A stretch of DNA of 64,000 nt from Plumapathes pennacea (lineage: Eukaryota; Cnidaria; Anthozoa; Antipatharia; Myriopathidae), in assembly GCA_964036295.1 (NCBI GenBank), contig OZ038463.1, forward strand, positions 16,665,069 through 16,729,068. The letters are read 5' to 3'. Of the stretch, positions 1 through 64,000 are shown piece after piece. The notes below the pieces were generated by a model that was given only the letters and a program-made list of their open reading frames with translations, was not told where the DNA came from and ran no database searches. Numbering within the stretch: position 1 is the stretch's first letter; each line of letters begins with the position of its first letter. The translations under genes were made by a program, and so were the position numbers.

Positions 1-2793
1 CGACCAAGCTTAGATGCGCACAACATTCAGTAATTGCATGGTCTATCAGCTGCAAGTTTAGTTTATAGCTCTGCGCTCAGCGTTCTATTGCATCATTTTC
101 TAAAAGTTGGGTGCCAATAAAATGTTTGCATTTCCAAGGCGAATGTGTAGCTTTATTATACCATATTAAGTGTAACATACAAGCCAACTGAGAAACAGAG
201 CGTTACTTTGGTTCTGAAGTCAGGCATTATTGCTATCTAACTGGTCATCGATTCTCACAAGTTTGATGCCTTTTATGTTTAACCCGCTGACAGTACACCA
301 AGGAAAAGCGACACACTCCCGCTCTCTCACAGAATCATCACGCTCTGAGAACTAGAAACTAGAACAGAATAACAGCAGTTGGCTGAAGTGTATTGTTATA
401 AAGCATACTAGAAATACGATATTCGCAGAGGTCCCACGCCCAAGTAATCGATTATGTATGACACTGCTTAGAGCTCTCATGTACTGTATGCTTTCACTAC
501 ACATCTCAATATTATATAATGCAATTAAAGGCGGATGACACTATATTAGCATTTACATGATAGTGGCATGTGTCCCATTCCGGAGAGTACTCATCATAAT
601 TTTGGGTGGGGGTGTGCCGCCTGTACCTGAAAACCCCTTACCCTATTTCAGACCAAAATATGTGACTTACTATACCCATTTTAGACCTGACTCCATAAAT
701 ATATACCCTATTTCAGACCTGACTCCAAAATGTAATACCATATTTCAGACCTATTTTAGAGATTTATTTCTTTTGCATCAATTTCCGCCCTGTGTTTTTT
801 TCCATTTGCTGTGCATTGTCCGCTGCGACACATTTCTATTAAAATCATACCCTATCCCAGGCCAAAAAGGCAAAATCTATACCTTATTTCAGACTAAAAA
901 TGTTTGAAAACGATACCCTTGGGGAGGGACGGCACATACCTATATAGCATAGTACTCCCCCCTCCCCTCCCCTCCCTGGGATCCCACTGCTGTTTGAAGA
1001 GTCAGTAATTTTATTATATAATATGTAGGGTGGTCTTAAAAGAAGGAAGTTCTTATGATATTATTCATCATGCCATGTCCATTTCACAGTAATTTATTCT
1101 GTCTCATAAGAAAGTATACATAGTCAGTCTTTGCACTACATTCATCGGTGAAAGACTGTATATTACATACTTCTCAAGTACCTGTAGGTTACATTATACT
1201 TCTCAGAAGCAAATTGATATGCATGTGTTGCCCAGTACATGTACAAACACACAAAATCCCATGCCAGAGAAATATAGCCCTAACCCTATACTCTCCTGTG
1301 AGTAAAAATGGAAAAATGAATTATAAATATTCAATAATTTTACAGAATATTAGACAAATGAGAGTCAGGTTTGCACATTATCCACAACTGTAAGATGCTG
1401 TGAGACATGAGAAGAGCATCAGTTTAGTACTGTATTGAAATTCTTATCTTAAAAAAGTCTCATTTCCCATGTCATGTGGGTATAAACTACCTCTTCCTAA
1501 TCACAGAAAGATACTTTTTCCAGTTGGACTTAGTGAACTTCATGCTTGTCTTGATATTTAGGGACCTATGAAAAACAAAACAAGCATCAAAGTCTATAAT
1601 TTAAAAAGTGTGTTCTGTGGCTTGAGATACTATGTGTTGGTGGGGTAACAGTTTAGACAATATCTCACCAGATGTCATGCAGGTGCATGGAAAAAAACTT
1701 GTTCAGAAGAAAACTTATTAAACTATATCACTAATTCTATCTAGGAAAAGAAAGAAATTAATGCTAGTAAAGAGCTGGCTGAAGTGAAATGAAACTGTGG
1801 TAAATGGAAATGACTTGTTTGGCTTATAATTAATATGTATCTTTGCAAATGGATTTTTGACTTTCAGTCTACTGAAGGCATTGACCTGTCAGGGCATTAT
1901 CTAATTGAACTTGTTTAGATCATGGCAATTTTTTTCTGTCCACACCAGCTACTAACACAGTAAATCTCTTCTGAACATTACTTTATACACAGTGATGTAT
2001 AAAGTACAGCTAAACTGCTAATTCAAAAATGCAAAAGGAAATGCAACAATAAATTACATTCTTTTCCTGGTGCCAAATTGACAAAATAATCATTCATAAC
2101 AATTTCTAGTTTACTAAACATCATTTCTGTTTATTTATATATACATTTTATATTAGTATATGTACTATGATTTATAGCAAAGGGAAGGGGGGCTTAGTAA
2201 GATAAAGAAGTAAACACAAACAAAGACTGTATATGGAAAGTAGTGGCCGGGTTTTGGAAAGTTTAGCCCAACATAAAAAGTACAGTTCAAATAACATTTG
2301 ACTTATAGTACTTATAGTATATAATATATTATAATATACACTGTATAATATACAGTGTTATACAGTACATGATAAAAACAGCTGAGCAGTTAAAACAAAA
2401 CTGCCTACTTAAACCAGAACTCACAAGTTTTTGCACTGTATAATTTCACTGAGGACAAATGTTTTGATCTGTTTTTCTGATAAACTGAAATCATGGTTTC
2501 TAGTGCTGCAATTTAATAAACACAGTTCTCTCTAATCAAATGCACAGAAACGCCAACTTCTTCTGTGTGAGTGATATTATATATATGTTGTGATTTTGTC
2601 TATAAAGCAAGTTACTTGTTAAGTGGCAAATTAACCTCTGCACCGTATGACACTGGAAGTTAATCTAACTGTCAAGACTCAAACGGTCAAAACAGTTTTC
2701 TGTCGTGAAAATTTATAGCATCACAACAACAAAGCCTTATCGCGGCCACAAAATGTCCGATAAGCTCGAAGCAATGCATAACGGACGAGTTGA
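1..2793. other. No gene recognised; AT-rich repeat-bearing DNA
   Basis: I see no convincing exon on either strand here. The only structures are a degenerate tandem stretch near 600-930 and a short AT palindrome near 2310-2365 (alternating TATA/ATAT with ACTGTATAATATACAGT). Reading frames in this stretch are low-complexity and unlike any family I know. Confidence 0.5.
625..930. repeat. Degenerate tandem repeat with TATTTCAGACC core
   Basis: Variants of ATACCCTATTTCAGACC recur at irregular 25-60 bp spacing (near 647, 685, 705, 740, 850 and 880). A long open frame runs through it but is only a translation of the repeat. It may be part of a dispersed element whose ends I cannot place. Confidence 0.5.
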
Positions 2794-2855
2794 GTGAAGA
2801 AAGTAAATAGACGTGTATTACCTGCCCCTTGGAGCTATCGGCCGGCCTTCAAGCA

Positions 2856-3347
2856 CTATTTTAGCTTATTTTCTGTCCTCCTGCTGTTCGTGCAGAGCCG
2901 GGTTGTCAGGGTTAGCCCATCCACGGCTATTGCAGATATTGTTGCCTCTGGAAGTTGCCTCATTTTGAGCCTGAAGCCTGCGGGCCTCTTGTGCAATCGT
3001 TTCATTGTGGCGTCGGGAAGCAGCTCGTTGTCGAGCGGCTTTAACGCGCTGTTCTTTTGCCTGAGTTGTTTCTTGGGCCAGCTTCTGCCTATGATGCTCC
3101 CGATCAGCTGCTCTCTTTCCTGGGTTGTCTCCTGAGCTCGTTTCTGCTGATAATGCTCTCGGTCATACCGTTGCTTCGCTTTCTTGGCAGCGACAGCACT
3201 GTCTGTTCGCCGTCTGCGCTCGACACGGATACACCGCTCCTGCCTTGTCTTACGAATTCGTCTTAGTCTCGCTTGTTCTCTTCGTTGTTGAAGACAAACT
3301 TGTTTCTCCTCTTGAGAGTGTTCGGTTTGATTCTTCGCTTGATTCAT
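2856..3347 (-). pseudogene. Arg/Glu-rich repeat ORF fragment (STPR-like)
   Basis: An open frame of 163 codons whose first two thirds are Arg/Gln/Glu-rich helical repeats of about 23 residues, with cores such as RREQARLRRIRKTRQER and a looser second unit near DREHYQQKRAQETTQERE. The pattern resembles STPR-type repeats, also found next to some transposon proteins. The C-terminal third is unrelated and looks like non-coding DNA. Related fragments occur at 14918-15244 (-), near 16381-16620 (+) and near 19571-19860 (+), always inside repeats, so I read it as a remnant of a repetitive gene family or transposon. No nucleic-acid enzyme domain is visible. Identification is by pattern only. Confidence 0.45.
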
Positions 3348-3404
3348 ACTTGCCTCCTATACAGTGTCCGTTGCTTCGCAACGGACCAGCAGAACACCAC
3401 GTGA

Positions 3405-3660
3405 TCAACCCAGCAGACACCGCGGTGTGGGAAGGTCGCCCGTGAACGAAAAACATTAAAACACGAGATTCGAGGTCGCGAGAGGAAAGAGCCTGGGAAC
3501 GAGGTTAGAGTGTTCTACCCAGCAAACCCCGCGCGTGATTCTGTTCCGAGTTTCTACCCAGCAGACCCCGCTGCGCGGGGAAGTGATTTTCTTCCGATGT
3601 TTTTCCCAGAAAACCCCGCTGCGCGGGGAGGTCGCCCGTGAACGAAAAACATTAAAAAAC
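3405..3660. repeat. GC-hairpin direct repeats
   Basis: GC-rich hairpins (CCCCGCTGCGCGGGG and variants) occur near 3415, 3570 and 3615. Two copies of a 27-bp segment beginning GGTCGCCCGTGAACGAAAAA lie at 3433-3459 and 3630-3656. The spacing suggests a local duplication of a transposon end. Confidence 0.55.
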
Positions 3661-4646
3661 GACATGGTGTTCAGATTAGTACCCACGCAGGGCGTGGGAA
3701 CAAAACTCACACAAGTATACACAAACGTACACTGTAGATACAATATTACGTTTGAAAATGACCCCATTAGTAGGGCATACATTACAATATGCATAAAAGG
3801 TTTTCTTGAACCACTCCTTTGAACACCAAAATCCTTTGATCTGCCATTATTAGGGCCTCGAAAGTTGAAGGATGAATAATTAGCAAGCGAAAAATTAAAA
3901 CAAAACAATACAGTTTTTTTTTTTATCATGTGAAGTGTCAAACTAAGATTGATGTGAATACTATGCTTAACTTCCGCCGTGAAAGTGGTTTGGGCTGACG
4001 GTTGCCTTCAAATACAGTGGCGCTCACGCAAACCGCCAGCTTACACAATATTTACTGCCTATCAATCTTAGCTTTTTAACGCACATTATACGTTTCATCT
4101 GCACGCCGACGCAGGGCAAAACTAATTCTCACAGGAGGAGTATAGCACTCAATTTGTAGACTGTGATTTTTGTACTTATTCAGTGATGCATTGCGTGCAT
4201 AGCACGAAAATCATAAGAATCTAACACATCCCCTAAACATATATTGTTTGGTAGAACTATCAGAGGCCACGTTTTTATTCTTTAGCGCAATTTGCTTCTT
4301 CTCCTTCTTGTTATTTTCCACCTCCGTTACTCGTATCCGTTACTCGGCGCCGCGGTGTTGGGTTCTCAAATCGAACAGAAAGCAATTTTCTTACAAACTC
4401 GAAAAGCGCAAAATGCAAAAAAACTTAAGAAATCGATTCATATATATCCCACTCAAATATTGGCTATTTTTTGTATACAGTGCTCCTTTAAACCTCGAAC
4501 CGAAAGAACTCACACATCAAGTCTGCCGTATTTCTGTTACTGTTTTCTGCGCCGCCACACCACTCCTTAGGCGAGTCAAAAACTGCAGCAATAAGCTCTC
4601 GACTTGTTATTTCCGAATTTGCCACTTGTAGGGAGCGCCAGGACGT

Positions 4647-4876
4647 GTAAGTTAGACCGAGTGACATTTTGAAGTTTGCGGGCTGCATTATACGGCAATC
4701 TTAAACTGCGTAGATTACTTGTCCTAACTTGTAGTACGCCTACGCCTTTGCACATATCTGGTATGTCTTCTATCATTGATAGCTTAATTATCTTGCCAAA
4801 ACAAAATTTGGAATTGTTGAACACAGACAAATTAAGAGGCAAACAGTTTTCTTGACTATTTAAATTGCCTTATCAG
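4647..4876 (+). other. Probable 5' UTR intron of gene A
   Basis: A consensus donor GTAAGT at 4647 and an acceptor ending TTATCAG at 4876 bracket 230 bp upstream of the gene A start codon. Gene B keeps both sites (GTAAGT at 35219, TTATCAG ending 35463), and the intervening sequence is recognisably homologous. This suggests a non-coding first exon ending at 4646 and a promoter upstream of about 4600. Inference from splice signals and conservation only. Confidence 0.5.
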
Positions 4877-4887
4877 AAGATGCTGTG

Positions 4888-5185
4888 ATGAGAGAAAATA
4901 ACCAAGGAAGCAACTTAGAAACAGATGGCATCGCACACGAAGAGACACGTAATGCCAGAAGAAGTGACCTTACAACCATGGCTGACGTGAAAACCGACCA
5001 CAACAGTCACACCACAGATGATTTGGTAACAGACGGCAATGACAATGAAGATACAGGAAAGGGTAATTTCCACAGAGTAGCGTTGAAGAGCGATAACTGT
5101 GTAACAACAAGAGGTCCATCTGGTGCTGAGTGTGCATTTTTTGTACAACCACCCAGCAACTGGTCCCAAACACTGCCAATCCCAG
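4888..5185 (+). CDS. Gene A exon 1: acidic N-terminal leader
   Basis: Starts at ATG 4888 and ends in phase 1 at a GTAATT donor. It encodes about 99 residues rich in Asp/Asn/Thr (TTDDLVTDGNDNEDTG), with no signal peptide or membrane segment, probably disordered. The start is supported by gene B, whose ATG aligns at 35475 while flanking codons differ. A micro-ORF ATG CTG TGA at 4880 overlaps the start as TGATG. Confidence 0.75.
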
Positions 5186-8100
5186 GTAATTCTAGTATGC
5201 CACAATGCCATGACAGTAACCACAACAATTGAGATTTATTTCTGTGCCTATGACCGTGATCGTGACCAAGGCCGCGTGTCTATGGCTGTGACGATGATGA
5301 TGACTGCTGGCTAGACTGAGTACTATAATGACGTCACTTGTTACTGTTACTATCAAAACTGATACTGAAATGATACTGGTGTTACCAGTTTTGTTATCAG
5401 TGCTTCTGGTGGAATTCACAGGGGGCCTGATGTAGTTTGGTTCCTTTATTCATAGTCTTGCGTGTTCGGACTTATATGTCAGAATAACATAATATGAACT
5501 GCGGATACTTATGTTAAGAGTGCTTTTTCAGTGCTATCTGCCTTTAACAGTACGTAACTGGGAGGGTCACTTTCAAAGCACTTTAATACTTTGGATTATT
5601 GCTCGCTTTGTGCTCCTGCTCATAAGTATAGGGACAAAGAGACGGAATTATATATATGATTGTGGTAGATATTAGACTTCAAATGTGCTTGAACACTTCA
5701 CATACGTACATATTGAACTGTACTTCAGGAAACCCCCAGAGTGACTCATCTTATGCGCCAAGCAAACCAAAAGCTGAACACAAGAAGAAGCGCATGGCGC
5801 AATCTGTGAAACAGGATCGCAAGGCGCAGACTCGGTATACAAACTTTCTGATGTGTGATGGCTACGTTGTGGAGATTGTAGGAGGAAAGCACTTCACGAC
5901 ACCAGATGGAGAGTTCGTAGAGATGAAGAGTGGAACACAGTACAAGATATTTGTGAAGAATATGCATCCCCGAGGTCAGTGCTAAATCATAATGCAATAC
6001 CGCTCGGAGCTAAGTGATAGTCTTAGGCTAAAAGAAGCTGATGTTTCCATTATTTTTGCCTGTGCAGCAAAGCACGCGATTATCACATGATTACCGTACC
6101 GCCCAATCAGCATGCACGATTTATGGCAGGAGAGCTTCACATCAACCAACTACTCAAGATGGCCTTCGCCATTTCTTGAATTCAAAAACGCTATAGAGAA
6201 ATGACCTGCGATTTCTGAGGAGAAAAAAATCAACGTTGGAACATGGCATGTGCAGGGAATCGGCTCTATTAAGTCTGATTCGGATGACACCGCGGAAATA
6301 CGGTTTTCAGCCGTGCGGTCACCTTACTTTTGAGTCAGCGGTTATTGCACAAAACCGTCGATTCAAGTGCAGATTTTGTAGTTAATTGTGCGCTCGTAAA
6401 CCTCAAGACTTAGCCAATAAGCTCAATGCTTGGACTCGATACTCAACTGTAAGTTAGATCAATGCATTCTCTATAACATAAGTTGTTCACAAGAAAAACG
6501 AGGCTTGCACACGATGTGAAATTTCACTTCGAATTATGAGAAGTTAGATAGCCATGGCGACAAACGCTGACCAACGGAAGTGACGTCAAGAACGTATTTC
6601 CGTTGTGCCGATTTAAACGCCGCTCTTCACATGCATCCAATCTATTGTAATGCAATTGGCTAGTTTATACTGATTTGCATTTAGTTTGGCACGTTTGAGG
6701 AGCTCTTTATTATAATGACTTGATTTTCCCAAGAAACCAAATCTAGAAACTGTACTCCACGATCGCAGCATTGTGACAATAATTTTTGGAAGTTATGTTT
6801 GTGGAACGCAATAGTTAATGATGGCCTATAATTCAATTTATTATTCAAAAAATACGTAGTATTGCATTGTGAATTTTGTAAAGGCCAAATTCAGCTCTAT
6901 GTTGATACCTATCCAACAAACCAAGTTGTCACTGTTTAAATCCATTCGGACTATTAACTTTTGAACGCTTTTTGAATTTAGGTTGTAACCTGGACATCTC
7001 TATCGATGGTTATGACATTGGTGGTTGGGTATTGGATGGACATCAGGAATTCAAAATTGAAAGACCGGCCTACGACAATCGCACGTTTACATTTTATCGA
7101 GTAAAGCAAGCGCCCGAAGGCTCTGGAATAGAGAAAGGCAAGGAGGAGAATGGCCTCGTTGAATGTGTCTTCACACCGGAATCTGATATTCCCGTGCTGG
7201 TCAGTACCCCTGAATTGTTTGAGCCGATACAAATTCAAATGCCACCCCACGCTACAGTGAAGGACGTTAAACATGAAGCACAAAGGCGCCTTGGTTCGGA
7301 GGAAGATGCTGATCAGGTTATGACTCAAGGAACACGTATGCTAGACAACAGGATCCAGTTAAGGTAAATAAAGTTTTGTTTGGCTGTCTTTTAAAAAGTG
7401 CAAATCCTAAAACTACGTTTGCCTACACTATAAGATCTTAACTTACTACGTTATTTTATGGAAATATTTTATTTCGCGGGTAAATTGTTGTAATTGTCAC
7501 CAGAGAGTTTTATCAGCTCTGCCAAAACAAAATGGTGTGGGACATTTGTGAACATCTATGTCGCTTTCCTTTGGTGACTGGTAATAGTTTAGATAGTACT
7601 CTGCTCCCTTTTGTACTCTTCCCCCCTTTTATTGTATTTCAAGTGTTGGTTTATCCCAGTCCAAGGGACAGGTTTCCGGTTTTTTAAAAAACAAAATGTC
7701 TCTACTTGTACGGCTAGGATGTATTTTACTTACTGTCATGTTATATAAACAACCAAAGTTGGGAGTAAATGTTCTGCCATGATAATTAAAAAGCAAACTG
7801 ACGGCTCCTGGCGTGAAATACCGCTCGACTCCGTTAATAAATGTTTCTCCATCCCTATGTAAAGTAAAAAGTAACTATATTTTTTATATGAGTACACAAA
7901 TTCATGGTCACGTGGGTGTACTTTAGTATGCTTTTGAATATAATAACTAGTCGAGCTTTTAGTAATGTATACGTATACCATGCAGATCTTGTGGAATGCA
8001 GTCGTCACAAGTCCTCCTCTTGCTAAAAAGTGAGCTGGAGATTACCATCCAAGCCTCCACGGGCCAAATATTTCCTGTGACTGTACACCCGGGTCGAGCT

Positions 8101-11100
8101 AAAGTTAAGGACGTCATGGAAAAGATAAAGCGTCACACTGATGTGCCTGTTAAGGACCAACAACTGTATCATGGAGAAACTTGCTTATCTGACAGGCCGT
8201 GGAAACCTCTTCCTGAAGCCCTGATTTTGATGGAAGACCCCGTACTAGCTGTAGATATCCCAGAATACCTAGAAATCAGCGTGCGACTCACAGAAGGGGA
8301 AGTGATTCCAATCAAGATAGACAAGTTGAAGACTTTGGTGGATCTACAAAGCAAGGTTCCCGCATGTGCTATCGTTGGAATAAAGATGCGAGTGTGGTTT
8401 ATTCATGAGGGAAAAAAGTTAAACCCTCTCAAAGACAGTGGGAGTCTAGTGAGTTATGGCCTGGAATCGGGTTCTGTCCTGGATGTGCAATTTGAAGTTG
8501 TCTTGATCTCTGTAACAGTTAGACTGCCAGATGGAATCGAAGCTAAACTGGTAGTGGATCCAAATGGAACGCTGAAAGATTTGCTGCAAAAAGTTTCATT
8601 TCATGGTGGCGAGGAGCTCGGAGAAATGGAGTATATTTTAAATGGCTCCACCCTACAATTGCAAGACACCACTGCTCGTTTAAAAGGTGAAGGCACACAT
8701 TATATTTCAACTTCCTGTTTTTCAAAAGTGTTCAAAACAAGACATATATTTATAAAAGATGGGGACAATAATATTTTTTTCTCACAGACCAATATTGCTT
8801 AGCTCTCGTTTTTGTTTCTTTTGCTTTTATTATTACAGAGTGTGGCGTGATAGACGGATCTATCTTGGAGATCAGGAAGAAAGGAAACAATTCTGATGAG
8901 TCACTTTTAGGACCATCCCCTGGTAAGCTTCATAATTCTGCTATTACAGACGGCAGCATTTCTGGCTCCTACTGTCGTCTTCCCCACCCCTCCCCGGTGA
9001 AGAAGCCGAAGTGTCCGCTGCTCGCTTGTCCTACAATTACGTCATACTCGTACTTCTTCTCTTCATTTCTTAAGATGATTTTTGTTTTTTCAGTTGGGCT
9101 GTTGCTTTTTAATTCTTAAGTTGTTCTTTAGTTCCCCTATTTTTTGTAATATAATTCAGTTCTGACAATACTCAAAAGGTTGGCGTTGAAAGTTCCATCA
9201 GTTTTTCCCAAATTGCCCTACGACAGAAAAAAAAATACGAGATGGTGTGCAGACCGGGAAGAGGAGGTTTCAAAAAAATGTGTACATTTCCATCTTAACC
9301 ATAACATGACGCATCCAACGCATAGAAGACACATACATATACCGAAATCTATTTGAAACCGGTATTGAAGAAAACAATTTCCCAACAGAACTCTTTATAT
9401 CAACTTTACATACGCATGTTAAACCTGTCTTGGAAACCAGTTATTTTAGAACACTGCTTTACAATAACAGATTTAGGTTTCGACTTACAGCACTCGCCAG
9501 ATGTATTTTTTCTAAGTAACATATATCAGGTAAAGCGTTGATATTGAATACCTTGATATCTGTAATTTTTATTGCGGGCTGAAAGAGCCGCGTGCACGTC
9601 TCTCAGTCTTGCAGTCAGGCTCAGGGACGTCAAGCATTGGCGGTGATGGTAAGGAGTGCGCTTTTGTGTGTAAATAATGATCCTGCGAATGCAAACCCAT
9701 GAATTACGTCCAAATTATTTATTATTCCATGTGTTATATAAGCGGTGTTCAAAATAACTACGCAATCAATACGACCGGGTAAAATGACGTCAACGAGAAC
9801 TCAGTAACTCTTATACTGTGCTCTTATATTGGTCACACAGAGAAAAACGACAGAATGCTCTTGTTTTGAAAATTAAGTTCATTTTTGGAATAACGCCAAT
9901 AAAAAAATGGGTTTAAACTATTCTACTATGGGTGCAGAATAATATTACATTAACTTAAGCGGTAATTGCATGCAAACTTTCTCTTTATCAAGCTTTGGAC
10001 TTACAGTTTTGCATTTGTTTGACAGAAGATTACGAGGTAATGGCTCCAGGTAAGCAGTGCTTGTGTGGAAATAGTTTCTTACGCATAACAAGTTAGCCTG
10101 CATTTGAACTTTGTTTAAACCTTGTTGCTGTCCATTGAAGTTGCGCATCAGAAGAACAATCACGACGGTAGAAAGTTCAGGCCACTTCAACATTGAATGG
10201 AAGGCGGAGGGTGTGTCTTTCAACTGAAACAGTAGAGAATTTACTGAAAAAGTGCGAATGTCCGAAAGACGTTTGTACTCATGGTTTTGCATACTTTTTT
10301 TCTTGACAGATGATTACGAGGTAATAGCTCCAGGTGAGCAGTGCCTGTGTGAAAACAGTTTCTTACCCATAACAAGTGTGTTTGAACTTTGTTTGCACCT
10401 TTTTACTGTGCATTGAATTGCGCATCAGAAAGACAACCACGACGGTAGAAAGTTCAGGCCACTTCAACTTTGAATGGGGGGAGTGGGGGGTGTCTTTCAA
10501 CAGAAACAGTAGATAATTTATTAAAAAAGTGCGAGTGTCCCAAGACTTTTGTCGGCTGATTGAAACTTTGGTACTCATAGTTTTGCACTTTTTTTGGCAG
10601 ATGATCACGAGGCTCCAATGATGACTTCAGCTGGTAAGCAGTGCTTGTGTGTAAATAGAATAACTGCACCAATAAAACAATTGGGTTTAATCTACTATGG
10701 GTGCAGAATTATATTACATTAACGAGCGGCAATTGCATGCGCACTATTTTTTATCAAGCTTTGATATAGTTTCAAATTTTTTTGACAGAAGATTACAAGG
10801 TTTCAGGTGGTTGTGTGGAAATAGTTTTTTACCCATAACAAGTGTGCTTGAATTTTGTTTACACCTTTTTACTGTGCATTGAAGTTGTGCATTGGAAAAA
10901 CAATCACAACGGTAGAAAGTTCAGGCCACTTCAACATTGAACAGGGGGAGAAGGGGGGGGGGGGGTTGTCTTTCAACTGAAACAGTAGAAAATTTACTAA
11001 AAAGGTGCGAAAGCAAGTCTTGAAACAGGCCTTATAGAACGGAACCTATGTTTCGGAGAAAAACATCAAGCCAAGCAATACAATACAATAAGTAATTAAT

Positions 11101-14100
11101 ATCAACAAAGATGACGAGTGATTTCTCTCCTGTCTTCCTTCTTTCTTGTCATCCTTCCTGCCCGTGCACCCGAATTTGGCGCCGTTTGCTTGCCTCACGA
11201 TTACGTCATGCTCGTGTACTTTGTTTCTCTTCATTTCTGAAGACGAGCTTGGTACGGTTCTTCCTGTGTGTCTTTTAACAAGACGGTGTATCATAAGGGC
11301 CGGGGTTTCAGTAAAATGTATAAACTCCCATATCATAGAAAAGACAAAATTTACAAAAAAAATATGTTTCGGGACTTTACAATTCTATTGTGCTTAATTT
11401 GCGCTGGTTACAAATTAGCATTTTCATGAGAAAAAAAATCGTTAACTCCTATATTGTGCTCTATTTTGCCACCAAGAGAAAAACGACAAAAGGCTCTTGT
11501 TTTGAAAATTACGTCTTCGATCCTGTGATACTGTTAACAAGATAATGTATGGATAAGGGGCTTTCGGTAAAATGTATAAAATAAATAATTACCATCATCG
11601 GAAAGACGCAACTTACAGATTGAACCCTGCTTGATATATAATATTCTGTCGCCTGTCTTGGGAACCAGTTCTTGTAGAATGATGTGGAATAACAAGTCCA
11701 GGTTTGAACCTACAACACTCACAAAATACCGTTTCGAGTCTTTATTACAATGTGTGCTGCTGTGTGTTCTTTATATAGGTTCAAAAAAAGGGATTACCGA
11801 GCGCCGCAAGCCTCCTGAATGTTCAAGCCTTATGTATGGCGGTAAGTACCAGTTGCTTTCGCCCTATATTTGATCAAAAACCCAAACGACCATGTACGAG
11901 GATATGCCCTTGTACTTTCTGTGGGAGTTCTGCCCGGAGTTTTGTCTTGTGTTCTCCCAATAAAGCACAATTTAGCTTTAAACCATTCCATTTGCCGCAA
12001 TGAGTAAAAATACATTCCATAAAGTAAGCGATACTATTCTTCCGGCTGCCTGCAATGTTCAAACATCAATCAGTTTCAAAAATTAAACTAAATCTTTTGC
12101 AATTGTACTTTATAAACCTTTGGGCCTGCGTCGGCCGCTTGTGGAGTTTACAAGTAACCATATTGTGATCCACAAACATTATATTATTGTGTTGAGACTT
12201 TTTAAAACTTTCTTGGGCTATTTTTTTGCGGTGCTGGTTAGAATTAGCATTTTTATCAGAGAAATGTGCTGTAGAAAAATGTGCTGCAGAGAAGTACAAA
12301 GTCTGAACTCGCCAAGCCTGTGCGTAACTCTGAAAAGCCTGATTTCCAATGCACCGTGCGAATCTTCTGCGTTGTGCATCTACCACTATGCTTTGCGTTG
12401 AAAGGCACTTGGGCCGCAATGCAGGCTGATTCGAAATCTTTTATGCTCAATGTCTTGCGCATGCAAGAAAGTGCTAACTTTAAAAAGTCAGTTAGGGTTT
12501 GCTATTTTTGTTTGACAGACCAATATGAAAACAGTGCTTGTGTGAAAATAGTTTCTTACCCATAATAAGTTAGTGTGTATTTGAACCTTGTTACACCTTT
12601 TTACTGTGCATTGAATTTGTGCATCAGAAGAACAATCACAACGGTAGAACTGTAACTTATAGAAAGAAACTGATGATTGGAGAAAGAACATCAATACAAT
12701 ACAACAAGAAACTTCAAGGAAGGTGACAACACACTGAATTCAACACTTGCAATGAATTGAATAAAGGAAAAGTGGGAAAACATTTCATAATTCTGCTATT
12801 ACCCTTGTCCACGTCATTTTCAACCTGGAGCAATCGGACCTTTTTGCTCTTTTTTAGAAACAGCAGAATTTTTTCTGGCTCCTACTGTCGTCTGCCCACC
12901 CATCCTGTGAAGAAGCCGAAATTGCCGCTGCTCGCTTGTCCCATGATTACGTCATAACTTCTCTTTATTTTTTAAGACTCAAGTTTAGTCTTTTTCCGTG
13001 GGGACGGTTGCTTTTTAACTCGTGGATACGCAAAGCGTAGAAATGAGTTATTATGAAGACTCAGATATGCAAATGAGTCACTCGCTCACTCACTTGGCTG
13101 ATAGCAGATCGATATCTAAACGTCATTTTGCATGCACCACAACCGAGTTCGAAGTCGCTACGACGAGGACATTCGGGTTTTCACGAACGCTTAACAAATA
13201 ATCAATTTGATTCAGAATTTACCGTTGCAAATAAGAAATGGCACACCCATGTGGGATAAGTACAAGTAGCAAATCGATGAAAATGTAACACAACCGTAAC
13301 TCGATCGGCAACACATGAATCAAATTAGTTTGTTCGGGAAAGGTCTAAAAAGGAAATGTTCATCAGTAGAATCAAATGGATTTTTGATTATAAACGATTT
13401 AGCAATCGGCTTGATCTAATTCAAAATATTGATCTTATTGGTATCTATCGCTCTAAATGGTTCAATCATTCAAGCACAATCAATCTGCTTGGTTCAATAC
13501 GCAGCAAAGTGAAACGCACAATCCAAATAAAAGCCAGATTGTATCAGAGGAAATAATACAGAGTAAAAGAACACAGCTACCTTAAAATTAAACGTTTGGG
13601 CAACATCTGCGAGGTCTTTCCGAGTTGCTTCTGCGTGTTAAGTATTTTTTAATCGCCATTCAGGCTTCGTTCAGGTTGTGACTTTACTACGAACCGACCC
13701 AAGCTATGCTTGTCCAAAGGTGACAAAATATTAAGTTTATATTTTTACACATCAAGAATTTTCTATTTATGTCAAGTTTCGGAGTTCTCGTGTCAACACT
13801 CATATTTACATGTCAAATTTATATTTTCATACATCAATACTTGTTTTATTCGTGTCAAGTTTTGGAATTTTCATAGCAAGTCATATTTTTATAGATCAAT
13901 ATGCTTTACTTATAACAAAAGTTGATATTTTTATGTCAAGTTATTTTTTACGTCAAATCGCCATTTTGTTTTACATCAAGTCGAGGATATTTTCATCAAT
14001 CAAGACATACACATTTTTATACATCGAGAAAGGAGAGTTGGGCTCTTGATCAGCCTTTCTTGCGCATGCGCTCTAAAGACCAGCTCCAAATCGAGCAATG

Positions 14101-17100
14101 ACAGCAATGACTAACCCTAACCCTAACTTATTCCAAATGTTGAGGATTTCTTTGATAATGTTGTGAGTCTATCTGCCATTGATGGGACTTTTACTTTGGT
14201 ACTCCTAACAAGAGTAGCCTTTGTTTTACCGAAATGTTGACTCAATCTTTTCTTCCAAGTCAAGTGCTACACGCAAAGGAAGGAGAAAAAGAATGGTGTG
14301 TGTTATACATTTGAAAAGAGTCGATTGCGTGACGAAGTACGTATTTCCCACGGTCGGCACGTCAAATTAATTCATACAGTCTGCCAAGCACGTTCTCAAA
14401 TTTAATACTCAAATTTTGAAGCTGGTCGGCCGTCGCAGTACGGGAAAAAAGGCACACTGATTTTCCAATTTTGAATCCATAGGCAGTACAATTAAATAGG
14501 CTTCCTGAGCAATTTGTTTTTACTCTGAACCCGCTCAAAACAGCATGATTTCTCCCAAAATCAAAACAAAACTTGAACGGTTTACTTTAAATTATACACG
14601 GGCTTCAGACCTAGTCATACTTCTAAGGGCTTGTGAACGATTCTCGCTGCAATCACCGCATGTCAGATTACAGCATTTGTTACAGTTTTAGTCTTGAAAG
14701 AAAAAATAAGACATCTGACTAAATCATTCAAGACTCCGAGTTCTGATTGCTCTGAGTGAATGGGGTAGCCGAAACTGGCGACAAAAGCGTATTAAAACAA
14801 TACTTCGAGGGAAAATGATCAGCATATAGATTTTAGTACATTCTTGAAGTGTTACATTTTAATACATTCTCTTTGAGTTACAAGATACGGGTAGAATATA
14901 TTTGTCACGGTGATTGTTCAATTTCCACTGACTAACCTTTGTTGCTTGTCCTTTCTGAATAAGTATCTGAGTTTAACACAAAACGGCATCTGAAGCTCCC
15001 GATTTGCTTTCAAGCACTGTTCCCTTTGCGGAGCCGTTTGTTCGGCACGCTTCCGTTCATGATGCTGTCGATTATAACATGTTTGTCGTCTTTTCTCTAG
15101 ACGTACTTGGCGCTGTTCGATCGTTTGACGATTTCGCCTTGCCCGTGCCTGTTCCCTTCTCTTTTGAAGACGAGCTTCGTGAGACCGTTCTGTTTCAAGT
15201 TTTCTAGTTTTCAAATTCATTTTCGTAAACGCAGTTACGTTCAATTATTGCTTCGTTCAAAATTTTTTTTTCTCCGAATGTCAGTAAAAACACTGGCGGA
15301 GACGCTAATCGGTAATTATTACGTCATTGCTATAGGCACCTGGCCTAAAAAGTCGTACCACAGACTGACAGACGAACATTAAATTTCGAGATGGCGACAC
15401 GCTTGGAGTCTTCAAATAAGGCGATTTTGCTGCATTAGCATCGTGATTATTACCCTCGCTTCGCTCGGGAATAAATAAATAAACATTTTATGTGCCCAAA
15501 ACACGTTTTTCTTGCAAAATGAATTAGGCTGCCCCTTCTTCTTTGGTGAGCAACCTCACTTCTTCCCAGTTTCCATTTAATTTGCACAAGAGTCCCATAT
15601 ATGTCTCCAAGGAATTCAAAGAGGAGGAGAGGTAGCTCTCCATTTTATAAAAGTTAACGAGAATATATTTTTATGTCATTCCTTGTCACGCTATATCCAC
15701 GAGTTGGCCCTTGGGGACCCTATGATTAGTTTCTCCAGCTCCTGTTGTCTGAATCAGTTCTAACGATACTCAACTGAAAGGTTACTTTGCATCACGAGGA
15801 GGTGGTGCGCTCTTCGACACTAAAAAAGAAAAATCCAGGATGGGGGTGCAGGCCTTCTTAACAACAACACTGGTGCATCCAACGCATTATAAAAACACAT
15901 AATTTATACCACAACCTATTTGAAATACATTGAAGAAATTTCCGACAGAACTCTTTACACGAACTTGAGCTATCTCAGTTGTTTTGTGTTCTGTCGCGTA
16001 TTAAAACCTGTCTTGGGAACCAGCTATTGTAGAACACTGCGGGATATTAACAGATTCAGGTTTCGACCTACAACACTCGCAAGATATTTTCCCAGTCATG
16101 GCCCGGGTTAAACGTCGGTCTTAGCATGCATCGAACTAAATTACATTTCGGGTCGACCGAAATTAATCCTCGAGCGTAAGCGAGGGTAATCATCACGACG
16201 CTAATTCTGTAGTATCGCGCTATTTGGAGACTCCAAGCGGGTCGCCATCTCGAAATCTAATGTTCGTGTGTCTGGCGTACGACCTCAAGGCGCGGTTTCT
16301 TGGCATAAGCGACTACAAAGGATTGGTCATGCGTGACCGACAGAAAGAAAAGCGATTTGAACGAAACAACAATATTGTACTGCATTCACGAACTGGAAAA
16401 CTGGAATTACAACAGTCTTGCAAAGCTCGTCTTCAAAAGAGAAGGGAACACGGGCAATCGTGGAAACGATCGAACAGTCAAAAAAGAAAAGACGACAATC
16501 ATGTAGGCGACAGCGTCGTGAACAGAATCGTGCCGATGAAACGACTCCGCAAAGAGAACAGCGCATGAATGCCGATCAAAAGTGCCATAAACAGAACACC
16601 GCTTGAAATTCAGGAGAAAAAGCGGGCTGAAAAACAGACTCCGCAAAAGAGACCGGAAAGAAACAGCGCATTAAAGCGAATCGGGAGTATTGAAAGCGGA
16701 CCAGCAGGCAATATTTTTTTAGCACAACAAAGTACAATCGCGACGCCGTTTTGTGTTAAACTCAGATAGTTATTCAGAAAGGACAAGCTACAAAGGTCAG
16801 TGGAAATCGAACAATCACCGTGACAATTGCAAGTACGCCGTCTATCTTGTGACCCGATCACTTCAAGAAAATATTAAATCTGCATGCTAATCATTTTCTC
16901 TCTAAGTATTGTTTTAATACCCTTTTGTCGCCAGTTTCGGCTAGCGGCGTATTCGCTCAGAGCAGTCGGAACCTGGGGTTTATGATTTAGTCAGATGTCA
17001 AGTTTCAAGTCACAATTCAAGTACTAAATGTTTGAGAATGTGCCCTGCAGACTGCATGAATTAGTTTGGCATGTCGACCGTGAGAAATACATACGGCGTC

Positions 17101-19086
17101 AGGCAATCGATTCTTTTTTCAACGCAAAAGTATAGCACACACCATATTGTTCTCCTTTATTTGCATGCAACACTTGACTTCTAAGAAATGATTGCGTCGA
17201 AACTTCCGTAAAGCAAAGGCTGCTCTTTTTGAGCAATACCAAAGCAGTAGTCCAACCAATGCCAGAGCGAGGGGGTATCTGCAATTATCGTATTTCTAGT
17301 TAAGTTAGCCCGGGGCGGGACGAGGAAGAGCATCGAACGATCTCCGACCGTCTGATAATCAGGCTATAGTTAAATTTGACTGTTGAGTCAAACGCCGAAC
17401 TTAAACCCGTCAAAACAAATTCAGAATACAAGAATCATTTTTTGGGTCAGCGGAAGTTTACATTTACGGTTTGACTCATGCTAAGACCGACGTTTGACCC
17501 AGAGTTGATCTTATGCCGTTCTAATCGACTCCTCCAGTCGATTAGATCGACTGAGTCAATTAAAACTCAATCAGTCGATCTGGGATAAACGTCGAACTTG
17601 TCATGTTCGACGCATGCTAAGATTGACGTTTAACCCGGGCCTGACATAGATTTGGTACAGCGTGTATATTACCTTGGTGTGCTTTTTTATTGGTTGACAG
17701 TGCAGCGTCGGACGCATGATGGGAACACGACCCGCCGCCCTTCCAGTAATGGTAAGCAGTGTGTTTGTGTTGTAAAGTTCCTGCCCACAACCAAGTTCAG
17801 GTTTGCCACACTTCTTCGCGTACATTGAACTTGTGCAAACCTATGAATAACGTTTAAACTATTTGAGAATGATTGATACTAAATTTATTCCATCTGGTAT
17901 ATATAAACGATATGGTATAAACGGTTATCAATATACTATTTTATATCTACACAATAAAAACGATACAGTAAAATTACTTTATTACTTTACAGCCAGCGAG
18001 AATACATATCCATAACAAGTGTGCTTGAACTTTGTTTACATCTTTTTGCTGTGCATTGAAGTTGTGCATCAGAAGAACAATCACATGCAACGGCAAGAAC
18101 TGCAACTTATAGAAAGGAACTAATGATTGGAGAAAATACAGCAATGCTAAATTATACAACAAGAAATGTCAACAACGGCGACAACACACTGAGTTTAATT
18201 ATTTGAATAATAAGGAAAGTGAGAAAACTCTTCATAATTATGCTATTACCCTTGTCCAGGTCATTTTAAACCTGGAACAAACGTACATTTTATTCCTTTA
18301 TAAAAACGGCAGCATTTCCTCTACTTTCATCTGTACATAATGAATGAAATATTACAGCAGCAAACAAACTCAGCGTATTTCCAATTGCGCCCCTTTTGTC
18401 TGGACAAGTCGAACGGTATCCATCTTTTGTTCTTGATCAGCTGACAGAAGCCAGTCAATTAATCTGACCATCACGCGAAATCATTGGACAGCAAACACCA
18501 ACATTTGAGCATTCTTTCGCTCTTGAAATTTGCCGTGGAACTAAAATTATTCACAGGACTCGCGCGATTAAGTCACATAAGCAAACCTGAGAGAAATTCC
18601 CGGAGAACAGTTCACAGCAGTGACTCACACGCTGTGCCTCCCAACAGTTACGTTCGACAATTAAACCTACCAATTTCCTGCTCGACTCACCTACATTCAG
18701 TCTTTCACAATACTATGAAAGCCAAACAGAAGTACAAAGTCTGAACTCGCCAACCCTGCTTGTAACACTGAAAAGCCCTGATTTCCAACGAACGGTGCGA
18801 GCTTCTGCATTACGCATCTACCATAATGCATTGTGTTTGCAAGGTGGTTCAAAACCTTTTTGGGGCTTAATGCGAGTCTTGTGACAAGTTAGTGTGTATT
18901 TGAACTTTTTTCACACCTTTTACTGAGTATTGAAGTTGTGCATTAGAAAAACAATCACGACAGTAGAAAGTTTAGGCCACTTCAACATTGAACGGGGGTA
19001 GTCTTTCAACTGAAACAGAGAATTTACTGAAAACGTGCGAGTGTCCCAAGACTATTGTCGGCTGATTGAAGCTTTGGTGCTCATAG

Positions 19087-19118
<32 letters not shown>

Positions 19119-22100
19119 TTGACAGATGAGAGATACAAGGTGATGCCTCAAATGGCTCAACGTAAGCATTGTTTGTGTGTGCATGATTTCTCTCCTGTCT
19201 TCCTTCTTTCTTGTCATCCTTCCTGCCAGTGCAAAAGCCGAATTTTGTGCTGTTTGCTTGTCTCATGGCTACGTCATGCTCGTGTTTGTTTCCGCTCTTC
19301 ATTTCTGAAGACGAGCTTGGTTTTTCCTGCGAGACTGTTTTGAAACTGTTTTAAAACAACTAAGATGAAGTATGGATAAAGGGGTTTCGGTAAAATATAA
19401 AAATTCTCATCAACACAAGAGCTAAAGTATTTATCAAGTAAGGTTCAATCTGTAGTTGTGTCCTTTCTATTACTCGTCAAAACAAGGTGAAAAAAGAAAT
19501 TATTTTAGTCGTGTAACGCGCACTTTGCAGGTCCGTTCTTAACTTCCACCTCCCTAATTAGTCGTGCGTAACTGCGTTCACGAAAATGAATTTGAAAAAT
19601 GGAAAGCCTGAAACACAACAGTCTCGCGAAGCTCTTCTTCAAAATAGAAGGGAACAGGCACGGGCAAGGACATATCGTCAACAATCGAACAGCGCCAAAT
19701 ACGTCTAGAGAAAAGACGACAAACATGTTATAACCGACAACATCATGAACGGAAGCGTGCCGAAGAAACGGCTCCGCAACGGGAACAGCGCTTGAAAGCA
19801 AATCGGGAGCTTCAGACGCTGTTTTGTGTTAAAATCAGATATTTATTCAGAAAGGACAAGCAACAAAGGTCAGTCAGTGAAAACCGAACAATCACCGTGA
19901 CAAATATATTCTATCCCGTATCTTGTGTAACTCGATCACTTCAAGAATGTATTAAAATCTGTATGCTGATCATTATTCCCTCGAAGTATTGTTTTAATAC
20001 GCTTCTGTCGCCAGTTTCGGCTATCGTATTCGCTCAAAGCAATCGGAACTTGGAGTCTTGAATGATTTAGTCAAATGTCTTACTTTTTCTTTCAAGACTA
20101 AAACTGTAACAAATGCTGTAATCAGAGACGCGGTGATTGCAGCGCGAATCGTTCACAAGCCCTTTAAAGTATGACTAGGTCTGAAGCCCGTGCATAATTT
20201 GAAGTTAACTGTTCAAGTTTTGTTTTGATTTTGGGAGAAATCATGCTGTTTTGAGCGGGTTCACATACAAAACAATTCGATCTCATTAAATATGCATGCC
20301 TGAGTCTGGTGCATGCAGTCCAGAGTAAAAAAAAAAAATTGCACAGGAAGTCTATTTAATTCTGCTGCCTATGGATTCAAAATTGGAAAATCAGTGTGCC
20401 TTTTTTCCCGTACTATGGCGGCCAACCAGCTTCAAAATTTAAGTATTAAATTTTGAGAATGTGCTTGACAGACTGTGTATGAATTGATTTGACGTGCCGA
20501 CCCACAGGCAGCCCATGCTCCGGGAGTATGTCTGTCTGTCACAGCTCTGAGTACGATTTTGCTGATATGTACGATAAAATAAAATTACGAAAAATATCAC
20601 GCTTTTACGTCTAGTAACTGTGTCCTGGATCTCTTTCGAACGCCTTGGAGCCGTTTTAGAGCTAATATAAAGATTTTTAAATTTATGCTCCCTCGCCTCC
20701 TGCACAAAAAACGACAAGGCTGGAAAGTAATTTCGACCGTACCTGACATTCGCTGATAAAATCATACTTCTCCAACATCAGTCAAGCTCAAACTCCGGCG
20801 ATCGCCACTGGATAAATGGGCTTCCCTTTGGCCAAGTTAGAAGGTCCAGTGAACATCCGTTCTTGAGAAATCGCGAGAAATATTACTAGATTCAAATCCT
20901 TCGAGGCTTGCCAACAACGAATTTGGACACGGGAAACCAACCGTCTCTCGAGTCTCGATCCGGTGAACGCAAACCGCGACACACACACCCGAGGGTGCGG
21001 AGAATTCGGCAGACCAAAACAAACCCCAGCCTTGTCCCGAACGTGAAAATTGACCTCACGTTTGATCTGAAGAGAACTTTTGGAGAGAACCATAGACTGA
21101 GAGAGCCCTAAAACACCTCCAAAGCGCTCGAAAGAGATCCAGGACACAATTACTAGACGTAAAAGCGTGATATTTTTCGTAATTTTATTTTATCGTACAT
21201 ATCAGCAAAATCGTACTCAGAGCTGTGACAGACAGACAGACCCCCGAAGCATTGGGAAATACGTACTTCGTCACGCAATTGACTCTTTTTTCAACGCAAA
21301 AGTAACGCAAAACACACCTTTCTTTTTTCCTCCTCCCTTTGCGTGTAGCACTTGACTTCGAAGAAAATATTGAGTCAACATTTCGGCAAAACAAAGGCTG
21401 CTCTTGTTGAGCAGTACGAAGTAAAAGTCCAATCAATGGCAGAGCGAGGAGGTATCTGCGATATCGTTTTTCTAGTAAAAGAAAGATATAACGCGTTCCC
21501 GTGTAATATAGCCTCATCTAAACAATTGGGAAGTTGGGAGAACACTCGAGTAGCGCCGGAAACCACTCGGCGGCCTCGTGGTTTCCTTGCGTTACTCTCG
21601 TGCTCTCCCAACTTCCCTCGTGTTTAGATGAGGCTATATTACACGGTTACGCGTTATATATTTCTTAATTATAACATAGTCACGATACAAGCCGCGCGCT
21701 AATTGGTCGAAAACCGTGGTTTGCCAGAGTATAAACCACGCTGACCCGTGGTTTATAAGTTATAAACCACGCTTACGTCATCCTCTGGCAAAAAAATAAT
21801 AATAATGCGAGAATGGAGTCTTGGCTTTAAGTGAAAGACACCGGCTAGTACGGTATGATCAAAGCAGTTCACCGTGAATCGGTAAACGTGACCTCATCAA
21901 AAAGCACTTCAACAATTTGGAGAGGAAAACACGTTCCAGAATAACTTTCAATATTCTAAAGTGTCAAAAATGGCTAAAATTTCATTTTGACTCCAGTTTC
22001 TTGCAAGAAATATGCCAATATTTATTGAACACCGCCGAAATTTGCAAAGATAACCTTAAAGGCGACAAAATATGATGATATTCAATGAAATACGCCAGAA

Positions 22101-25100
22101 TACCTAAATAATGCGCATTGCATGTTTTTCTTCATCGCCGAGGAAATCTGTCCATGTCAGTTATTTCCGCCAAAAGTGCTGTTTTATTCTAGAAATTAAC
22201 TGTAAAATATTGCGAGATTAACAAGAGTGCCTATGAAAATTAACCAGTACATGGATCTGCAATCGCAGAGCCATTTTTCTTTTCAAATACTGCCGAGTCA
22301 AGTTCCTATGTCGAATGAATATCTATGTCGAAGAACGGCCGCGGCACAAGTTTCTTGTCAGCGTCGTGGAAACTGGCGACTCACTTTAAGCACTGTCCCT
22401 AAGTACGGCATATTTGGGAGTCACAATTATATCAGTGAGTTGTTTGAAGTTGAATGCTTCAACAAGGAAGGAGAGGGCAAATCATTCAGTTGAAGAAGAT
22501 CAGGCGTGAGCAATCACTGAACTTGAACGGCAAAGACAGACAAGCAGACGTGTTTGTAGTGATGCAAGAGAAAGAATTTCCGACGATGTGACTGAAAAAA
22601 AAAAATGACTGAAGAATTTCGGACGGACTTAAAATGATTGTACTATGAGGTAGAGTCAAGAAATCGGTAAGTTTTCATTCACACAATTTTCGAGTCCCCC
22701 GTTGGAGCGTTTGTTGATTCCCTTGAAATTTGCATTTTATGCACTAGCCGACTGTATGATTTCACGTACTTTTAGTCCAAAGTTATACGGGAAAATACAA
22801 CAGACGGGCTGGTTGAAAAATTGAAGCGAAACTGCACTGACTTGGCAATTCGGACCGCCGAGCCTTTTAGGATAATCTGTTTTTTCATCGCTGTTAGCAT
22901 TCCAACATTTTTGATGAATAAAAACAGCTTTTTGTAAAACTGGAGAAGTTCTATGTTATAAAACAAATAGAACAGCTTCAAGTGTGATCCGTTCAGAAAT
23001 AAAGCTCTTAGCAAGTGCCGAGAGCACTTAAGAAGTAGGGAGAAACTCTCGCCTAACGGCTCGCGTTTCTCCCTACACTTCTTTCATGCTCTCGTCACTT
23101 GCTGTGGTGCTTTATTTCTGAACGGAGCACGCTTGAAGCTGTTCTATTTGTTAAAAATCGCACACAACTGTAAACCGGAGGCAGCATAATTTTGACTTCA
23201 TGGGCAAGATTGAATGGACCTGTACATAATAAATGAAATATTACAGCAGCAAACAACCTCAGCGTATAGCTTTTCCCACTTGCGGCCTTTTGGTCTGAAG
23301 GAGTGAAAAAAGAGCTCTAAGAGCTATTACTTTCAGTGAGAGGAGATCTGCGAGCAAACCAATTTTTAAGAAACTAGAAGTTCTAAATATCTATGAAATT
23401 GTTGATTTCCAACTTGGGGAATTGGCTTTTCGATACTCTGCAGATCAACTGCCCGACATTTTTTCCAGTTATTTTACGGATCTCACCTCACTTCATACTT
23501 ACGGCACTCGGTCCAAATCAAACAAGAATCTTTACTTACCGTTTCAAAATTTGAACTATGGAAAATTTGGCATCAAATACGCTTCTGCGAAAATATGGAA
23601 TTCTGTTCCAATAGGTTTAAAGAACTGTATTTCGCTAAAAGTTTTTAAACGTCTTTATAAGAAGCACATTATCTCTCAGACAACGCAGAGCTAGAGCTAT
23701 ATCCATAGCCTATGTATACACTTTCTTCGATACCTATAAAGCTACATATTCAGTCCTGTTAACTTACAGATCCTATTACCTACTTAATAAGTGTTACCTC
23801 ATTGTATAAACCTTTATTACCCTATTTATTTCATTTTGTAACCTACGCCGTTAGTAATTAAAATTTGTACGAGGGAACATGCGCCCAAAAACCCATAATG
23901 GGTTGTAGCATGCTTCCTCCACTTATCATCGGCTTAGAATTATCGTTTCTGTAAACAAATACCCTAAAAATAAGTGGAAATAAAAAACCTTTAGAACCTT
24001 TAGAACCTTTAGAGTCGAACGGTATCGGTAACGCTTTTGGTCTGGATCAGCTGATAGAAGCTTAAGTCAATCATGTCTCCCCGATTAGTAAGGCACATGT
24101 GCCCGGTTATAAAAATCCGAGAATTTAATAAAGCTGTTGATTGATTGACTGATTAGTTGCTAACACCAACGTTTGAGCATTGTTTCGCTCATAAAATTGC
24201 CGTGGAGCTAAAATATTCACAGAACTCGCACGATTACGCTGCATAAGCAAGCTTGAGAGAAATTTCCGGAAAACTTCACAGCAGCGACTGTCTCTCCTAA
24301 CGTTACGTTCGACATTGAAACCAACCAATTTCCTGCTCGACTCACCTACATTCAGTCTTTCACAATACCACAAAAGCCAAACGGAATACTCGAAGAAGTA
24401 ACCAATCGTAAGTTGCCAAGGTTCTGCTCGTAAACGCTAAAAAGCATGATTTCCAACGCACGTGGGCATCTACCACAATGCCTTGCGTTTGCAAGGCACT
24501 TGGGCCCGCACTGCAGGCTGGTTTAAAACCTTTAGGCCCAATGTCTTGCGTATGCAAAAAAAAAGTGTTAACTAAAGAAGTCAATTAGGGCTTGCTGCCT
24601 TGCTCGCTTCCTTCAGGCTCGTTCCCTGAATGATACTTAATTTCTTAATCAGGCTTTGATACTTTTTTTGAATTTGTTTAACAGACCAATATTAAAGCAG
24701 TGTTGTGTGTGAATAGTTTCTTACCCACAACAAGTGTGTTTGAACTTTGTTTACACCTTTTTGCTGTGCATTGAAGTTGTGCATCAGAAGAACAATCACA
24801 TGCAACGGCAGGAACTGCAACTTATAGAAAAGAACTGATGATTGGAGAAAAAACATTAATACTGAATTATACAACAAGAAATATCAACAACGGCGACAAC
24901 ACACTGAGTTCAATGAATTGAAAAGGGGAAAGTGAGAAAACTATTCATAATTATGCTATCACTCTTGTCCACGTCATTTCAACCTGGAACAAATGTACAT
25001 TTTTATTCCTTTATAAAAACGGCAGCATTTCCTCTACTTTCACCTGTCATTCTGCTGTTACCAGGACCCACGTTTCTGTCACTAGAACAAGCGACACAGT

Positions 25101-26110
25101 CCAATTTTATTTAATTTTTTTCTGGGACGAAATATTTGTCCTTTTATGCATCTATGAGACTTTTTTTTTCTTTTTTTTTTCAATTCACATAGTCTTATTT
25201 CTGATTAACTAATAATTTGCCTGAGAAGAAATTTTCGTTTAAACAAATCATTCGTCGTCCATAATAAATACGGCTATCAATATTATAGCAGCTTCATAAA
25301 GTGACAAAGCTTACACACTGTTCGTTAGTGTTTTGCACAAAACTTTTCATCGTTCGTTCCGTATTTTATCTTCAGCGGAAATGTCAGCAGCTGCAGAAAG
25401 CAAATCTGTGACTGACCCTGACCCAAACTGGCGAGCTGGCGGCACTACACTGCAAGGTCACAGTAATCAGCATTTCGTTCCTGCTCAGCCAATCAGGGTG
25501 GAAAAATCTAGGAAGGTTGTCCTAACGCTACGCCTTGTTGCAAGGTGAGATCATTATTAGGTGCGAAGTTATTTTTGTTCCGTGTTAGGATCACTTTTCA
25601 CTACAAGACTATCGAAAGCATTCGTGCCATCTGCTTTGGTTCTGCGTTTTATACGTTTAATTTTTTGATTACATTTTGGGCCAAATATAAACAAAAGCAA
25701 AACCTTAAACATGGCAGTTCTCTCACGCAAATCGAGCACTCTTTGGCATAATTATTTTTCTTCACATTAAAGCAAACGTGCAAATTATTGTAACTTTTGG
25801 TTGGTTAAAGTGTTTTGCTATAGCTGCTTTAAGTAGCACTGTGTAACTACTTCGGTTTTAGTTTTACGGAAGTTATCTGGAAACCACTAATATGTGTTAA
25901 CCAAAAATTATTTTTGAAAAGGCTGAAAAAAAAGGGGGTGGCCTTCCTTTTCCTGTGGCAGTGCAAAATGCGACAGTCCTAACGCTGATATAACGTTATT
26001 AACATTTTCGTTTGGATTTCACGAACAGGGATGACGAAGAAGTTGGCCCTTTCCCTCCAGAGGAGTGCAAACCGCTGTCCACTCTTTACCCACCCTCAGT
26101 CCCCGAGTGA
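4888..26110 (+). CDS. Gene A: poly-ubiquitin-like protein with cassette-exon tail
   Basis: Exon join: 4888-5185, 5729-5974, 6982-7363, 7986-8686, 8839-8922, then optional cassettes 9607-9648, 10026-10049, 10310-10333, 10601-10633, 10789-10806, 11779-11841, 17701-17751, 19126-19161, then 25376-25544 and 26029-26110 (TGA). The total is 2253 nt with all cassettes, an exact multiple of three. The protein has an acidic leader (aa 1-100), a Lys/Arg-rich linker, a beta-rich domain with an IERP motif (about 145-246), four tandem Ubl domains (about 253-325, 326-402, 403-481, 482-565), a variable disordered tail and a Pro-rich C-terminus. No Ubl ends in Gly-Gly before a cleavage site, so a conjugated modifier is unlikely; a scaffold or adaptor is more plausible. 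I recognise the Ubl fold but not a named family. Which cassettes are used is unknown. Confidence 0.8.
5729..5974 (+). CDS. Gene A exon 2: basic linker and first half of beta domain
   Basis: The acceptor is ACTTCAG and the donor GTCAGT. Both introns are phase 1, so the 246-nt exon is symmetric and could be skipped without breaking the frame. It encodes a Lys/Arg-rich linker (EHKKKRMAQSVKQDRKAQ), then the first strands of the beta domain (CDGYVVEIVGGKHFTTPDG, then GTQYKIFVKN). The gene B equivalent carries a stop codon. Confidence 0.8.
6982..7363 (+). CDS. Gene A exon 3: IERP beta domain and Ubl 1 start
   Basis: The acceptor is TGAATTTAG and the donor GTAAAT (phase 2). The first part completes the beta domain (LDISIDGYDIGGWVLDG, then FKIERPAYDNRTFTFYRV), a DG..G then IERP...FTFY pattern I have seen in small beta-sandwich domains but cannot name. 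From about residue 252 the first Ubl begins (PIQIQM, ATVKDVKHEAQRRLG, RMLDNRIQL). It is 96% identical to gene B 43828-44209 (15 of 382 nt differ). Confidence 0.85.
7986..8686 (+). CDS. Gene A exon 4: Ubl 1 end, Ubl 2, Ubl 3 and most of Ubl 4
   Basis: The acceptor CATGCAG lies at 7979-7985; the first base completes an AGA Arg codon split with exon 3. The donor after 8686 is GTGAAG, phase 1. Each Ubl shows the usual order: strand (LEITIQASTGQIFPVTVHPG), helix with a DVxEKI or DLQSKV core, then an xL..G....L..... motif (QLYHGETCLSD, WFIHEGKKLNPLKDSGSL, YILNGSTLQL). Ubl 3 has SYGLESGSVLDV, equivalent to the terminal strand of ubiquitin. The open frame continues past the donor to about 8802, but the homologous donor in gene B (47452) and the exon 5 match support splicing here. 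Confidence 0.87.
8839..8922 (+). CDS. Gene A exon 5: last strand of Ubl 4
   Basis: The acceptor is TATTACAG and the donor GTAAGC, both phase 1 (84 nt). It encodes CGVIDGSILEIRKKG, the closing strand of Ubl 4, followed by a Ser-rich linker ending GPSPG. Gene B 47609 onward aligns (YGVKDGSILEITRK). A copy of the exon end and donor is also duplicated near 53805-53821. Confidence 0.82.
9607..9648 (+). CDS. Gene A tail cassette 1 (predicted)
   Basis: Acceptor CTCTCAG, donor GTAAGG, 42 nt, phase 1 on both sides. It would encode VLQSGSGTSSIGGDG. A related exon with its own splice sites lies at 54066-54098, with matching downstream intron sequence. Confidence 0.5.
10026..10049 (+). CDS. Gene A tail cassette 2 (24-nt exon, EDYEVMAPG)
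   Basis: Acceptor TTTGACAG and donor GTAAGC surround a 24-nt exon in phase 1, giving EDYEVMAPG with its flanking split codons. It is the first of four near-tandem copies; the next starts 284 bp later, and the intron between them is duplicated too. Confidence 0.6.
10310..10333 (+). CDS. Gene A tail cassette 3 (24-nt exon, DDYEVIAPG)
   Basis: Acceptor CTTGACAG, donor GTGAGC, 24 nt, phase 1. It differs from cassette 2 by two residues (E to D, M to I). Both splice sites are intact. Confidence 0.6.
10601..10633 (+). CDS. Gene A tail cassette 4 (33-nt exon, DDHEAPMMTSAG)
   Basis: Acceptor TTTGGCAG, donor GTAAGC, 33 nt, phase 1. It aligns with cassettes 2 and 3, but the Tyr is replaced by His and it is three codons longer. 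Confidence 0.55.
10789..10806 (+). pseudogene. Gene A tail cassette 5 (18-nt exon, weakened donor)
   Basis: The acceptor TTTGACAG is intact and the exon would read EDYKVSG in phase 1. The donor is GTGGTT because about ten bases of the usual GTAAGCAGTGC are deleted. It may be silent or weakly used. Confidence 0.4.
11779..11841 (+). CDS. Gene A tail cassette 6 (63-nt exon)
   Basis: Acceptor TTTATATAG, donor GTAAGT (consensus), phase 1. It encodes a basic, Cys-containing segment, SKKGITERRKPPECSSLMYG. Two decayed copies lie near 53668 and 55894. Confidence 0.6.
12519..12534 (+). pseudogene. Decayed tail cassette (DQYEN)
   Basis: TTTGACAG is followed by codons for DQYEN, but no GT donor follows; the donor has been lost by a small deletion. 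A sister copy near 24690 (TTTAACAG, DQY then a stop) is also dead. Confidence 0.45.
12986..13719. other. Intron sequence, no exon recognised
   Basis: This is AT-rich intron of gene A. The frame at 13356-13556 is short and unlike any family. No inverted ends are visible. Confidence 0.4.
13725..14030. repeat. Degenerate tandem array, GTCAAGTTTTGGAAT-type unit
   Basis: About nine imperfect units of 28-36 bp follow one another, each with a GTCAAG/CATCAA word followed by TTTGGAAT or TATTTTTA. They look like a decayed minisatellite in an intron. Confidence 0.5.
14120..15480 (-). mobile_element. Arg/Glu-rich-ORF repeat element, copy 1
   Basis: This block is repeated in opposite orientation at 16168-17300 and 19500-21480. 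Shared landmarks are a CCTCGC-rich end near 15460, the ORF region, the motif TCAGTGGAAATCGAACAATC, and an end near 14160-14300 rich in GACTCAA and CTTGACTT words. It includes an uninterrupted site where copy 3 carries a nested MITE (near 14345). No transposase is visible. Confidence 0.6.
14918..15244 (-). pseudogene. STPR-like Arg/Glu-rich ORF, copy 1
   Basis: This is the least damaged member of the family: about 108 codons. MNLKTRKLETERSHEARLQK leads into RREQARARRNRQTIEQRQV, RLEKRRQTCYNRQHHERKRA and EQTAPQREQCLKANRELQ, two to three units of about 23 residues, almost all helix-forming and strongly basic. It ends YLFRKDKQQRLVSGN. The same frame is shifted or cut in the copies near 16381 and 19571. 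I infer a transposon-borne or repeat-amplified gene fragment; a nucleic-acid-binding role is only suggested by the charge. Confidence 0.45.
16100..17641 (+). mobile_element. Element with GGCCCGGGTTAAACGTC ends carrying ORF-repeat copy 2
   Basis: Inverted ends of 30 bp match at 28 positions: left starts GGCCCGGGTTAAACGTCGG, right is the reverse complement starting GGCCCGGGTTAAACGTCAA, and both run into TTAGCATGC. Inside are copy 2 of the Arg/Glu-rich ORF element (16168-17300) and, from about 17440, several subterminal repeats of TAAACGTCGAACTT and CATGCTAAGA. No clean target duplication is visible. It sits in gene A intron sequence. Confidence 0.65.
16381..16620 (+). pseudogene. STPR-like ORF, copy 2 (frameshifted)
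   Basis: Similar to the copy at 14918-15244, but the repeats are split between two frames (RLQKRREHGQSWKR, then EQNRADETTPQREQRMNA). This suggests a decayed copy. Confidence 0.4.
17701..17751 (+). CDS. Gene A tail cassette 7 (51-nt exon)
   Basis: Acceptor GGTTGACAG, donor GTAAGC, phase 1 on both sides. It encodes VQRRTHDGNTTRRPSSNG, basic and probably disordered. The following intron matches the one after 9648 and 54098 (GTAAGvAGTG, then CATTGAACTTGTGCAAAC). Confidence 0.6.
18330..18840 (+). repeat. Dispersed intron unit D, copy 1
   Basis: Shared blocks include ATGAATGAAATATTACAGCA, GTCGAACGGTATCC, TGCCGTGGAACTAAAATTAT and GCAAACCTGAGAGAAATTCC. Other copies are at 23150-24580 (interrupted by a LINE), 59800-60300 and 60830-61560. 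The 3' part also occurs at 12290-12480, directly before a cassette acceptor. Confidence 0.6.
19126..19161 (+). CDS. Gene A tail cassette 8 (36-nt exon)
   Basis: A long poly-T tract and GACAG acceptor precede it; the donor is GTAAGC, phase 1. It encodes DERYKVMPQMAQR. The ERYKV core resembles the EDYEV core of cassettes 2, 3 and 5. Confidence 0.6.
19571..19860 (+). pseudogene. STPR-like ORF, copy 3 (stopped)
   Basis: It begins MNLKNGKPETQQSREALLQN, then RREQARAR, then a frameshift and stop relative to the 14918-15244 copy. The remaining repeat units are readable in another frame. Confidence 0.4.
20503..21253. mobile_element. Foldback MITE nested in repeat copy 3
   Basis: Arms of about 150 bp are inverted copies (20503-20655 and 21105-21253). 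The left end begins CACAGGCAGCCCATGCTCCG with TGTCTGTCTGTCAC inside, and the right arm is the matching complement with a degraded tip. The ends are related to the larger element at 31558-32522. Two paralogous empty sites exist (near 14345 and 17075). Confidence 0.7.
21486..21788. repeat. Two adjacent palindromes
   Basis: 21486-21660 is a palindrome with arms TATAACGCGTT...GTGTAATATAGCCTCA and a GC-rich centre near CGGCGGCCTCG. 21723-21788 is a second one built on GTATAAACCACGC/GTGGTTTATA, preceded by a GCGCGCTAATTGGTC motif. Confidence 0.65.
22227..22493 (+). other. Short open frame, not recognised
   Basis: An 88-codon frame with no known motif, ending just before a block repeated at 45893-46010. 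I see no splice-site support and think it is part of a repeat. Confidence 0.2.
22445..23155. repeat. Dispersed repeat ending in a 190-bp palindrome
   Basis: Homologous to 45889-46330. The palindrome at 22962-23150 has arms AACAAATAGAACAGCTTCA, then CCGTTCAGAAATAAAGC, and a centre near CTCGCCTAACGGCTCG. The 45.9-kb copy lacks about 250 bp of the middle. Confidence 0.6.
23150..24580 (+). repeat. Dispersed intron unit D, copy 2 (split by a LINE)
   Basis: The left part 23150-23303 and right part 24012-24580 match 60830-61560 continuously. The right part includes a TTAATAAAGCTGTTGATTGA tail-like block near 24125, and leads into the dead cassette near 24690. Confidence 0.65.
23304..24011 (+). mobile_element. 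5'-truncated LINE (non-LTR retrotransposon) insertion
   Basis: The readable C-terminus of a reverse transcriptase ORF runs from about 23313 to 23694: RALRAITFSERRSASKPIFK, LEVLNIYEIVDFQLGELAFR, then HTYGTRSKSN, ASAKIWNSVPIGLKN and VFKRLYKKHI. These are the usual tail motifs (RaIT, LF..L.iLni.di, TR, WN.lP, Fk..lk) of cnidarian LINE polymerase proteins. A 3' UTR of about 300 bp ends in three copies of CCTTTAGAA, typical of a LINE tail. It is flanked by GAG on both sides (23301-23303, 24012-24014). The catalytic palm is missing, so it is dead. Confidence 0.8.
25376..25544 (+). CDS. Gene A penultimate exon
   Basis: Acceptor TATCTTCAG (phase 1), donor GTGAGA (phase 2), 169 nt. It encodes AEMSAAAESKSVTDPDPNWR, then a Gln/His-rich stretch and VEKSRKVVLTLRLVAR. 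The entry phase fits every tail cassette and the exit phase fits only the next exon. Confidence 0.7.
26029..26110 (+). CDS. Gene A terminal exon and stop
   Basis: Acceptor ACGAACAG; the first G completes AGG with the previous exon. It encodes DDEEVGPFPPEECKPLSTLY then PPSVPE and TGA at 26108-26110. Acidic and Pro-rich, it is a plausible linear-motif tail. No copy of this exon was found downstream of gene B. Confidence 0.7.
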
Positions 26111-27800
26111 TGCAAACAAACTACGTCACAAGGGGCAATTCTCCGTACAAATTAAATGAAGAGTACCAAACTACAGTTCACAAAAACGCCGCTCAAAATG
26201 GGAAACTTATTATCAAGCATTATGTTTACAGCTGACTAGAACTTTGTGATGTCGTTTAGGTGTTGTAGTAGCTCTCTTGAGCAGTCGGTAAACTTATAAG
26301 ATGCTGGCTTGCGGGAACTTGTTTAGTGGGTTTGCATATTACCACCTGATTTGATCAAATTTTCCGAGTCGGTGCGATGCGCTTCTAAGGATCTATAAAA
26401 CCATTAATTCCATTTTACCCAGAATTCTAATCTTGTCAATTTTTTTTTTTTTACGTCAACAGTAATGTTTGTTCCGTCTCTCTTATGGAACAGGAGCTTT
26501 TAATAAACCCTCGTGGTATTTACACACTTACAGAGTTTGCAGCAACGATTATATAGTAATTCCTAATTGTAGACGCACAATAAGAGAAACCCGTTGTAAT
26601 TTTCTTTTTTATAGTGTTCAACGATTTATAAAACGTCTGCAAGAGTGAGACCACTAAATTCATTGTTCTACACAATGAATGGGATGGTATCGCATGAAGT
26701 CACATCAAGACACAGTTATTGACATAAGCTAATCTGACCATCAGACTGAAGTTTTGTTATGCATGACCAGCAGGATCCAGAATATTTGCCAAAATCACGT
26801 TCTGCAAGCTGGTTCGTCAGGAGCCAACGCACCATAAAGTGGTAAATATATTTGCCAAAGTAAAATTCGTTTCTTAGTGTTACACAATTGTTCATGCAAC
26901 TTGCAAAATACACGATACAAAATGTTTAAAATATTGTATTGAGACCTGAATGTCACTTGGCCAAAACTGAAGGAGATAATTTGGTTGGTCCCTGGTGCAT
27001 ACGAACAATGAAAAAACAAGTATGTCAACTAGAACAGATAAAAACAACATAACATAGAAACGAGACGTCCTTCTTCGAAGCACTGTCAATAAGTATCACA
27101 GGTAATTTTCAGCTGTCCTTATGCCGAAACAGCCCAAAGAAAGCAGTATTCGAGTTAGCACTGGACCTGCAGTTTAACACGTGCTAGACAAACGATATTT
27201 ACAAGGGCAAGGCAAGGACGTTCGGCAAAGAAGAGGCCATCGACTTTGAAAAGATGTGGATATTTACAAACATGTCAATCGTTGTAATGTGTGGCATCTA
27301 CAAAATCTATATAACTTTCACATAAAATTCTACACCTGCTGTGATCTTTTACTCGACTCTTTCAGAAGACCAGCAACTCGGTGCCTTAACTCTCTAATCC
27401 CTCAATACCGTGGGACTAATTCTCCCAACGTCTAATATGAATATAACATTAGTTTGTACACCTGTCCTTAATCGGGTGAGGTTTGCTGTGTAAAGATTAT
27501 CAATAATAGAGCATTTTTATTCTATTAAATCAAATAAATAGACTGGATTCACAGGTACTTAAGTTTTAACAGTGAATTGAAAACGTGCGTAGGTTCCGAA
27601 CAATCGCTCTGCTGCTCGAAGTGTGACACTTGACGACAAGGCGATATTTAATTTCTGTCGGGTGTCAGATGTGTTTAAAGTGTACAAAACTGATCTTCAA
27701 AGTCTAATTTCTACTTCTACAAAGTTGTGATCATGACAAAATTTGTCTTGAAATGTGGATTGCTAAAGGTGCTCTACTTCGCTACAGAGACAGTTCCCAG
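26111..27800. other. 3' UTR and intergenic DNA, no further gene seen
   Basis: A hydrophobic minus-strand frame (26892-27089) has one membrane-like stretch but no family match and no splice context. Otherwise nothing is recognisable. Confidence 0.4.
26502..26507 (+). terminator. Candidate poly(A) signal of gene A
   Basis: AATAAA lies 392 bp after the gene A stop, the first I noticed on this strand. Usage is unproven. Confidence 0.35.
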
Positions 27801-27806
27801 TTTAAC

Positions 27807-27997
27807 CCTTTCACTTCCAACTTCAATTTCTCCTCCAGTTTCTCACCAGAGATAAATTATACAGTAAGGAGAGCTTCGCTTTTAATGTCTTGCTCAGATG
27901 AAAGCTGATTAAACTATCAGTTCTCTTTACATTACCCATACATTTTCCTCTTAAAAGGTTGAGAGAATTTGTATTTTTGAATCTGGGAGTTTAAGGG
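27807..27997. mobile_element. MITE with CCCTTTCAC ends (TTAA type)
   Basis: The left end is TTAA then CCCTTTCACTTCC; the right end GGGAGTTTAAGGG is followed by TTAT. A degenerate copy lies near 61640-61840 (sharing CCAGTTTCTCACCAGA and TCTTAAAGGTTGAG). The ends and TTAA target suggest a Kolobok- or piggyBac-like origin; inference. Confidence 0.55.
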
Positions 27998-28146
27998 TTA
28001 TTATGACCCATCAAATATTCCTCCCGCGCGTGATTGGTACGTGACACGTTGTTATTTGCGAATAACCCCCGCCTGGCGAACTAACGCTGTTTATGGACAA
28101 TATCTGAACACAATTCTGTTTATTTAGTCACAAAAATCACCACAAA

Positions 28147-28260
28147 ATGACTACTGAGGAGGACATCAATTTATTGGTCGAAAAAGCAGTTCCAGGAAGC
28201 ACTAAAAAGCTTCACAGTTTCCGCGCCGTTAATTTGCGCTGCGAGAGGAAATTTATTTGA
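28147..28260 (+). pseudogene. Short N-terminal fragment (DINLLVEKAVPGSTKK)
   Basis: ATG begins MTTEEDINLLVEKAVPGSTK and the frame stops after 37 codons. The opening resembles N-termini of repetitive cnidarian proteins that I associate with KIAA1958-like or Crypton-derived families, but it is too short to be sure. A palindrome follows directly (28266-28441). Confidence 0.25.
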
Positions 28261-28265
28261 AGGAT

Positions 28266-28441
28266 ATTAAAGACAATAAACTACTTTTGGCTTCGGAAAT
28301 ATGCACAGATAATTGTCCTTGGACATTATTTGTTCCTTGAAGTTCACAGTTGCTCGCAACTGTTCGCTTCTCGGAACAGATAACATCCTCGGACAATTAT
28401 CCGTGCATATTTCCTCGCCAAAAGTAGTTTATTGTTTATAA
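28266..28441. repeat. Palindrome, arms about 55 bp
   Basis: The left arm AATAAACTACTTTTGGC...ATATGCACAGATAATTGTCC pairs with GGACAATTATCCGTGCATAT...CCAAAAGTAGTTTATTG. The centre is a TTCGCTTCTCG-type sequence. Confidence 0.65.
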
Positions 28442-28490
28442 ATCGTGAATCCTGGACTCCAGTTCCAGTAACTGAAATCATCGTGCAGTT

Positions 28491-28848
28491 CTACTTGATG
28501 TCGCACAGCAAAGCGACTTCCCTTAGTATCCAGTGATCTGGGTTTTGATTGGACGCAAGCGATGTACGTCAGGTCGGTTATTCTGGGCTTCTTGCAGATC
28601 AGGCACTGGTACATCCGGGTATCTCGGCCAGCGGTGGTGTTGATGGCGTAAATGTGGACGACACCTTGGCAGGTGATTCAACCAGTTTGCAGCCCTTACG
28701 CCTCCCATCCTGCCCCACCCAGGTATGGTTGGACTTCAGGTCCATATCGTCCAGGTGGTTCTGTACAAACTGCACGCTCGCTGTGAAGTCCGCCTGGTTG
28801 AACTCGTACGGAATATTCCATCCCAGTGGACCGTACTTCCGTCTCTCC
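28491..28848 (-). pseudogene. Axonemal dynein heavy chain C-terminal pseudogene
   Basis: Read on the minus strand, one segment (28734-28847) gives [20 protein letters not shown] then [16 protein letters not shown], a signature of outer-arm axonemal dynein heavy chains (DNAH5/8 type). It joins directly to sequence normally several hundred residues later: [54 protein letters not shown] and, after a frameshift, NPDHWILREVALLCDIK then a stop at 28491-28493, the true dynein C-terminus. At least two frameshifts and a large internal deletion make it non-functional. There is no intron between the segments, which fits a deleted retrocopy or a captured fragment. Confidence 0.75.
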
Positions 28849-29340
28849 CCCCCCCCCCCCCCCAATATTTTGCCTCCCCGGGCATTTCCGCCCAGGCAAA
28901 AATGTTCTAGCTAAAGTTTCCCCCTCTGGGCAAAAATGCCCGGCGTTCAGAAAGGTCGTTTCAATAGCTACAAATAACTCTAGCCAAACAAGGATACTTA
29001 AATACAAACGAAGGCCTATTAATGACATTCTGTACAGGGTAAAGTTTGAATCAAACGTGAAATATTGACGTTTGGAGTACCTGGTTCTCGTCCACCACTG
29101 AATAATTAGTGTATCCAGCTGTCAAGTTACAAAAGCCAATTGAAAAAGTAAAAGTGTACTATTAGAGGCACAACGTGGATAAGCTATCATTCGATACAGT
29201 ATATTGAAAAGTTCCCAGATCGCTGAACTGAAATGTCTTCCGAGAGAGACCTCTCAGACGTTTGCCGTTAACCCTAACCCTGTCAGGTTTAATTTCTGCC
29301 ACGCGTTCTCTGTTATATCAAAATTCAAAAGTGGGTTAAC

Positions 29341-29488
29341 GGGTGCGGCGGGGGTGCAATGTTGTTTGTACACAGGGCATGTCCTCTCAAAGCTGTGGAA
29401 GTGCCCCCAAAAGGCCAGGTTCACTTTGTACTTGTAAAGCAGGTCTTCAAATTCTTCTTGCATGTGAAGAGCAATGACTGAACCCTGC
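29341..29488 (-). CDS. Purple acid phosphatase (ACP7-like) lone exon
   Basis: The acceptor CCTTCAG lies just above 29488, and a weak donor GTTAAC just below 29341. It encodes QGSVIALHMQEEFEDLLYKY, KVNLAFWGHFHSFERTCPVY and KQHC. GHFHSFER fits the conserved GHxHxxER metal-ligand motif of metallo-dependent purple acid phosphatases, and CPVY...C fits animal type-7 acid phosphatases. I found no neighbouring phosphatase exons (NHE or catalytic GDxxY motifs) within several kb, so this is probably an isolated fragment, though short exons upstream could be missed. It lies in the same orientation as the dynein fragment. Confidence 0.65.
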
Positions 29489-31000
29489 CTGAAGGACAGA
29501 TAATGAACAAGAAGGGAGAGTCAGGAGTCAGCAAGGAATCTACAATTATAATTTGAACCAACACGACTACCCAGGATACAGTATGTAAATAAATATAAAG
29601 GATTTTGTTAGCTACATATAAACCTTTTTGGTTGCTATGGGACACCCTGGTAATTTTGCTATTTTACAAGTATCACCCTCTGAATTGCACTGACCAATTT
29701 GGCTAAACTACTGCCCTGCCCAATCCCCCCCTGAACAATGTTAGATCAAGGACACAGCACAAAATCAGCATTGAGAGGGAGGGGGGGAGGGGTTACAAAG
29801 TATAAAGGAGAAAATGTTATATAAATAAAAGGTACATTGAGTATCCCACCACTTCTGACAATTGAGTTCTGATGCTTTATTAGAAAAATGTTAAGTAATA
29901 TTCAGTGAAGATGAATAACAGTTTCTGTGTATTTTTGAGAATAGAGCTGGCTTGTATGTAATTTACTTAGTTAGTAACTTGCTTAGACTGCATCACATTT
30001 ATAGTACTTCAGACTGATGTACATTGGTCCGTGTCCAATGAACACTATCCAAGGTGTTTTGCTGCGGTCAACACTGGACAAGTCTTTCTCCAACTATACG
30101 TACTAACGAGAACCTCACATGAAGTTGTGTTCTGTGCTCATCATAACAGAGTGGACACTCCCATGATCAAAACTGTACCTAACAGTACACAAAACAGGAG
30201 CAGCTAGATTGCAGTCGACATACTAGAAATCAATGAAACAGGGGAACACCACATTCTCCCCCTAGGTCATCACCAAAGTTGCCCTATGGAGGATGGAACC
30301 CCTCCTGCTCCACACTTCTTAAAACCTCCTTTGGTGTGGTCTTGCTCATGACTCCCTCTGCTGACCATATAGGGCACCAGGGTCGCATATGGCTTCATTA
30401 TTGCATGCCAATAATCCCAAATGTAGGCCTCTTGTGCACAAAAGGACAAAGTAAAATGAAGACATACTTAGGCAGAGAGGAGACTGAAGAAGACTAACAA
30501 ACTGACGAAGGGGGAAGGTAAAGGGAGTGGAGAGTAAATGTGTTTGAGTAAAGGATGGACCAAAAGTTCAACAGACACAGTTGAAAAAGTGTTCTTCTTT
30601 AGAAACAAGTTTGGAGTGCACACCTCTGAAAACGACTGTAGTAAAATCCCTCCACAACCTTAAATATTTCTAAGTCCAATCTTCGGGATCCAGCTAATAA
30701 GGATGGCCGGCCATCCTGCTAAGAACGGTGACAGAATTATTGGATCAAAATCAAAAGAATAGTTGCTATTTCTGCCTCTGTTATGCGTACCTATTAGCTT
30801 GGGCTCCAATAACTCACATCAGACTTGAAGTAAATCCTGCTGAAATCTTTAAAATATAATATCAAGTCTTGGTTGATTCTGTAAGCGACGCCAAGTTTTC
30901 GGGCCTTCCGGGAACAACACTCGGTTTCAGTCCTCTCTCGGTTACTTCCGAACGGGAAGGACAGCCGCGCAAGACTGAGAACGAGCCTTCCACTTAACAA
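29489..31000. other. No gene recognised
   Basis: Contains a purine-rich stretch near 29780-29800 and short frames (30279-30497 +, 30794-31078 -) without recognisable motifs. It may be introns or upstream sequence of the phosphatase fragment, or repeats. Confidence 0.35.
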
Positions 31001-31002
31001 AT

Positions 31003-31180
31003 TGACGTCAGTTTTTATGTCTGTCCTCTTATCGATGATGAAACGCGTCATAACATTGTCAGAAAGATGTGGATCCACGAGGCGCTTCGTCGAGTGGATC
31101 CACAGTTTTTTGACAATGTTATGACGCGTTTAATCATCAATAAGAAGACAGACACAAAAAATTGACGTCAATTTGTTTTT
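31003..31180. repeat. Palindrome, arms about 80 bp
   Basis: The arms share GACGTCA, TGTCTGTC, TTATGACGCGTT, GACAATGTTATGACGCG and GTGGATCCAC, with a centre GAGGCGCTTCGTCGAG. Several mismatches and short gaps show it is not recent. Confidence 0.65.
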
Positions 31181-31557
31181 TACATTAACAAACTCAAGCG
31201 ACGAAGCGGGGAAAACACGCAAAAAATCTAAATTTCGTTCGACTTGACCAAAATGTTGTCAACAACTTTTCTCTCTTTCTAGTTGGTTGAGGTTAAAATT
31301 CAAGACATTTCATTGCCCAAAAAGTGACAACTTGACGTAAGCATTTCGCGCGTGCAAAATAGAATTCTGTTAAAGAAGTTGGCCGGGAAATGAAGCTAGA
31401 CGCTTTTCTGCTGCGGTTTTCTCAACAATTTTAAGAGAAAGCTCAAAGAGTTTCGCCTCTGAAAGCTTCTGAACACGTCTGGTTCTTTACTTCAGTTGCC
31501 GAATGTCGCTTCTGTAAGAATTGAGGTAAAATTGAACCTGAATTCACCTTGTTCGTC

Positions 31558-32522
31558 CACAGGCGGCCCAGACTCCGGGGATCTGTCTGTCTGTCACACA
31601 GTGATGTTGCGTAACAGAAAATTATAAGGAAATGTATGAGGAAAAGCAACGTACGATCTGGATAAGTCGTAAAATTCTGAATGAATTAAAATAAAAGCAG
31701 ATGTACCTGTTATTTGTGGCCTCTTGAGTCCCTTGTGTCGATTTCAAGCCGCTACGGCCACTATTAATGGCCATTATTTCTGTGTTGTTTCTCCCCCTCA
31801 AAGAAATGAGAAGGCTGGACACTCCATTTTCGAGTAGCCAACGGTTAAGAGCGAATAAATACTACCAAAAGCCCCGCGATGCCGAAACACCGCCGGAAAC
31901 CAATAGCCAGATAAATTTCCGTTCCCCTGACACGACGCTAATAAACGCAGCCCAAGCTCGAATACGCCAAAAGCCTAATTTGTGAGCAAATTTGTGGCCA
32001 TTTCTCTGTCAATTTTGAACAGCTCCTTTGTTATCGTTCGACCAATCAGAGTGTTTCTTTCAATGACGGTTACCGCGACGGAGAAATGGCCACAAATTTG
32101 CTCAAAAATTAGGCCTTTGGCGTATTCGAGCTTGGGCTGCGTTTATTAGCGTCGTGGCAGGGGAAAGGAAATTTATTTGGCTATTGGCTTCCGGCGGTGT
32201 TTTGGCATCGCGGGGCTTTTGGTATTTATTCACTCTTAACCGTTGGCCACTCGAAAATGGAGTGACCAGCCTTCTCATTTCTTTGAGGGGGAGAAACAAC
32301 ACAGAAATAATGGCCACTAATAGTGGCCGTAGCGGCTTGAAATCGACACAAGGGACTCAAGAGGCCACAAATAACAGGTACATCTGCTTCTATTTTAATT
32401 CATTCAGAATCTTACGACTTATCCAGATCGTTGCTTTTCCCCATACATTTCCTTATAATTTTCTGTTACGCAACATCACTGTGTGACAGACAGACAGATC
32501 CCCGGAGTCTGGGCCGCCTGTG
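31558..32522. mobile_element. 965-bp foldback element, near-perfect 450-bp arms
   Basis: The outer ends are CACAGGCGGCCCAGACTCCG and its complement. Arms run 31558-32012 and about 32080-32522 with few mismatches, around a spacer holding GACCAATCAGAG. A 7-bp target duplication GTTCGTC flanks it (31551-31557, 32523-32529). Open frames in both arms are mirror translations, not genes. It ends 187 bp before the DED gene start codon. Confidence 0.8.
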
Positions 32523-32635
32523 GTTCGTCCAAATCACTGTTCGCCAAAGCACTCGATTTTATGCTCTTTAGCCAATCACAAAGCGAGATACTGACGTGTT
32601 ATTGTAAAATGCCCAATAGACCTCTGGTTAACAGA

Positions 32636-32664
32636 TGACGTCAACTTGTCATTGCTATGCAAAT
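32636..32664 (+). promoter_or_regulatory. CRE and octamer motifs upstream of the DED gene
   Basis: A full TGACGTCA site at 32636-32643 and an exact octamer ATGCAAAT at 32657-32664 lie 45-75 bp before the ATG. Both match known animal promoter elements (CREB/ATF and POU). The match is seen; function is inferred. Confidence 0.4.
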
Positions 32665-32708
32665 AGCTGTGTAGGGGAAGCCCCGCGGTTTCAATCGCTC
32701 ACGGAATT

Positions 32709-33056
32709 ATGGCGGCTGTGAACGACGGCGACCTCGCTTTTGTCAGTGACTACAGGAAACTTCTCTTGTTGCTGTCGAACCAGCTCAGTACAGAACAGTT
32801 AAAGAAACTGATATTTCTCTGTGGTGATTACATAGTCGAAAGGAAAGCCGAACAACTCCAGAGTGCACTGGATCTGTTCAAGACGCTCGAGCAACAGCAC
32901 GTTATTGGAAGCGGAAAGGTAGAGTTTTTGATCGAAATTCTCAATCAGATTGGAAGACAAGACCTCGCGTTGAAGGTTAACAACTACGTTAGCCAAATGA
33001 CAGCAACACGGGACCCAATAGCGGCTCAAAGTTACAGTCGACATGAAGGTTTGTAG
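32709..33056 (+). CDS. Death-effector-domain protein (single DED)
   Basis: ATG 32709 to TAG 33056, 115 residues, or spliced after 33048 at a phase-1 GTTTGT donor. Residues 14-97 form a full DED: DYRKLLLLLSNQLSTEQLKK (helices 1-2), LIFLCGDYI (helix 3 start), ALDLFKTLEQQHVIGSGKVE (helices 3-5), FLIEILNQIGRQDLALKVNN (helices 5-6). The R-x-D-L motif, hallmark of DEDs in FADD, caspase-8/10 and PEA-15, is R83-D85-L86. DEDs nucleate apoptotic or inflammatory assemblies in the cytoplasm. No caspase, death domain or second DED is visible downstream, so either this is a PEA-15-like DED-only protein or exon 1 of a longer gene. Kozak context (ATTATGG) is acceptable. Confidence 0.85.
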   Translation: MAAVNDGDLAFVSDYRKLLLLLSNQLSTEQLKKLIFLCGDYIVERKAEQLQSALDLFKTLEQQHVIGSGKVEFLIEILNQIGRQDLALKVNNYVSQMTATRDPIAAQSYSRHEGL

Positions 33057-33550
33057 TATTTTGTTTTATGTCAACAATGAGCGTAAAGCGGAAGTCAAGA
33101 TATCACACAACTCTCTCACAATAGGCCTCAGTTATCCATTTGAATTTCTTAAAGCGTTGCCAAGAAAGTTCTTTTGTAAATTGAGCCCGTTTCAAGCGTC
33201 GAACTTTTTTGATAAGCCTGGTGCGAATAAGCTCTGAATCTGAGCCGATCAGACACTGACTGAGCTACAACTCTATGTTTCTTTTTGGGCGGACAAAGGA
33301 CGACTTAACGGTGCTTTTTGCTTGGATATTTGATTGAAGGATATGACTGATTGATTTGGTGATTGCTTTAAATCTTGCTTGTTTATATCGGCAATACAAT
33401 GAGCTTGGTCGGACCTTGAAAACTTGAAGCCAGCCGACGATGCGAGAAGCAGTCGACACTCACAATATTGTGGGATCACAGCCATCAATGCGCTACATCG
33501 GTATACACGTAGCGGCTGTAGATTGTGAGCAATCTTTCCAAGGTCACGAA
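33057..33550. other. Downstream of DED gene, no exon recognised
   Basis: Short frames on both strands lack family motifs and splice support. It could be intron if the DED gene is spliced. Confidence 0.3.
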
Positions 33551-33554
33551 GTAA

Positions 33555-33941
33555 GGCCCGGTTCAGACGCCGCTCCTGACATGCGCCGAACCTAATAGTA
33601 ATAGATTCGACCCTGGTTCGACATAGGAGCGACTGTTGATTCAAACGGCGAACTTTTCCTGGCGCACCAAATACACAATAGTGCTTATGTTTAAGGATAC
33701 ATGTTTTTAATTCAAAATAATTTAAAATAATTCATGCAATAGATACGGCACATGTGAAAAGCGGCGTCTGAATCAACGTCGCTCCCAGGTCGGATTATGC
33801 GACAGCGTCAGTCGAACCTAATACCGCTGCCGTACCTAATTCAAATATGCCGAACCTAATTGATTCAGACGCCACTCTTCTGCCGTATTTAATTCAATCA
33901 TTAGGTTCGGCGCATGTCAGGAGCGGCGTCTGAACCGGGCC
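33555..33941. mobile_element. 387-bp MITE with perfect 41-bp inverted ends
   Basis: The ends begin GGCCCGGTTCAGACGCCGCT and match over 41 bp including GACATGCGCCGAACCTAA. Flanks are TAA (33552-33554) and TAG (33942-33944), an almost exact 3-bp duplication as in PIF/Harbinger elements (assignment inferred). Internal GCCGAACCTAAT words repeat. Related ends occur at 16100, 17641 and 59063. Confidence 0.7.
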
Positions 33942-34520
33942 TAGAGAACAAAGTAAGTCAGCTCAGTAGATATTGCCGAAGTGTACAGTACATGTAGGCT
34001 GCACACTTGTTTCAACGCAATTTAGCTGACAGCAACTACAAGCTAAACAAAAAATTATAACAAAAAATAAATAACAAATAAATAACAAAAAATTACACGA
34101 CTAGACTGCTGAGCGGGCCGATACAGAAAATCCACCAATCAGATCGCTCCTTTGCCGGTCTGATATTTTCTAAGTATCAGACCGGCTGTATCAGACCGGG
34201 CCGATGATCACGTAAGATTACGCATGTTTTTCTGAGCTAAAAAATAATCAATATGGCAGACCAAGCTTGGGTAATAAGGAATATTAAATGACCACATTTA
34301 TAACGGAAACGGAAATGAAATTCAAAGAAAACCATACAAGTGCGGCTGTCAAATTTGATGAGCAGCCAAGGTTGAATCGTCGAGTCTGCAGCTAAAAAGT
34401 TTTTGTAGTTTGAATTCTTCTTATTGACTTGTGAATGGTGAAGTGGATAACTGGTTGAGTTCTGCGGAAGGTAGGGGAAGTTAATGCAGAAAATTTCTCG
34501 TAACTTGCTGAAACGGATGG

Positions 34521-34686
34521 CAATAAATCTCTTATTGACCGAGTTTGCTCGGGACCGTGCTGGGAGAATATCGGCCCTCGGTCTTTTTTGTACGGACCTC
34601 GCTGCGCTCGGTCCGTACTGTCAAGACCTCGGGCCGATATTCTCCCAGTACGGCCCTCGCACTCGGTCAATAAGATATATTTATTG
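34521..34686. repeat. Palindrome, arms about 75 bp
   Basis: Arms AATAAATCTCTTATTGACCG, GGGAGAATATCGGCCCTCGG; centre CCTCGCTGCGCTCGG. Fragments of it recur at 47925-47985. An ACCAATCAG motif lies nearby at 34132. Confidence 0.65.
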
Positions 34687-35218
34687 TAAAGTAAAGCAGA
34701 CTAGTGCAAAACACGATAGTTCGAAAAGTTAAAACAGGCACAAAACAATCCAATTCTAATTTTCATCATGTAAAATGTGTCAAGTTAAGACTGATGTGGA
34801 TACTATGCTAAGGTACTAAGGTCTCGATAAAGGTTCGCGAGTCCCTCTCGGAAAAAAATCATTGTGGCGTTACAATTTAACGTACATGCACGTATTATAA
34901 ATCGCTGTAATGGTCTTGAACTGCACAATATAGATCTGATGTAATCGTTTTCAAGTACATTAAAATTGGAGTACGAGTTAGGTTAATTTGAAAATTGACT
35001 GTATCTGAAGCGAGATTCAAAACTTTTGTCGGTTTGATTCGAAACTGCTAAACCAACTTTTTTCCGATACTTAATAAAGTTGACTAAAATACGATGCCAG
35101 CGAATTTTGATCCGTTTTGTTTTATGGATTATATTATATATCGTCTTGTACACCTCACGAAAAATTGAGGGATATCGACCTCACCGCTCAAAAGCTTTAG
35201 TTCCCGAAAGGGGGACGT

Positions 35219-35463
35219 GTAAGTGAGACCAAGTGACATTTCGCGGTTTGCGGGCTGCATTATACGGCAATCTTAAACTGCCTAGATTACTTTTCTTAGA
35301 ATACTTGTCCTAACTTGTTGTACTACGCCTACGCTTTTGCACATTTCTAGTATGTCTTCCACCATCTAGTATATCTTGCCAAAACAAAATTGGGAATTGT
35401 TAAACACAAACAGACAAAAACTAAGGTAAACAGTTTTCTTGACAATTAAAGTTGCCTTATCAG
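35219..35463 (+). other. Gene B counterpart of the 5' UTR intron
   Basis: GTAAGT at 35219 and TTATCAG ending at 35463 align with 4647 and 4876. Homology to gene A appears to start just before the donor (GACGT) and is lost upstream, so the first exon and promoter may not have been copied. Confidence 0.45.
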
Positions 35464-35474
35464 AACATGCTGCG

Positions 35475-35709
35475 ATGACAGAAAATCACGAAAGAAACAA
35501 CTTTGAAACAGATGGCATCGGACACGAAGAGCCAAGAAAAGCCAACAATCACACCACAGATGATTTGGTAACAGATGGTAATGACAATGAAGATACACAG
35601 CAAGATCACAGAGTAGCGTTGGCGAGAGGTTGCATAACAACAAAAGGCCCAGTTGGTGCTGAGAGTCCATTTTTTGTACAACCACCCAGCAGGCCCCAAA
35701 CGCTGAGAG
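35475..35709 (+). CDS. Gene B exon 1
   Basis: ATG 35475 to a GTAAGT donor in phase 1. Shorter than in gene A through small deletions (KANNHTTDDLVTDGNDNEDT is shared in part). A micro-ORF ATG CTG CGA TGA at 35467 overlaps the start, parallel to gene A. Confidence 0.65.
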
Positions 35710-36374
35710 GTAAGTCTATTACGGACCCTTGACTACGACCATGCCAGTGATGTGTATTGTGTCGCACTATTTCCATGCGTATGCATAATAATACGGGCTA
35801 TGGCAGTAAGGCTGCATCATTAAGAGGAAATGGGGGGGATAACAAATTCTTTGTGCATTAAAAGGGGGTATACAGATTTTTAAGGGGCTATCAGGGGGAG
35901 GGTGCGAAAAATTTGTGACACGATAAAGCAAATAGTACTCAGATTCGATCAACACCTTTTCGGCTCAAACCCTGAAAATGCAGGAAACGGTGTTTCAGTG
36001 AATCTTGATCTCAAAATTTTCGGCGAGCATACCCCAGACCCCCTAGCAGCTCGGGCCTTATGGCTCTCAAACCCCCTTAATCTGCGCCAGCTTTCTCCCA
36101 TTAATAAAACATTCAACCATTAGCTATTGAGAGTAATTAATTTTATCGTAGTATTTATCACGCTTTGAGACATTCCAACTCTCCCGATTTTTGATGCAAT
36201 CTCCCGATCCCTGAATTTTTCCGAAATCTTCCGAATTTTCAAGCAATTAAAACATAAATATGCTGCCTGAAACCTTCAAAATTCATTGAATAGTCACTGA
36301 AAAATGCTCTTAAGTGCAGAAAATGATATTTCGGAAGGCAATATTTTCGAAATTTTCCGGAGAAGCATGCCCCT

Positions 36375-36436
36375 AAACCTCCCCCCCCCCCCCTCCCCCC
36401 ATCCCCCCCTCCCCCCCTCCCCCCCCCTCCCATTCC
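36375..36436. repeat. Poly-C/CCCCCT low-complexity tract
   Basis: Almost pure C/T over about 60 bp in gene B intron 1. The Gly-rich minus-strand frame across it is spurious. Confidence 0.7.
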
Positions 36437-37157
36437 CCCAGGTGCTCACAAAATCTCCCTGTTTTTCAGCTCTAGAAACTTCTGCGCTTTATATAATTTT
36501 AAGATACAAAACAACTAATAATTTTCTATGCATATAATATTTATGAATAAGTGAGGTTCGATCATTCCACTTCCACCCCCCGATCCTGTAGGTAAAGCTT
36601 GATCGTGATATAAAGCTGGGATTTGTTGTTTTACGGTAAAGTGAGGCTACAAGGGGAATACATTTTTCTTAGCAGGCAAAGGGGGATGCATAATTTTCTA
36701 TTGTCTTAAGGGGGGAAAGAATATACAAAAAACGGTGCACTTGATAAAATTTCCTCCATCCCCCTCCCATCTTGGTTTTTAATGAATGCATCTTAACCAA
36801 GGCCGCGTGTTTATGGCTCCGGGGAGGGGTGACTCTCACATAAAAAGGACGGTGATGCTTGTCGAGAATTTTTGTTTTGACTCCTAAAAGGTACCAAATC
36901 TGGAAATACAAAATTGGAAACGGAAGTTGCAGCGGAATAAAACAGCATGTTTGTTTACAGTGCTGTGTCCCCAGGGCTGTGCCCCATACAACAAAAGTTC
37001 ATTTGATTAACACCCGACCCCTAAACGGTACCACGTCGCATAAGAATGTCAACGTTTGATGTTGAACACCCTAAACGGTACTAAAACCTGTGATTTTGAT
37101 CCCTAAGAGATATGACGAGCATCCCCGTCCTTTTTTATATATATATATGAAAGTGCT

Positions 37158-37182
37158 CCCCCCCCCCCCCCCCCCCCCCCCC
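37158..37182. repeat. Poly-C run (25 bp)
   Basis: A homopolymer in gene B intron 1, inside otherwise gene A-like intron sequence. Length is likely variable or assembly-limited. Confidence 0.75.
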
Positions 37183-37326
37183 TTTGGGCTATGGCGATAA
37201 TGATGACTCTGCTGGCTATGATATGACCGACTACTATCGCGTTACTCATTATGCCACAATCAAAACTGACACTGCAATGATATTGGTGTTATCATTTCTT
37301 CTGGTGAAATTCACAGAAGACCTGGG

Positions 37327-37939
37327 GTGCTTACCATTTGGCTGAAAAATCCGGTTGGGATGACCGATGCATGATGGTAAGGGGATTCCCGAATTGCGTG
37401 ACCAACCGGATGGGATCAGACTTACCATTTGAAGGTTGAAGGTTGTTGATGTGCCAACTGGTAAATGTCTTCGCCTACAAAGGGAATTTCGTCGGACACT
37501 GAAAACAACAACGGTTTGCGAATTTAGCGGGAAACTTCGCCTCCTGTGTTTGTTCGCTACAGGTCAACTTTGGCCTCGAAATTCTGATCAAAACAAGAAA
37601 ATAACTGAATACAAAAGTAAATAAGATATCTTACCGTTAGCAATTTGGCACGAGTGCAAAAGCAGGCCTTCCAAACTTGATTCTGTGTGGAAACACAGAC
37701 TGCACTGATAGTTGGTGGACGCCATCTTGCAAAACCGCACGAGTGATTTCTCAAAGAGAGAGATTGAAAACGAAAGAAATTTTCAAATGGTACGGAAAAT
37801 TCCGGCGGTCCGTTCCATCCGAAAAAAGAGGACTACCTTTGAAGGTACTCCACAATTTCCAAACGGATTTTCCGGAAATTGCTTGTACCACTTGATCTTC
37901 ACCCGAAATTTCCGGATTTTCTTGTCAAATGGTAAGCAC
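37327..37939. mobile_element. MITE with GTGCTTACCATTTG ends
   Basis: 14-bp perfect inverted ends, GTGCTTACCATTTG at 37327 and CAAATGGTAAGCAC ending 37939. Inside are two further hairpins with AAATGGTA/TTACCATTTG and ATCCGG words. Related but diverged sequence lies at 56130-56280 (GTTTACCATTC...GAATGGTAAAC). Confidence 0.55.
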
Positions 37940-37950
37940 ACCTGATGTAC

Positions 37951-37980
37951 AGTGGAACCTTCCTGAGCGACCAACCTCCC
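37951..37980 (+). repeat. Solo TIR like the MITE at 46371
   Basis: TA then CAGTGGAACCTTCCTGAGCG and ACCAACCTCCC, the same end type as 46371-46395. No partner end was found nearby. Confidence 0.4.
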
Positions 37981-39259
37981 TTAAGGTGACTCAATAGGGT
38001 TTTCCCTTGCGCGCGGTATTTTTCCATCATGAAATTAAAATTGCCCTATTTTAACTTGGTTTGATATTATGTCGTTCAAATTTACAGAGGAGATAACATA
38101 ACTGACCAGCTATGTATGTTCGAGTTTGTTATACTCTAGAGCTGTTTCTACGGAAACGACATGCTTTTAATGATTTTTCTAACCCTTTTGAACTCGTAGT
38201 TCTATTTTCTCGAGTTAGCCTCGGTAAACAGTCCGAAACTTTCAGTAAATATCAGAATTCTAACAAGGTAAAAATATATAAGTAAGAAAAAAATTGGGGG
38301 TTACAAAGTTGGAATTTCCGCTATTTGACAATTTTCGTTTTTTGACAAAATTTAGGGTTCCAACTTGTAGATTTTTTATAAAATTCTACTAAGAAGAGGC
38401 AAGGATTGTATCTTTGTGTGCAGTTTTAAAAATATTCAACGAACGAAACCGTAAAAAATCAACCTAAAATTGTACGTTTTTGACACATGACCGTTCGAAA
38501 GTCGTCAGTTCAAGCCGTCGTAGGCCAGTCCACTAGCTCCTAACAAGTTTGTTGGTAGTTGTGTCCCATCAAGTTCATTTATACTTATTCAGCACAGTTT
38601 GTGAGTATTTGGTTTTGCGATGCTCACTTGAGATAATATGCCAGACTGACACGGAATCAAACAGGCTAGTACAATTTGCAACGCTTCATAACAACGCCAA
38701 ATAATTTCTGTCTAAGTTTGCTTACCTCCAAGAATTGATGTCAGTGTTGTGAATAGGCCGAATGTACTGGTTTGTCCATTGCAATGATTGCCGAAATGAC
38801 CGTCCGAGCCGCGTTTGTCAAGGCTGTTCATAAGTCAAACAGAATAAAATCTGAATATTGTAGAACTTCTTCGTGTGTTGCTTGTTTAGTTATTGGCCTG
38901 ACAGGATGTGCAAAAACAATACTTTCAAACTGATTCAGTAGCGTTATACACATTCGAAGGTAAAGTGATAAGGATCGGCGTGTACTGAGTTTGATTAAAA
39001 GGCTTCCCAAGCCATGTTTACTTTGTGGCAGGAAGAACGGTGCACGCATCGTAAAACTTTTTATTTCGAGTTTTTAGAATTTCCTGTTAAATTCAGATGT
39101 CATAAAAAGGGTTGGCGAAAGTCAGGTTTTTTTCATTTTGATTTTGGTACCCACGCGAAATTTCGTCTGAAGAGATGGATTAAATGCATGCATGTAGATA
39201 TTAGACATCACGTGATTGTGCTTGGGCAATTCACATACGTACATTGAATTATACTTCAG

Positions 39260-39493
39260 GAAATACCCAGAGTGACTTATCCCATGTGCCAAGTGGGTCA
39301 AAGGAGCGCATATCTGTGCAATCTGTGAAACAGGATCGCAAGGCGCAGACTCGGTATACGAATTTTCTGACGTGTGATGGCTACGTGGTGGAGATTGTAT
39401 GAGGAAAGCACTTCACGACACCAGATGGAGAGTTCGTAGAGATGAAGAGTGGAACACAGTACAAGATATTTGTGAAGAATACGCATCCCCAAG
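39260..39493 (+). pseudogene. Gene B exon 2 with in-frame TGA
   Basis: Acceptor ACTTCAG and donor GTCAGT are intact, phase 1 on both sides (234 nt, 12 fewer than gene A). Codons read ...GYVVEIV then TGA at 39400-39402, then GKHFTTPDGEFVEMKSGTQY in the same frame. Gene A has GGA at this position, so one G-to-T change explains it. Confidence 0.8.
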
Positions 39494-39539
39494 GTCAGTG
39501 CTAAATCATAATGCAATACCGCTCGGAGCTAGGTGATAG

Positions 39540-40968
39540 GGCTACCCTGCAAGCAGGGGTTTCTTCTACGCTCGATCCAACGAACGACGAACGAGAGAGA
39601 AACGACTACGAGAAAACGTCCGGTTTTCCATTGAACATGCGCGAGCTGAGTCAGCACGTCGCTTCGATCCTGTTTGGCGCGAGAGCGGAAACTACAAGTA
39701 AACTGCTTTGCGGCTGTTTGTCTTTGTTTGGAAATATTCGGCTTTAGAAGGTTTTTATCACACGTGTTTATTGAAGGGAAACGATATTACGAACCTTGCC
39801 AAATGCAACGCAATAAGAATTGATTATTGTTGCAAGCAATTAAAGAGTATATATCAATATTATAAATCCACCAGGAACTGACTAAGCAAAAAGCTAATAA
39901 TATATTTTTACTTGTAAAAATGGCTGCAAACTGACTTATTGTTGACAAATGTGTTGTAAGCTATTCAAAGAACATCAATAACTGACAGCAATTTACAATT
40001 TTTAAACCTAACTAAACACAATTTCAGTCTAACAGGAACTAAGTAAAGAGCTTATGTGTTTGGTTTAATGACTTTAATAACATTTTCTTGTGCTACACAC
40101 CAACGTACATGTTATATATATATGTTCAGCAAGTTTCTGAAAAAAAAATGGGATAGATGATATCAAATGTGGGTGATTTTGACTTACTGGATACGATGAG
40201 TTCCGAAAAGTGACCTGTAAGTCATGCATAACGTGAACGTGTAATCGGAATGAAAGAGACGATTGTTAGAATGCATGTAACTGAATGAACAAGCAAGGAT
40301 TAAATAACCTCTGGCAAACTTGATGTCGTAAAACAATGTCAACAAAATCAATAAAGTTACGCACCTCGAAAGATCGCCGTAAAAGAAACCTGCTAGAAAG
40401 AAGCGAATTCACAAAATGACGAGATCAGTATGTTTGGCAACTTGAAAATCTGCCCAGGTTCACAAAAGCTTTCACTCTTTCTTTTAAAAGATTGTGGAAT
40501 TATCCAAAGTCATTCGTAACGAAAGACAAATAAGCAAAAACAGCGACCAAACTCACCTGACGTCCGTCTCCACGAGCTCCACGTGTTGATTTCCGTTGCG
40601 ACATGCATCCTGGTCGACTAATTTGCGGTGCATTCTGGTCAAAAGTTGCAAAGCCGATGAAATCGAGATTTTTCCTACTTTATCATAATGTACATGTCGA
40701 GAATCTGAACTGCTGCTTCGGTCGCTGCGCAGCAATCATACGCCTTCCCCCAGTAAGAGCAAACTACAATTTAAATCGCGATAGGTTTATTCAACAAGCG
40801 AAACTTCGCTTTCGAGAAAAACAATTGATATGTGTACAGTTAAAAGTTATAGAAGCATGCAAGACACAATCTATAAGCACCTTCAAGAACCTACGAAAAC
40901 CAGTGTCATCTTGAAGAACCTAAGAAAGCCAATGTCACCTTTCAAGAACTGAAAAAACACGATGTCAA
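39540..40968. other. Insertion in gene B intron 2, nature unclear
   Basis: Gene A intron 2 continues uninterrupted from CTCGGAGCTAAGTGATAG to the GCAGCAAAGCACGCGATTAT block, while gene B has about 1.4 kb of extra DNA here. It contains a three-unit, 30-bp tandem repeat at 40880-40969 (CTTCAAGAACCTACGAAAAC type). No inverted ends or transposase were recognised. Confidence 0.5.
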
Positions 40969-40969
40969 G
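40880..40969 (+). repeat. 30-bp tandem repeat, three units
   Basis: Units start at 40880, 40910 and 40940, each CTTSAAGAACCTAMGAAA followed by a CAATGTCA-like end. They diverge by several bases. Confidence 0.55.
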
Positions 40970-41117
40970 TGCCGTTGTGCTTCTATTGCTGACATTTCTA
41001 TTCCTCGCCTGCGCAGCAAAGCACGCGATTATCACATGATTACCGCATATAACATTAGTTGTTCACAAGAAAAACGAGGCTTGCACACGATGTGAAATTT
41101 TACCTCGAAATATATAG

Positions 41118-41280
41118 ATCTTATTAACCGAGCGCGCGGTCCGTACAGTAAGTTATGGACCGAGTTTTTTTCGTCGCCTTATGGCCCGAGCGCGCTTCGC
41201 GCGAGGGCCATAAGGCGACGAAAAAAACGAGGATCCATAACTTACGGTACGGACCAAGCAAACGAGGTTAATAAGATATT
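41118..41280. repeat. Palindrome, arms about 75 bp
   Basis: Arms ATCTTATTAACCGAGCG, GGTCCGTACAGTAAGTTATG and TCGTCGCCTTATGGCC, tip GCGCGCTTCGCGCG. The GCGGTCCGTACAGTAAGTTA block recurs at 42310 and 42370, each followed by an ACCAATC motif. Confidence 0.7.
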
Positions 41281-42437
41281 TATTATATGGCTTTAGATCT
41301 TTCGGCAAACACAAAACAAGGCCCCAACGAGTACTCGTCTCGTTCATTCAACAACATCAATCGCGATCAGGCATGAATTACGCACGTTTGTTTTCACAAC
41401 AAATTCAGTTAACAGCTTACAATTCTACCGATTTGAAAATCTTGAAAGAAAATAAGCGCTGTCGAACCAACTGCCTAGATAAATACTAATTTGTTCTGAG
41501 GTGAATGAAATGGCCTATAGCGTGTGTCAAACAACGACACTGCAGTGAACTTTATTTGGTGAACAACTCGAACTCGCCCTTGCTCGCTCACTAAAGATTT
41601 AAAAAAACTGCAGTCTTATCTCTTTCCAGAAGAAACTGCTTTGTAACTCAGCGTATTTTTTATTCTTTTGAATAAGTTTCTTACACGTACAATAATGTAG
41701 AAGGCAAAATGGCACTAAAAGAAAATCATTTCATCACAAACTGCGACCGACAAATCGCTGAAAGTTATATTATTCAAAACTCACCGCTTAATTTTCCTGC
41801 CTCCTCGTGGAGCGTTTAGGTTTCTTCCAGCAAAATAAACGTCCTCAAATCACCACGGCGTTTTTGTCCCAGTCAGTGATTTCGAAATACAGAGTTCTCG
41901 TGCATTGTGAAAAATTTATTTATAGTCTTCACAGTGCGCCATAACGAGCAAACATGTCTGCAAAACTTGATTCTTGCACGGTTTTAGTCATAACTGTTCA
42001 CGGTGATTGTTCGCTTTCCACTTTCTTCCTGGCAAGTGTGCAAATTTTAACACAGGGGTGAAACAACCCTCCATACTCTGCAGCACTTGTTGTCAATGAC
42101 GGCTGAGGTCGCAAGCAATTTTTTCCTCGGATGTTTTCCTTCTTCGTAACGGTCATTTTCCAAGATTGTAAGCTTTCCCCGATCATCATAACTTAACAGT
42201 GAGTATTCGGAACGTTTAAACTTCCCATTGCACTTCTGGGCCTTTATGACAAACGTTTAGCAACTTTTCGAGTAATCATTTACGATCCACATGTGCAAGC
42301 TGATTTTGCGGTCCGTACAGTAAGTTATGGACCGGTAAAATTGACCAATCAGAACGTGCGTAAAATCAATTTGCGGTCCGTACAGGAAAGTATGGACCGG
42401 TAAATTAACCAATCGTAGCGTGCGTAGTATCAGTGCC

Positions 42438-42607
42438 ATATAATAAATACATCTTATTCGATGGTTTAGCGCGTAATACGGGCCGGTATTTTACGAGTTG
42501 CTCGTATTTTTCCGAGCCCCGCCGCGGGGCGAGGAAAAATGCGAGTAACGAGTAAAATGCCGGCCCGTATTACGCGCTAAACCATCGAATGAGGGATTTA
42601 TTATATG
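42438..42607. repeat. Palindrome, arms about 80 bp
   Basis: Arms ATATAATAAATAC...CATCTTATTCGATGGTTTAG, CGCGTAATACGGGCCGG, tip CCCCGCCGCGGGG. An inverted copy of its outer flank (ACTACGTCACAGTCATATAA) lies at 43532-43551, suggesting an element spanning about 42438-43556. Confidence 0.65.
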
Positions 42608-43827
42608 ACTGTGACGTAGTTTTACCTTTATATAAAATATAGTTCAGCAAACATAAAACAGAGACTTCGAGCAAAACTGTTTTCATTCAATCCCAGGCAA
42701 AATGTACGCACACTCATTTACACAAAGATTCACTTACAGCTTCCAATCCGGTCATCGATTTAAAAATCTTGACAGAGAAAATTAAAGAAGTTATGCCACC
42801 AAATGATCGAAGTTCAATTCAGATTAAATGTGCTGAGATAAATGCGCTGGAGACGAAAATGCTTTCAGCGAACAAACGTGCTTCGAGCGGTTGAAATCGA
42901 TCACTTCGCTTAAACTTTTAACCATTTTTGTTCTTCAATAGCAAGCAGCTTTGTACTCAAAACAGGGTTTTTATTTTCTCGGAGTAGTTAAGGAATAAAC
43001 ACAAGAACAGAGCCAGCGAATGTGTACGTTGAAGAATCTGAAACTTTCATAACACAACTAGGATTTTTACCGCCGACACGTTGTCAAGTTATAGATTATT
43101 AACAACTCACCGATTTCCTGCCTGGTTGTAGAAAGTTTAAGACCCCTTCCAGCAAAGGAACCACTCAAAACAGTGTTCGTACACGGCGAAAATAATTTTG
43201 CAGTGTTTACAGTGACGGCATCGTGTGGAAAACTTTACGGAGTCAGAATTGCCGTTTGTCCATGGCGATTGTTCGCTTTCCACCAACTGAACTGTGCTTT
43301 CTCTTCCTTGACAAATTATCCAGTAACAGTTTCTTTCGATGGAAGGGTCTTGTATCTGAAAAAGTCATAGACTTTCGTTGCACCGTTTTACCTTGCACTC
43401 AGAAAAATCTTTGATTCATTTGTGATACGCGCGCGTCTAAACCGGTCAAACCGGTTTTCTACAGTGTAATACGGATTTGAAGTGTGTAATACGCTCCCGT
43501 ACCGGCACTCTGTTGCGACCTTATATGGCAAAACTACGTCACAGTCATATAATAAGAGAAGTTACATGGTGAAGAACGCCTGACCAACGGAAGTGACGTC
43601 AAGAACGTGTTTCCGCAGCGTCAGCATGGTGACAATAATTTTGGAAGTTATATTTGTGGAACGCAATAGGCCTATAATTCATTTGATTTTTTCAAATATA
43701 AGTAGTATTGCATTGTGAATTTTTTAAAGGCCAAATTCAGCTCTATGTTTGTACCTGTCCAACAAACCAAGTTGTCACTGTTTAAATCCATTCGGACTAT
43801 TAACTTTTGAACGCTTTTTGAATTTAG

Positions 43828-44209
43828 GTTGTAACCTGGACATCTCTATCGATGGTTATGACATTGGTGGCTGGGTATTGGATGGATATCAGGAATTCAA
43901 AATTGAAAGACCGGCCTACGACAATCGCAAGTTTACATTTTACCGAGTAAAGCAAGCGCCCGAAGGCTCTGGAATAGAGAAAGGCAAGGAGGAGAATGGC
44001 CTCGTTGAATGTGTCTTCACACCAGAAGCTGGTGTCCCCGTACTGGTCAGTACCCCTGAATTGCTTGAGCCGATACAAATTCAAATGCTACCCCACGCTA
44101 CAGTGAAGGACGTTAAACATGAAGCACAAAGGCGCCTTGGTTCAGAGGAAGATGCTGATCAGGTTATGACTCAAGGAGCACGTATGCTAGACAACACGAT
44201 CCAGTTAAG
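43828..44209 (+). CDS. Gene B exon 3
   Basis: Same length and splice sites as gene A exon 3. Of 14 changed codons, 9 alter the residue and 5 are silent. The IERP motif, FTFYRV and the Ubl 1 opening are all retained. Confidence 0.75.
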
Positions 44210-44756
44210 GTAAAGTTTAGTTTGTTTGGTTGGTTGTCTGTGTCTCTTTAAGAAGTGCAAAGCCTAAATTACTTTTGCCTGCAGTATAAGATCTAAACTT
44301 ATCACAATTATGGAAATTTTATATTTCGCGGATAAATTGTCGTATTTATTGCCAGTATTATCAGCTTTGCCGAAACAAAATGGTCATTTTAAGGGCCCCA
44401 CATCTATGTCGCTTTCTATCGGCAACTAGTGATAGTCGAGATCGTGTACTCCTTCCTTTTGCACTATGCCCAATATTTTTATATTTCAAGAGTGTAGACA
44501 CCTCTCGTGTTAGGTCTACTCAGTTGGGGGTAATGCACTGCCATGATACTAAAAAGCAAACTGGCGGCTCCTGGTGTGAAGTACCACTCCATCTACCTTT
44601 AATAAGAAAGGTTCTTCATCGCCATTTTTACCCTCTATTATGTCACAGACTAGTTTCTGGCAATGGATGCATGTATATAGTAAAACAAAATGTATACTTT
44701 ATATGACTTAAAGAAATTCATGGTCACTCGGGCTTGCTTCTTTATGCTTTTACAAC

Positions 44757-44880
44757 ATAATCAAGATATAGGCCGCGCTCTGATTGGTTAAAAAACTTGC
44801 TTTGTCAGAGTATAAAGCACGCTCCTCCGTGCTTTATAATATTTAATGCACGCTACGTCATTCTGTCAAAGAAAACTAAC
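44757..44880. repeat. CCAAT-motif palindrome
   Basis: GCGCTCTGATTGGTTAAAAA is followed by a palindrome 44802-44874 (CTTTGTCAGAGTATAAAGCA / its complement). The layout matches 21690-21788 and the start of the 48.0-49.1 kb region. Confidence 0.6.
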
Positions 44881-45184
44881 TGATAAGCTAAAAACTCACG
44901 TGCTGTTCTAGGTTTTAAACACAAAACCGCGCTATAAAAGGCCCTTGCCAGGCTTAGCAGTCAGTCAGTTGTCAGTCAACAGCGACCAAGACAAGAGCAA
45001 AAGTCAAACATTTTAATACCTTTTTTCTTGCGTATCTGAATACCACGCAAAACATAACGATGTTATCTCACAAATATTTATCAATTAACAAAACATTCAT
45101 TTTGAGTTCATTTTAAGCAAAAGCTAGGCTAAATTTCGAAACAAAATTATGTATGTCACAATCACATCAGTCAGGGTAGTTTAA

Positions 45185-45882
45185 AGGGGCTCGGTCATGA
45201 GCTGTGATGCGCGGTAGCTCAGCTCTCAAAACTTGAAAACGTGAGGCTAACGTTTTCAAGTTTGATTAATGGCGGATGAAGCGAAGCGAAGCTCTAGCAT
45301 AACAAAGTACAAATTACGCCACGTCGTCTGTCTTAAATCTGAGATACATTATCAGGAAGGAAAAGTAAAGTTCAGTCGGTGGAAATCGAGCAGTCGCCAA
45401 GGCAAATCCAAGTTTTACCGAAATGTTTTGCTCGTCATGCAAGGGCGCTGCAATGGAAATGATAATTTTCCCAAGTTGCACGAGGACTGCTCTTTGTTTC
45501 GAAATCATTGAAGACGGCAAGTTATGCTAGCCATATCCTTGTGTGTATTATTGATTCGATCACTTGAAAAAAAATATAGAAGCCTGCTGTTCTTGTTTAT
45601 GCTATGGGCTATTCTCAGCAGAATCGGAATTTAATCGCTTAGTCAGACGACTTCTTTTTTCTTTCAAGATTTATAATTCGTCGGGCTGGAAAGCTGCCTA
45701 TTCGATAAATATGCTGCGATTTGAGCGCCGCAGAAGCGAACCCTTCAGGTTTTGCTTTGATTTTGGGAGAATTTTAACCTGTTTTGAGGTTCACATACAA
45801 AGCAAATTGAATTAGCCGTTGAAGCTCAATGCGCGCTGTGTTATTTTAAAAAGACGCATGCGCAACTCATGACCGAGCCCCT
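45185..45882. mobile_element. 698-bp TTAA-target MITE
   Basis: Ends AGGGGCTCGGTCATGAG and its perfect complement, flanked by TTAA on both sides (45181-45184, 45883-45886). The body is distantly similar to the Arg/Glu-ORF repeat: it shares TCAGTCGGTGGAAATCGAGC and the GCTTTGATTTTGGGAGAA stretch. TTAA targets fit Kolobok or piggyBac elements. Confidence 0.75.
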
Positions 45883-45888
45883 TTAAGC

Positions 45889-46330
45889 TTGAATGCTTCA
45901 ACAAGGAAGGAGAGGGCAAATCATTCAGTTGAAGAAGATTAGCCGCGAGCAATCACTGAACGTGAACGGCGAACACAGACGAGCAGACGTGTTTATAGTG
46001 TAGTTGAAAAGTTGAAGCGAAACTGTTCTTAGCAGTTCGGACAGCCGAGCCGTTTAGGAGAGTCTGTCTTTTTCATTGCTGTTAGCATTCCAACAATTTT
46101 GATGACTAAGGACGGTTTTTGTCAAATTGGAGAAATTCTATGTTATAAAACAAGTAGAACAGCTTCACTGCCGTGCTCCGTTCAGAAATAAAGCACTTAG
46201 CAAATGCAGAGAGCACTCCAAGAAGTAAGCTCGCGTTTCTCCCTACACTTCTTTTTAGTGCTCTCGTCACTTGCTGCGTACTTTATTTCTGAATGGAGCA
46301 CGCTTGAGGTTGTTCTATTTGTTAATAAAT
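45889..46330. repeat. Deleted copy of the 22.4-23.15 kb repeat
   Basis: Starts GCTTGAATGCTTCAACAAGG and ends with the palindrome 46147-46324, whose arms match 22962-23150. It begins just past the target site of the preceding MITE. Confidence 0.6.
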
Positions 46331-46370
46331 TATAATTATTAATTAGAGCTTTCAGTAATCTATAAAAGTA

Positions 46371-46741
46371 CAGAGGGACTTCCTGAGCGACCACCTCCCT
46401 TGCGACTGCTTACCCAATATCCGATTGGTCCCTCAATCAAAATTCTATTAATGAAAGTTCTCGTAAGCGACCGCGGCCAGGCTCACCGTTTGAGCTTTTC
46501 TATTGCTTTTTACCTCAGTTAAGCGACCACTTTATGCTCCCAAAGAGCAATTTTCTGAAACCGTACCGGACAAAACACTAACATGTGTAATATAACGTGG
46601 TCTTATTCACTAACTAAAACGGCATTACTTGACCTGGTTGTGGCTCAGAGCTTACCTCACTTAGGCCTTCCATGATGAGAAATTCCGTAAGCGACCATTT
46701 AATGCCGAACAAAGGGTGGTCGTTTACGGGAGGTTCCTTTG
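46371..46741. mobile_element. TA-target MITE (pogo/mariner-like ends)
   Basis: The left end CAGAGGGACTTCCTGAGCGA and right end (reversed) CAAAGGAACCTCCCGTAAAC both continue into CGACCACC; TA flanks each side (46369-46370, 46742-46743). The right end lies 8 bp before gene B exon 4. The TIR style is typical of Tc1/mariner-pogo MITEs (inference). Confidence 0.75.
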
Positions 46742-46751
46742 TATCTTGCAG

Positions 46752-47452
46752 GTCTTGTGAAATACAGTCGTCACAAGTCCTCCTCTTGCTGAAAAACGAG
46801 CTGGAGATTACCATCCAAGCCTCCACAGGCCAAATATTTCCTGTGACTGTGCACCCGGGTCGAGCTAAAGTTAAGGACGTCATGGAAAAGATAAAGCATC
46901 ACGCTGATGTGCCTGTTGAAGACCAGAATCTGTATCATGGAGAAACTTGCTTATCTGACAGGCCGTGGAAACCTCTTCCTGAAGCCCTGATTCTGATGGA
47001 AGACCCCGTACTAGCTGTAGATATCCCAGAATACCTAAACATTAGCGTGAGACTCACAGAAGGGGAAGTGATTCCAATCAAGATAGACAAGTTAAAGACT
47101 TTGGTGGATCTACAAAGCAAGGTTCCCGCATGTGCTACCGCTGGAATAAAGATGCCAGTGTGGTTCATTCATGAGGGAAGAAAGTTAAACCCTCTCGAAG
47201 ACAGTGGGAGTCTAGCGAGTTATGGCCTGGAATCGGGTTCTGTCCTGGATGTGAAATTTGAAGTTGTCTTGATCTCTGTAACAGTTAGACTGCCAGATGG
47301 AATCGAGGCTAAACCGGTAGTGGATCCAAATGGAACGCTGAAAGATTTGATGCAGAAAGTTTCATTTCATAGAAATGATGAGCTCAGAAAAATGGAGCTT
47401 ACACTGGATGGCTGCATCCTACAATTGAAAAAACGTACTACCTCCTTGGAAG
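46752..47452 (+). CDS. Gene B exon 4
   Basis: 701 nt, the same as gene A, with the acceptor TCTTGCAG directly after a MITE. Ubl 2 and Ubl 3 are strongly conserved; the end of Ubl 4 is more diverged (FHRNDELRKMELTLDG against FHGGEELGEMEYILNG). Confidence 0.75.
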
Positions 47453-47608
47453 GTGACTGAATTATTGTTTTACTTCCTGTTGTTCGAAGTGATTAACATT
47501 AAGTAAGGTGATTTATTTAAGTAAGTTTCGTGTTGGAGGTAAAATTGGGAAACGTGCAATAGTATTTTCGCCCGTGTTTAGACCTTGTTTTGTTGCTCTA
47601 AATTACAG

Positions 47609-47718
47609 AGTATGGCGTGAAAGACGGATCTATCTTGGAAATCACGAGGAAAAGAAGCCATTCTAATAAGCCTCTCTCAGAACCTAAAAGGTATTTCAAA
47701 CAAGAGACATATAAATAG
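47609..47718 (+). CDS. Gene B terminal exon (read-through form)
   Basis: The acceptor is AAATTACAG. It encodes YGVKDGSILEITRKRSHSNK and PLSEPKRYFKQETYK then TAG at 47716-47718. A GTATTT donor after 47688 is possible but would be in phase 2, which does not fit the downstream phase-1 cassettes, so I prefer termination here. Confidence 0.5.
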
Positions 47719-47999
47719 AACACTTGAGATTGCATCGACTTTACTGCCGCAACAGTCAATCCAGGTTTTTTTTTACTTCATTGTTAACTAATCGATGTAA
47801 CAAACAGACCCACATCTTAAACGTTACTGTTTCCGTTTGCCCTAAACTCGTTTAACGAACTTTCCCATGTGTAAATCTATTAATCTATGGTAATCATCCT
47901 TCTGACACACTCTGACCGTACTGGGAGAATATCGGTCCGAAGTCTTGACCGTACGGAACCGAGCCGCTTTGGCATTAAGGAGAATCTACTACACTATAA

Positions 48000-48920
48000 C
48001 TGAATTTATAAAATAACCATGATACTACGCGCGCTCTGATTGGTTAAAAAACCATTCTATAAATAAGTACAAAGACATGGAAATGACGAATTCTGAAATA
48101 AAAAGACTGCGAGTCGTCCCCTACTTCAAAGATTCATGTGTTACAAAACTGCAGTGGGCTATTAGAGCAAATAGTGAAGCCGAAGCCGTGTGCAAATCAT
48201 GTGCAATTAGTGAAGCAGCGTGAAGAAAAGTTGTCTGAATATTGCATGAAATTTAATTCGGAAACCGTGAGACAGAAAGCCAACAATTACATAGTCAAAG
48301 AACATTCTCTAAAGTTTCTAACCTTTATACCTTCGTCTCCTGTGGCTCGTAGCTAGTAACTAGATGGCTTAGATCACCGGAGTTTCACACGAATAATTGT
48401 AGGTTTATGGTGATGAAGGCACAAACAGTCTTCGCTAATAAGTCTGTCTCGGCTGTCGGCTCGGTGGCACAAAAGCCGTTGAGTCAATTCAATGGAGTTG
48501 ACTGTTGTCCGGCAGAGTTCAAGTAATGCTCAAGTAAAGCAAACAAATGTACAAACTACCTTCTTCGGCAGGATAGTGTTGTTGTGCAGACATGTTTACA
48601 TCGAGTGACACCGTTGTCCTGAAAGTTGAAACCTGACGGCTCAAAACATTCTCGCCGGTTCTTTTGAATTCTTGACAAACAGCGGTACTAATATCCGACA
48701 CATTTCTTGTGAAATTCATCTTCATTTAGCAGCCTGTCAACTTTTTCAAGTGAACGCGAGTGGTGTTCCGTTTTCATTCATGGACTGACTTGAGCGAAGT
48801 GCCGTGAAACAGACTTTCCGATTGGACGAGCGTGCGTTTTGACGGTTTTCGGGAGAATCTTGAACTTGATCATTTTCAATATAAAGTTCTATCAGGTAAT
48901 AAAAGCTTCGTTATTTTATA
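48000..48920. other. Repeat body before palindrome, no gene assigned
   Basis: Begins with GCGCTCTGATTGGTTAAAAA. A minus-strand frame 48519-48725 starts at a good ATG (MKMNFTRNVSDISTAV) and runs into a possible donor near 48558; a plus-strand frame lies at 48138-48356. Neither resembles a known family. Confidence 0.3.
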
Positions 48921-48921
48921 A

Positions 48922-49112
48922 AAGCAATATGACACTCGTTTCCATGTCTTTGTACTCTTATATAAACACTTGGGATGTTGTGAGAACACTCGAAAAAGTT
49001 CAAAATCACTCGCCGAAGCGGCTCGTGATTTTGAACTTTTTCGAATGTTCTCCCAACATCCCGCGTGTTTATATAAGAGTACAAAGACATGGAAACTCGT
49101 GTTATATTGCTT
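48922..49112. repeat. 191-bp near-perfect palindrome
   Basis: Arms of about 93 bp: AAGCAATATGACACTCGTTT, CCATGTCTTTGTACTC, TTATATAAACAC, TCGAAAAAGTTCAAAATCAC; tip CTCGCCGAAGCGGCTCG. It has the longest, cleanest arms of the short palindromes here. Confidence 0.75.
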
Positions 49113-52100
49113 AAATAATATATGGATTGGACATAATTTGCACATACTGTGTTATTGTTGCTCTTCATAATCGCGGATGCCACGTCCCACTGTGCCGCTT
49201 TCTCGGAAGGCTCAGGGTTTTGTACGCGTGCATTGCAAGCGATACGAAAGGTTTGATAAGCACGAGTGTAGTGTACACAACAAATCAAGTAATTCACAAC
49301 TACACCGACCAATCAGCATGTAAAATTTATCGATCACTAATTTTATGTCTATACTTCAACCAATCAGATAGCGCTTTCCATTTCTCAACTTTAAAAACAT
49401 ATGTTGTAATTTTTGAGGAGGTCGAGCCCCTTTTAACACTTGAATGCGATAGCGACGAGCAAGTTATAGCAGTTGGAGGAAATTTCACTCGCTCGGTCGA
49501 TGGATTGTGAACCGTTTTGTTAATTCCACTGATCCATGCATAAAGCTTGCGCAGGAAGGTAAACAAATCAAATCGCACGAATCCCCTTGATAGGGTTTAC
49601 TATGTGGAAACGCACAAAGGAGTCCTTTTTCAAGCCTCAGGTGTAAGAAAGGGTACAGAAATTAAACTTACGCATATTCTAGACGTCTTCTTGTTTAAAG
49701 GCATAAAAAGGGACACATTTTTACTAGAGGTATTTGAAAGGGTCCTCATTTTGACCCCAGGGTGGGTAAGGGTGGAGCTTTCCCGCACAAAAAAAAATAT
49801 TTTGAAAGTGCGCCCACTTGGAGACATACATCGCTTTTACTCATTCAGGCTTTAACTGAAAGCCTCCAGATGCTTTTTAAGGTCGCTCTGGAACTTTTCT
49901 TCTTTAAACTGAAATTAGTTTGCAAGCCAGAGGTGAAAGCATTATAATGCAGGGACATTTTTTAGTTCTGTGAATTTGCGCTGGAATTGTGTGCACGAAA
50001 TTATTTCTCTTTCGTCTTCGGTCAAAACGGAGAAAGATATAAATAAATAATATGGTTAAAATTGAGCTTCGAGCAAACCGAGTCCAGGAAGCCTAAAGTT
50101 AGCAATAGAAAGGAGAATTAAGCAAGTGGAGAGATGCCTAATTTTCTTGAAAAACCCTTTGTCTTGTTGATGTATCCGGCCTGTTGATGATGATTATTTC
50201 CTTTTATACCTTTACAGGCGGATTTTTCGGCCCCGTTCAAGTAAGTAATATATAATTGCTTTTCTTACTACGAGTTTGCATGATAATTTATGTTCTACTG
50301 TCTACCATGCATCACGACAGACCTACGGAAAGACAGACAGAAATAAATTTATTAGTGAAAACAATAATTATTAACAATCCTAATTATAAATACTGCAATC
50401 CAAAGTTTGCTTACAGTTAGAAATTCAGTAACAGATGTTGCACAGGGAAATGATCTTCTACAGCTAAGCAACTTAAACGCAAGGCGCACCGACCAGCACC
50501 GAATTTTTGAGGGAAACAACATGCCGCGAAGGTGCGTTGCACTCAGGTCCTTTAACGGCAGCGAGTCCTCCTTCAAAAAATGTTGACATGTTATATACGG
50601 TTCAAAAGCTTGTGAAATTATGAATCTCATGAAAAGCAACGCGAATTCTCTACGTTTTTACCTTTTGTTATTTACTAGCACGCCGCGAACAAATCCAACA
50701 TGGCCGTCAGGTCACCAAAACTGTCCACTTCACTTTCACTCAGCGATAAGACCTGATGAAGAAATCTTCTCCTTCGATTTTTTCATCCTCTAAATCACTA
50801 CTATCTCTCACAACCAGCTTTAAAACGTGTTCGGTGTTCAAATAATTCGTCACCATGATTTCACACCAACGTAAACAATCACACAAGCGAAGAAACCAGA
50901 GAAAAAATTGACCACTTCTGCCGCCAAAGATGGCCGAATCCTTGTTTGATGGGCATGAACAAGATTCTGAGTACTGCAGCTTTGTTGTTTTTTGCAGAGT
51001 TCACCAGGGAAATTAGGTAATATTTACTTCAACAAATCACTCGTTATAGCCCGATAAATCCAAATAAATGTAAATTTTCATTCGAGTGGCCTCAACAAAC
51101 ACCGCACGTGTTGAGCACATGACATTGCGCATTTGCACATAGCCGCGTTTAACTGGCTATCAGCTGTCACATGACTGAATCCGGACATCCGATTAACAAA
51201 CATCCAGCAATCGGACCCACAGGTCAAGAATAGTTTTGCTGCCTCCTGACGTCGGCAACAACTAAATATAAAACAACGGACAACTAACAAGAGAGCTCTC
51301 GCATTTTTCTGTATTGTTTAGAGATAAAATTGGATGATTCGGAAGATAAATTTAGGATTAATTTGGGAAAGAACTTTTGTTTGCAAACGTGAGAAGTAGA
51401 AATGATACTTAAATTAAGTGTACGTTTAATCTCCACCGCTAATTGTGCTTATTACCCTTTTGAATGCTTAACGTATTTAATACAAGAACACTCGTTCACA
51501 CTTACAGTTTCAAAAGGAAAAGGCAAGAACCAGTCCAGAACGACTCAACAGGAGCCAACTAGCTAGTCTAGGTGCGAAAGTAGCACAAAGAATCGGAAGA
51601 GTAAAGAAATCACAATATCACTGATTGATCAATTGGACAACTTTCTGCATACATAATGTAAATTCGGAATCCTTTGCTCCGGCTGGCAGATATTGGACCT
51701 CAAATAATCATCGACGTTTCAAGAGCTAACTCAAGTTTTATTCAGCAAAAACAAACTAAGAACTCAGCTGAAAGTCTGAAGTATGATCTCTGATCCAGAA
51801 AGGTTACTCTTTGAGATAGTGAATCTGAAACGGAATTCATGAATAAAGACACGTAGCTCAGTCCTACACCTGTCTGGCGGTACCAAATAGTGATTAGCAT
51901 TTTTATCAGTGCTACTACGATCAAATTGGTCAATACTTATTGTTTCTGCCAAATCGGTAGTTAACATCCTAAATTAAAAGATGACCAAAATGATTTGTCA
52001 TACGATGAAGGAAAGTGAGCTTTTTCTGCGTGCGAAATCTCTGTATCTCCCCGCCGCCATATTCTGCGATCTGGTTACCAACAGTCAGTTGTGACGTCAT

Positions 52101-52400
52101 TTTTTCAAGTCGCTGCTACTTACATGGTTAATTTGTCGTACAAAAAGCGATATTTTTACTGGATAAAATACTAACGGTATTCCCTTTGAACTTTAGTAAC
52201 AGAAAGCTAATAAACCCCATTCACGAATTTGTGATTCGCCTTCCGCGAGTACCCCATAACACATATGCAGCGCCGTAACAGCCTGAAGAGAACTGTCTTC
52301 TATATACTATTAAAAAATTTACGTTTACAAGTCGCCTATAAACGGTGTTCAAAATAGCTACACAATTAATACGATCGGATAAAATGAAGTCATTACCTTG
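49113..52400. other. No gene recognised
   Basis: Several minus-strand ATGs sit in GC-richer patches (50870-50940 and 52058, the latter reading MAAGRYRDFARRKSS), which could be first exons, but there is no family match. Two ACCAATCAG motifs lie at 49306 and 49360. A possible micro-exon at 50218-50240 is listed under findings. Confidence 0.35.
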
Positions 52401-52654
52401 CAGAAATCCCAAAATTAACTGTGTCGGGATTTTATAATTCTATTGGGCATTTTTTGCGCTGATTACAAATTAGCATTTTTATGAAAGGCCAATTAACTCT
52501 TATACTGTGCTCTATTTGGCCACCCAGAGAAAAACGAGAGAAGACTCTTGCTTTGAAAAAAAAAAAAAAAAAAAAAAAACTTTTCCATTTCCAGGATAAC
52601 TACGGCAATAAAACAATTAGGTTTAATCTACTATGAGTGCAACATGCGTAAATA

Positions 52655-53720
52655 GTTTCTTAACAATAACACGTGTATTTGAACTTTGTTTACACCTTTT
52701 TACTGTGCACTGAATTGTGCATCAGAAGAAAAATCACGACGGCGGGAGATTGCAACTGATAGAAAGAAGCTGATGATTTGGAGAAAAATTAAAACGAAGC
52801 AATGCAGCAAGAAATAACAACAAAAGTGACAAGTAACACACTTGGAGTAACACTTGCAGGAAAAGCGGTCAAAACTCTAACGATCAATATTCCTCTACTT
52901 TCCCCTGTCATTCTGTTGTTACCAAGGCCTTCGTCAGGACAAGCGGCAAGGTACCTTTTTTTCTTAATAACCGCAACTGTTCCAATCCCGGCTGCGTCTT
53001 CTGTTCTTCCCATATAAAAAGCAAATTTGGCGCTCCTCGCTTGTCAACGAGCTTTTTTTTTTTCTTTCGTGAGACTGTTAACAAGATGGTATAGCCAGTA
53101 AGACTAAGGTGGTTGCTATAAAATGTATAAATTCCAACCATGCCAGAAAAGACACAGATACACATTAACCCTACATGATATCTAATTGCTCAGTATTTTT
53201 ATCACGTGTTTAAACCTGTCTTGGAAACTAGTTCTTGTAGAATGATGTGGAATAACCAATTCAGATTTGGTCGCAAAGACCGAGAGCTCGCTTTTTTCCT
53301 TCCTGTCTTCCTGCAAAAGCCGAATTCCACTGCAGTATGTCTCACGATTTACGTCATGCTCGTGCTTGTTTCTCTTCATTTCTGAAGACGAGCTTGGTGA
53401 CTTCCTGTGAGACTGTTAACAAGATGATGACTGTATGGATAAGGGGCTTTCGGTAAAATGTATAAAATAACTAATTACCATCATCGGAAAGACACAACTT
53501 ACAGATTGAACCCCACTTGATATATAATAGCTCTGCATTTTGTTGCCTGTCTTGGGAACCAGTTCTTGTAGAATGATGTTGAATAACAAATCCACAAAAT
53601 ACCGTTTCTAGTTTTTATATTAATCCCATGTGTGCTGCTGTGTGTTCTGTGTTCTGTGTGATTCAACAAAAAAAAAGGATTACCGGCAGGCGCCTCAAAC
53701 CTTACAAAATGTTGCGTGGC
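52655..53720 (+). repeat. 1.06-kb segment, tandem copy A
   Basis: Nearly identical to 54889-55947, about 2.23 kb apart. Shared landmarks: AAAACTCTAACGATCAATAT, AAGGCCTTCGTCAGGACAAG and GAGCTCGCTTTTTTCCTTCC. It derives from the gene A tail-intron sequence. Confidence 0.75.
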
Positions 53721-53721
53721 C
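53668..53721 (+). pseudogene. Decayed cassette 6 copy: donor kept, acceptor lost
   Basis: GATTACCGGCAGGCGCCTC corresponds to the body of 11779-11841 and the donor GTAAGT at 53722 is intact, but the TATAG acceptor has become GTGTGATTC. Confidence 0.5.
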
Positions 53722-53789
53722 GTAAGTACCCGTTGCTTTCGTTTTGTGTTCTCCCAACAAAGCACAATTCAGCTTTAAACCATCCCATT

Positions 53790-53821
53790 TGCCGCAATGT
53801 CACTTTTAGGGCCATCCCCTG
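53790..53821 (+). pseudogene. Duplicated exon 5 end with donor
   Basis: GTCACTTTTAGGGCCATCCC and CTG then GTAAGC match the 3' end of gene A exon 5 and its donor, but the coding part upstream is absent. Confidence 0.5.
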
Positions 53822-54065
53822 GTAAGCTTCATAATTCTACTATTAGAAACGGCAGCATTTATAGCTCCTACTGTCGTCTTCCCCACCCCTCCCCCTGTGA
53901 AGAAGCCGAAGTTGCAGCTGCTCGCTTGTCCCACGATTACGTCATACTCGTACTTCTTCTCTTCATTTCTTAAGGTGATTTTTGTTTTTTTTCGACTTAC
54001 AGCACTCGTAAGACGTATTTTTCCTATTTAACATATATCAGGTAAACCGTTGATATCGAATACAG

Positions 54066-54098
54066 AGCAGCGTTGTACGTCAAACAGGGAAGGTGATG
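54066..54098 (+). CDS. Orphan tail cassette (33 nt)
   Basis: Acceptor AATACAG, donor GTAAGG, phase 1. It would encode EQRCTSNREGDG, and its intron matches the one after 9648. There is no proven parent transcript; it may belong to an extended gene B or be a relic. Confidence 0.4.
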
Positions 54099-54547
54099 GT
54101 AAGGAGTGTGCTTTTGTGTGTAACTAGCTTCCTGCCAATAACCAAGCTCAGTGTTTGTACTTTGCCACAATTCTTTACTGTACATTGAACTTGTGCAAAC
54201 TTATGAATTATGTCCAAACTATTTAATTGAAATTTAACATTTATATCATGTGTTATATAAATATGGTGTTCAAAATAACTACACAATCAAAACGATCGGG
54301 TAAAATGACGTCTTCACAACCTTCTGGTTACGAATTAGCATTTTCATGAGAGAAAATTCAGTAACTCTTATACTGTGCTCTATCTGGCCACCCAGAGAAA
54401 ACAACAGAATGCTCTTGTTTTAAAATTAGATTTTCATTTTTAGAATAACTACGCCAATAAACAATTGCATTGGGTTTAATCTACTATGCAGAATTATGGA
54501 CACTATTTTTTATCAAACTTTGGTATAGTTTTTCATTTGTTTGACAG

Positions 54548-54565
54548 AAGATTACGAGGTTCCAG
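54548..54565 (+). pseudogene. Decayed EDYEV cassette with AT donor
   Basis: TTTGACAG then codons for EDYEVP, followed by ATAAGCAG where GTAAGCAG is expected. One base has destroyed the donor. Confidence 0.5.
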
Positions 54566-54812
54566 ATAAGCAGTACTTGTGTGTAAAAATCGTTAACTCT
54601 TATATTGTGCTCCATTTAGCCATCCAGAGAAAAACAACTGAAGGCTCGTGTTTTGAAAATTACTTCTTCATTTTTAGAATAACTACGGCAATAGAAAAGT
54701 TGGGTTTAATCTACTATGGGTGCTGAATTATATTACATTAACTAGCGGCAACTCCATGCAAACGCTTTTATCAAGCTTTGGTACTTATATAGTTTGCATT
54801 TGTTTGAAAAAC

Positions 54813-54863
54813 GAGTATGACGAAATGTATTTCGGCTTCCAACGGGCAACTGCCTTAATTGGA
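54813..54863 (+). pseudogene. Decayed long cassette (DEYDEMYFGF)
   Basis: After TTTGAAAA (acceptor CAG lost) the frame reads DEYDEMYFGFQRATALIG in phase 1, then GAAAGCAG where GTAAGCAG is expected. Both splice sites are broken, yet the reading frame is clean. Confidence 0.4.
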
Positions 54864-54888
54864 AAGCAGTGCTTGCGTGTACATACCG

Positions 54889-55947
54889 TTTTTCTTACCC
54901 ATAACACGTGTATTTGAACTTTGTTTACACATTTTTACTGTGCATTGAAGTTATGCATTAGAAGAACAATCACGACGGCGGCAACTGCAACTGATAGAAA
55001 GGAACTGATAACTTGGAAAAAATATTAAAAAGAAGCAATACAGCAAGTAATATCAACAAACGTGAAAAGTAACACACTTGGAGTAACACTTGCAGGGGAA
55101 GCGGTGAAAACTCTAACGATCAATATTCCTCTACTTTCCCCTGTCATTCTGTTGTTACCAAGGCCTTCGTCAGGACAAGCGGCAAGGTACCCTAATTTTT
55201 TTCTTAATAACCGCAACTTTTCCGATCCCGGCTGTCTTCTGTTCTGCCCATACAAAAAGCAAATTTGGCCGCACTGCTCGCTTGTCAACGAGCTTTTTTT
55301 TTCTTTCGTAGGACTGTTAACAAGATGGTATAGCCAGTAAGACTAAGAGGGTTGCTATAAAATGTATAAATTCCAACCATGCCAGAAAAGACACAGATAC
55401 ACATTAACCCTACATGATATCTAATTGCTCAGTATTTTTATCACGTGTTTAAACCTGTCTTGGAAACTAGTTCTTGTAGAATGATGTGGAATAACCAATT
55501 CAGATTTGGTCGCAAAGACCGAGAGCTCGCTTTTTTCCTTCCTGTCTTCCTGCAAAAGCCGAATTCCACTGCGGTATGTCTCACGATTTACGTCATGCTC
55601 GTGCTTGTTTCTCTTCATTTCTGAAGACGAGCTTGGTGACTTCCTGTGAGACTGTTAACAAGATGATGACTGTATGGATAAGGGGCTTTCGGTAAAATGT
55701 ATAAAATAACTAATTACCATCATCGGAAAAACACAACTTACAGATTGAGCCCTACTTGATATATAATAGCTCTGTATTTTGTTGCCTGTCTTGGGAACCA
55801 GTTCTTGTAGAATGATGTGGAATAACAAATCCACAAAATACCGTTTCTAGTTTTTATATTAATCCCATGTGTGCTGCTATGTGTTCTTTATAGATTCAAC
55901 AAAAAAAAAGGATTACCGGCGGGCGCCTCAAACCTTACAAAATGTTG
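54889..55947 (+). repeat. 1.06-kb segment, tandem copy B
   Basis: See copy A. It ends inside a decayed copy of cassette 6. Confidence 0.75.
55894..55946 (+). pseudogene. Decayed cassette 6 copy: acceptor kept, donor lost
   Basis: TTTATAG acceptor is intact and the body reads DSTKKKDYRRAPQTLQNVAC, but the GTAAGT donor is replaced by unrelated sequence at the end of the 1.06-kb duplication. Confidence 0.45.
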
Positions 55948-56716
55948 CATGCCAAACAATTGTCCTCTTAAGAATAACATTTGCCTCGACACGGCTGAGT
56001 GCACCTCACGCATGCGTATAATGAAATTTTGGCAGTTGTTAGTCGTGGTCACACTACACACTTTTCCCCAGGGAAATACGATTTGCCGCGAGGGTGAAAT
56101 GTGAAAAAAAAAAAAAAATCCCAAGAGAAAGTGGTTGTTTACCATTCGAAAGAAAGTTCCGGTTTGTCGCTCGGGAAAAACGGGACTACCTTCTCAAACG
56201 ATCTGTTCATTCTGAAAAATTTCTGGTAAATCAAACCGAAAACCGTTTTCTTTGAATGGTAAACAACCAGTATCTCGGGTTTCATTTTCCCAGGTAATGA
56301 AAGTCACACCGGTCACACCGTAATCAGATTGACCTCGGGGTGTCGCTTTGTTTCCCACGAGTATATGCAATAACATGTCCGATAATCAACGTGAAGAGTT
56401 TACTTCTTATTTGCTTTTACTTTTTGTCACTTTATTTAAACAAGCAAGGCGATCAAGAACACTGCTATTGCACTGTTCGATTGCTCGGAGACGTCGACGA
56501 AGACAACAAGCGGGATTATTTCGATTTATGACCATTTTGGCTTGGCAAGTAGGGCACCGGTCCACGCGAATCCACCGCATAAATCACCACTACCAGGAGT
56601 AATCCGTAAAGAAGCCAGAATATCTTACTTGTTAATGCCAATAGTCTGTTCACTATAAGCATTCTTCCCGCCTTCTCTTTTCGACTTTTTGTCGCCGTTC
56701 GGCCTTGCTTCCACAG

Positions 56717-56785
56717 AAGAAACAGCCAAGAACATCAGAACAAACGGAATCGAAAAAGTTGGTGAGCCAGCTCCTTTAATGGAAG
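56717..56785 (+). CDS. Orphan tail cassette (69 nt)
   Basis: Acceptor TTCCACAG, donor GTAAGC, phase 1 on both sides, coding EETAKNIRTNGIEKVGEPAP then LMEG. A decayed copy with a broken acceptor (CACGG) follows at about 56930-56965. No match was found in gene A. Confidence 0.5.
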
Positions 56786-57469
56786 GTAAGCCTATTCCAA
56801 TATTGCAATGGCTAAGCTTTGATGGTTAGATATATTGTACACTAGTGGATAGAAAGACAGAAATGTGAATCACAATTTACCTCCCCTTTGCCATAGAATA
56901 TATTTTAATGAGTCAATAGATTGCTTCCACGGAAGAAACAGCCAAGAACATCAGAACAACAAGAATGCACACCGCCGCTGCCAACAGCTTCGCCGACACG
57001 GCAGACATCCTCCACAAAATTGTTAAAATGACACGGTTAATTTGTATACTTTCCCGATGAATTTGGTAGCAAAATAATCCTTGAAGACCAGGCTTTCAAA
57101 AACCGCGCGAACATTTATGACTTGCGCATCATGTTTTGCGCAAAGCCGCTCTGAACATTGCTTTCGCAGCGGTGTCGCACCGTCTCCATACAAAAGTCTC
57201 TTGTGATTTTCTCGAGTCAATAAATTCAAGTCAAAAGTGACACGCCAAAAATTTACAATACACAGTTTATTTTAGTGCGAATAGAGCCCCAAAGGACTGA
57301 AGTTTTACAATCCGTGCGAACATTTTAGGAAAGTGACCTTCAAGAAAGAGAATTTGAGCAATAATCGTCAAAAATAGGTGAAAAACTGAAAATTTTCCGC
57401 TTCACTAATTTATGTAAATTTGACCTTAGAGGCTAATGTTACACAATTGTTTGCCATGGTGGCCGTAAA

Positions 57470-57720
57470 TACCCGTTGCTTTCGTCTTGTGTTCTCCCAA
57501 CAAAGCACAATTCAGCTTTAAACCATCCCATTTGCCGCAATGAGTAAAATACATTCCATAAAGTAAGTGATACCATTCTTCCGGCTGCCTGCAGTGTCCA
57601 AACATCAATCAGTTTCAAAAATCAAACTCAATATTTCGCAATTGCACTGCATATACTTTTGGGCCTGCGTCGGGTCGCTTTTGGAGTTTACAGGTAACCA
57701 TATTGTGATCAGATACTAGT
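57470..57720 (+). repeat. Copy of the intron after cassette 6
   Basis: Matches 11850-12170 nearly throughout (TTTAAACCATCCCATTTGCC, CATTCTTCCGGCTGCCTGCA), with the donor changed to GTAAAT. Confidence 0.65.
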
Positions 57721-57844
57721 AGTAGTCAGAGATTAGTCAGGTGCGTTCGACTTCTCTTTGCTTGGAGTTGTTTTTGTTCTAAAATGCTTTTCCCTATAAC
57801 GATCTCGAAAAGTTCGTGGGTTTCGTCTGAAACCGGAAGTGAGC

Positions 57845-57885
57845 AGCACGAAGACCGTGCGGTCCGGGTTCGAACCCCGACAAGC
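57845..57885 (+). repeat. tRNA-like 3' half (possible SINE)
   Basis: GGTTCGAACC (57867-57876) is an exact B-box, with a small stem GCACG/CGTGC before it. The 5' tRNA half and acceptor pairing are missing, and a TTTC-rich tract follows (57904-57950). Probably a SINE or tRNA relic, not a working tRNA. Confidence 0.35.
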
Positions 57886-58499
57886 AATATTAAACCAAAA
57901 CTATTTCTTTCTTTCTTTTTCTTTTCTTTTTCTTTCTTTCTTTTTATTTTGTTTTAATTCTTTGAAAATATACGAAAATTGTAAGACATGGTCAAATGTG
58001 ATTTAATTATACCTTCGTCGGAAGAAATAAGTTGAGTTGCACACGAGTTTCACAATTCGACCATCCTGTGGCTTGCAATTGAATCACCGCGATACCTTTG
58101 TCTCCACAAAGCCGTATATTTCTTCCAGATAAGTATCTGGAGCATAAGTAAAGTGTCGGTTGCATATTGAGTATATTTTCATCAACGCAGAAACTGAAAT
58201 ACGGCAATCGCGAGTCAAGTTACATTTTTCTGTGGAATTCTTGCTGTCGTGCTGCCCTTATTATCCCAGATATTGGCTTCTTTCAGTTAAAAGTAGCTTT
58301 CTTTTCCTTTGATAGACCTCAGTGTGATCATTCAAAGCCACTCGTGCGACACAGAGCGCTTATAATAGTAATTATTCAAAATGGCGCAGATTTGGAACAT
58401 CGCCCACCAACGAAAAAATCTCGATTCTTCGCGCTGGCCGAAAACACGTGACACGTATCCCATCGACCCCATGGAACCCACACCAGTTGAGATTACGGT

Positions 58500-59063
58500 T
58501 GCGTTCTCCTTCGTCGAACGCAATTATACAATACGCAGGCGAGGGCGGGTTGACAAGCAGCGTCGTGTCGAACTCAATTATATTAAGTTCGACTGCAGCA
58601 CGACTGTGGCACGACAACTGATTCAAACGTCGCTCTAAATTCCATCGCGCCGTAAAATACTCTCGTGACTCGTACCCAGTCGTCTCTGGAAACCGCATTG
58701 TGAGACTGGGTAAAAGTCGGCTGCGAACCCCGCCATATTCTAAATGGACACTACGCATGCGTTCAAGTTGAAGCCGCTGCGATAGTGCTCACGGTCACAT
58801 TATGAAACCAATTTAGCACGACGTTTGAATCAAACATCGCGCCAATGTCGAACTTAATTCCCAATTAGCACGACACTAGCGCGACTGTAGCTCGACGTTT
58901 GAATCAACGTCGCGCCAGAGACGGGTAGCGCGACACAGGCTGTCGTGCTACCCGACTCTGGCGCGACGTTTGATTCAAACGTCGAGCTACAGTGGCGCTA
59001 AGTGTCGAACTTAATGGATCAATTGAGTTCGACACGACGCTGGCGCGACGTTTGAACAAGGCC
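58500..59063. mobile_element. GGCCTTGTTCAAACGTCGC-end element, left end unclear
   Basis: The right end GGCC is followed by TAA (59064-59066). The inside repeats TTTGAATCAAACGTCG and GTGTCGAACTTAAT many times, and 58864-59010 is a palindrome. Related to 33555-33941 by its end. Confidence 0.5.
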
Positions 59064-59799
59064 TAAGGTGATCTTGATTTTATCGAGATATTTAATACAT
59101 TCCATGTGTTATATAAACGATGTTCAAAATAACCACATAAGAAAATACGACAGGGTAAAATTACTGCATTCAGTCTTATAGAAATCAAAAACATCATTGT
59201 GTTGAGACTTTAAACTCTCTTGGGCAATTTTTTGCGGCGCTGGTTAGAATTAGCATTTTCATCAGAGAAATGTGCTGTATTTGGCTACCCGGAAAAAGAC
59301 AACATATAGCTCGTGCTTTGAAAATGAGGTCTTCATTTTTAGAATAACTACGCCATAAAATAATTGGGTTTATTCTGCTATGGGAATCAGTCGAGATAAT
59401 AAATGCAGAATATTACATTCGTATTGCCGTTAGCTCAGAATATGAAATGATTTAGGCGAATATTTGTTATTCAAAACGAAAACACTTACACGCATATGGA
59501 TTTATAAAATAAAACTTAGGTAACGCGAGCTCTGATTGGCTCCCAACCGTGTTTGCATGAGGCTATGTAACACAATGTATTAGAAAATGTGTTGCATTGA
59601 TCTGAGGTTGCTTATAGTAGAAAGTTTATTTTATAAAGAAATATAGAATGTTTACATAGCCTAATGCTCGAGTGAGCTTCGGATAGCTCGCCGCGGTGGC
59701 TGGGGTTTACACAAACTTTCGACTTCTTCCAAACTCCCTCTCGTGTTTGCATCAGGCTACGTAAAACATGGCGCGCGTTTTATATTTCTTAAATCGCAC

Positions 59800-60300
59800 A
59801 CAGGTGTCACACAGCTGTAAACCGGAGACAGCATGATTTTGACTTCATGGCTGAATATTTAATGGCCCTGTACATAATGAATGAAATATTACAGCAGCAA
59901 ATAAACTCGGCGTATTTTCCAGCTTGCGGCCCTTTTGTCTGGACAAGTCGAACGGTATCCGGCTTTTGTTCTTGATCAGCTCATAGAAGCCAGTCAATCA
60001 ATCTGACCATCACGGCGAAATCATCGGACAGCTAACACCAACATTTGAACATTATTTCGCTCTTGAAAATTGCCGTGGAACTAAAATTATTCACAGGAAT
60101 CGCACGATTAAGCCACATAAGCAAACCTGAGAGAACTTCCCGGAGAACAGTTTACAGCAGTGACTCACACGCTGTGCCTCTCCCAACAGTTACGTTCGAC
60201 AAGTAAACCTAGTACCAATTTCCTGCTCGACTCACCCACATTCAATCTTTCACAATACCACGAAAGCCAAACAGAATACTCGAAGAAGTACAAAGTCTGA
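59800..60300 (+). repeat. Dispersed intron unit D, copy 3
   Basis: Same blocks as 18330-18840 with the GGACAAGTCGAACGGTATCC variant. Confidence 0.6.
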
Positions 60301-60541
60301 ACTTTTTACTGTGGATTGAAGTCATGCATCAGAAGAACAATGACAACGGTAGAAAGTTCAGGCCTCTTCAACATTGAATGGAGGGGGGGGGGGGGGGGGG
60401 GGAGGGTGTCTTTCAACTGAAACAGTAGAGACTTTACTGAAAAAGTGCAAGTGTACCAAGCGCAAGTGTACCTTTTGTCGGCTGGTTGAAGCTTGGGTAC
60501 TCATAGTTTTTCTTTTTTTTTTTTTTTTTTTTTTTTGACAG

Positions 60542-60565
60542 ATATTCTGGAAATGATTATGTCAG
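60542..60565 (+). CDS. Orphan 24-nt tail cassette (DILEMIMSG)
   Basis: A long poly-T and GACAG acceptor with a GTAAGC donor, phase 1. It aligns in length with cassettes 2 and 3 but has lost the Tyr. The intron before it matches 10340-10600. Confidence 0.45.
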
Positions 60566-60589
60566 GTAAGCAGTGCTTTTGTTGACGTC

Positions 60590-60830
60590 AAATTGACGCG
60601 CGCGTGTGTATGTTGAGTTATAATGCACGCGCGTTTGCCAATCAGATTGCGCGTACTATCCACCTTATCTTATAATTAAAGAAATAAAGCACGCGTCAGC
60701 GTATGTTATTAAGTTATAGATGCACGCGGGAAATTGAACGAACACGAGAGAAGTTTAGAGAAGCACGAGGCCGCGTGCTTTATTTCTTTAATTAATATTA
60801 CACGGTTACGCGTTATATATTTCTTAAAAA
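60590..60830. repeat. Palindromic block with CCAAT motif
   Basis: GCCAATCAGATTGCGCG, then a gapped palindrome TTAAAGAAATAAAGCACGCG / CGCGTGCTTTATTTCTTTAA. It ends in TTACACGGTTACGCGTTATA, also found at 21640-21660. Confidence 0.6.
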
Positions 60831-61560
60831 TCGCACACAACTGTAAACCGGAGGCAGCATAATTTTGACTTCATGGGCAAGATTGAATGGACCTGTGCAT
60901 AATGAATGAAACATTTCAGCAGCAAACAACCTCAGAGCTTTTCCCGCTTGCGGCCTCTTTGTCTGAAGGAGTCGAACGGTATCGGTAACGCGTTTGGCCT
61001 TGATCAGCTGATAGAAGCTAGTCAATCAATCTAACTTTCACGGTGAAATCATCGGCCCATGTCTCCCGTATTAGTAAGGCACATGTGCCCGGCTATAAGA
61101 ATCCGAGACTTTAATAAAGTTGTTGATTGATTGATTAGTTGCTAACACCAACGTTTGAGCATTGTTTCGCTCATGAAAATTGCCGTGGAGCTAAAATTAT
61201 TTACAGAACTCGCACGATTACACCGCATAAGCAAACTTGAGAGAAATTTCCGGAGACTTTCACAGCAGCGACTCACGCGCTGTCTCTCTTAACGTTACGT
61301 TCGACATTGAAACCAACCAATTTTCTGCTCGACTCACCTGCATTCAGTCTTTCACAATACTACGAAAGCCAAACGAAATACTCGAAGAAGTACCAGTCGT
61401 AATTTGCCAAGGCTCTGCTCGTAGCGCTGAAAAGCATGATTTCCAACGCACATGGGCGTCTACCACAATGCCTTGCGTTTGCAAGGCACTTGGGCCCGCA
61501 CTGCAGGCTGGTTTAAAACCTTTAGGCCATATGTCTTGCGTATGCAAAAAAAAGTGTTAA
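60830..61560 (+). repeat. Dispersed intron unit D, copy 4 (no LINE)
   Basis: Uninterrupted counterpart of 23150-24580; the LINE empty site is at 60971/60972. Confidence 0.65.
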
Positions 61561-61639
61561 CTATAGAAGTCAACTAGACTGGCGTTGCCAGTGAGTTCGC
61601 GGCGTGAGTTGCGTCGAGACCAGAATATACTAAAATGGA

Positions 61640-61840
61640 AAGTAGGGAAAAGAGTGGAACTCCCAAGAGAGACTTCCAGTTTCTCACCAGATAAATATCA
61701 CAAAGTATAGAGAACTTGGCTTTTGACACCTTGCCCAAATAAAACCTGATTAATATAAATTATCATTACAAAACTCATACACTTGCTTCTTAAAGGTTGA
61801 GTGACTCTGCATTTTGAGCTTAGGAGCGAAGGGCTCAGCC
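61640..61840. mobile_element. Degenerate copy of the 27807 MITE
   Basis: Shares CCAGTTTCTCACCAGA and TTCTTAAAGGTTGAG with 27807-27997; the ends are worn. Confidence 0.45.
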
Positions 61841-62166
61841 GGCAAGAAAAGCTGAGTGATGCGTGACGTATCTTTTTATTGGCAGTTTGACTTCGAATAC
61901 TTATTTCTAATAAGAGGCCACGATTAATCCAGCCTTCTCTTCAATACTTATCTGTTTCTTTTATTAATCATAAATATTACAATTTCCTCAAATGTGATTG
62001 GTTCATAAACCCCCGATTAATCATTAATTGGACACCTATTGTTCTGTAATCGGATACTTCTTTGTTCTGTAATCGGACAGTTGGCTTGACCAATCATTAT
62101 CAAGAGTGAAATTAAAATGCACCAATCAGCGTTACACTGATTTTCAGTGGAAACTCGATTGCCGGT

Positions 62167-62469
62167 GTGAGTTTGTGGCATCTCGAAAGGCGAATTTTGT
62201 TAATTCTTGGACAACTTAACATGCAAGGAACAGTTTGTGGTCAGTCAAAGAACGTGAACAGTCACTATGTAACGAAAGAAGACAGGAAATTTTCGCCGGT
62301 CGGACGCGTTTGTTTAGTTCACGACATCGCCAGCATGCTGTGCTATAGACACTGTGAAACTTACGGCTCGGCCAATGTCAATGAACGTCGTTATTTCATT
62401 TCAAAATCATGGCAGAAACTTAACTTTGCTGTGATGGACTGTGATGGACAAACGCTCCTCGAGAATTAA
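62167..62469 (+). other. Unrecognised open frame, 100 codons
   Basis: From the in-frame ATG at 62221 it reads MQGTVCGQSKNVNSHYVTKE, then DRKFSPVGRVCLVHDIASML and CYRHCETYGSANVNERRYF. Four Cys and a fairly normal composition make it better than most frames here, but I know no family. A repeat motif (GTCAAGAAATCGGTAAGTTT, 62472-62491, also near 22650) follows immediately, so it may belong to a mobile element. Confidence 0.3.
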
Positions 62470-62993
62470 GCCGTCAAGAAATCGGTAAGTTTGCATTTGC
62501 TGTGCCGACCCGCTAAGATACAGATTTTTTCAGTCTTGAATATCTCCTTTGAATGCTTTGGAGTAATCTTCTGTGAAAAAAATAAACTAGTATTCTGAGT
62601 TTCAAAGTACCTGTTATGTTAAAAAATGTTAACCTGAAAAGTCGAAAGAAACTGTCTTTCAATTTGTGAATTCGTGTTGGGTTTACTGATTTTTACTGAG
62701 TGTACAGAACTTACACATTTTTTACTTTTACTTCAAAACTCCGCATTCATCTCAAATTATTGGGTAAATTAGCTTCTTCTTCATCTCAAGTATTTTAAGT
62801 TGATATAACTGAGAGCTAGATGACTACGAACAAGCGGCGTGTTTACAAACGCCGAACCATGTGTACGCGCGTGTTAAAATAGATCGGCGATAAAGTACTT
62901 CTTGATGCTTTATTTTTATGTATAGTACAGGAGAAGACGCTAAAGCTATATGATCATTTCATTCTCAGAAATTGTAATATTTATGATTAATTG

Positions 62994-63139
62994 GTAAGAG
63001 GACTTCGTGTCGTCCGATGTCGGTCTGTAATCATACTCGTGATTACGAAATCAGACTCCCGCGAAGCGCGGTCGTCCAATTTCGTGATCACTCGTATGAT
63101 TACAGACCGAATCGGACTCCACTCAGTCCTTTTACCATT
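62994..63139. repeat. Palindrome, arms about 65 bp
   Basis: Arms TCGGTCTGTAATCAT...GTGATtACGAAAT and complement, tip CCCGCGAAGCGCGG. Several mismatches near the outer ends. Confidence 0.65.
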
Positions 63140-63204
63140 ATTAACTGAATCTATCAGGCTTTTGAGTATTCGTGCTCTGTAACAAATATAAAATTGAAAG
63201 CTAG

Positions 63205-64000
63205 GAATGTAAAACGATACTTGTTTACAATATTATTGCGGTTTTGTTCACAGTGTGTTCAGTCCATTTGTGACTGCAAACTCAATGCTCAGGACTATTT
63301 CGGTGTCTTTTTGCTCGCGAGGGCCTGGGGCCCAAGCGAGCTTAAAAACGCCAATTTTTTTTTTTTCCTTTATATGGGTCGAGAATCAGCACACGGTGAT
63401 TGGTTCATATTATCACGTGCTGGGCGATGACGTAATTGACTTCGCTAAACAACTCGAGATGTGGCCAGTGAATTGCTCGTTACTTGTGTGTAAAAGTTAA
63501 CTGCATCCCATCCAAACTCAACACCATTTGGCTTTGTGGAATATGCACGGATAAACTGGATTTTCGGGAACGATTTTGGCTCGCGTTCACCGCGGAATCT
63601 TTGAGAATAGCCGTAAACAAATATTTGATGGTACCGCTGTCGCCGATAAATATTTAGTCCCGACGAAACTTTCTGTGGCGACACGAAATACTTTTGGGAA
63701 GATAACAGGGCGAAAGCAGAAACCAAAGCTACGGTGAGCTTTAGCCGTAAAACAATGACGCTTTATGCTTTACTCTGTACATGACATCTGTTGCCTCATA
63801 AAATTCTTCTGCGTATCGTACATTGCCTGTTGAAGTGTTTCTTTCATTTATGTAGCCTTTGTTTCGCAATGGTCATTGAATACCAGAAATGAAAAATACA
63901 CCGAAATAATTCTGAGGATTGAGTTTGCAGTCACAAATGGACTGAACACACTGTGAACAAAACCGCAATAATATTGTAAACATCTCTCGTGTGACATTCC
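63205..64000. mobile_element. Foldback element cut by the window end
   Basis: GTTTACAATATTATTGCGG and CAGTGTGTTCAGTCCATTTG at 63221-63275 are inverted at about 63935-63980. The arms reach the last base, so the right boundary is outside. The middle holds a GGGCCTGGGGCCC hairpin and a GTGATTGGTTCAT motif. Confidence 0.65.

Follow-up and report, generated by a model that had tools for sequence, protein, structure and literature searches.

A putative frame-neutral array of duplicated micro-exons in a DED/ubiquitin-like gene of Plumapathes pennacea

The window, by which we mean the whole 64,000-nucleotide stretch of Plumapathes pennacea DNA analysed here, carries a gene (gene A) whose first coding exon, encoding a DED, begins 1.3 kb before the window and lies outside it (G000:C2:16663745-16664084). 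The second coding exon (4877..5185, forward strand, as are all features below) joins this DED exon in frame in phase 1. ATG 4888, taken as the start codon in the preliminary description, is therefore internal, and that assignment was wrong. A beta domain starts in the exon at 5729..5974 (translation and alignment with coral relatives), and its remainder together with the start of the first ubiquitin-like domain is encoded at 6982..7363 (translation, Pfam search and coral alignment). The bulk of the ubiquitin-like stretch lies at 7986..8686 (translation and Pfam matches), and the final exon before the array, 8839..8922, ends in phase 1. Beyond the array are a first constant exon with the motif WRAGGTTLQG (25376..25544; genome search and coral alignment) and the last coding exon including the stop (26029..26110; translation).

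A profile search with gene A plus the upstream exon gave a clear N-terminal DED (PF01335, E 8e-22). A Pfam search of the 653-residue protein read from ATG 4888 found tandem ubiquitin-like domains (PF00240, 3.5e-12, three stretches) and also matched Rad60-SLD (PF11976, 8e-6), and the C-terminus fits a conserved W(R/K)xGxTTLQG...LRLVAR pattern in the alignment with coral relatives and in the genome search. A search of a phage collection returned four weak matches (E ~9). The tail lengths proposed earlier, 653-750 aa, are reproduced when counting from ATG 4888; since the DED exon outside the window joins in frame, the true range is 770-867 aa, without and with all eight cassettes respectively.

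Between 8922 and 25376 the intron of gene A contains eight candidate micro-exons of 18-63 nt, falling into about three families. Five belong to type I: cassette 2 (10026..10049, 24 nt, EDYEVMAP), cassette 3 (10310..10333, 24 nt, DDYEVIAP), cassette 4 (10601..10633, 33 nt, DDHEAPMMTSA), cassette 5 (10789..10806, 18 nt, EDYKVS, with a weak donor) and cassette 8 (19126..19161, 36 nt, DERYKVMPQMAQ, also with a weak donor). Cassettes 1 (9607..9648, 42 nt) and 7 (17701..17751, 51 nt) are of type II and cassette 6 (11779..11841, 63 nt) is of type III. The 5' border of cassette 1 is ambiguous, as AGs that place its start at 9607, 9619 and 9625 give exons of 42, 30 and 24 nt, all multiples of three, and one that places it at 9615 gives 34 nt. 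All eight have AG/GT ends, a length divisible by three, phase 1 at both ends and an open gene frame, with stops in the two other frames in four and six of the eight, and each of the 256 cassette subsets keeps the frame through to a single final stop. The preliminary description, which had placed eight such exons between gene A exon 5 and the 3' exons, all symmetric and freely combinable, thus held on each of these points. Together the cassettes contribute at most 97 of the 867 residues.

We compared the array with chance expectation in a splice-site scan (thresholds of acceptor 2, donor 2 and sum 8 bits; four settings were run in all), using approximate weights that fit the ordinary exons of gene A poorly, four of six constitutive acceptors scoring below 2. 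The sense strand of the 16.5 kb intron yielded 10 candidates, of which eight were divisible by three and open in phase 1; those among the gene A cassettes are not independent events, representing about three families. The antisense strand gave five candidates, three divisible by three and none open. In 40 dinucleotide shuffles the means were 1.3 candidates, 0.45 divisible by three and 0.15 open, with a maximum of two open, and a control sequence of 153,486 bases (both strands counted) gave 20, 6 and 4. The shuffles, antisense strand and control sequence hence disfavour a chance origin of the array. Six of the eight open candidates have the borders originally proposed, while 9619-9648 is a short form of the first exon and 10310-10375 a long form of the third; cassette 5 (10789-10806) fell below this setting with a sum of 6.9.

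The five live-looking type I copies (24, 24, 33, 18 and 36 nt) have homologous splice sites and differ in length by whole codons only. Because the splice sites are shared, three or so independent length changes must be counted, all of them multiples of three. By contrast, gaps divisible by three make up 13/75 in the duplicated introns and 10/42 in introns between genes A and B. A point on the other side is that, between genes B and A, 6/10 of the exon gaps are multiples of three. The family had been described as four near-tandem copies; the duplication itself stands, but the live-looking copies number five, that at 19126 belonging with them, and two more at 12519..12534 and 24685..24700 keep the acceptor and have lost the donor. 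Duplication of the intervening introns was borne out by aligned copies of exon plus flanking intron. Cassettes 2 and 3 are identical at 22 of 24 positions and the introns of that pair at 87%. We looked for higher conservation of cassettes than of the surrounding introns and did not find it, and hence see no evidence of selection on the peptides.

Gene B, a tandem paralog, has its DED exon at 32709..33048 (3' border set by comparison with gene A) and, at 53799..55950, a counterpart to part of the array in which splice sites have been lost; in its 18-nt type I copy (54548-54565) AT follows where GT is expected. Paralog C, 5 Mb away, is 53% identical to gene A in the ubiquitin-like exon and carries in the same intron four other phase-1 cassettes (45, 45, 36 and 48 nt) that form two duplicated pairs. 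All 16 cassette subsets stay open in an exon model that requires linking exons of 67 nt and 44 nt, picked partly for keeping the frame. One copy is without its AG, and the next AG still yields an in-frame exon. The splice scan, with its approximate weights, returned no candidates for this array at any of the four settings, and the gene A cassettes had no BLASTN match in paralog C. Within the 10 kb examined, paralog D has one broken type I copy instead of an array and no ubiquitin-like exon, and it is probably a deletion derivative. Paralog E likewise has no ubiquitin-like exon within 10 kb; an 84-nt exon is duplicated there, and the loosest scan found two open candidates divisible by three versus 0.15 in shuffles. 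Candidates of 24 and 66 nt in paralog E were left uncounted, being open in two frames, as were short candidates of 84, 25 and 42 nt in paralog F (7.5 Mb), not all of which are multiples of three.

A protein search returned 13 matches, all named as stony corals, and a coral tail as query brought up no proteins beyond those already found. The coral proteins (e.g. P0001, P0002, P0004, P0005, P0015 and P0016) share the domain order of gene A, in which a DED and a beta domain precede the ubiquitin-like domains and a variable tail leads to the TTLQG C-terminus; the DED is missing from the P0003 model and the C-terminus from those of P0006, P0007, P0019 and P0020. We compared the tails of 17 of the 27 proteins fetched, which are known as protein models only. 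Five tails contain exact internal repeats, counting those of 7 residues or longer other than poly-E, and 12 have none. P0015 carries three copies of ASIPRDELRN(T/S)DVI, P0016 and P0018 one each, and SVRNERECRF is present in P0016 and P0020 and absent from P0015 and P0018. On visual inspection we recognised none of the gene A cassette peptides among the coral tails, whose peptides thus have no visible counterpart in gene A. As neither paralog C nor the coral tails matched the gene A cassettes, conservation between loci is one of layout only.

At the level of genomic sequence there is good support for the view that the micro-exons of gene A are coding and frame-neutral and have multiplied by copying of an exon together with its flanking intron. 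The reading we prefer, with a probability of roughly 70%, is that they form a frame-neutral cassette array adding short motifs to the disordered tail of a DED/ubiquitin-like adaptor. We place gene A in a coral-type family whose adaptor-like products carry a DED, a beta domain and a run of ubiquitin-like domains, then a disordered tail and finally the conserved C-terminus. Disorder of gene A's own tail is presumed; residues 664-792 of the P0001 tail have pLDDT <50. Cassettes would enter the mRNA by splicing, their inclusion may differ between transcripts, and each one spliced in would contribute one short tail peptide such as (E/D)DYEV(M/I)AP. These peptides may serve as short binding motifs, possibly tyrosine-based, in a protein that may act in immune or death signalling. 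A cassette would be born when an exon is copied with its flanking introns, would shift in length by whole codons and would die when a splice site is lost.

Constitutive inclusion would look identical in genomic DNA, and so many tail variants from the one locus are possible only. A considerably less probable alternative is that all or nearly all cassettes are present in every transcript, giving a constant, repeat-rich tail grown by exon duplication and no isoform diversity. All DNA-level observations fit it equally well, coral protein models carry several repeats simultaneously, and the cassettes at 10026, 10310 and 10601 outscore most ordinary gene A exons by the approximate weights of the scan. 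Against this, constitutive inclusion is generally difficult for exons as short as 18-24 nt, cassettes 5 and 8 have donor scores of just 2.2 and 2.3 bits by the same weights, and related Acropora models differ in the presence of one 10-residue piece, though they may be different genes or species and not isoforms. It is very unlikely that the repeats are intronic duplications whose splice-like sites are never used, exon 8839-8922 joining 25376: in its favour, exon and intron parts are about equally conserved and splice sites are clearly missing from several copies, but it would leave unexplained the frame statistics, the length changes by whole codons and the distinct array that paralog C has. 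Least credible is an origin of the cassettes by exonisation of a dispersed mobile element. Pieces of the introns following the exons (window 10172-10260 and 11857-11940) are indeed dispersed genome-wide, but such an origin of the exons is unsupported among the matches listed: in a first genome search (40 of 339 candidates scored) 33 of 44 lay outside the gene cluster, all 33 with the intron piece only, and every exon-covering match listed lay inside it, and in a second (40 of 150 scored; gene B copies, known from a separate comparison, are absent among the matches listed) 39 of 40 covered the intron piece only, the remaining one being the query.

Extending the cassette-array reading, we suggest tentatively that in corals and their kin one intron of the whole adaptor family is a fast-turnover nursery of frame-neutral micro-exons, its set differing by paralog and species, with combinatorial splicing giving cells or individuals different motif tails while the immune or death-signalling core stays constant. 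That paralog C has another array in the corresponding intron suggests repeated invention, and the arrays of gene A and its paralogs offer a clean system in which to study how exons are born, are constrained by frame and die. Were splicing combinatorial, this would be a new route to vary an intracellular signalling protein in an animal without adaptive immunity.

Symmetric micro-exon arrays are already known elsewhere, in the MEGs and SmVAL6 of Schistosoma. In the accessible text of PMC4350168 and PMC4015677, MEGs have tiny symmetrical exons whose skipping preserves the frame, micro-exons account for most, or as much as 75%, of the coding sequence, and the products have a signal peptide; PMC4350168 confines MEGs to platyhelminths. 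Gene A resembles them, as far as they are described there, in its very small exons (8/8 symmetric, phase 1-1, multiples of three), but differs in that its micro-exons supply at most a minor share of a DED/ubiquitin-like protein that begins with a DED, and, indirectly, in that its protein matches are named as stony corals. The closest layout is that of SmVAL6, in which ordinary exons for conserved motifs are followed by small alternatively spliced exons; the accessible part of PMC4015677 does not mention for SmVAL6 a constant end beyond the small exons such as gene A has. SmVAL6 is, however, a venom-allergen-like protein with observed isoforms, whereas gene A is known here from genomic DNA alone. 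Exons 4-8 of fast skeletal troponin T (TNNT3) are tiny, multiples of three and combinatorial, but unlike the tail array of gene A they lie in the N-terminal part of a muscle protein. They are treated as an alternatively spliced group within one gene in the accessible text of PMC2447309. The neural microexon programme is reported, in the portion available of PMC8797185, to originate in bilaterians with the eMIC domain. A literature search, mostly without subscription papers, apparently found no paper on the present array. Frame-neutral micro-exon arrays making variable proteins have been described, in the sources as available, for schistosomes, and here one lies in a coral-type DED/ubiquitin-like gene.

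Cnidarian DED / TRADD-N fusions show lineage-specific expansions in which the DED is joined to variable partners, and polyubiquitin fusions are named for this TRADD-N clade (PMC8195603, accessible text); they are described there as domain shuffling, unlike the micro-exon array of gene A. The structural model of P0001 (not gene A) had linear tetra-ubiquitin 7yui_A as its best match, with E 1.3e-19 and TM 0.16/0.31.

The intron of gene A between 8922 and 25376 (gene A being a plus-strand gene with DED, beta domain, ubiquitin-like and tail regions) was proposed in the preliminary description to hold eight small exons of 18-63 nt. All eight are present, each bounded by AG and GT, as cassettes 1 to 8 at 9607-9648, 10026-10049, 10310-10333, 10601-10633, 10789-10806, 11779-11841, 17701-17751 and 19126-19161 (42, 24, 24, 33, 18, 63, 51 and 36 nt). 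As had also been claimed, every length is a multiple of three and every cassette is open on phase-1 entry; stops are found in the remaining two frames of 4/8 and 6/8 cassettes. The further claim that any combination keeps the frame held for all 256 subsets, each of which runs to a single final stop. For cassette 1 there are four possible acceptors, three of which yield lengths divisible by three.

The protein range of 653-750 aa given earlier is correct as computed from the ATG at 4888, but the true protein is longer, 770 aa without cassettes and 867 aa with all eight. A DED exon at C2:16663745-16664084 (genomic coordinates of the same contig), starting 1.3 kb upstream of the window, joins the exon at 4877 in phase 1, hence ATG 4888 is internal. 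The DED gives a Pfam match of 8e-22 and is followed by the beta domain, to which no Pfam name was assigned, the ubiquitin-like domains, the array and then the conserved C-terminal part. For the Oculina relative P0001, a structure model of modest overall confidence (mean 60.4, pTM 0.41) shows the DED and the ubiquitin-like region with confidence; its tail, residues 664-792, has pLDDT below 50. Among solved structures the model matches linear tetra-ubiquitin chains best (E 1.3e-19, although TM is 0.16 and 0.31), and OASL and ISG15 match too, through their tandem ubiquitin-like domains.

We scanned the 16.5 kb array intron for splice sites using simple weights. The strictest setting gave three candidate exons, all of them multiples of three and open in phase 1, with none on the antisense strand and a shuffle mean of 0.05. 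At a looser setting eight of ten candidates were of this kind, again with none antisense, while 40 shuffles gave a mean of 0.15 (maximum 2) and control sequence (153,486 bases, both strands counted) gave four. Six of the eight have the borders already described, one is a shorter cassette 1 and one a longer cassette 3; cassette 5 fell below threshold at this setting. Given that cassette copies are related, these eight amount to some three independent families, not to eight independent events. Counting against the scan, four of the six ordinary acceptors in gene A miss its limit, and no candidate emerged from the paralog C array at any of four settings.

Type I comprises the live exons at 10026, 10310, 10601, 10789 and 19126, copies at 12519 and 24685 that have lost their donors, and two further copies: a similar donor-less one in paralog D and one in the tandem neighbour gene B, in which GT has changed to AT. 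Type II consists of 9607, 17701 and a gene B copy near 54066, and type III of 11779 and two gene B copies. Length differences among the five live type I exons are all multiples of three, resting on some three independent changes, whereas only 13 of 75 gaps in the duplicated introns (six copies compared in overlapping pairs) and 10 of 42 between introns of A and B are so. This difference points to frame constraint; the conservation comparison, in which exon identity was about equal to intron identity, lends it no support.

The ubiquitin-like exon is found at three sites: in gene A, in gene B (86%) and in paralog C (53%), which lies at a distance of about 5 Mb. Gene B covers 32709-61600 and C2:16731546-16732257 and includes exons for the DED, the ubiquitin-like domains and the C-terminus; it has an in-frame TGA in its counterpart of exon 5729-5974, has lost cassette splice sites, and looks like a copy in decay. 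The 3' exons of paralog C are open, and the same intron holds four phase-1 cassettes of its own (45, 45, 36 and 48 nt, in two pairs that arose by duplication) with no BLASTN match to those of gene A. All 16 subsets are open in a model that includes 67-nt and 44-nt linking exons picked partly for frame-keeping. One copy has lost its old acceptor, and the next AG 3' gives a shorter exon with the frame kept. This separate array is the strongest sign that the family employs the intron for such cassettes more than once. Paralog D (C2:16621001-16631000) resembles gene A at about 94% across 4039-7786, with no ubiquitin-like exon or live array in the stretch. Paralog E (C2:16609001-16619000) likewise has no ubiquitin-like exon found in its stretch, and a duplicated 84-nt exon candidate there is followed in both copies by GC, not GT.

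An obvious mobile-element origin of the cassettes is disfavoured, as the exon-covering type I matches, among those listed, all lie within the gene cluster. Elsewhere in the 290 Mb genome fall 33 of the 44 type I matches listed (40 of 339 candidates scored), all 33 reaching the intron piece only. For type III, 39 of the 40 matches listed (40 of 150 candidates scored) are restricted to the intron piece after the exon; the gene B copies, known from a separate comparison, are absent among them. Two short intron pieces 3' of cassettes, 10172-10260 and 11857-11940, are dispersed genome-wide repeats. Mutually similar Arg/Gln/Glu-rich open frames at 2856-3356 (-), 14918-15244 (-), 16167-16568 (+) and 19648-20061 (+) are presumably pieces of one mobile element, which may be Helitron-like. 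An open frame at 23299-23694 (+) looks like the terminal part of a reverse transcriptase region from a retroelement. Long inverted repeats at 14172-15239 and 19567-21443 lie on either side of cassettes 7 and 8. They have several arms of up to 307 nt with 83-97% complementarity; if paired in pre-mRNA, they would place both cassettes in one loop and might influence their skipping.

From DNA and protein sequence, the cassette array of gene A is likely on the evidence of frame, scan, kinship and paralog C, and the modular-tail interpretation stands to that extent; alternative use of the cassettes is possible. For the whole statement, a frame-neutral array with putative alternative use, we estimate a probability of roughly 0.7. 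The DED and ubiquitin-like core would stay constant, and the short peptides of the probably disordered tail behind it would, as cassettes, be either switched in and out or accumulated. Peptides such as EDYEVMAP and DDYEVIAP, with a tyrosine between acidic and hydrophobic residues, may be binding motifs. The DED, together with the expansions of cnidarian DED proteins described in the portion of PMC8195603 consulted, suggests a role in immune or death signalling. SmVAL6 and the schistosome micro-exon genes have the closest layout, as far as the consulted parts of PMC4015677 and PMC4350168 describe them, but on those parts gene A differs in the micro-exon share of its coding sequence and so falls outside that group. 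Unusual features are the protein context and the presence of differing arrays in two paralogs at the same position, accompanied by tails that vary across related species.

All 13 matches of the first protein search carry stony coral names, hence the label 'coral-type'; relatives occur in Oculina, Montipora, Stylophora, Acropora and Pocillopora. Tails were examined in 17 of the 27 proteins fetched, some models being truncated or fused, and exact repeats of at least seven residues (poly-E excluded) were found in five (P0002, P0003, P0004, P0015 and P0023) and not in the other 12. Among the Acropora models, ASIPRDELRN(T/S)DVI occurs three times in P0015 and once each in P0016 and P0018; P0016 and P0020 contain SVRNERECRF, which P0015 and P0018 lack. 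A third search, with the P0015 tail as query, gave ten matches, none new. Several relative records are titled isoform X2 to X4 (database names), with as many as 16 sequences in their clusters. P0014 (Montipora foliosa) has a glycosyltransferase-type region C-terminal to the DED (Pfam); GT4 domains with cnidarian TRADD-N proteins are described in the consulted part of PMC8195603. In P0026 and P0027, distant relatives from other sources, the beta domain seems by eye to be joined to near-standard ubiquitin, and P0026 has a GATTLQG motif as well, so the origin of the beta domain and ubiquitin core may long predate corals.
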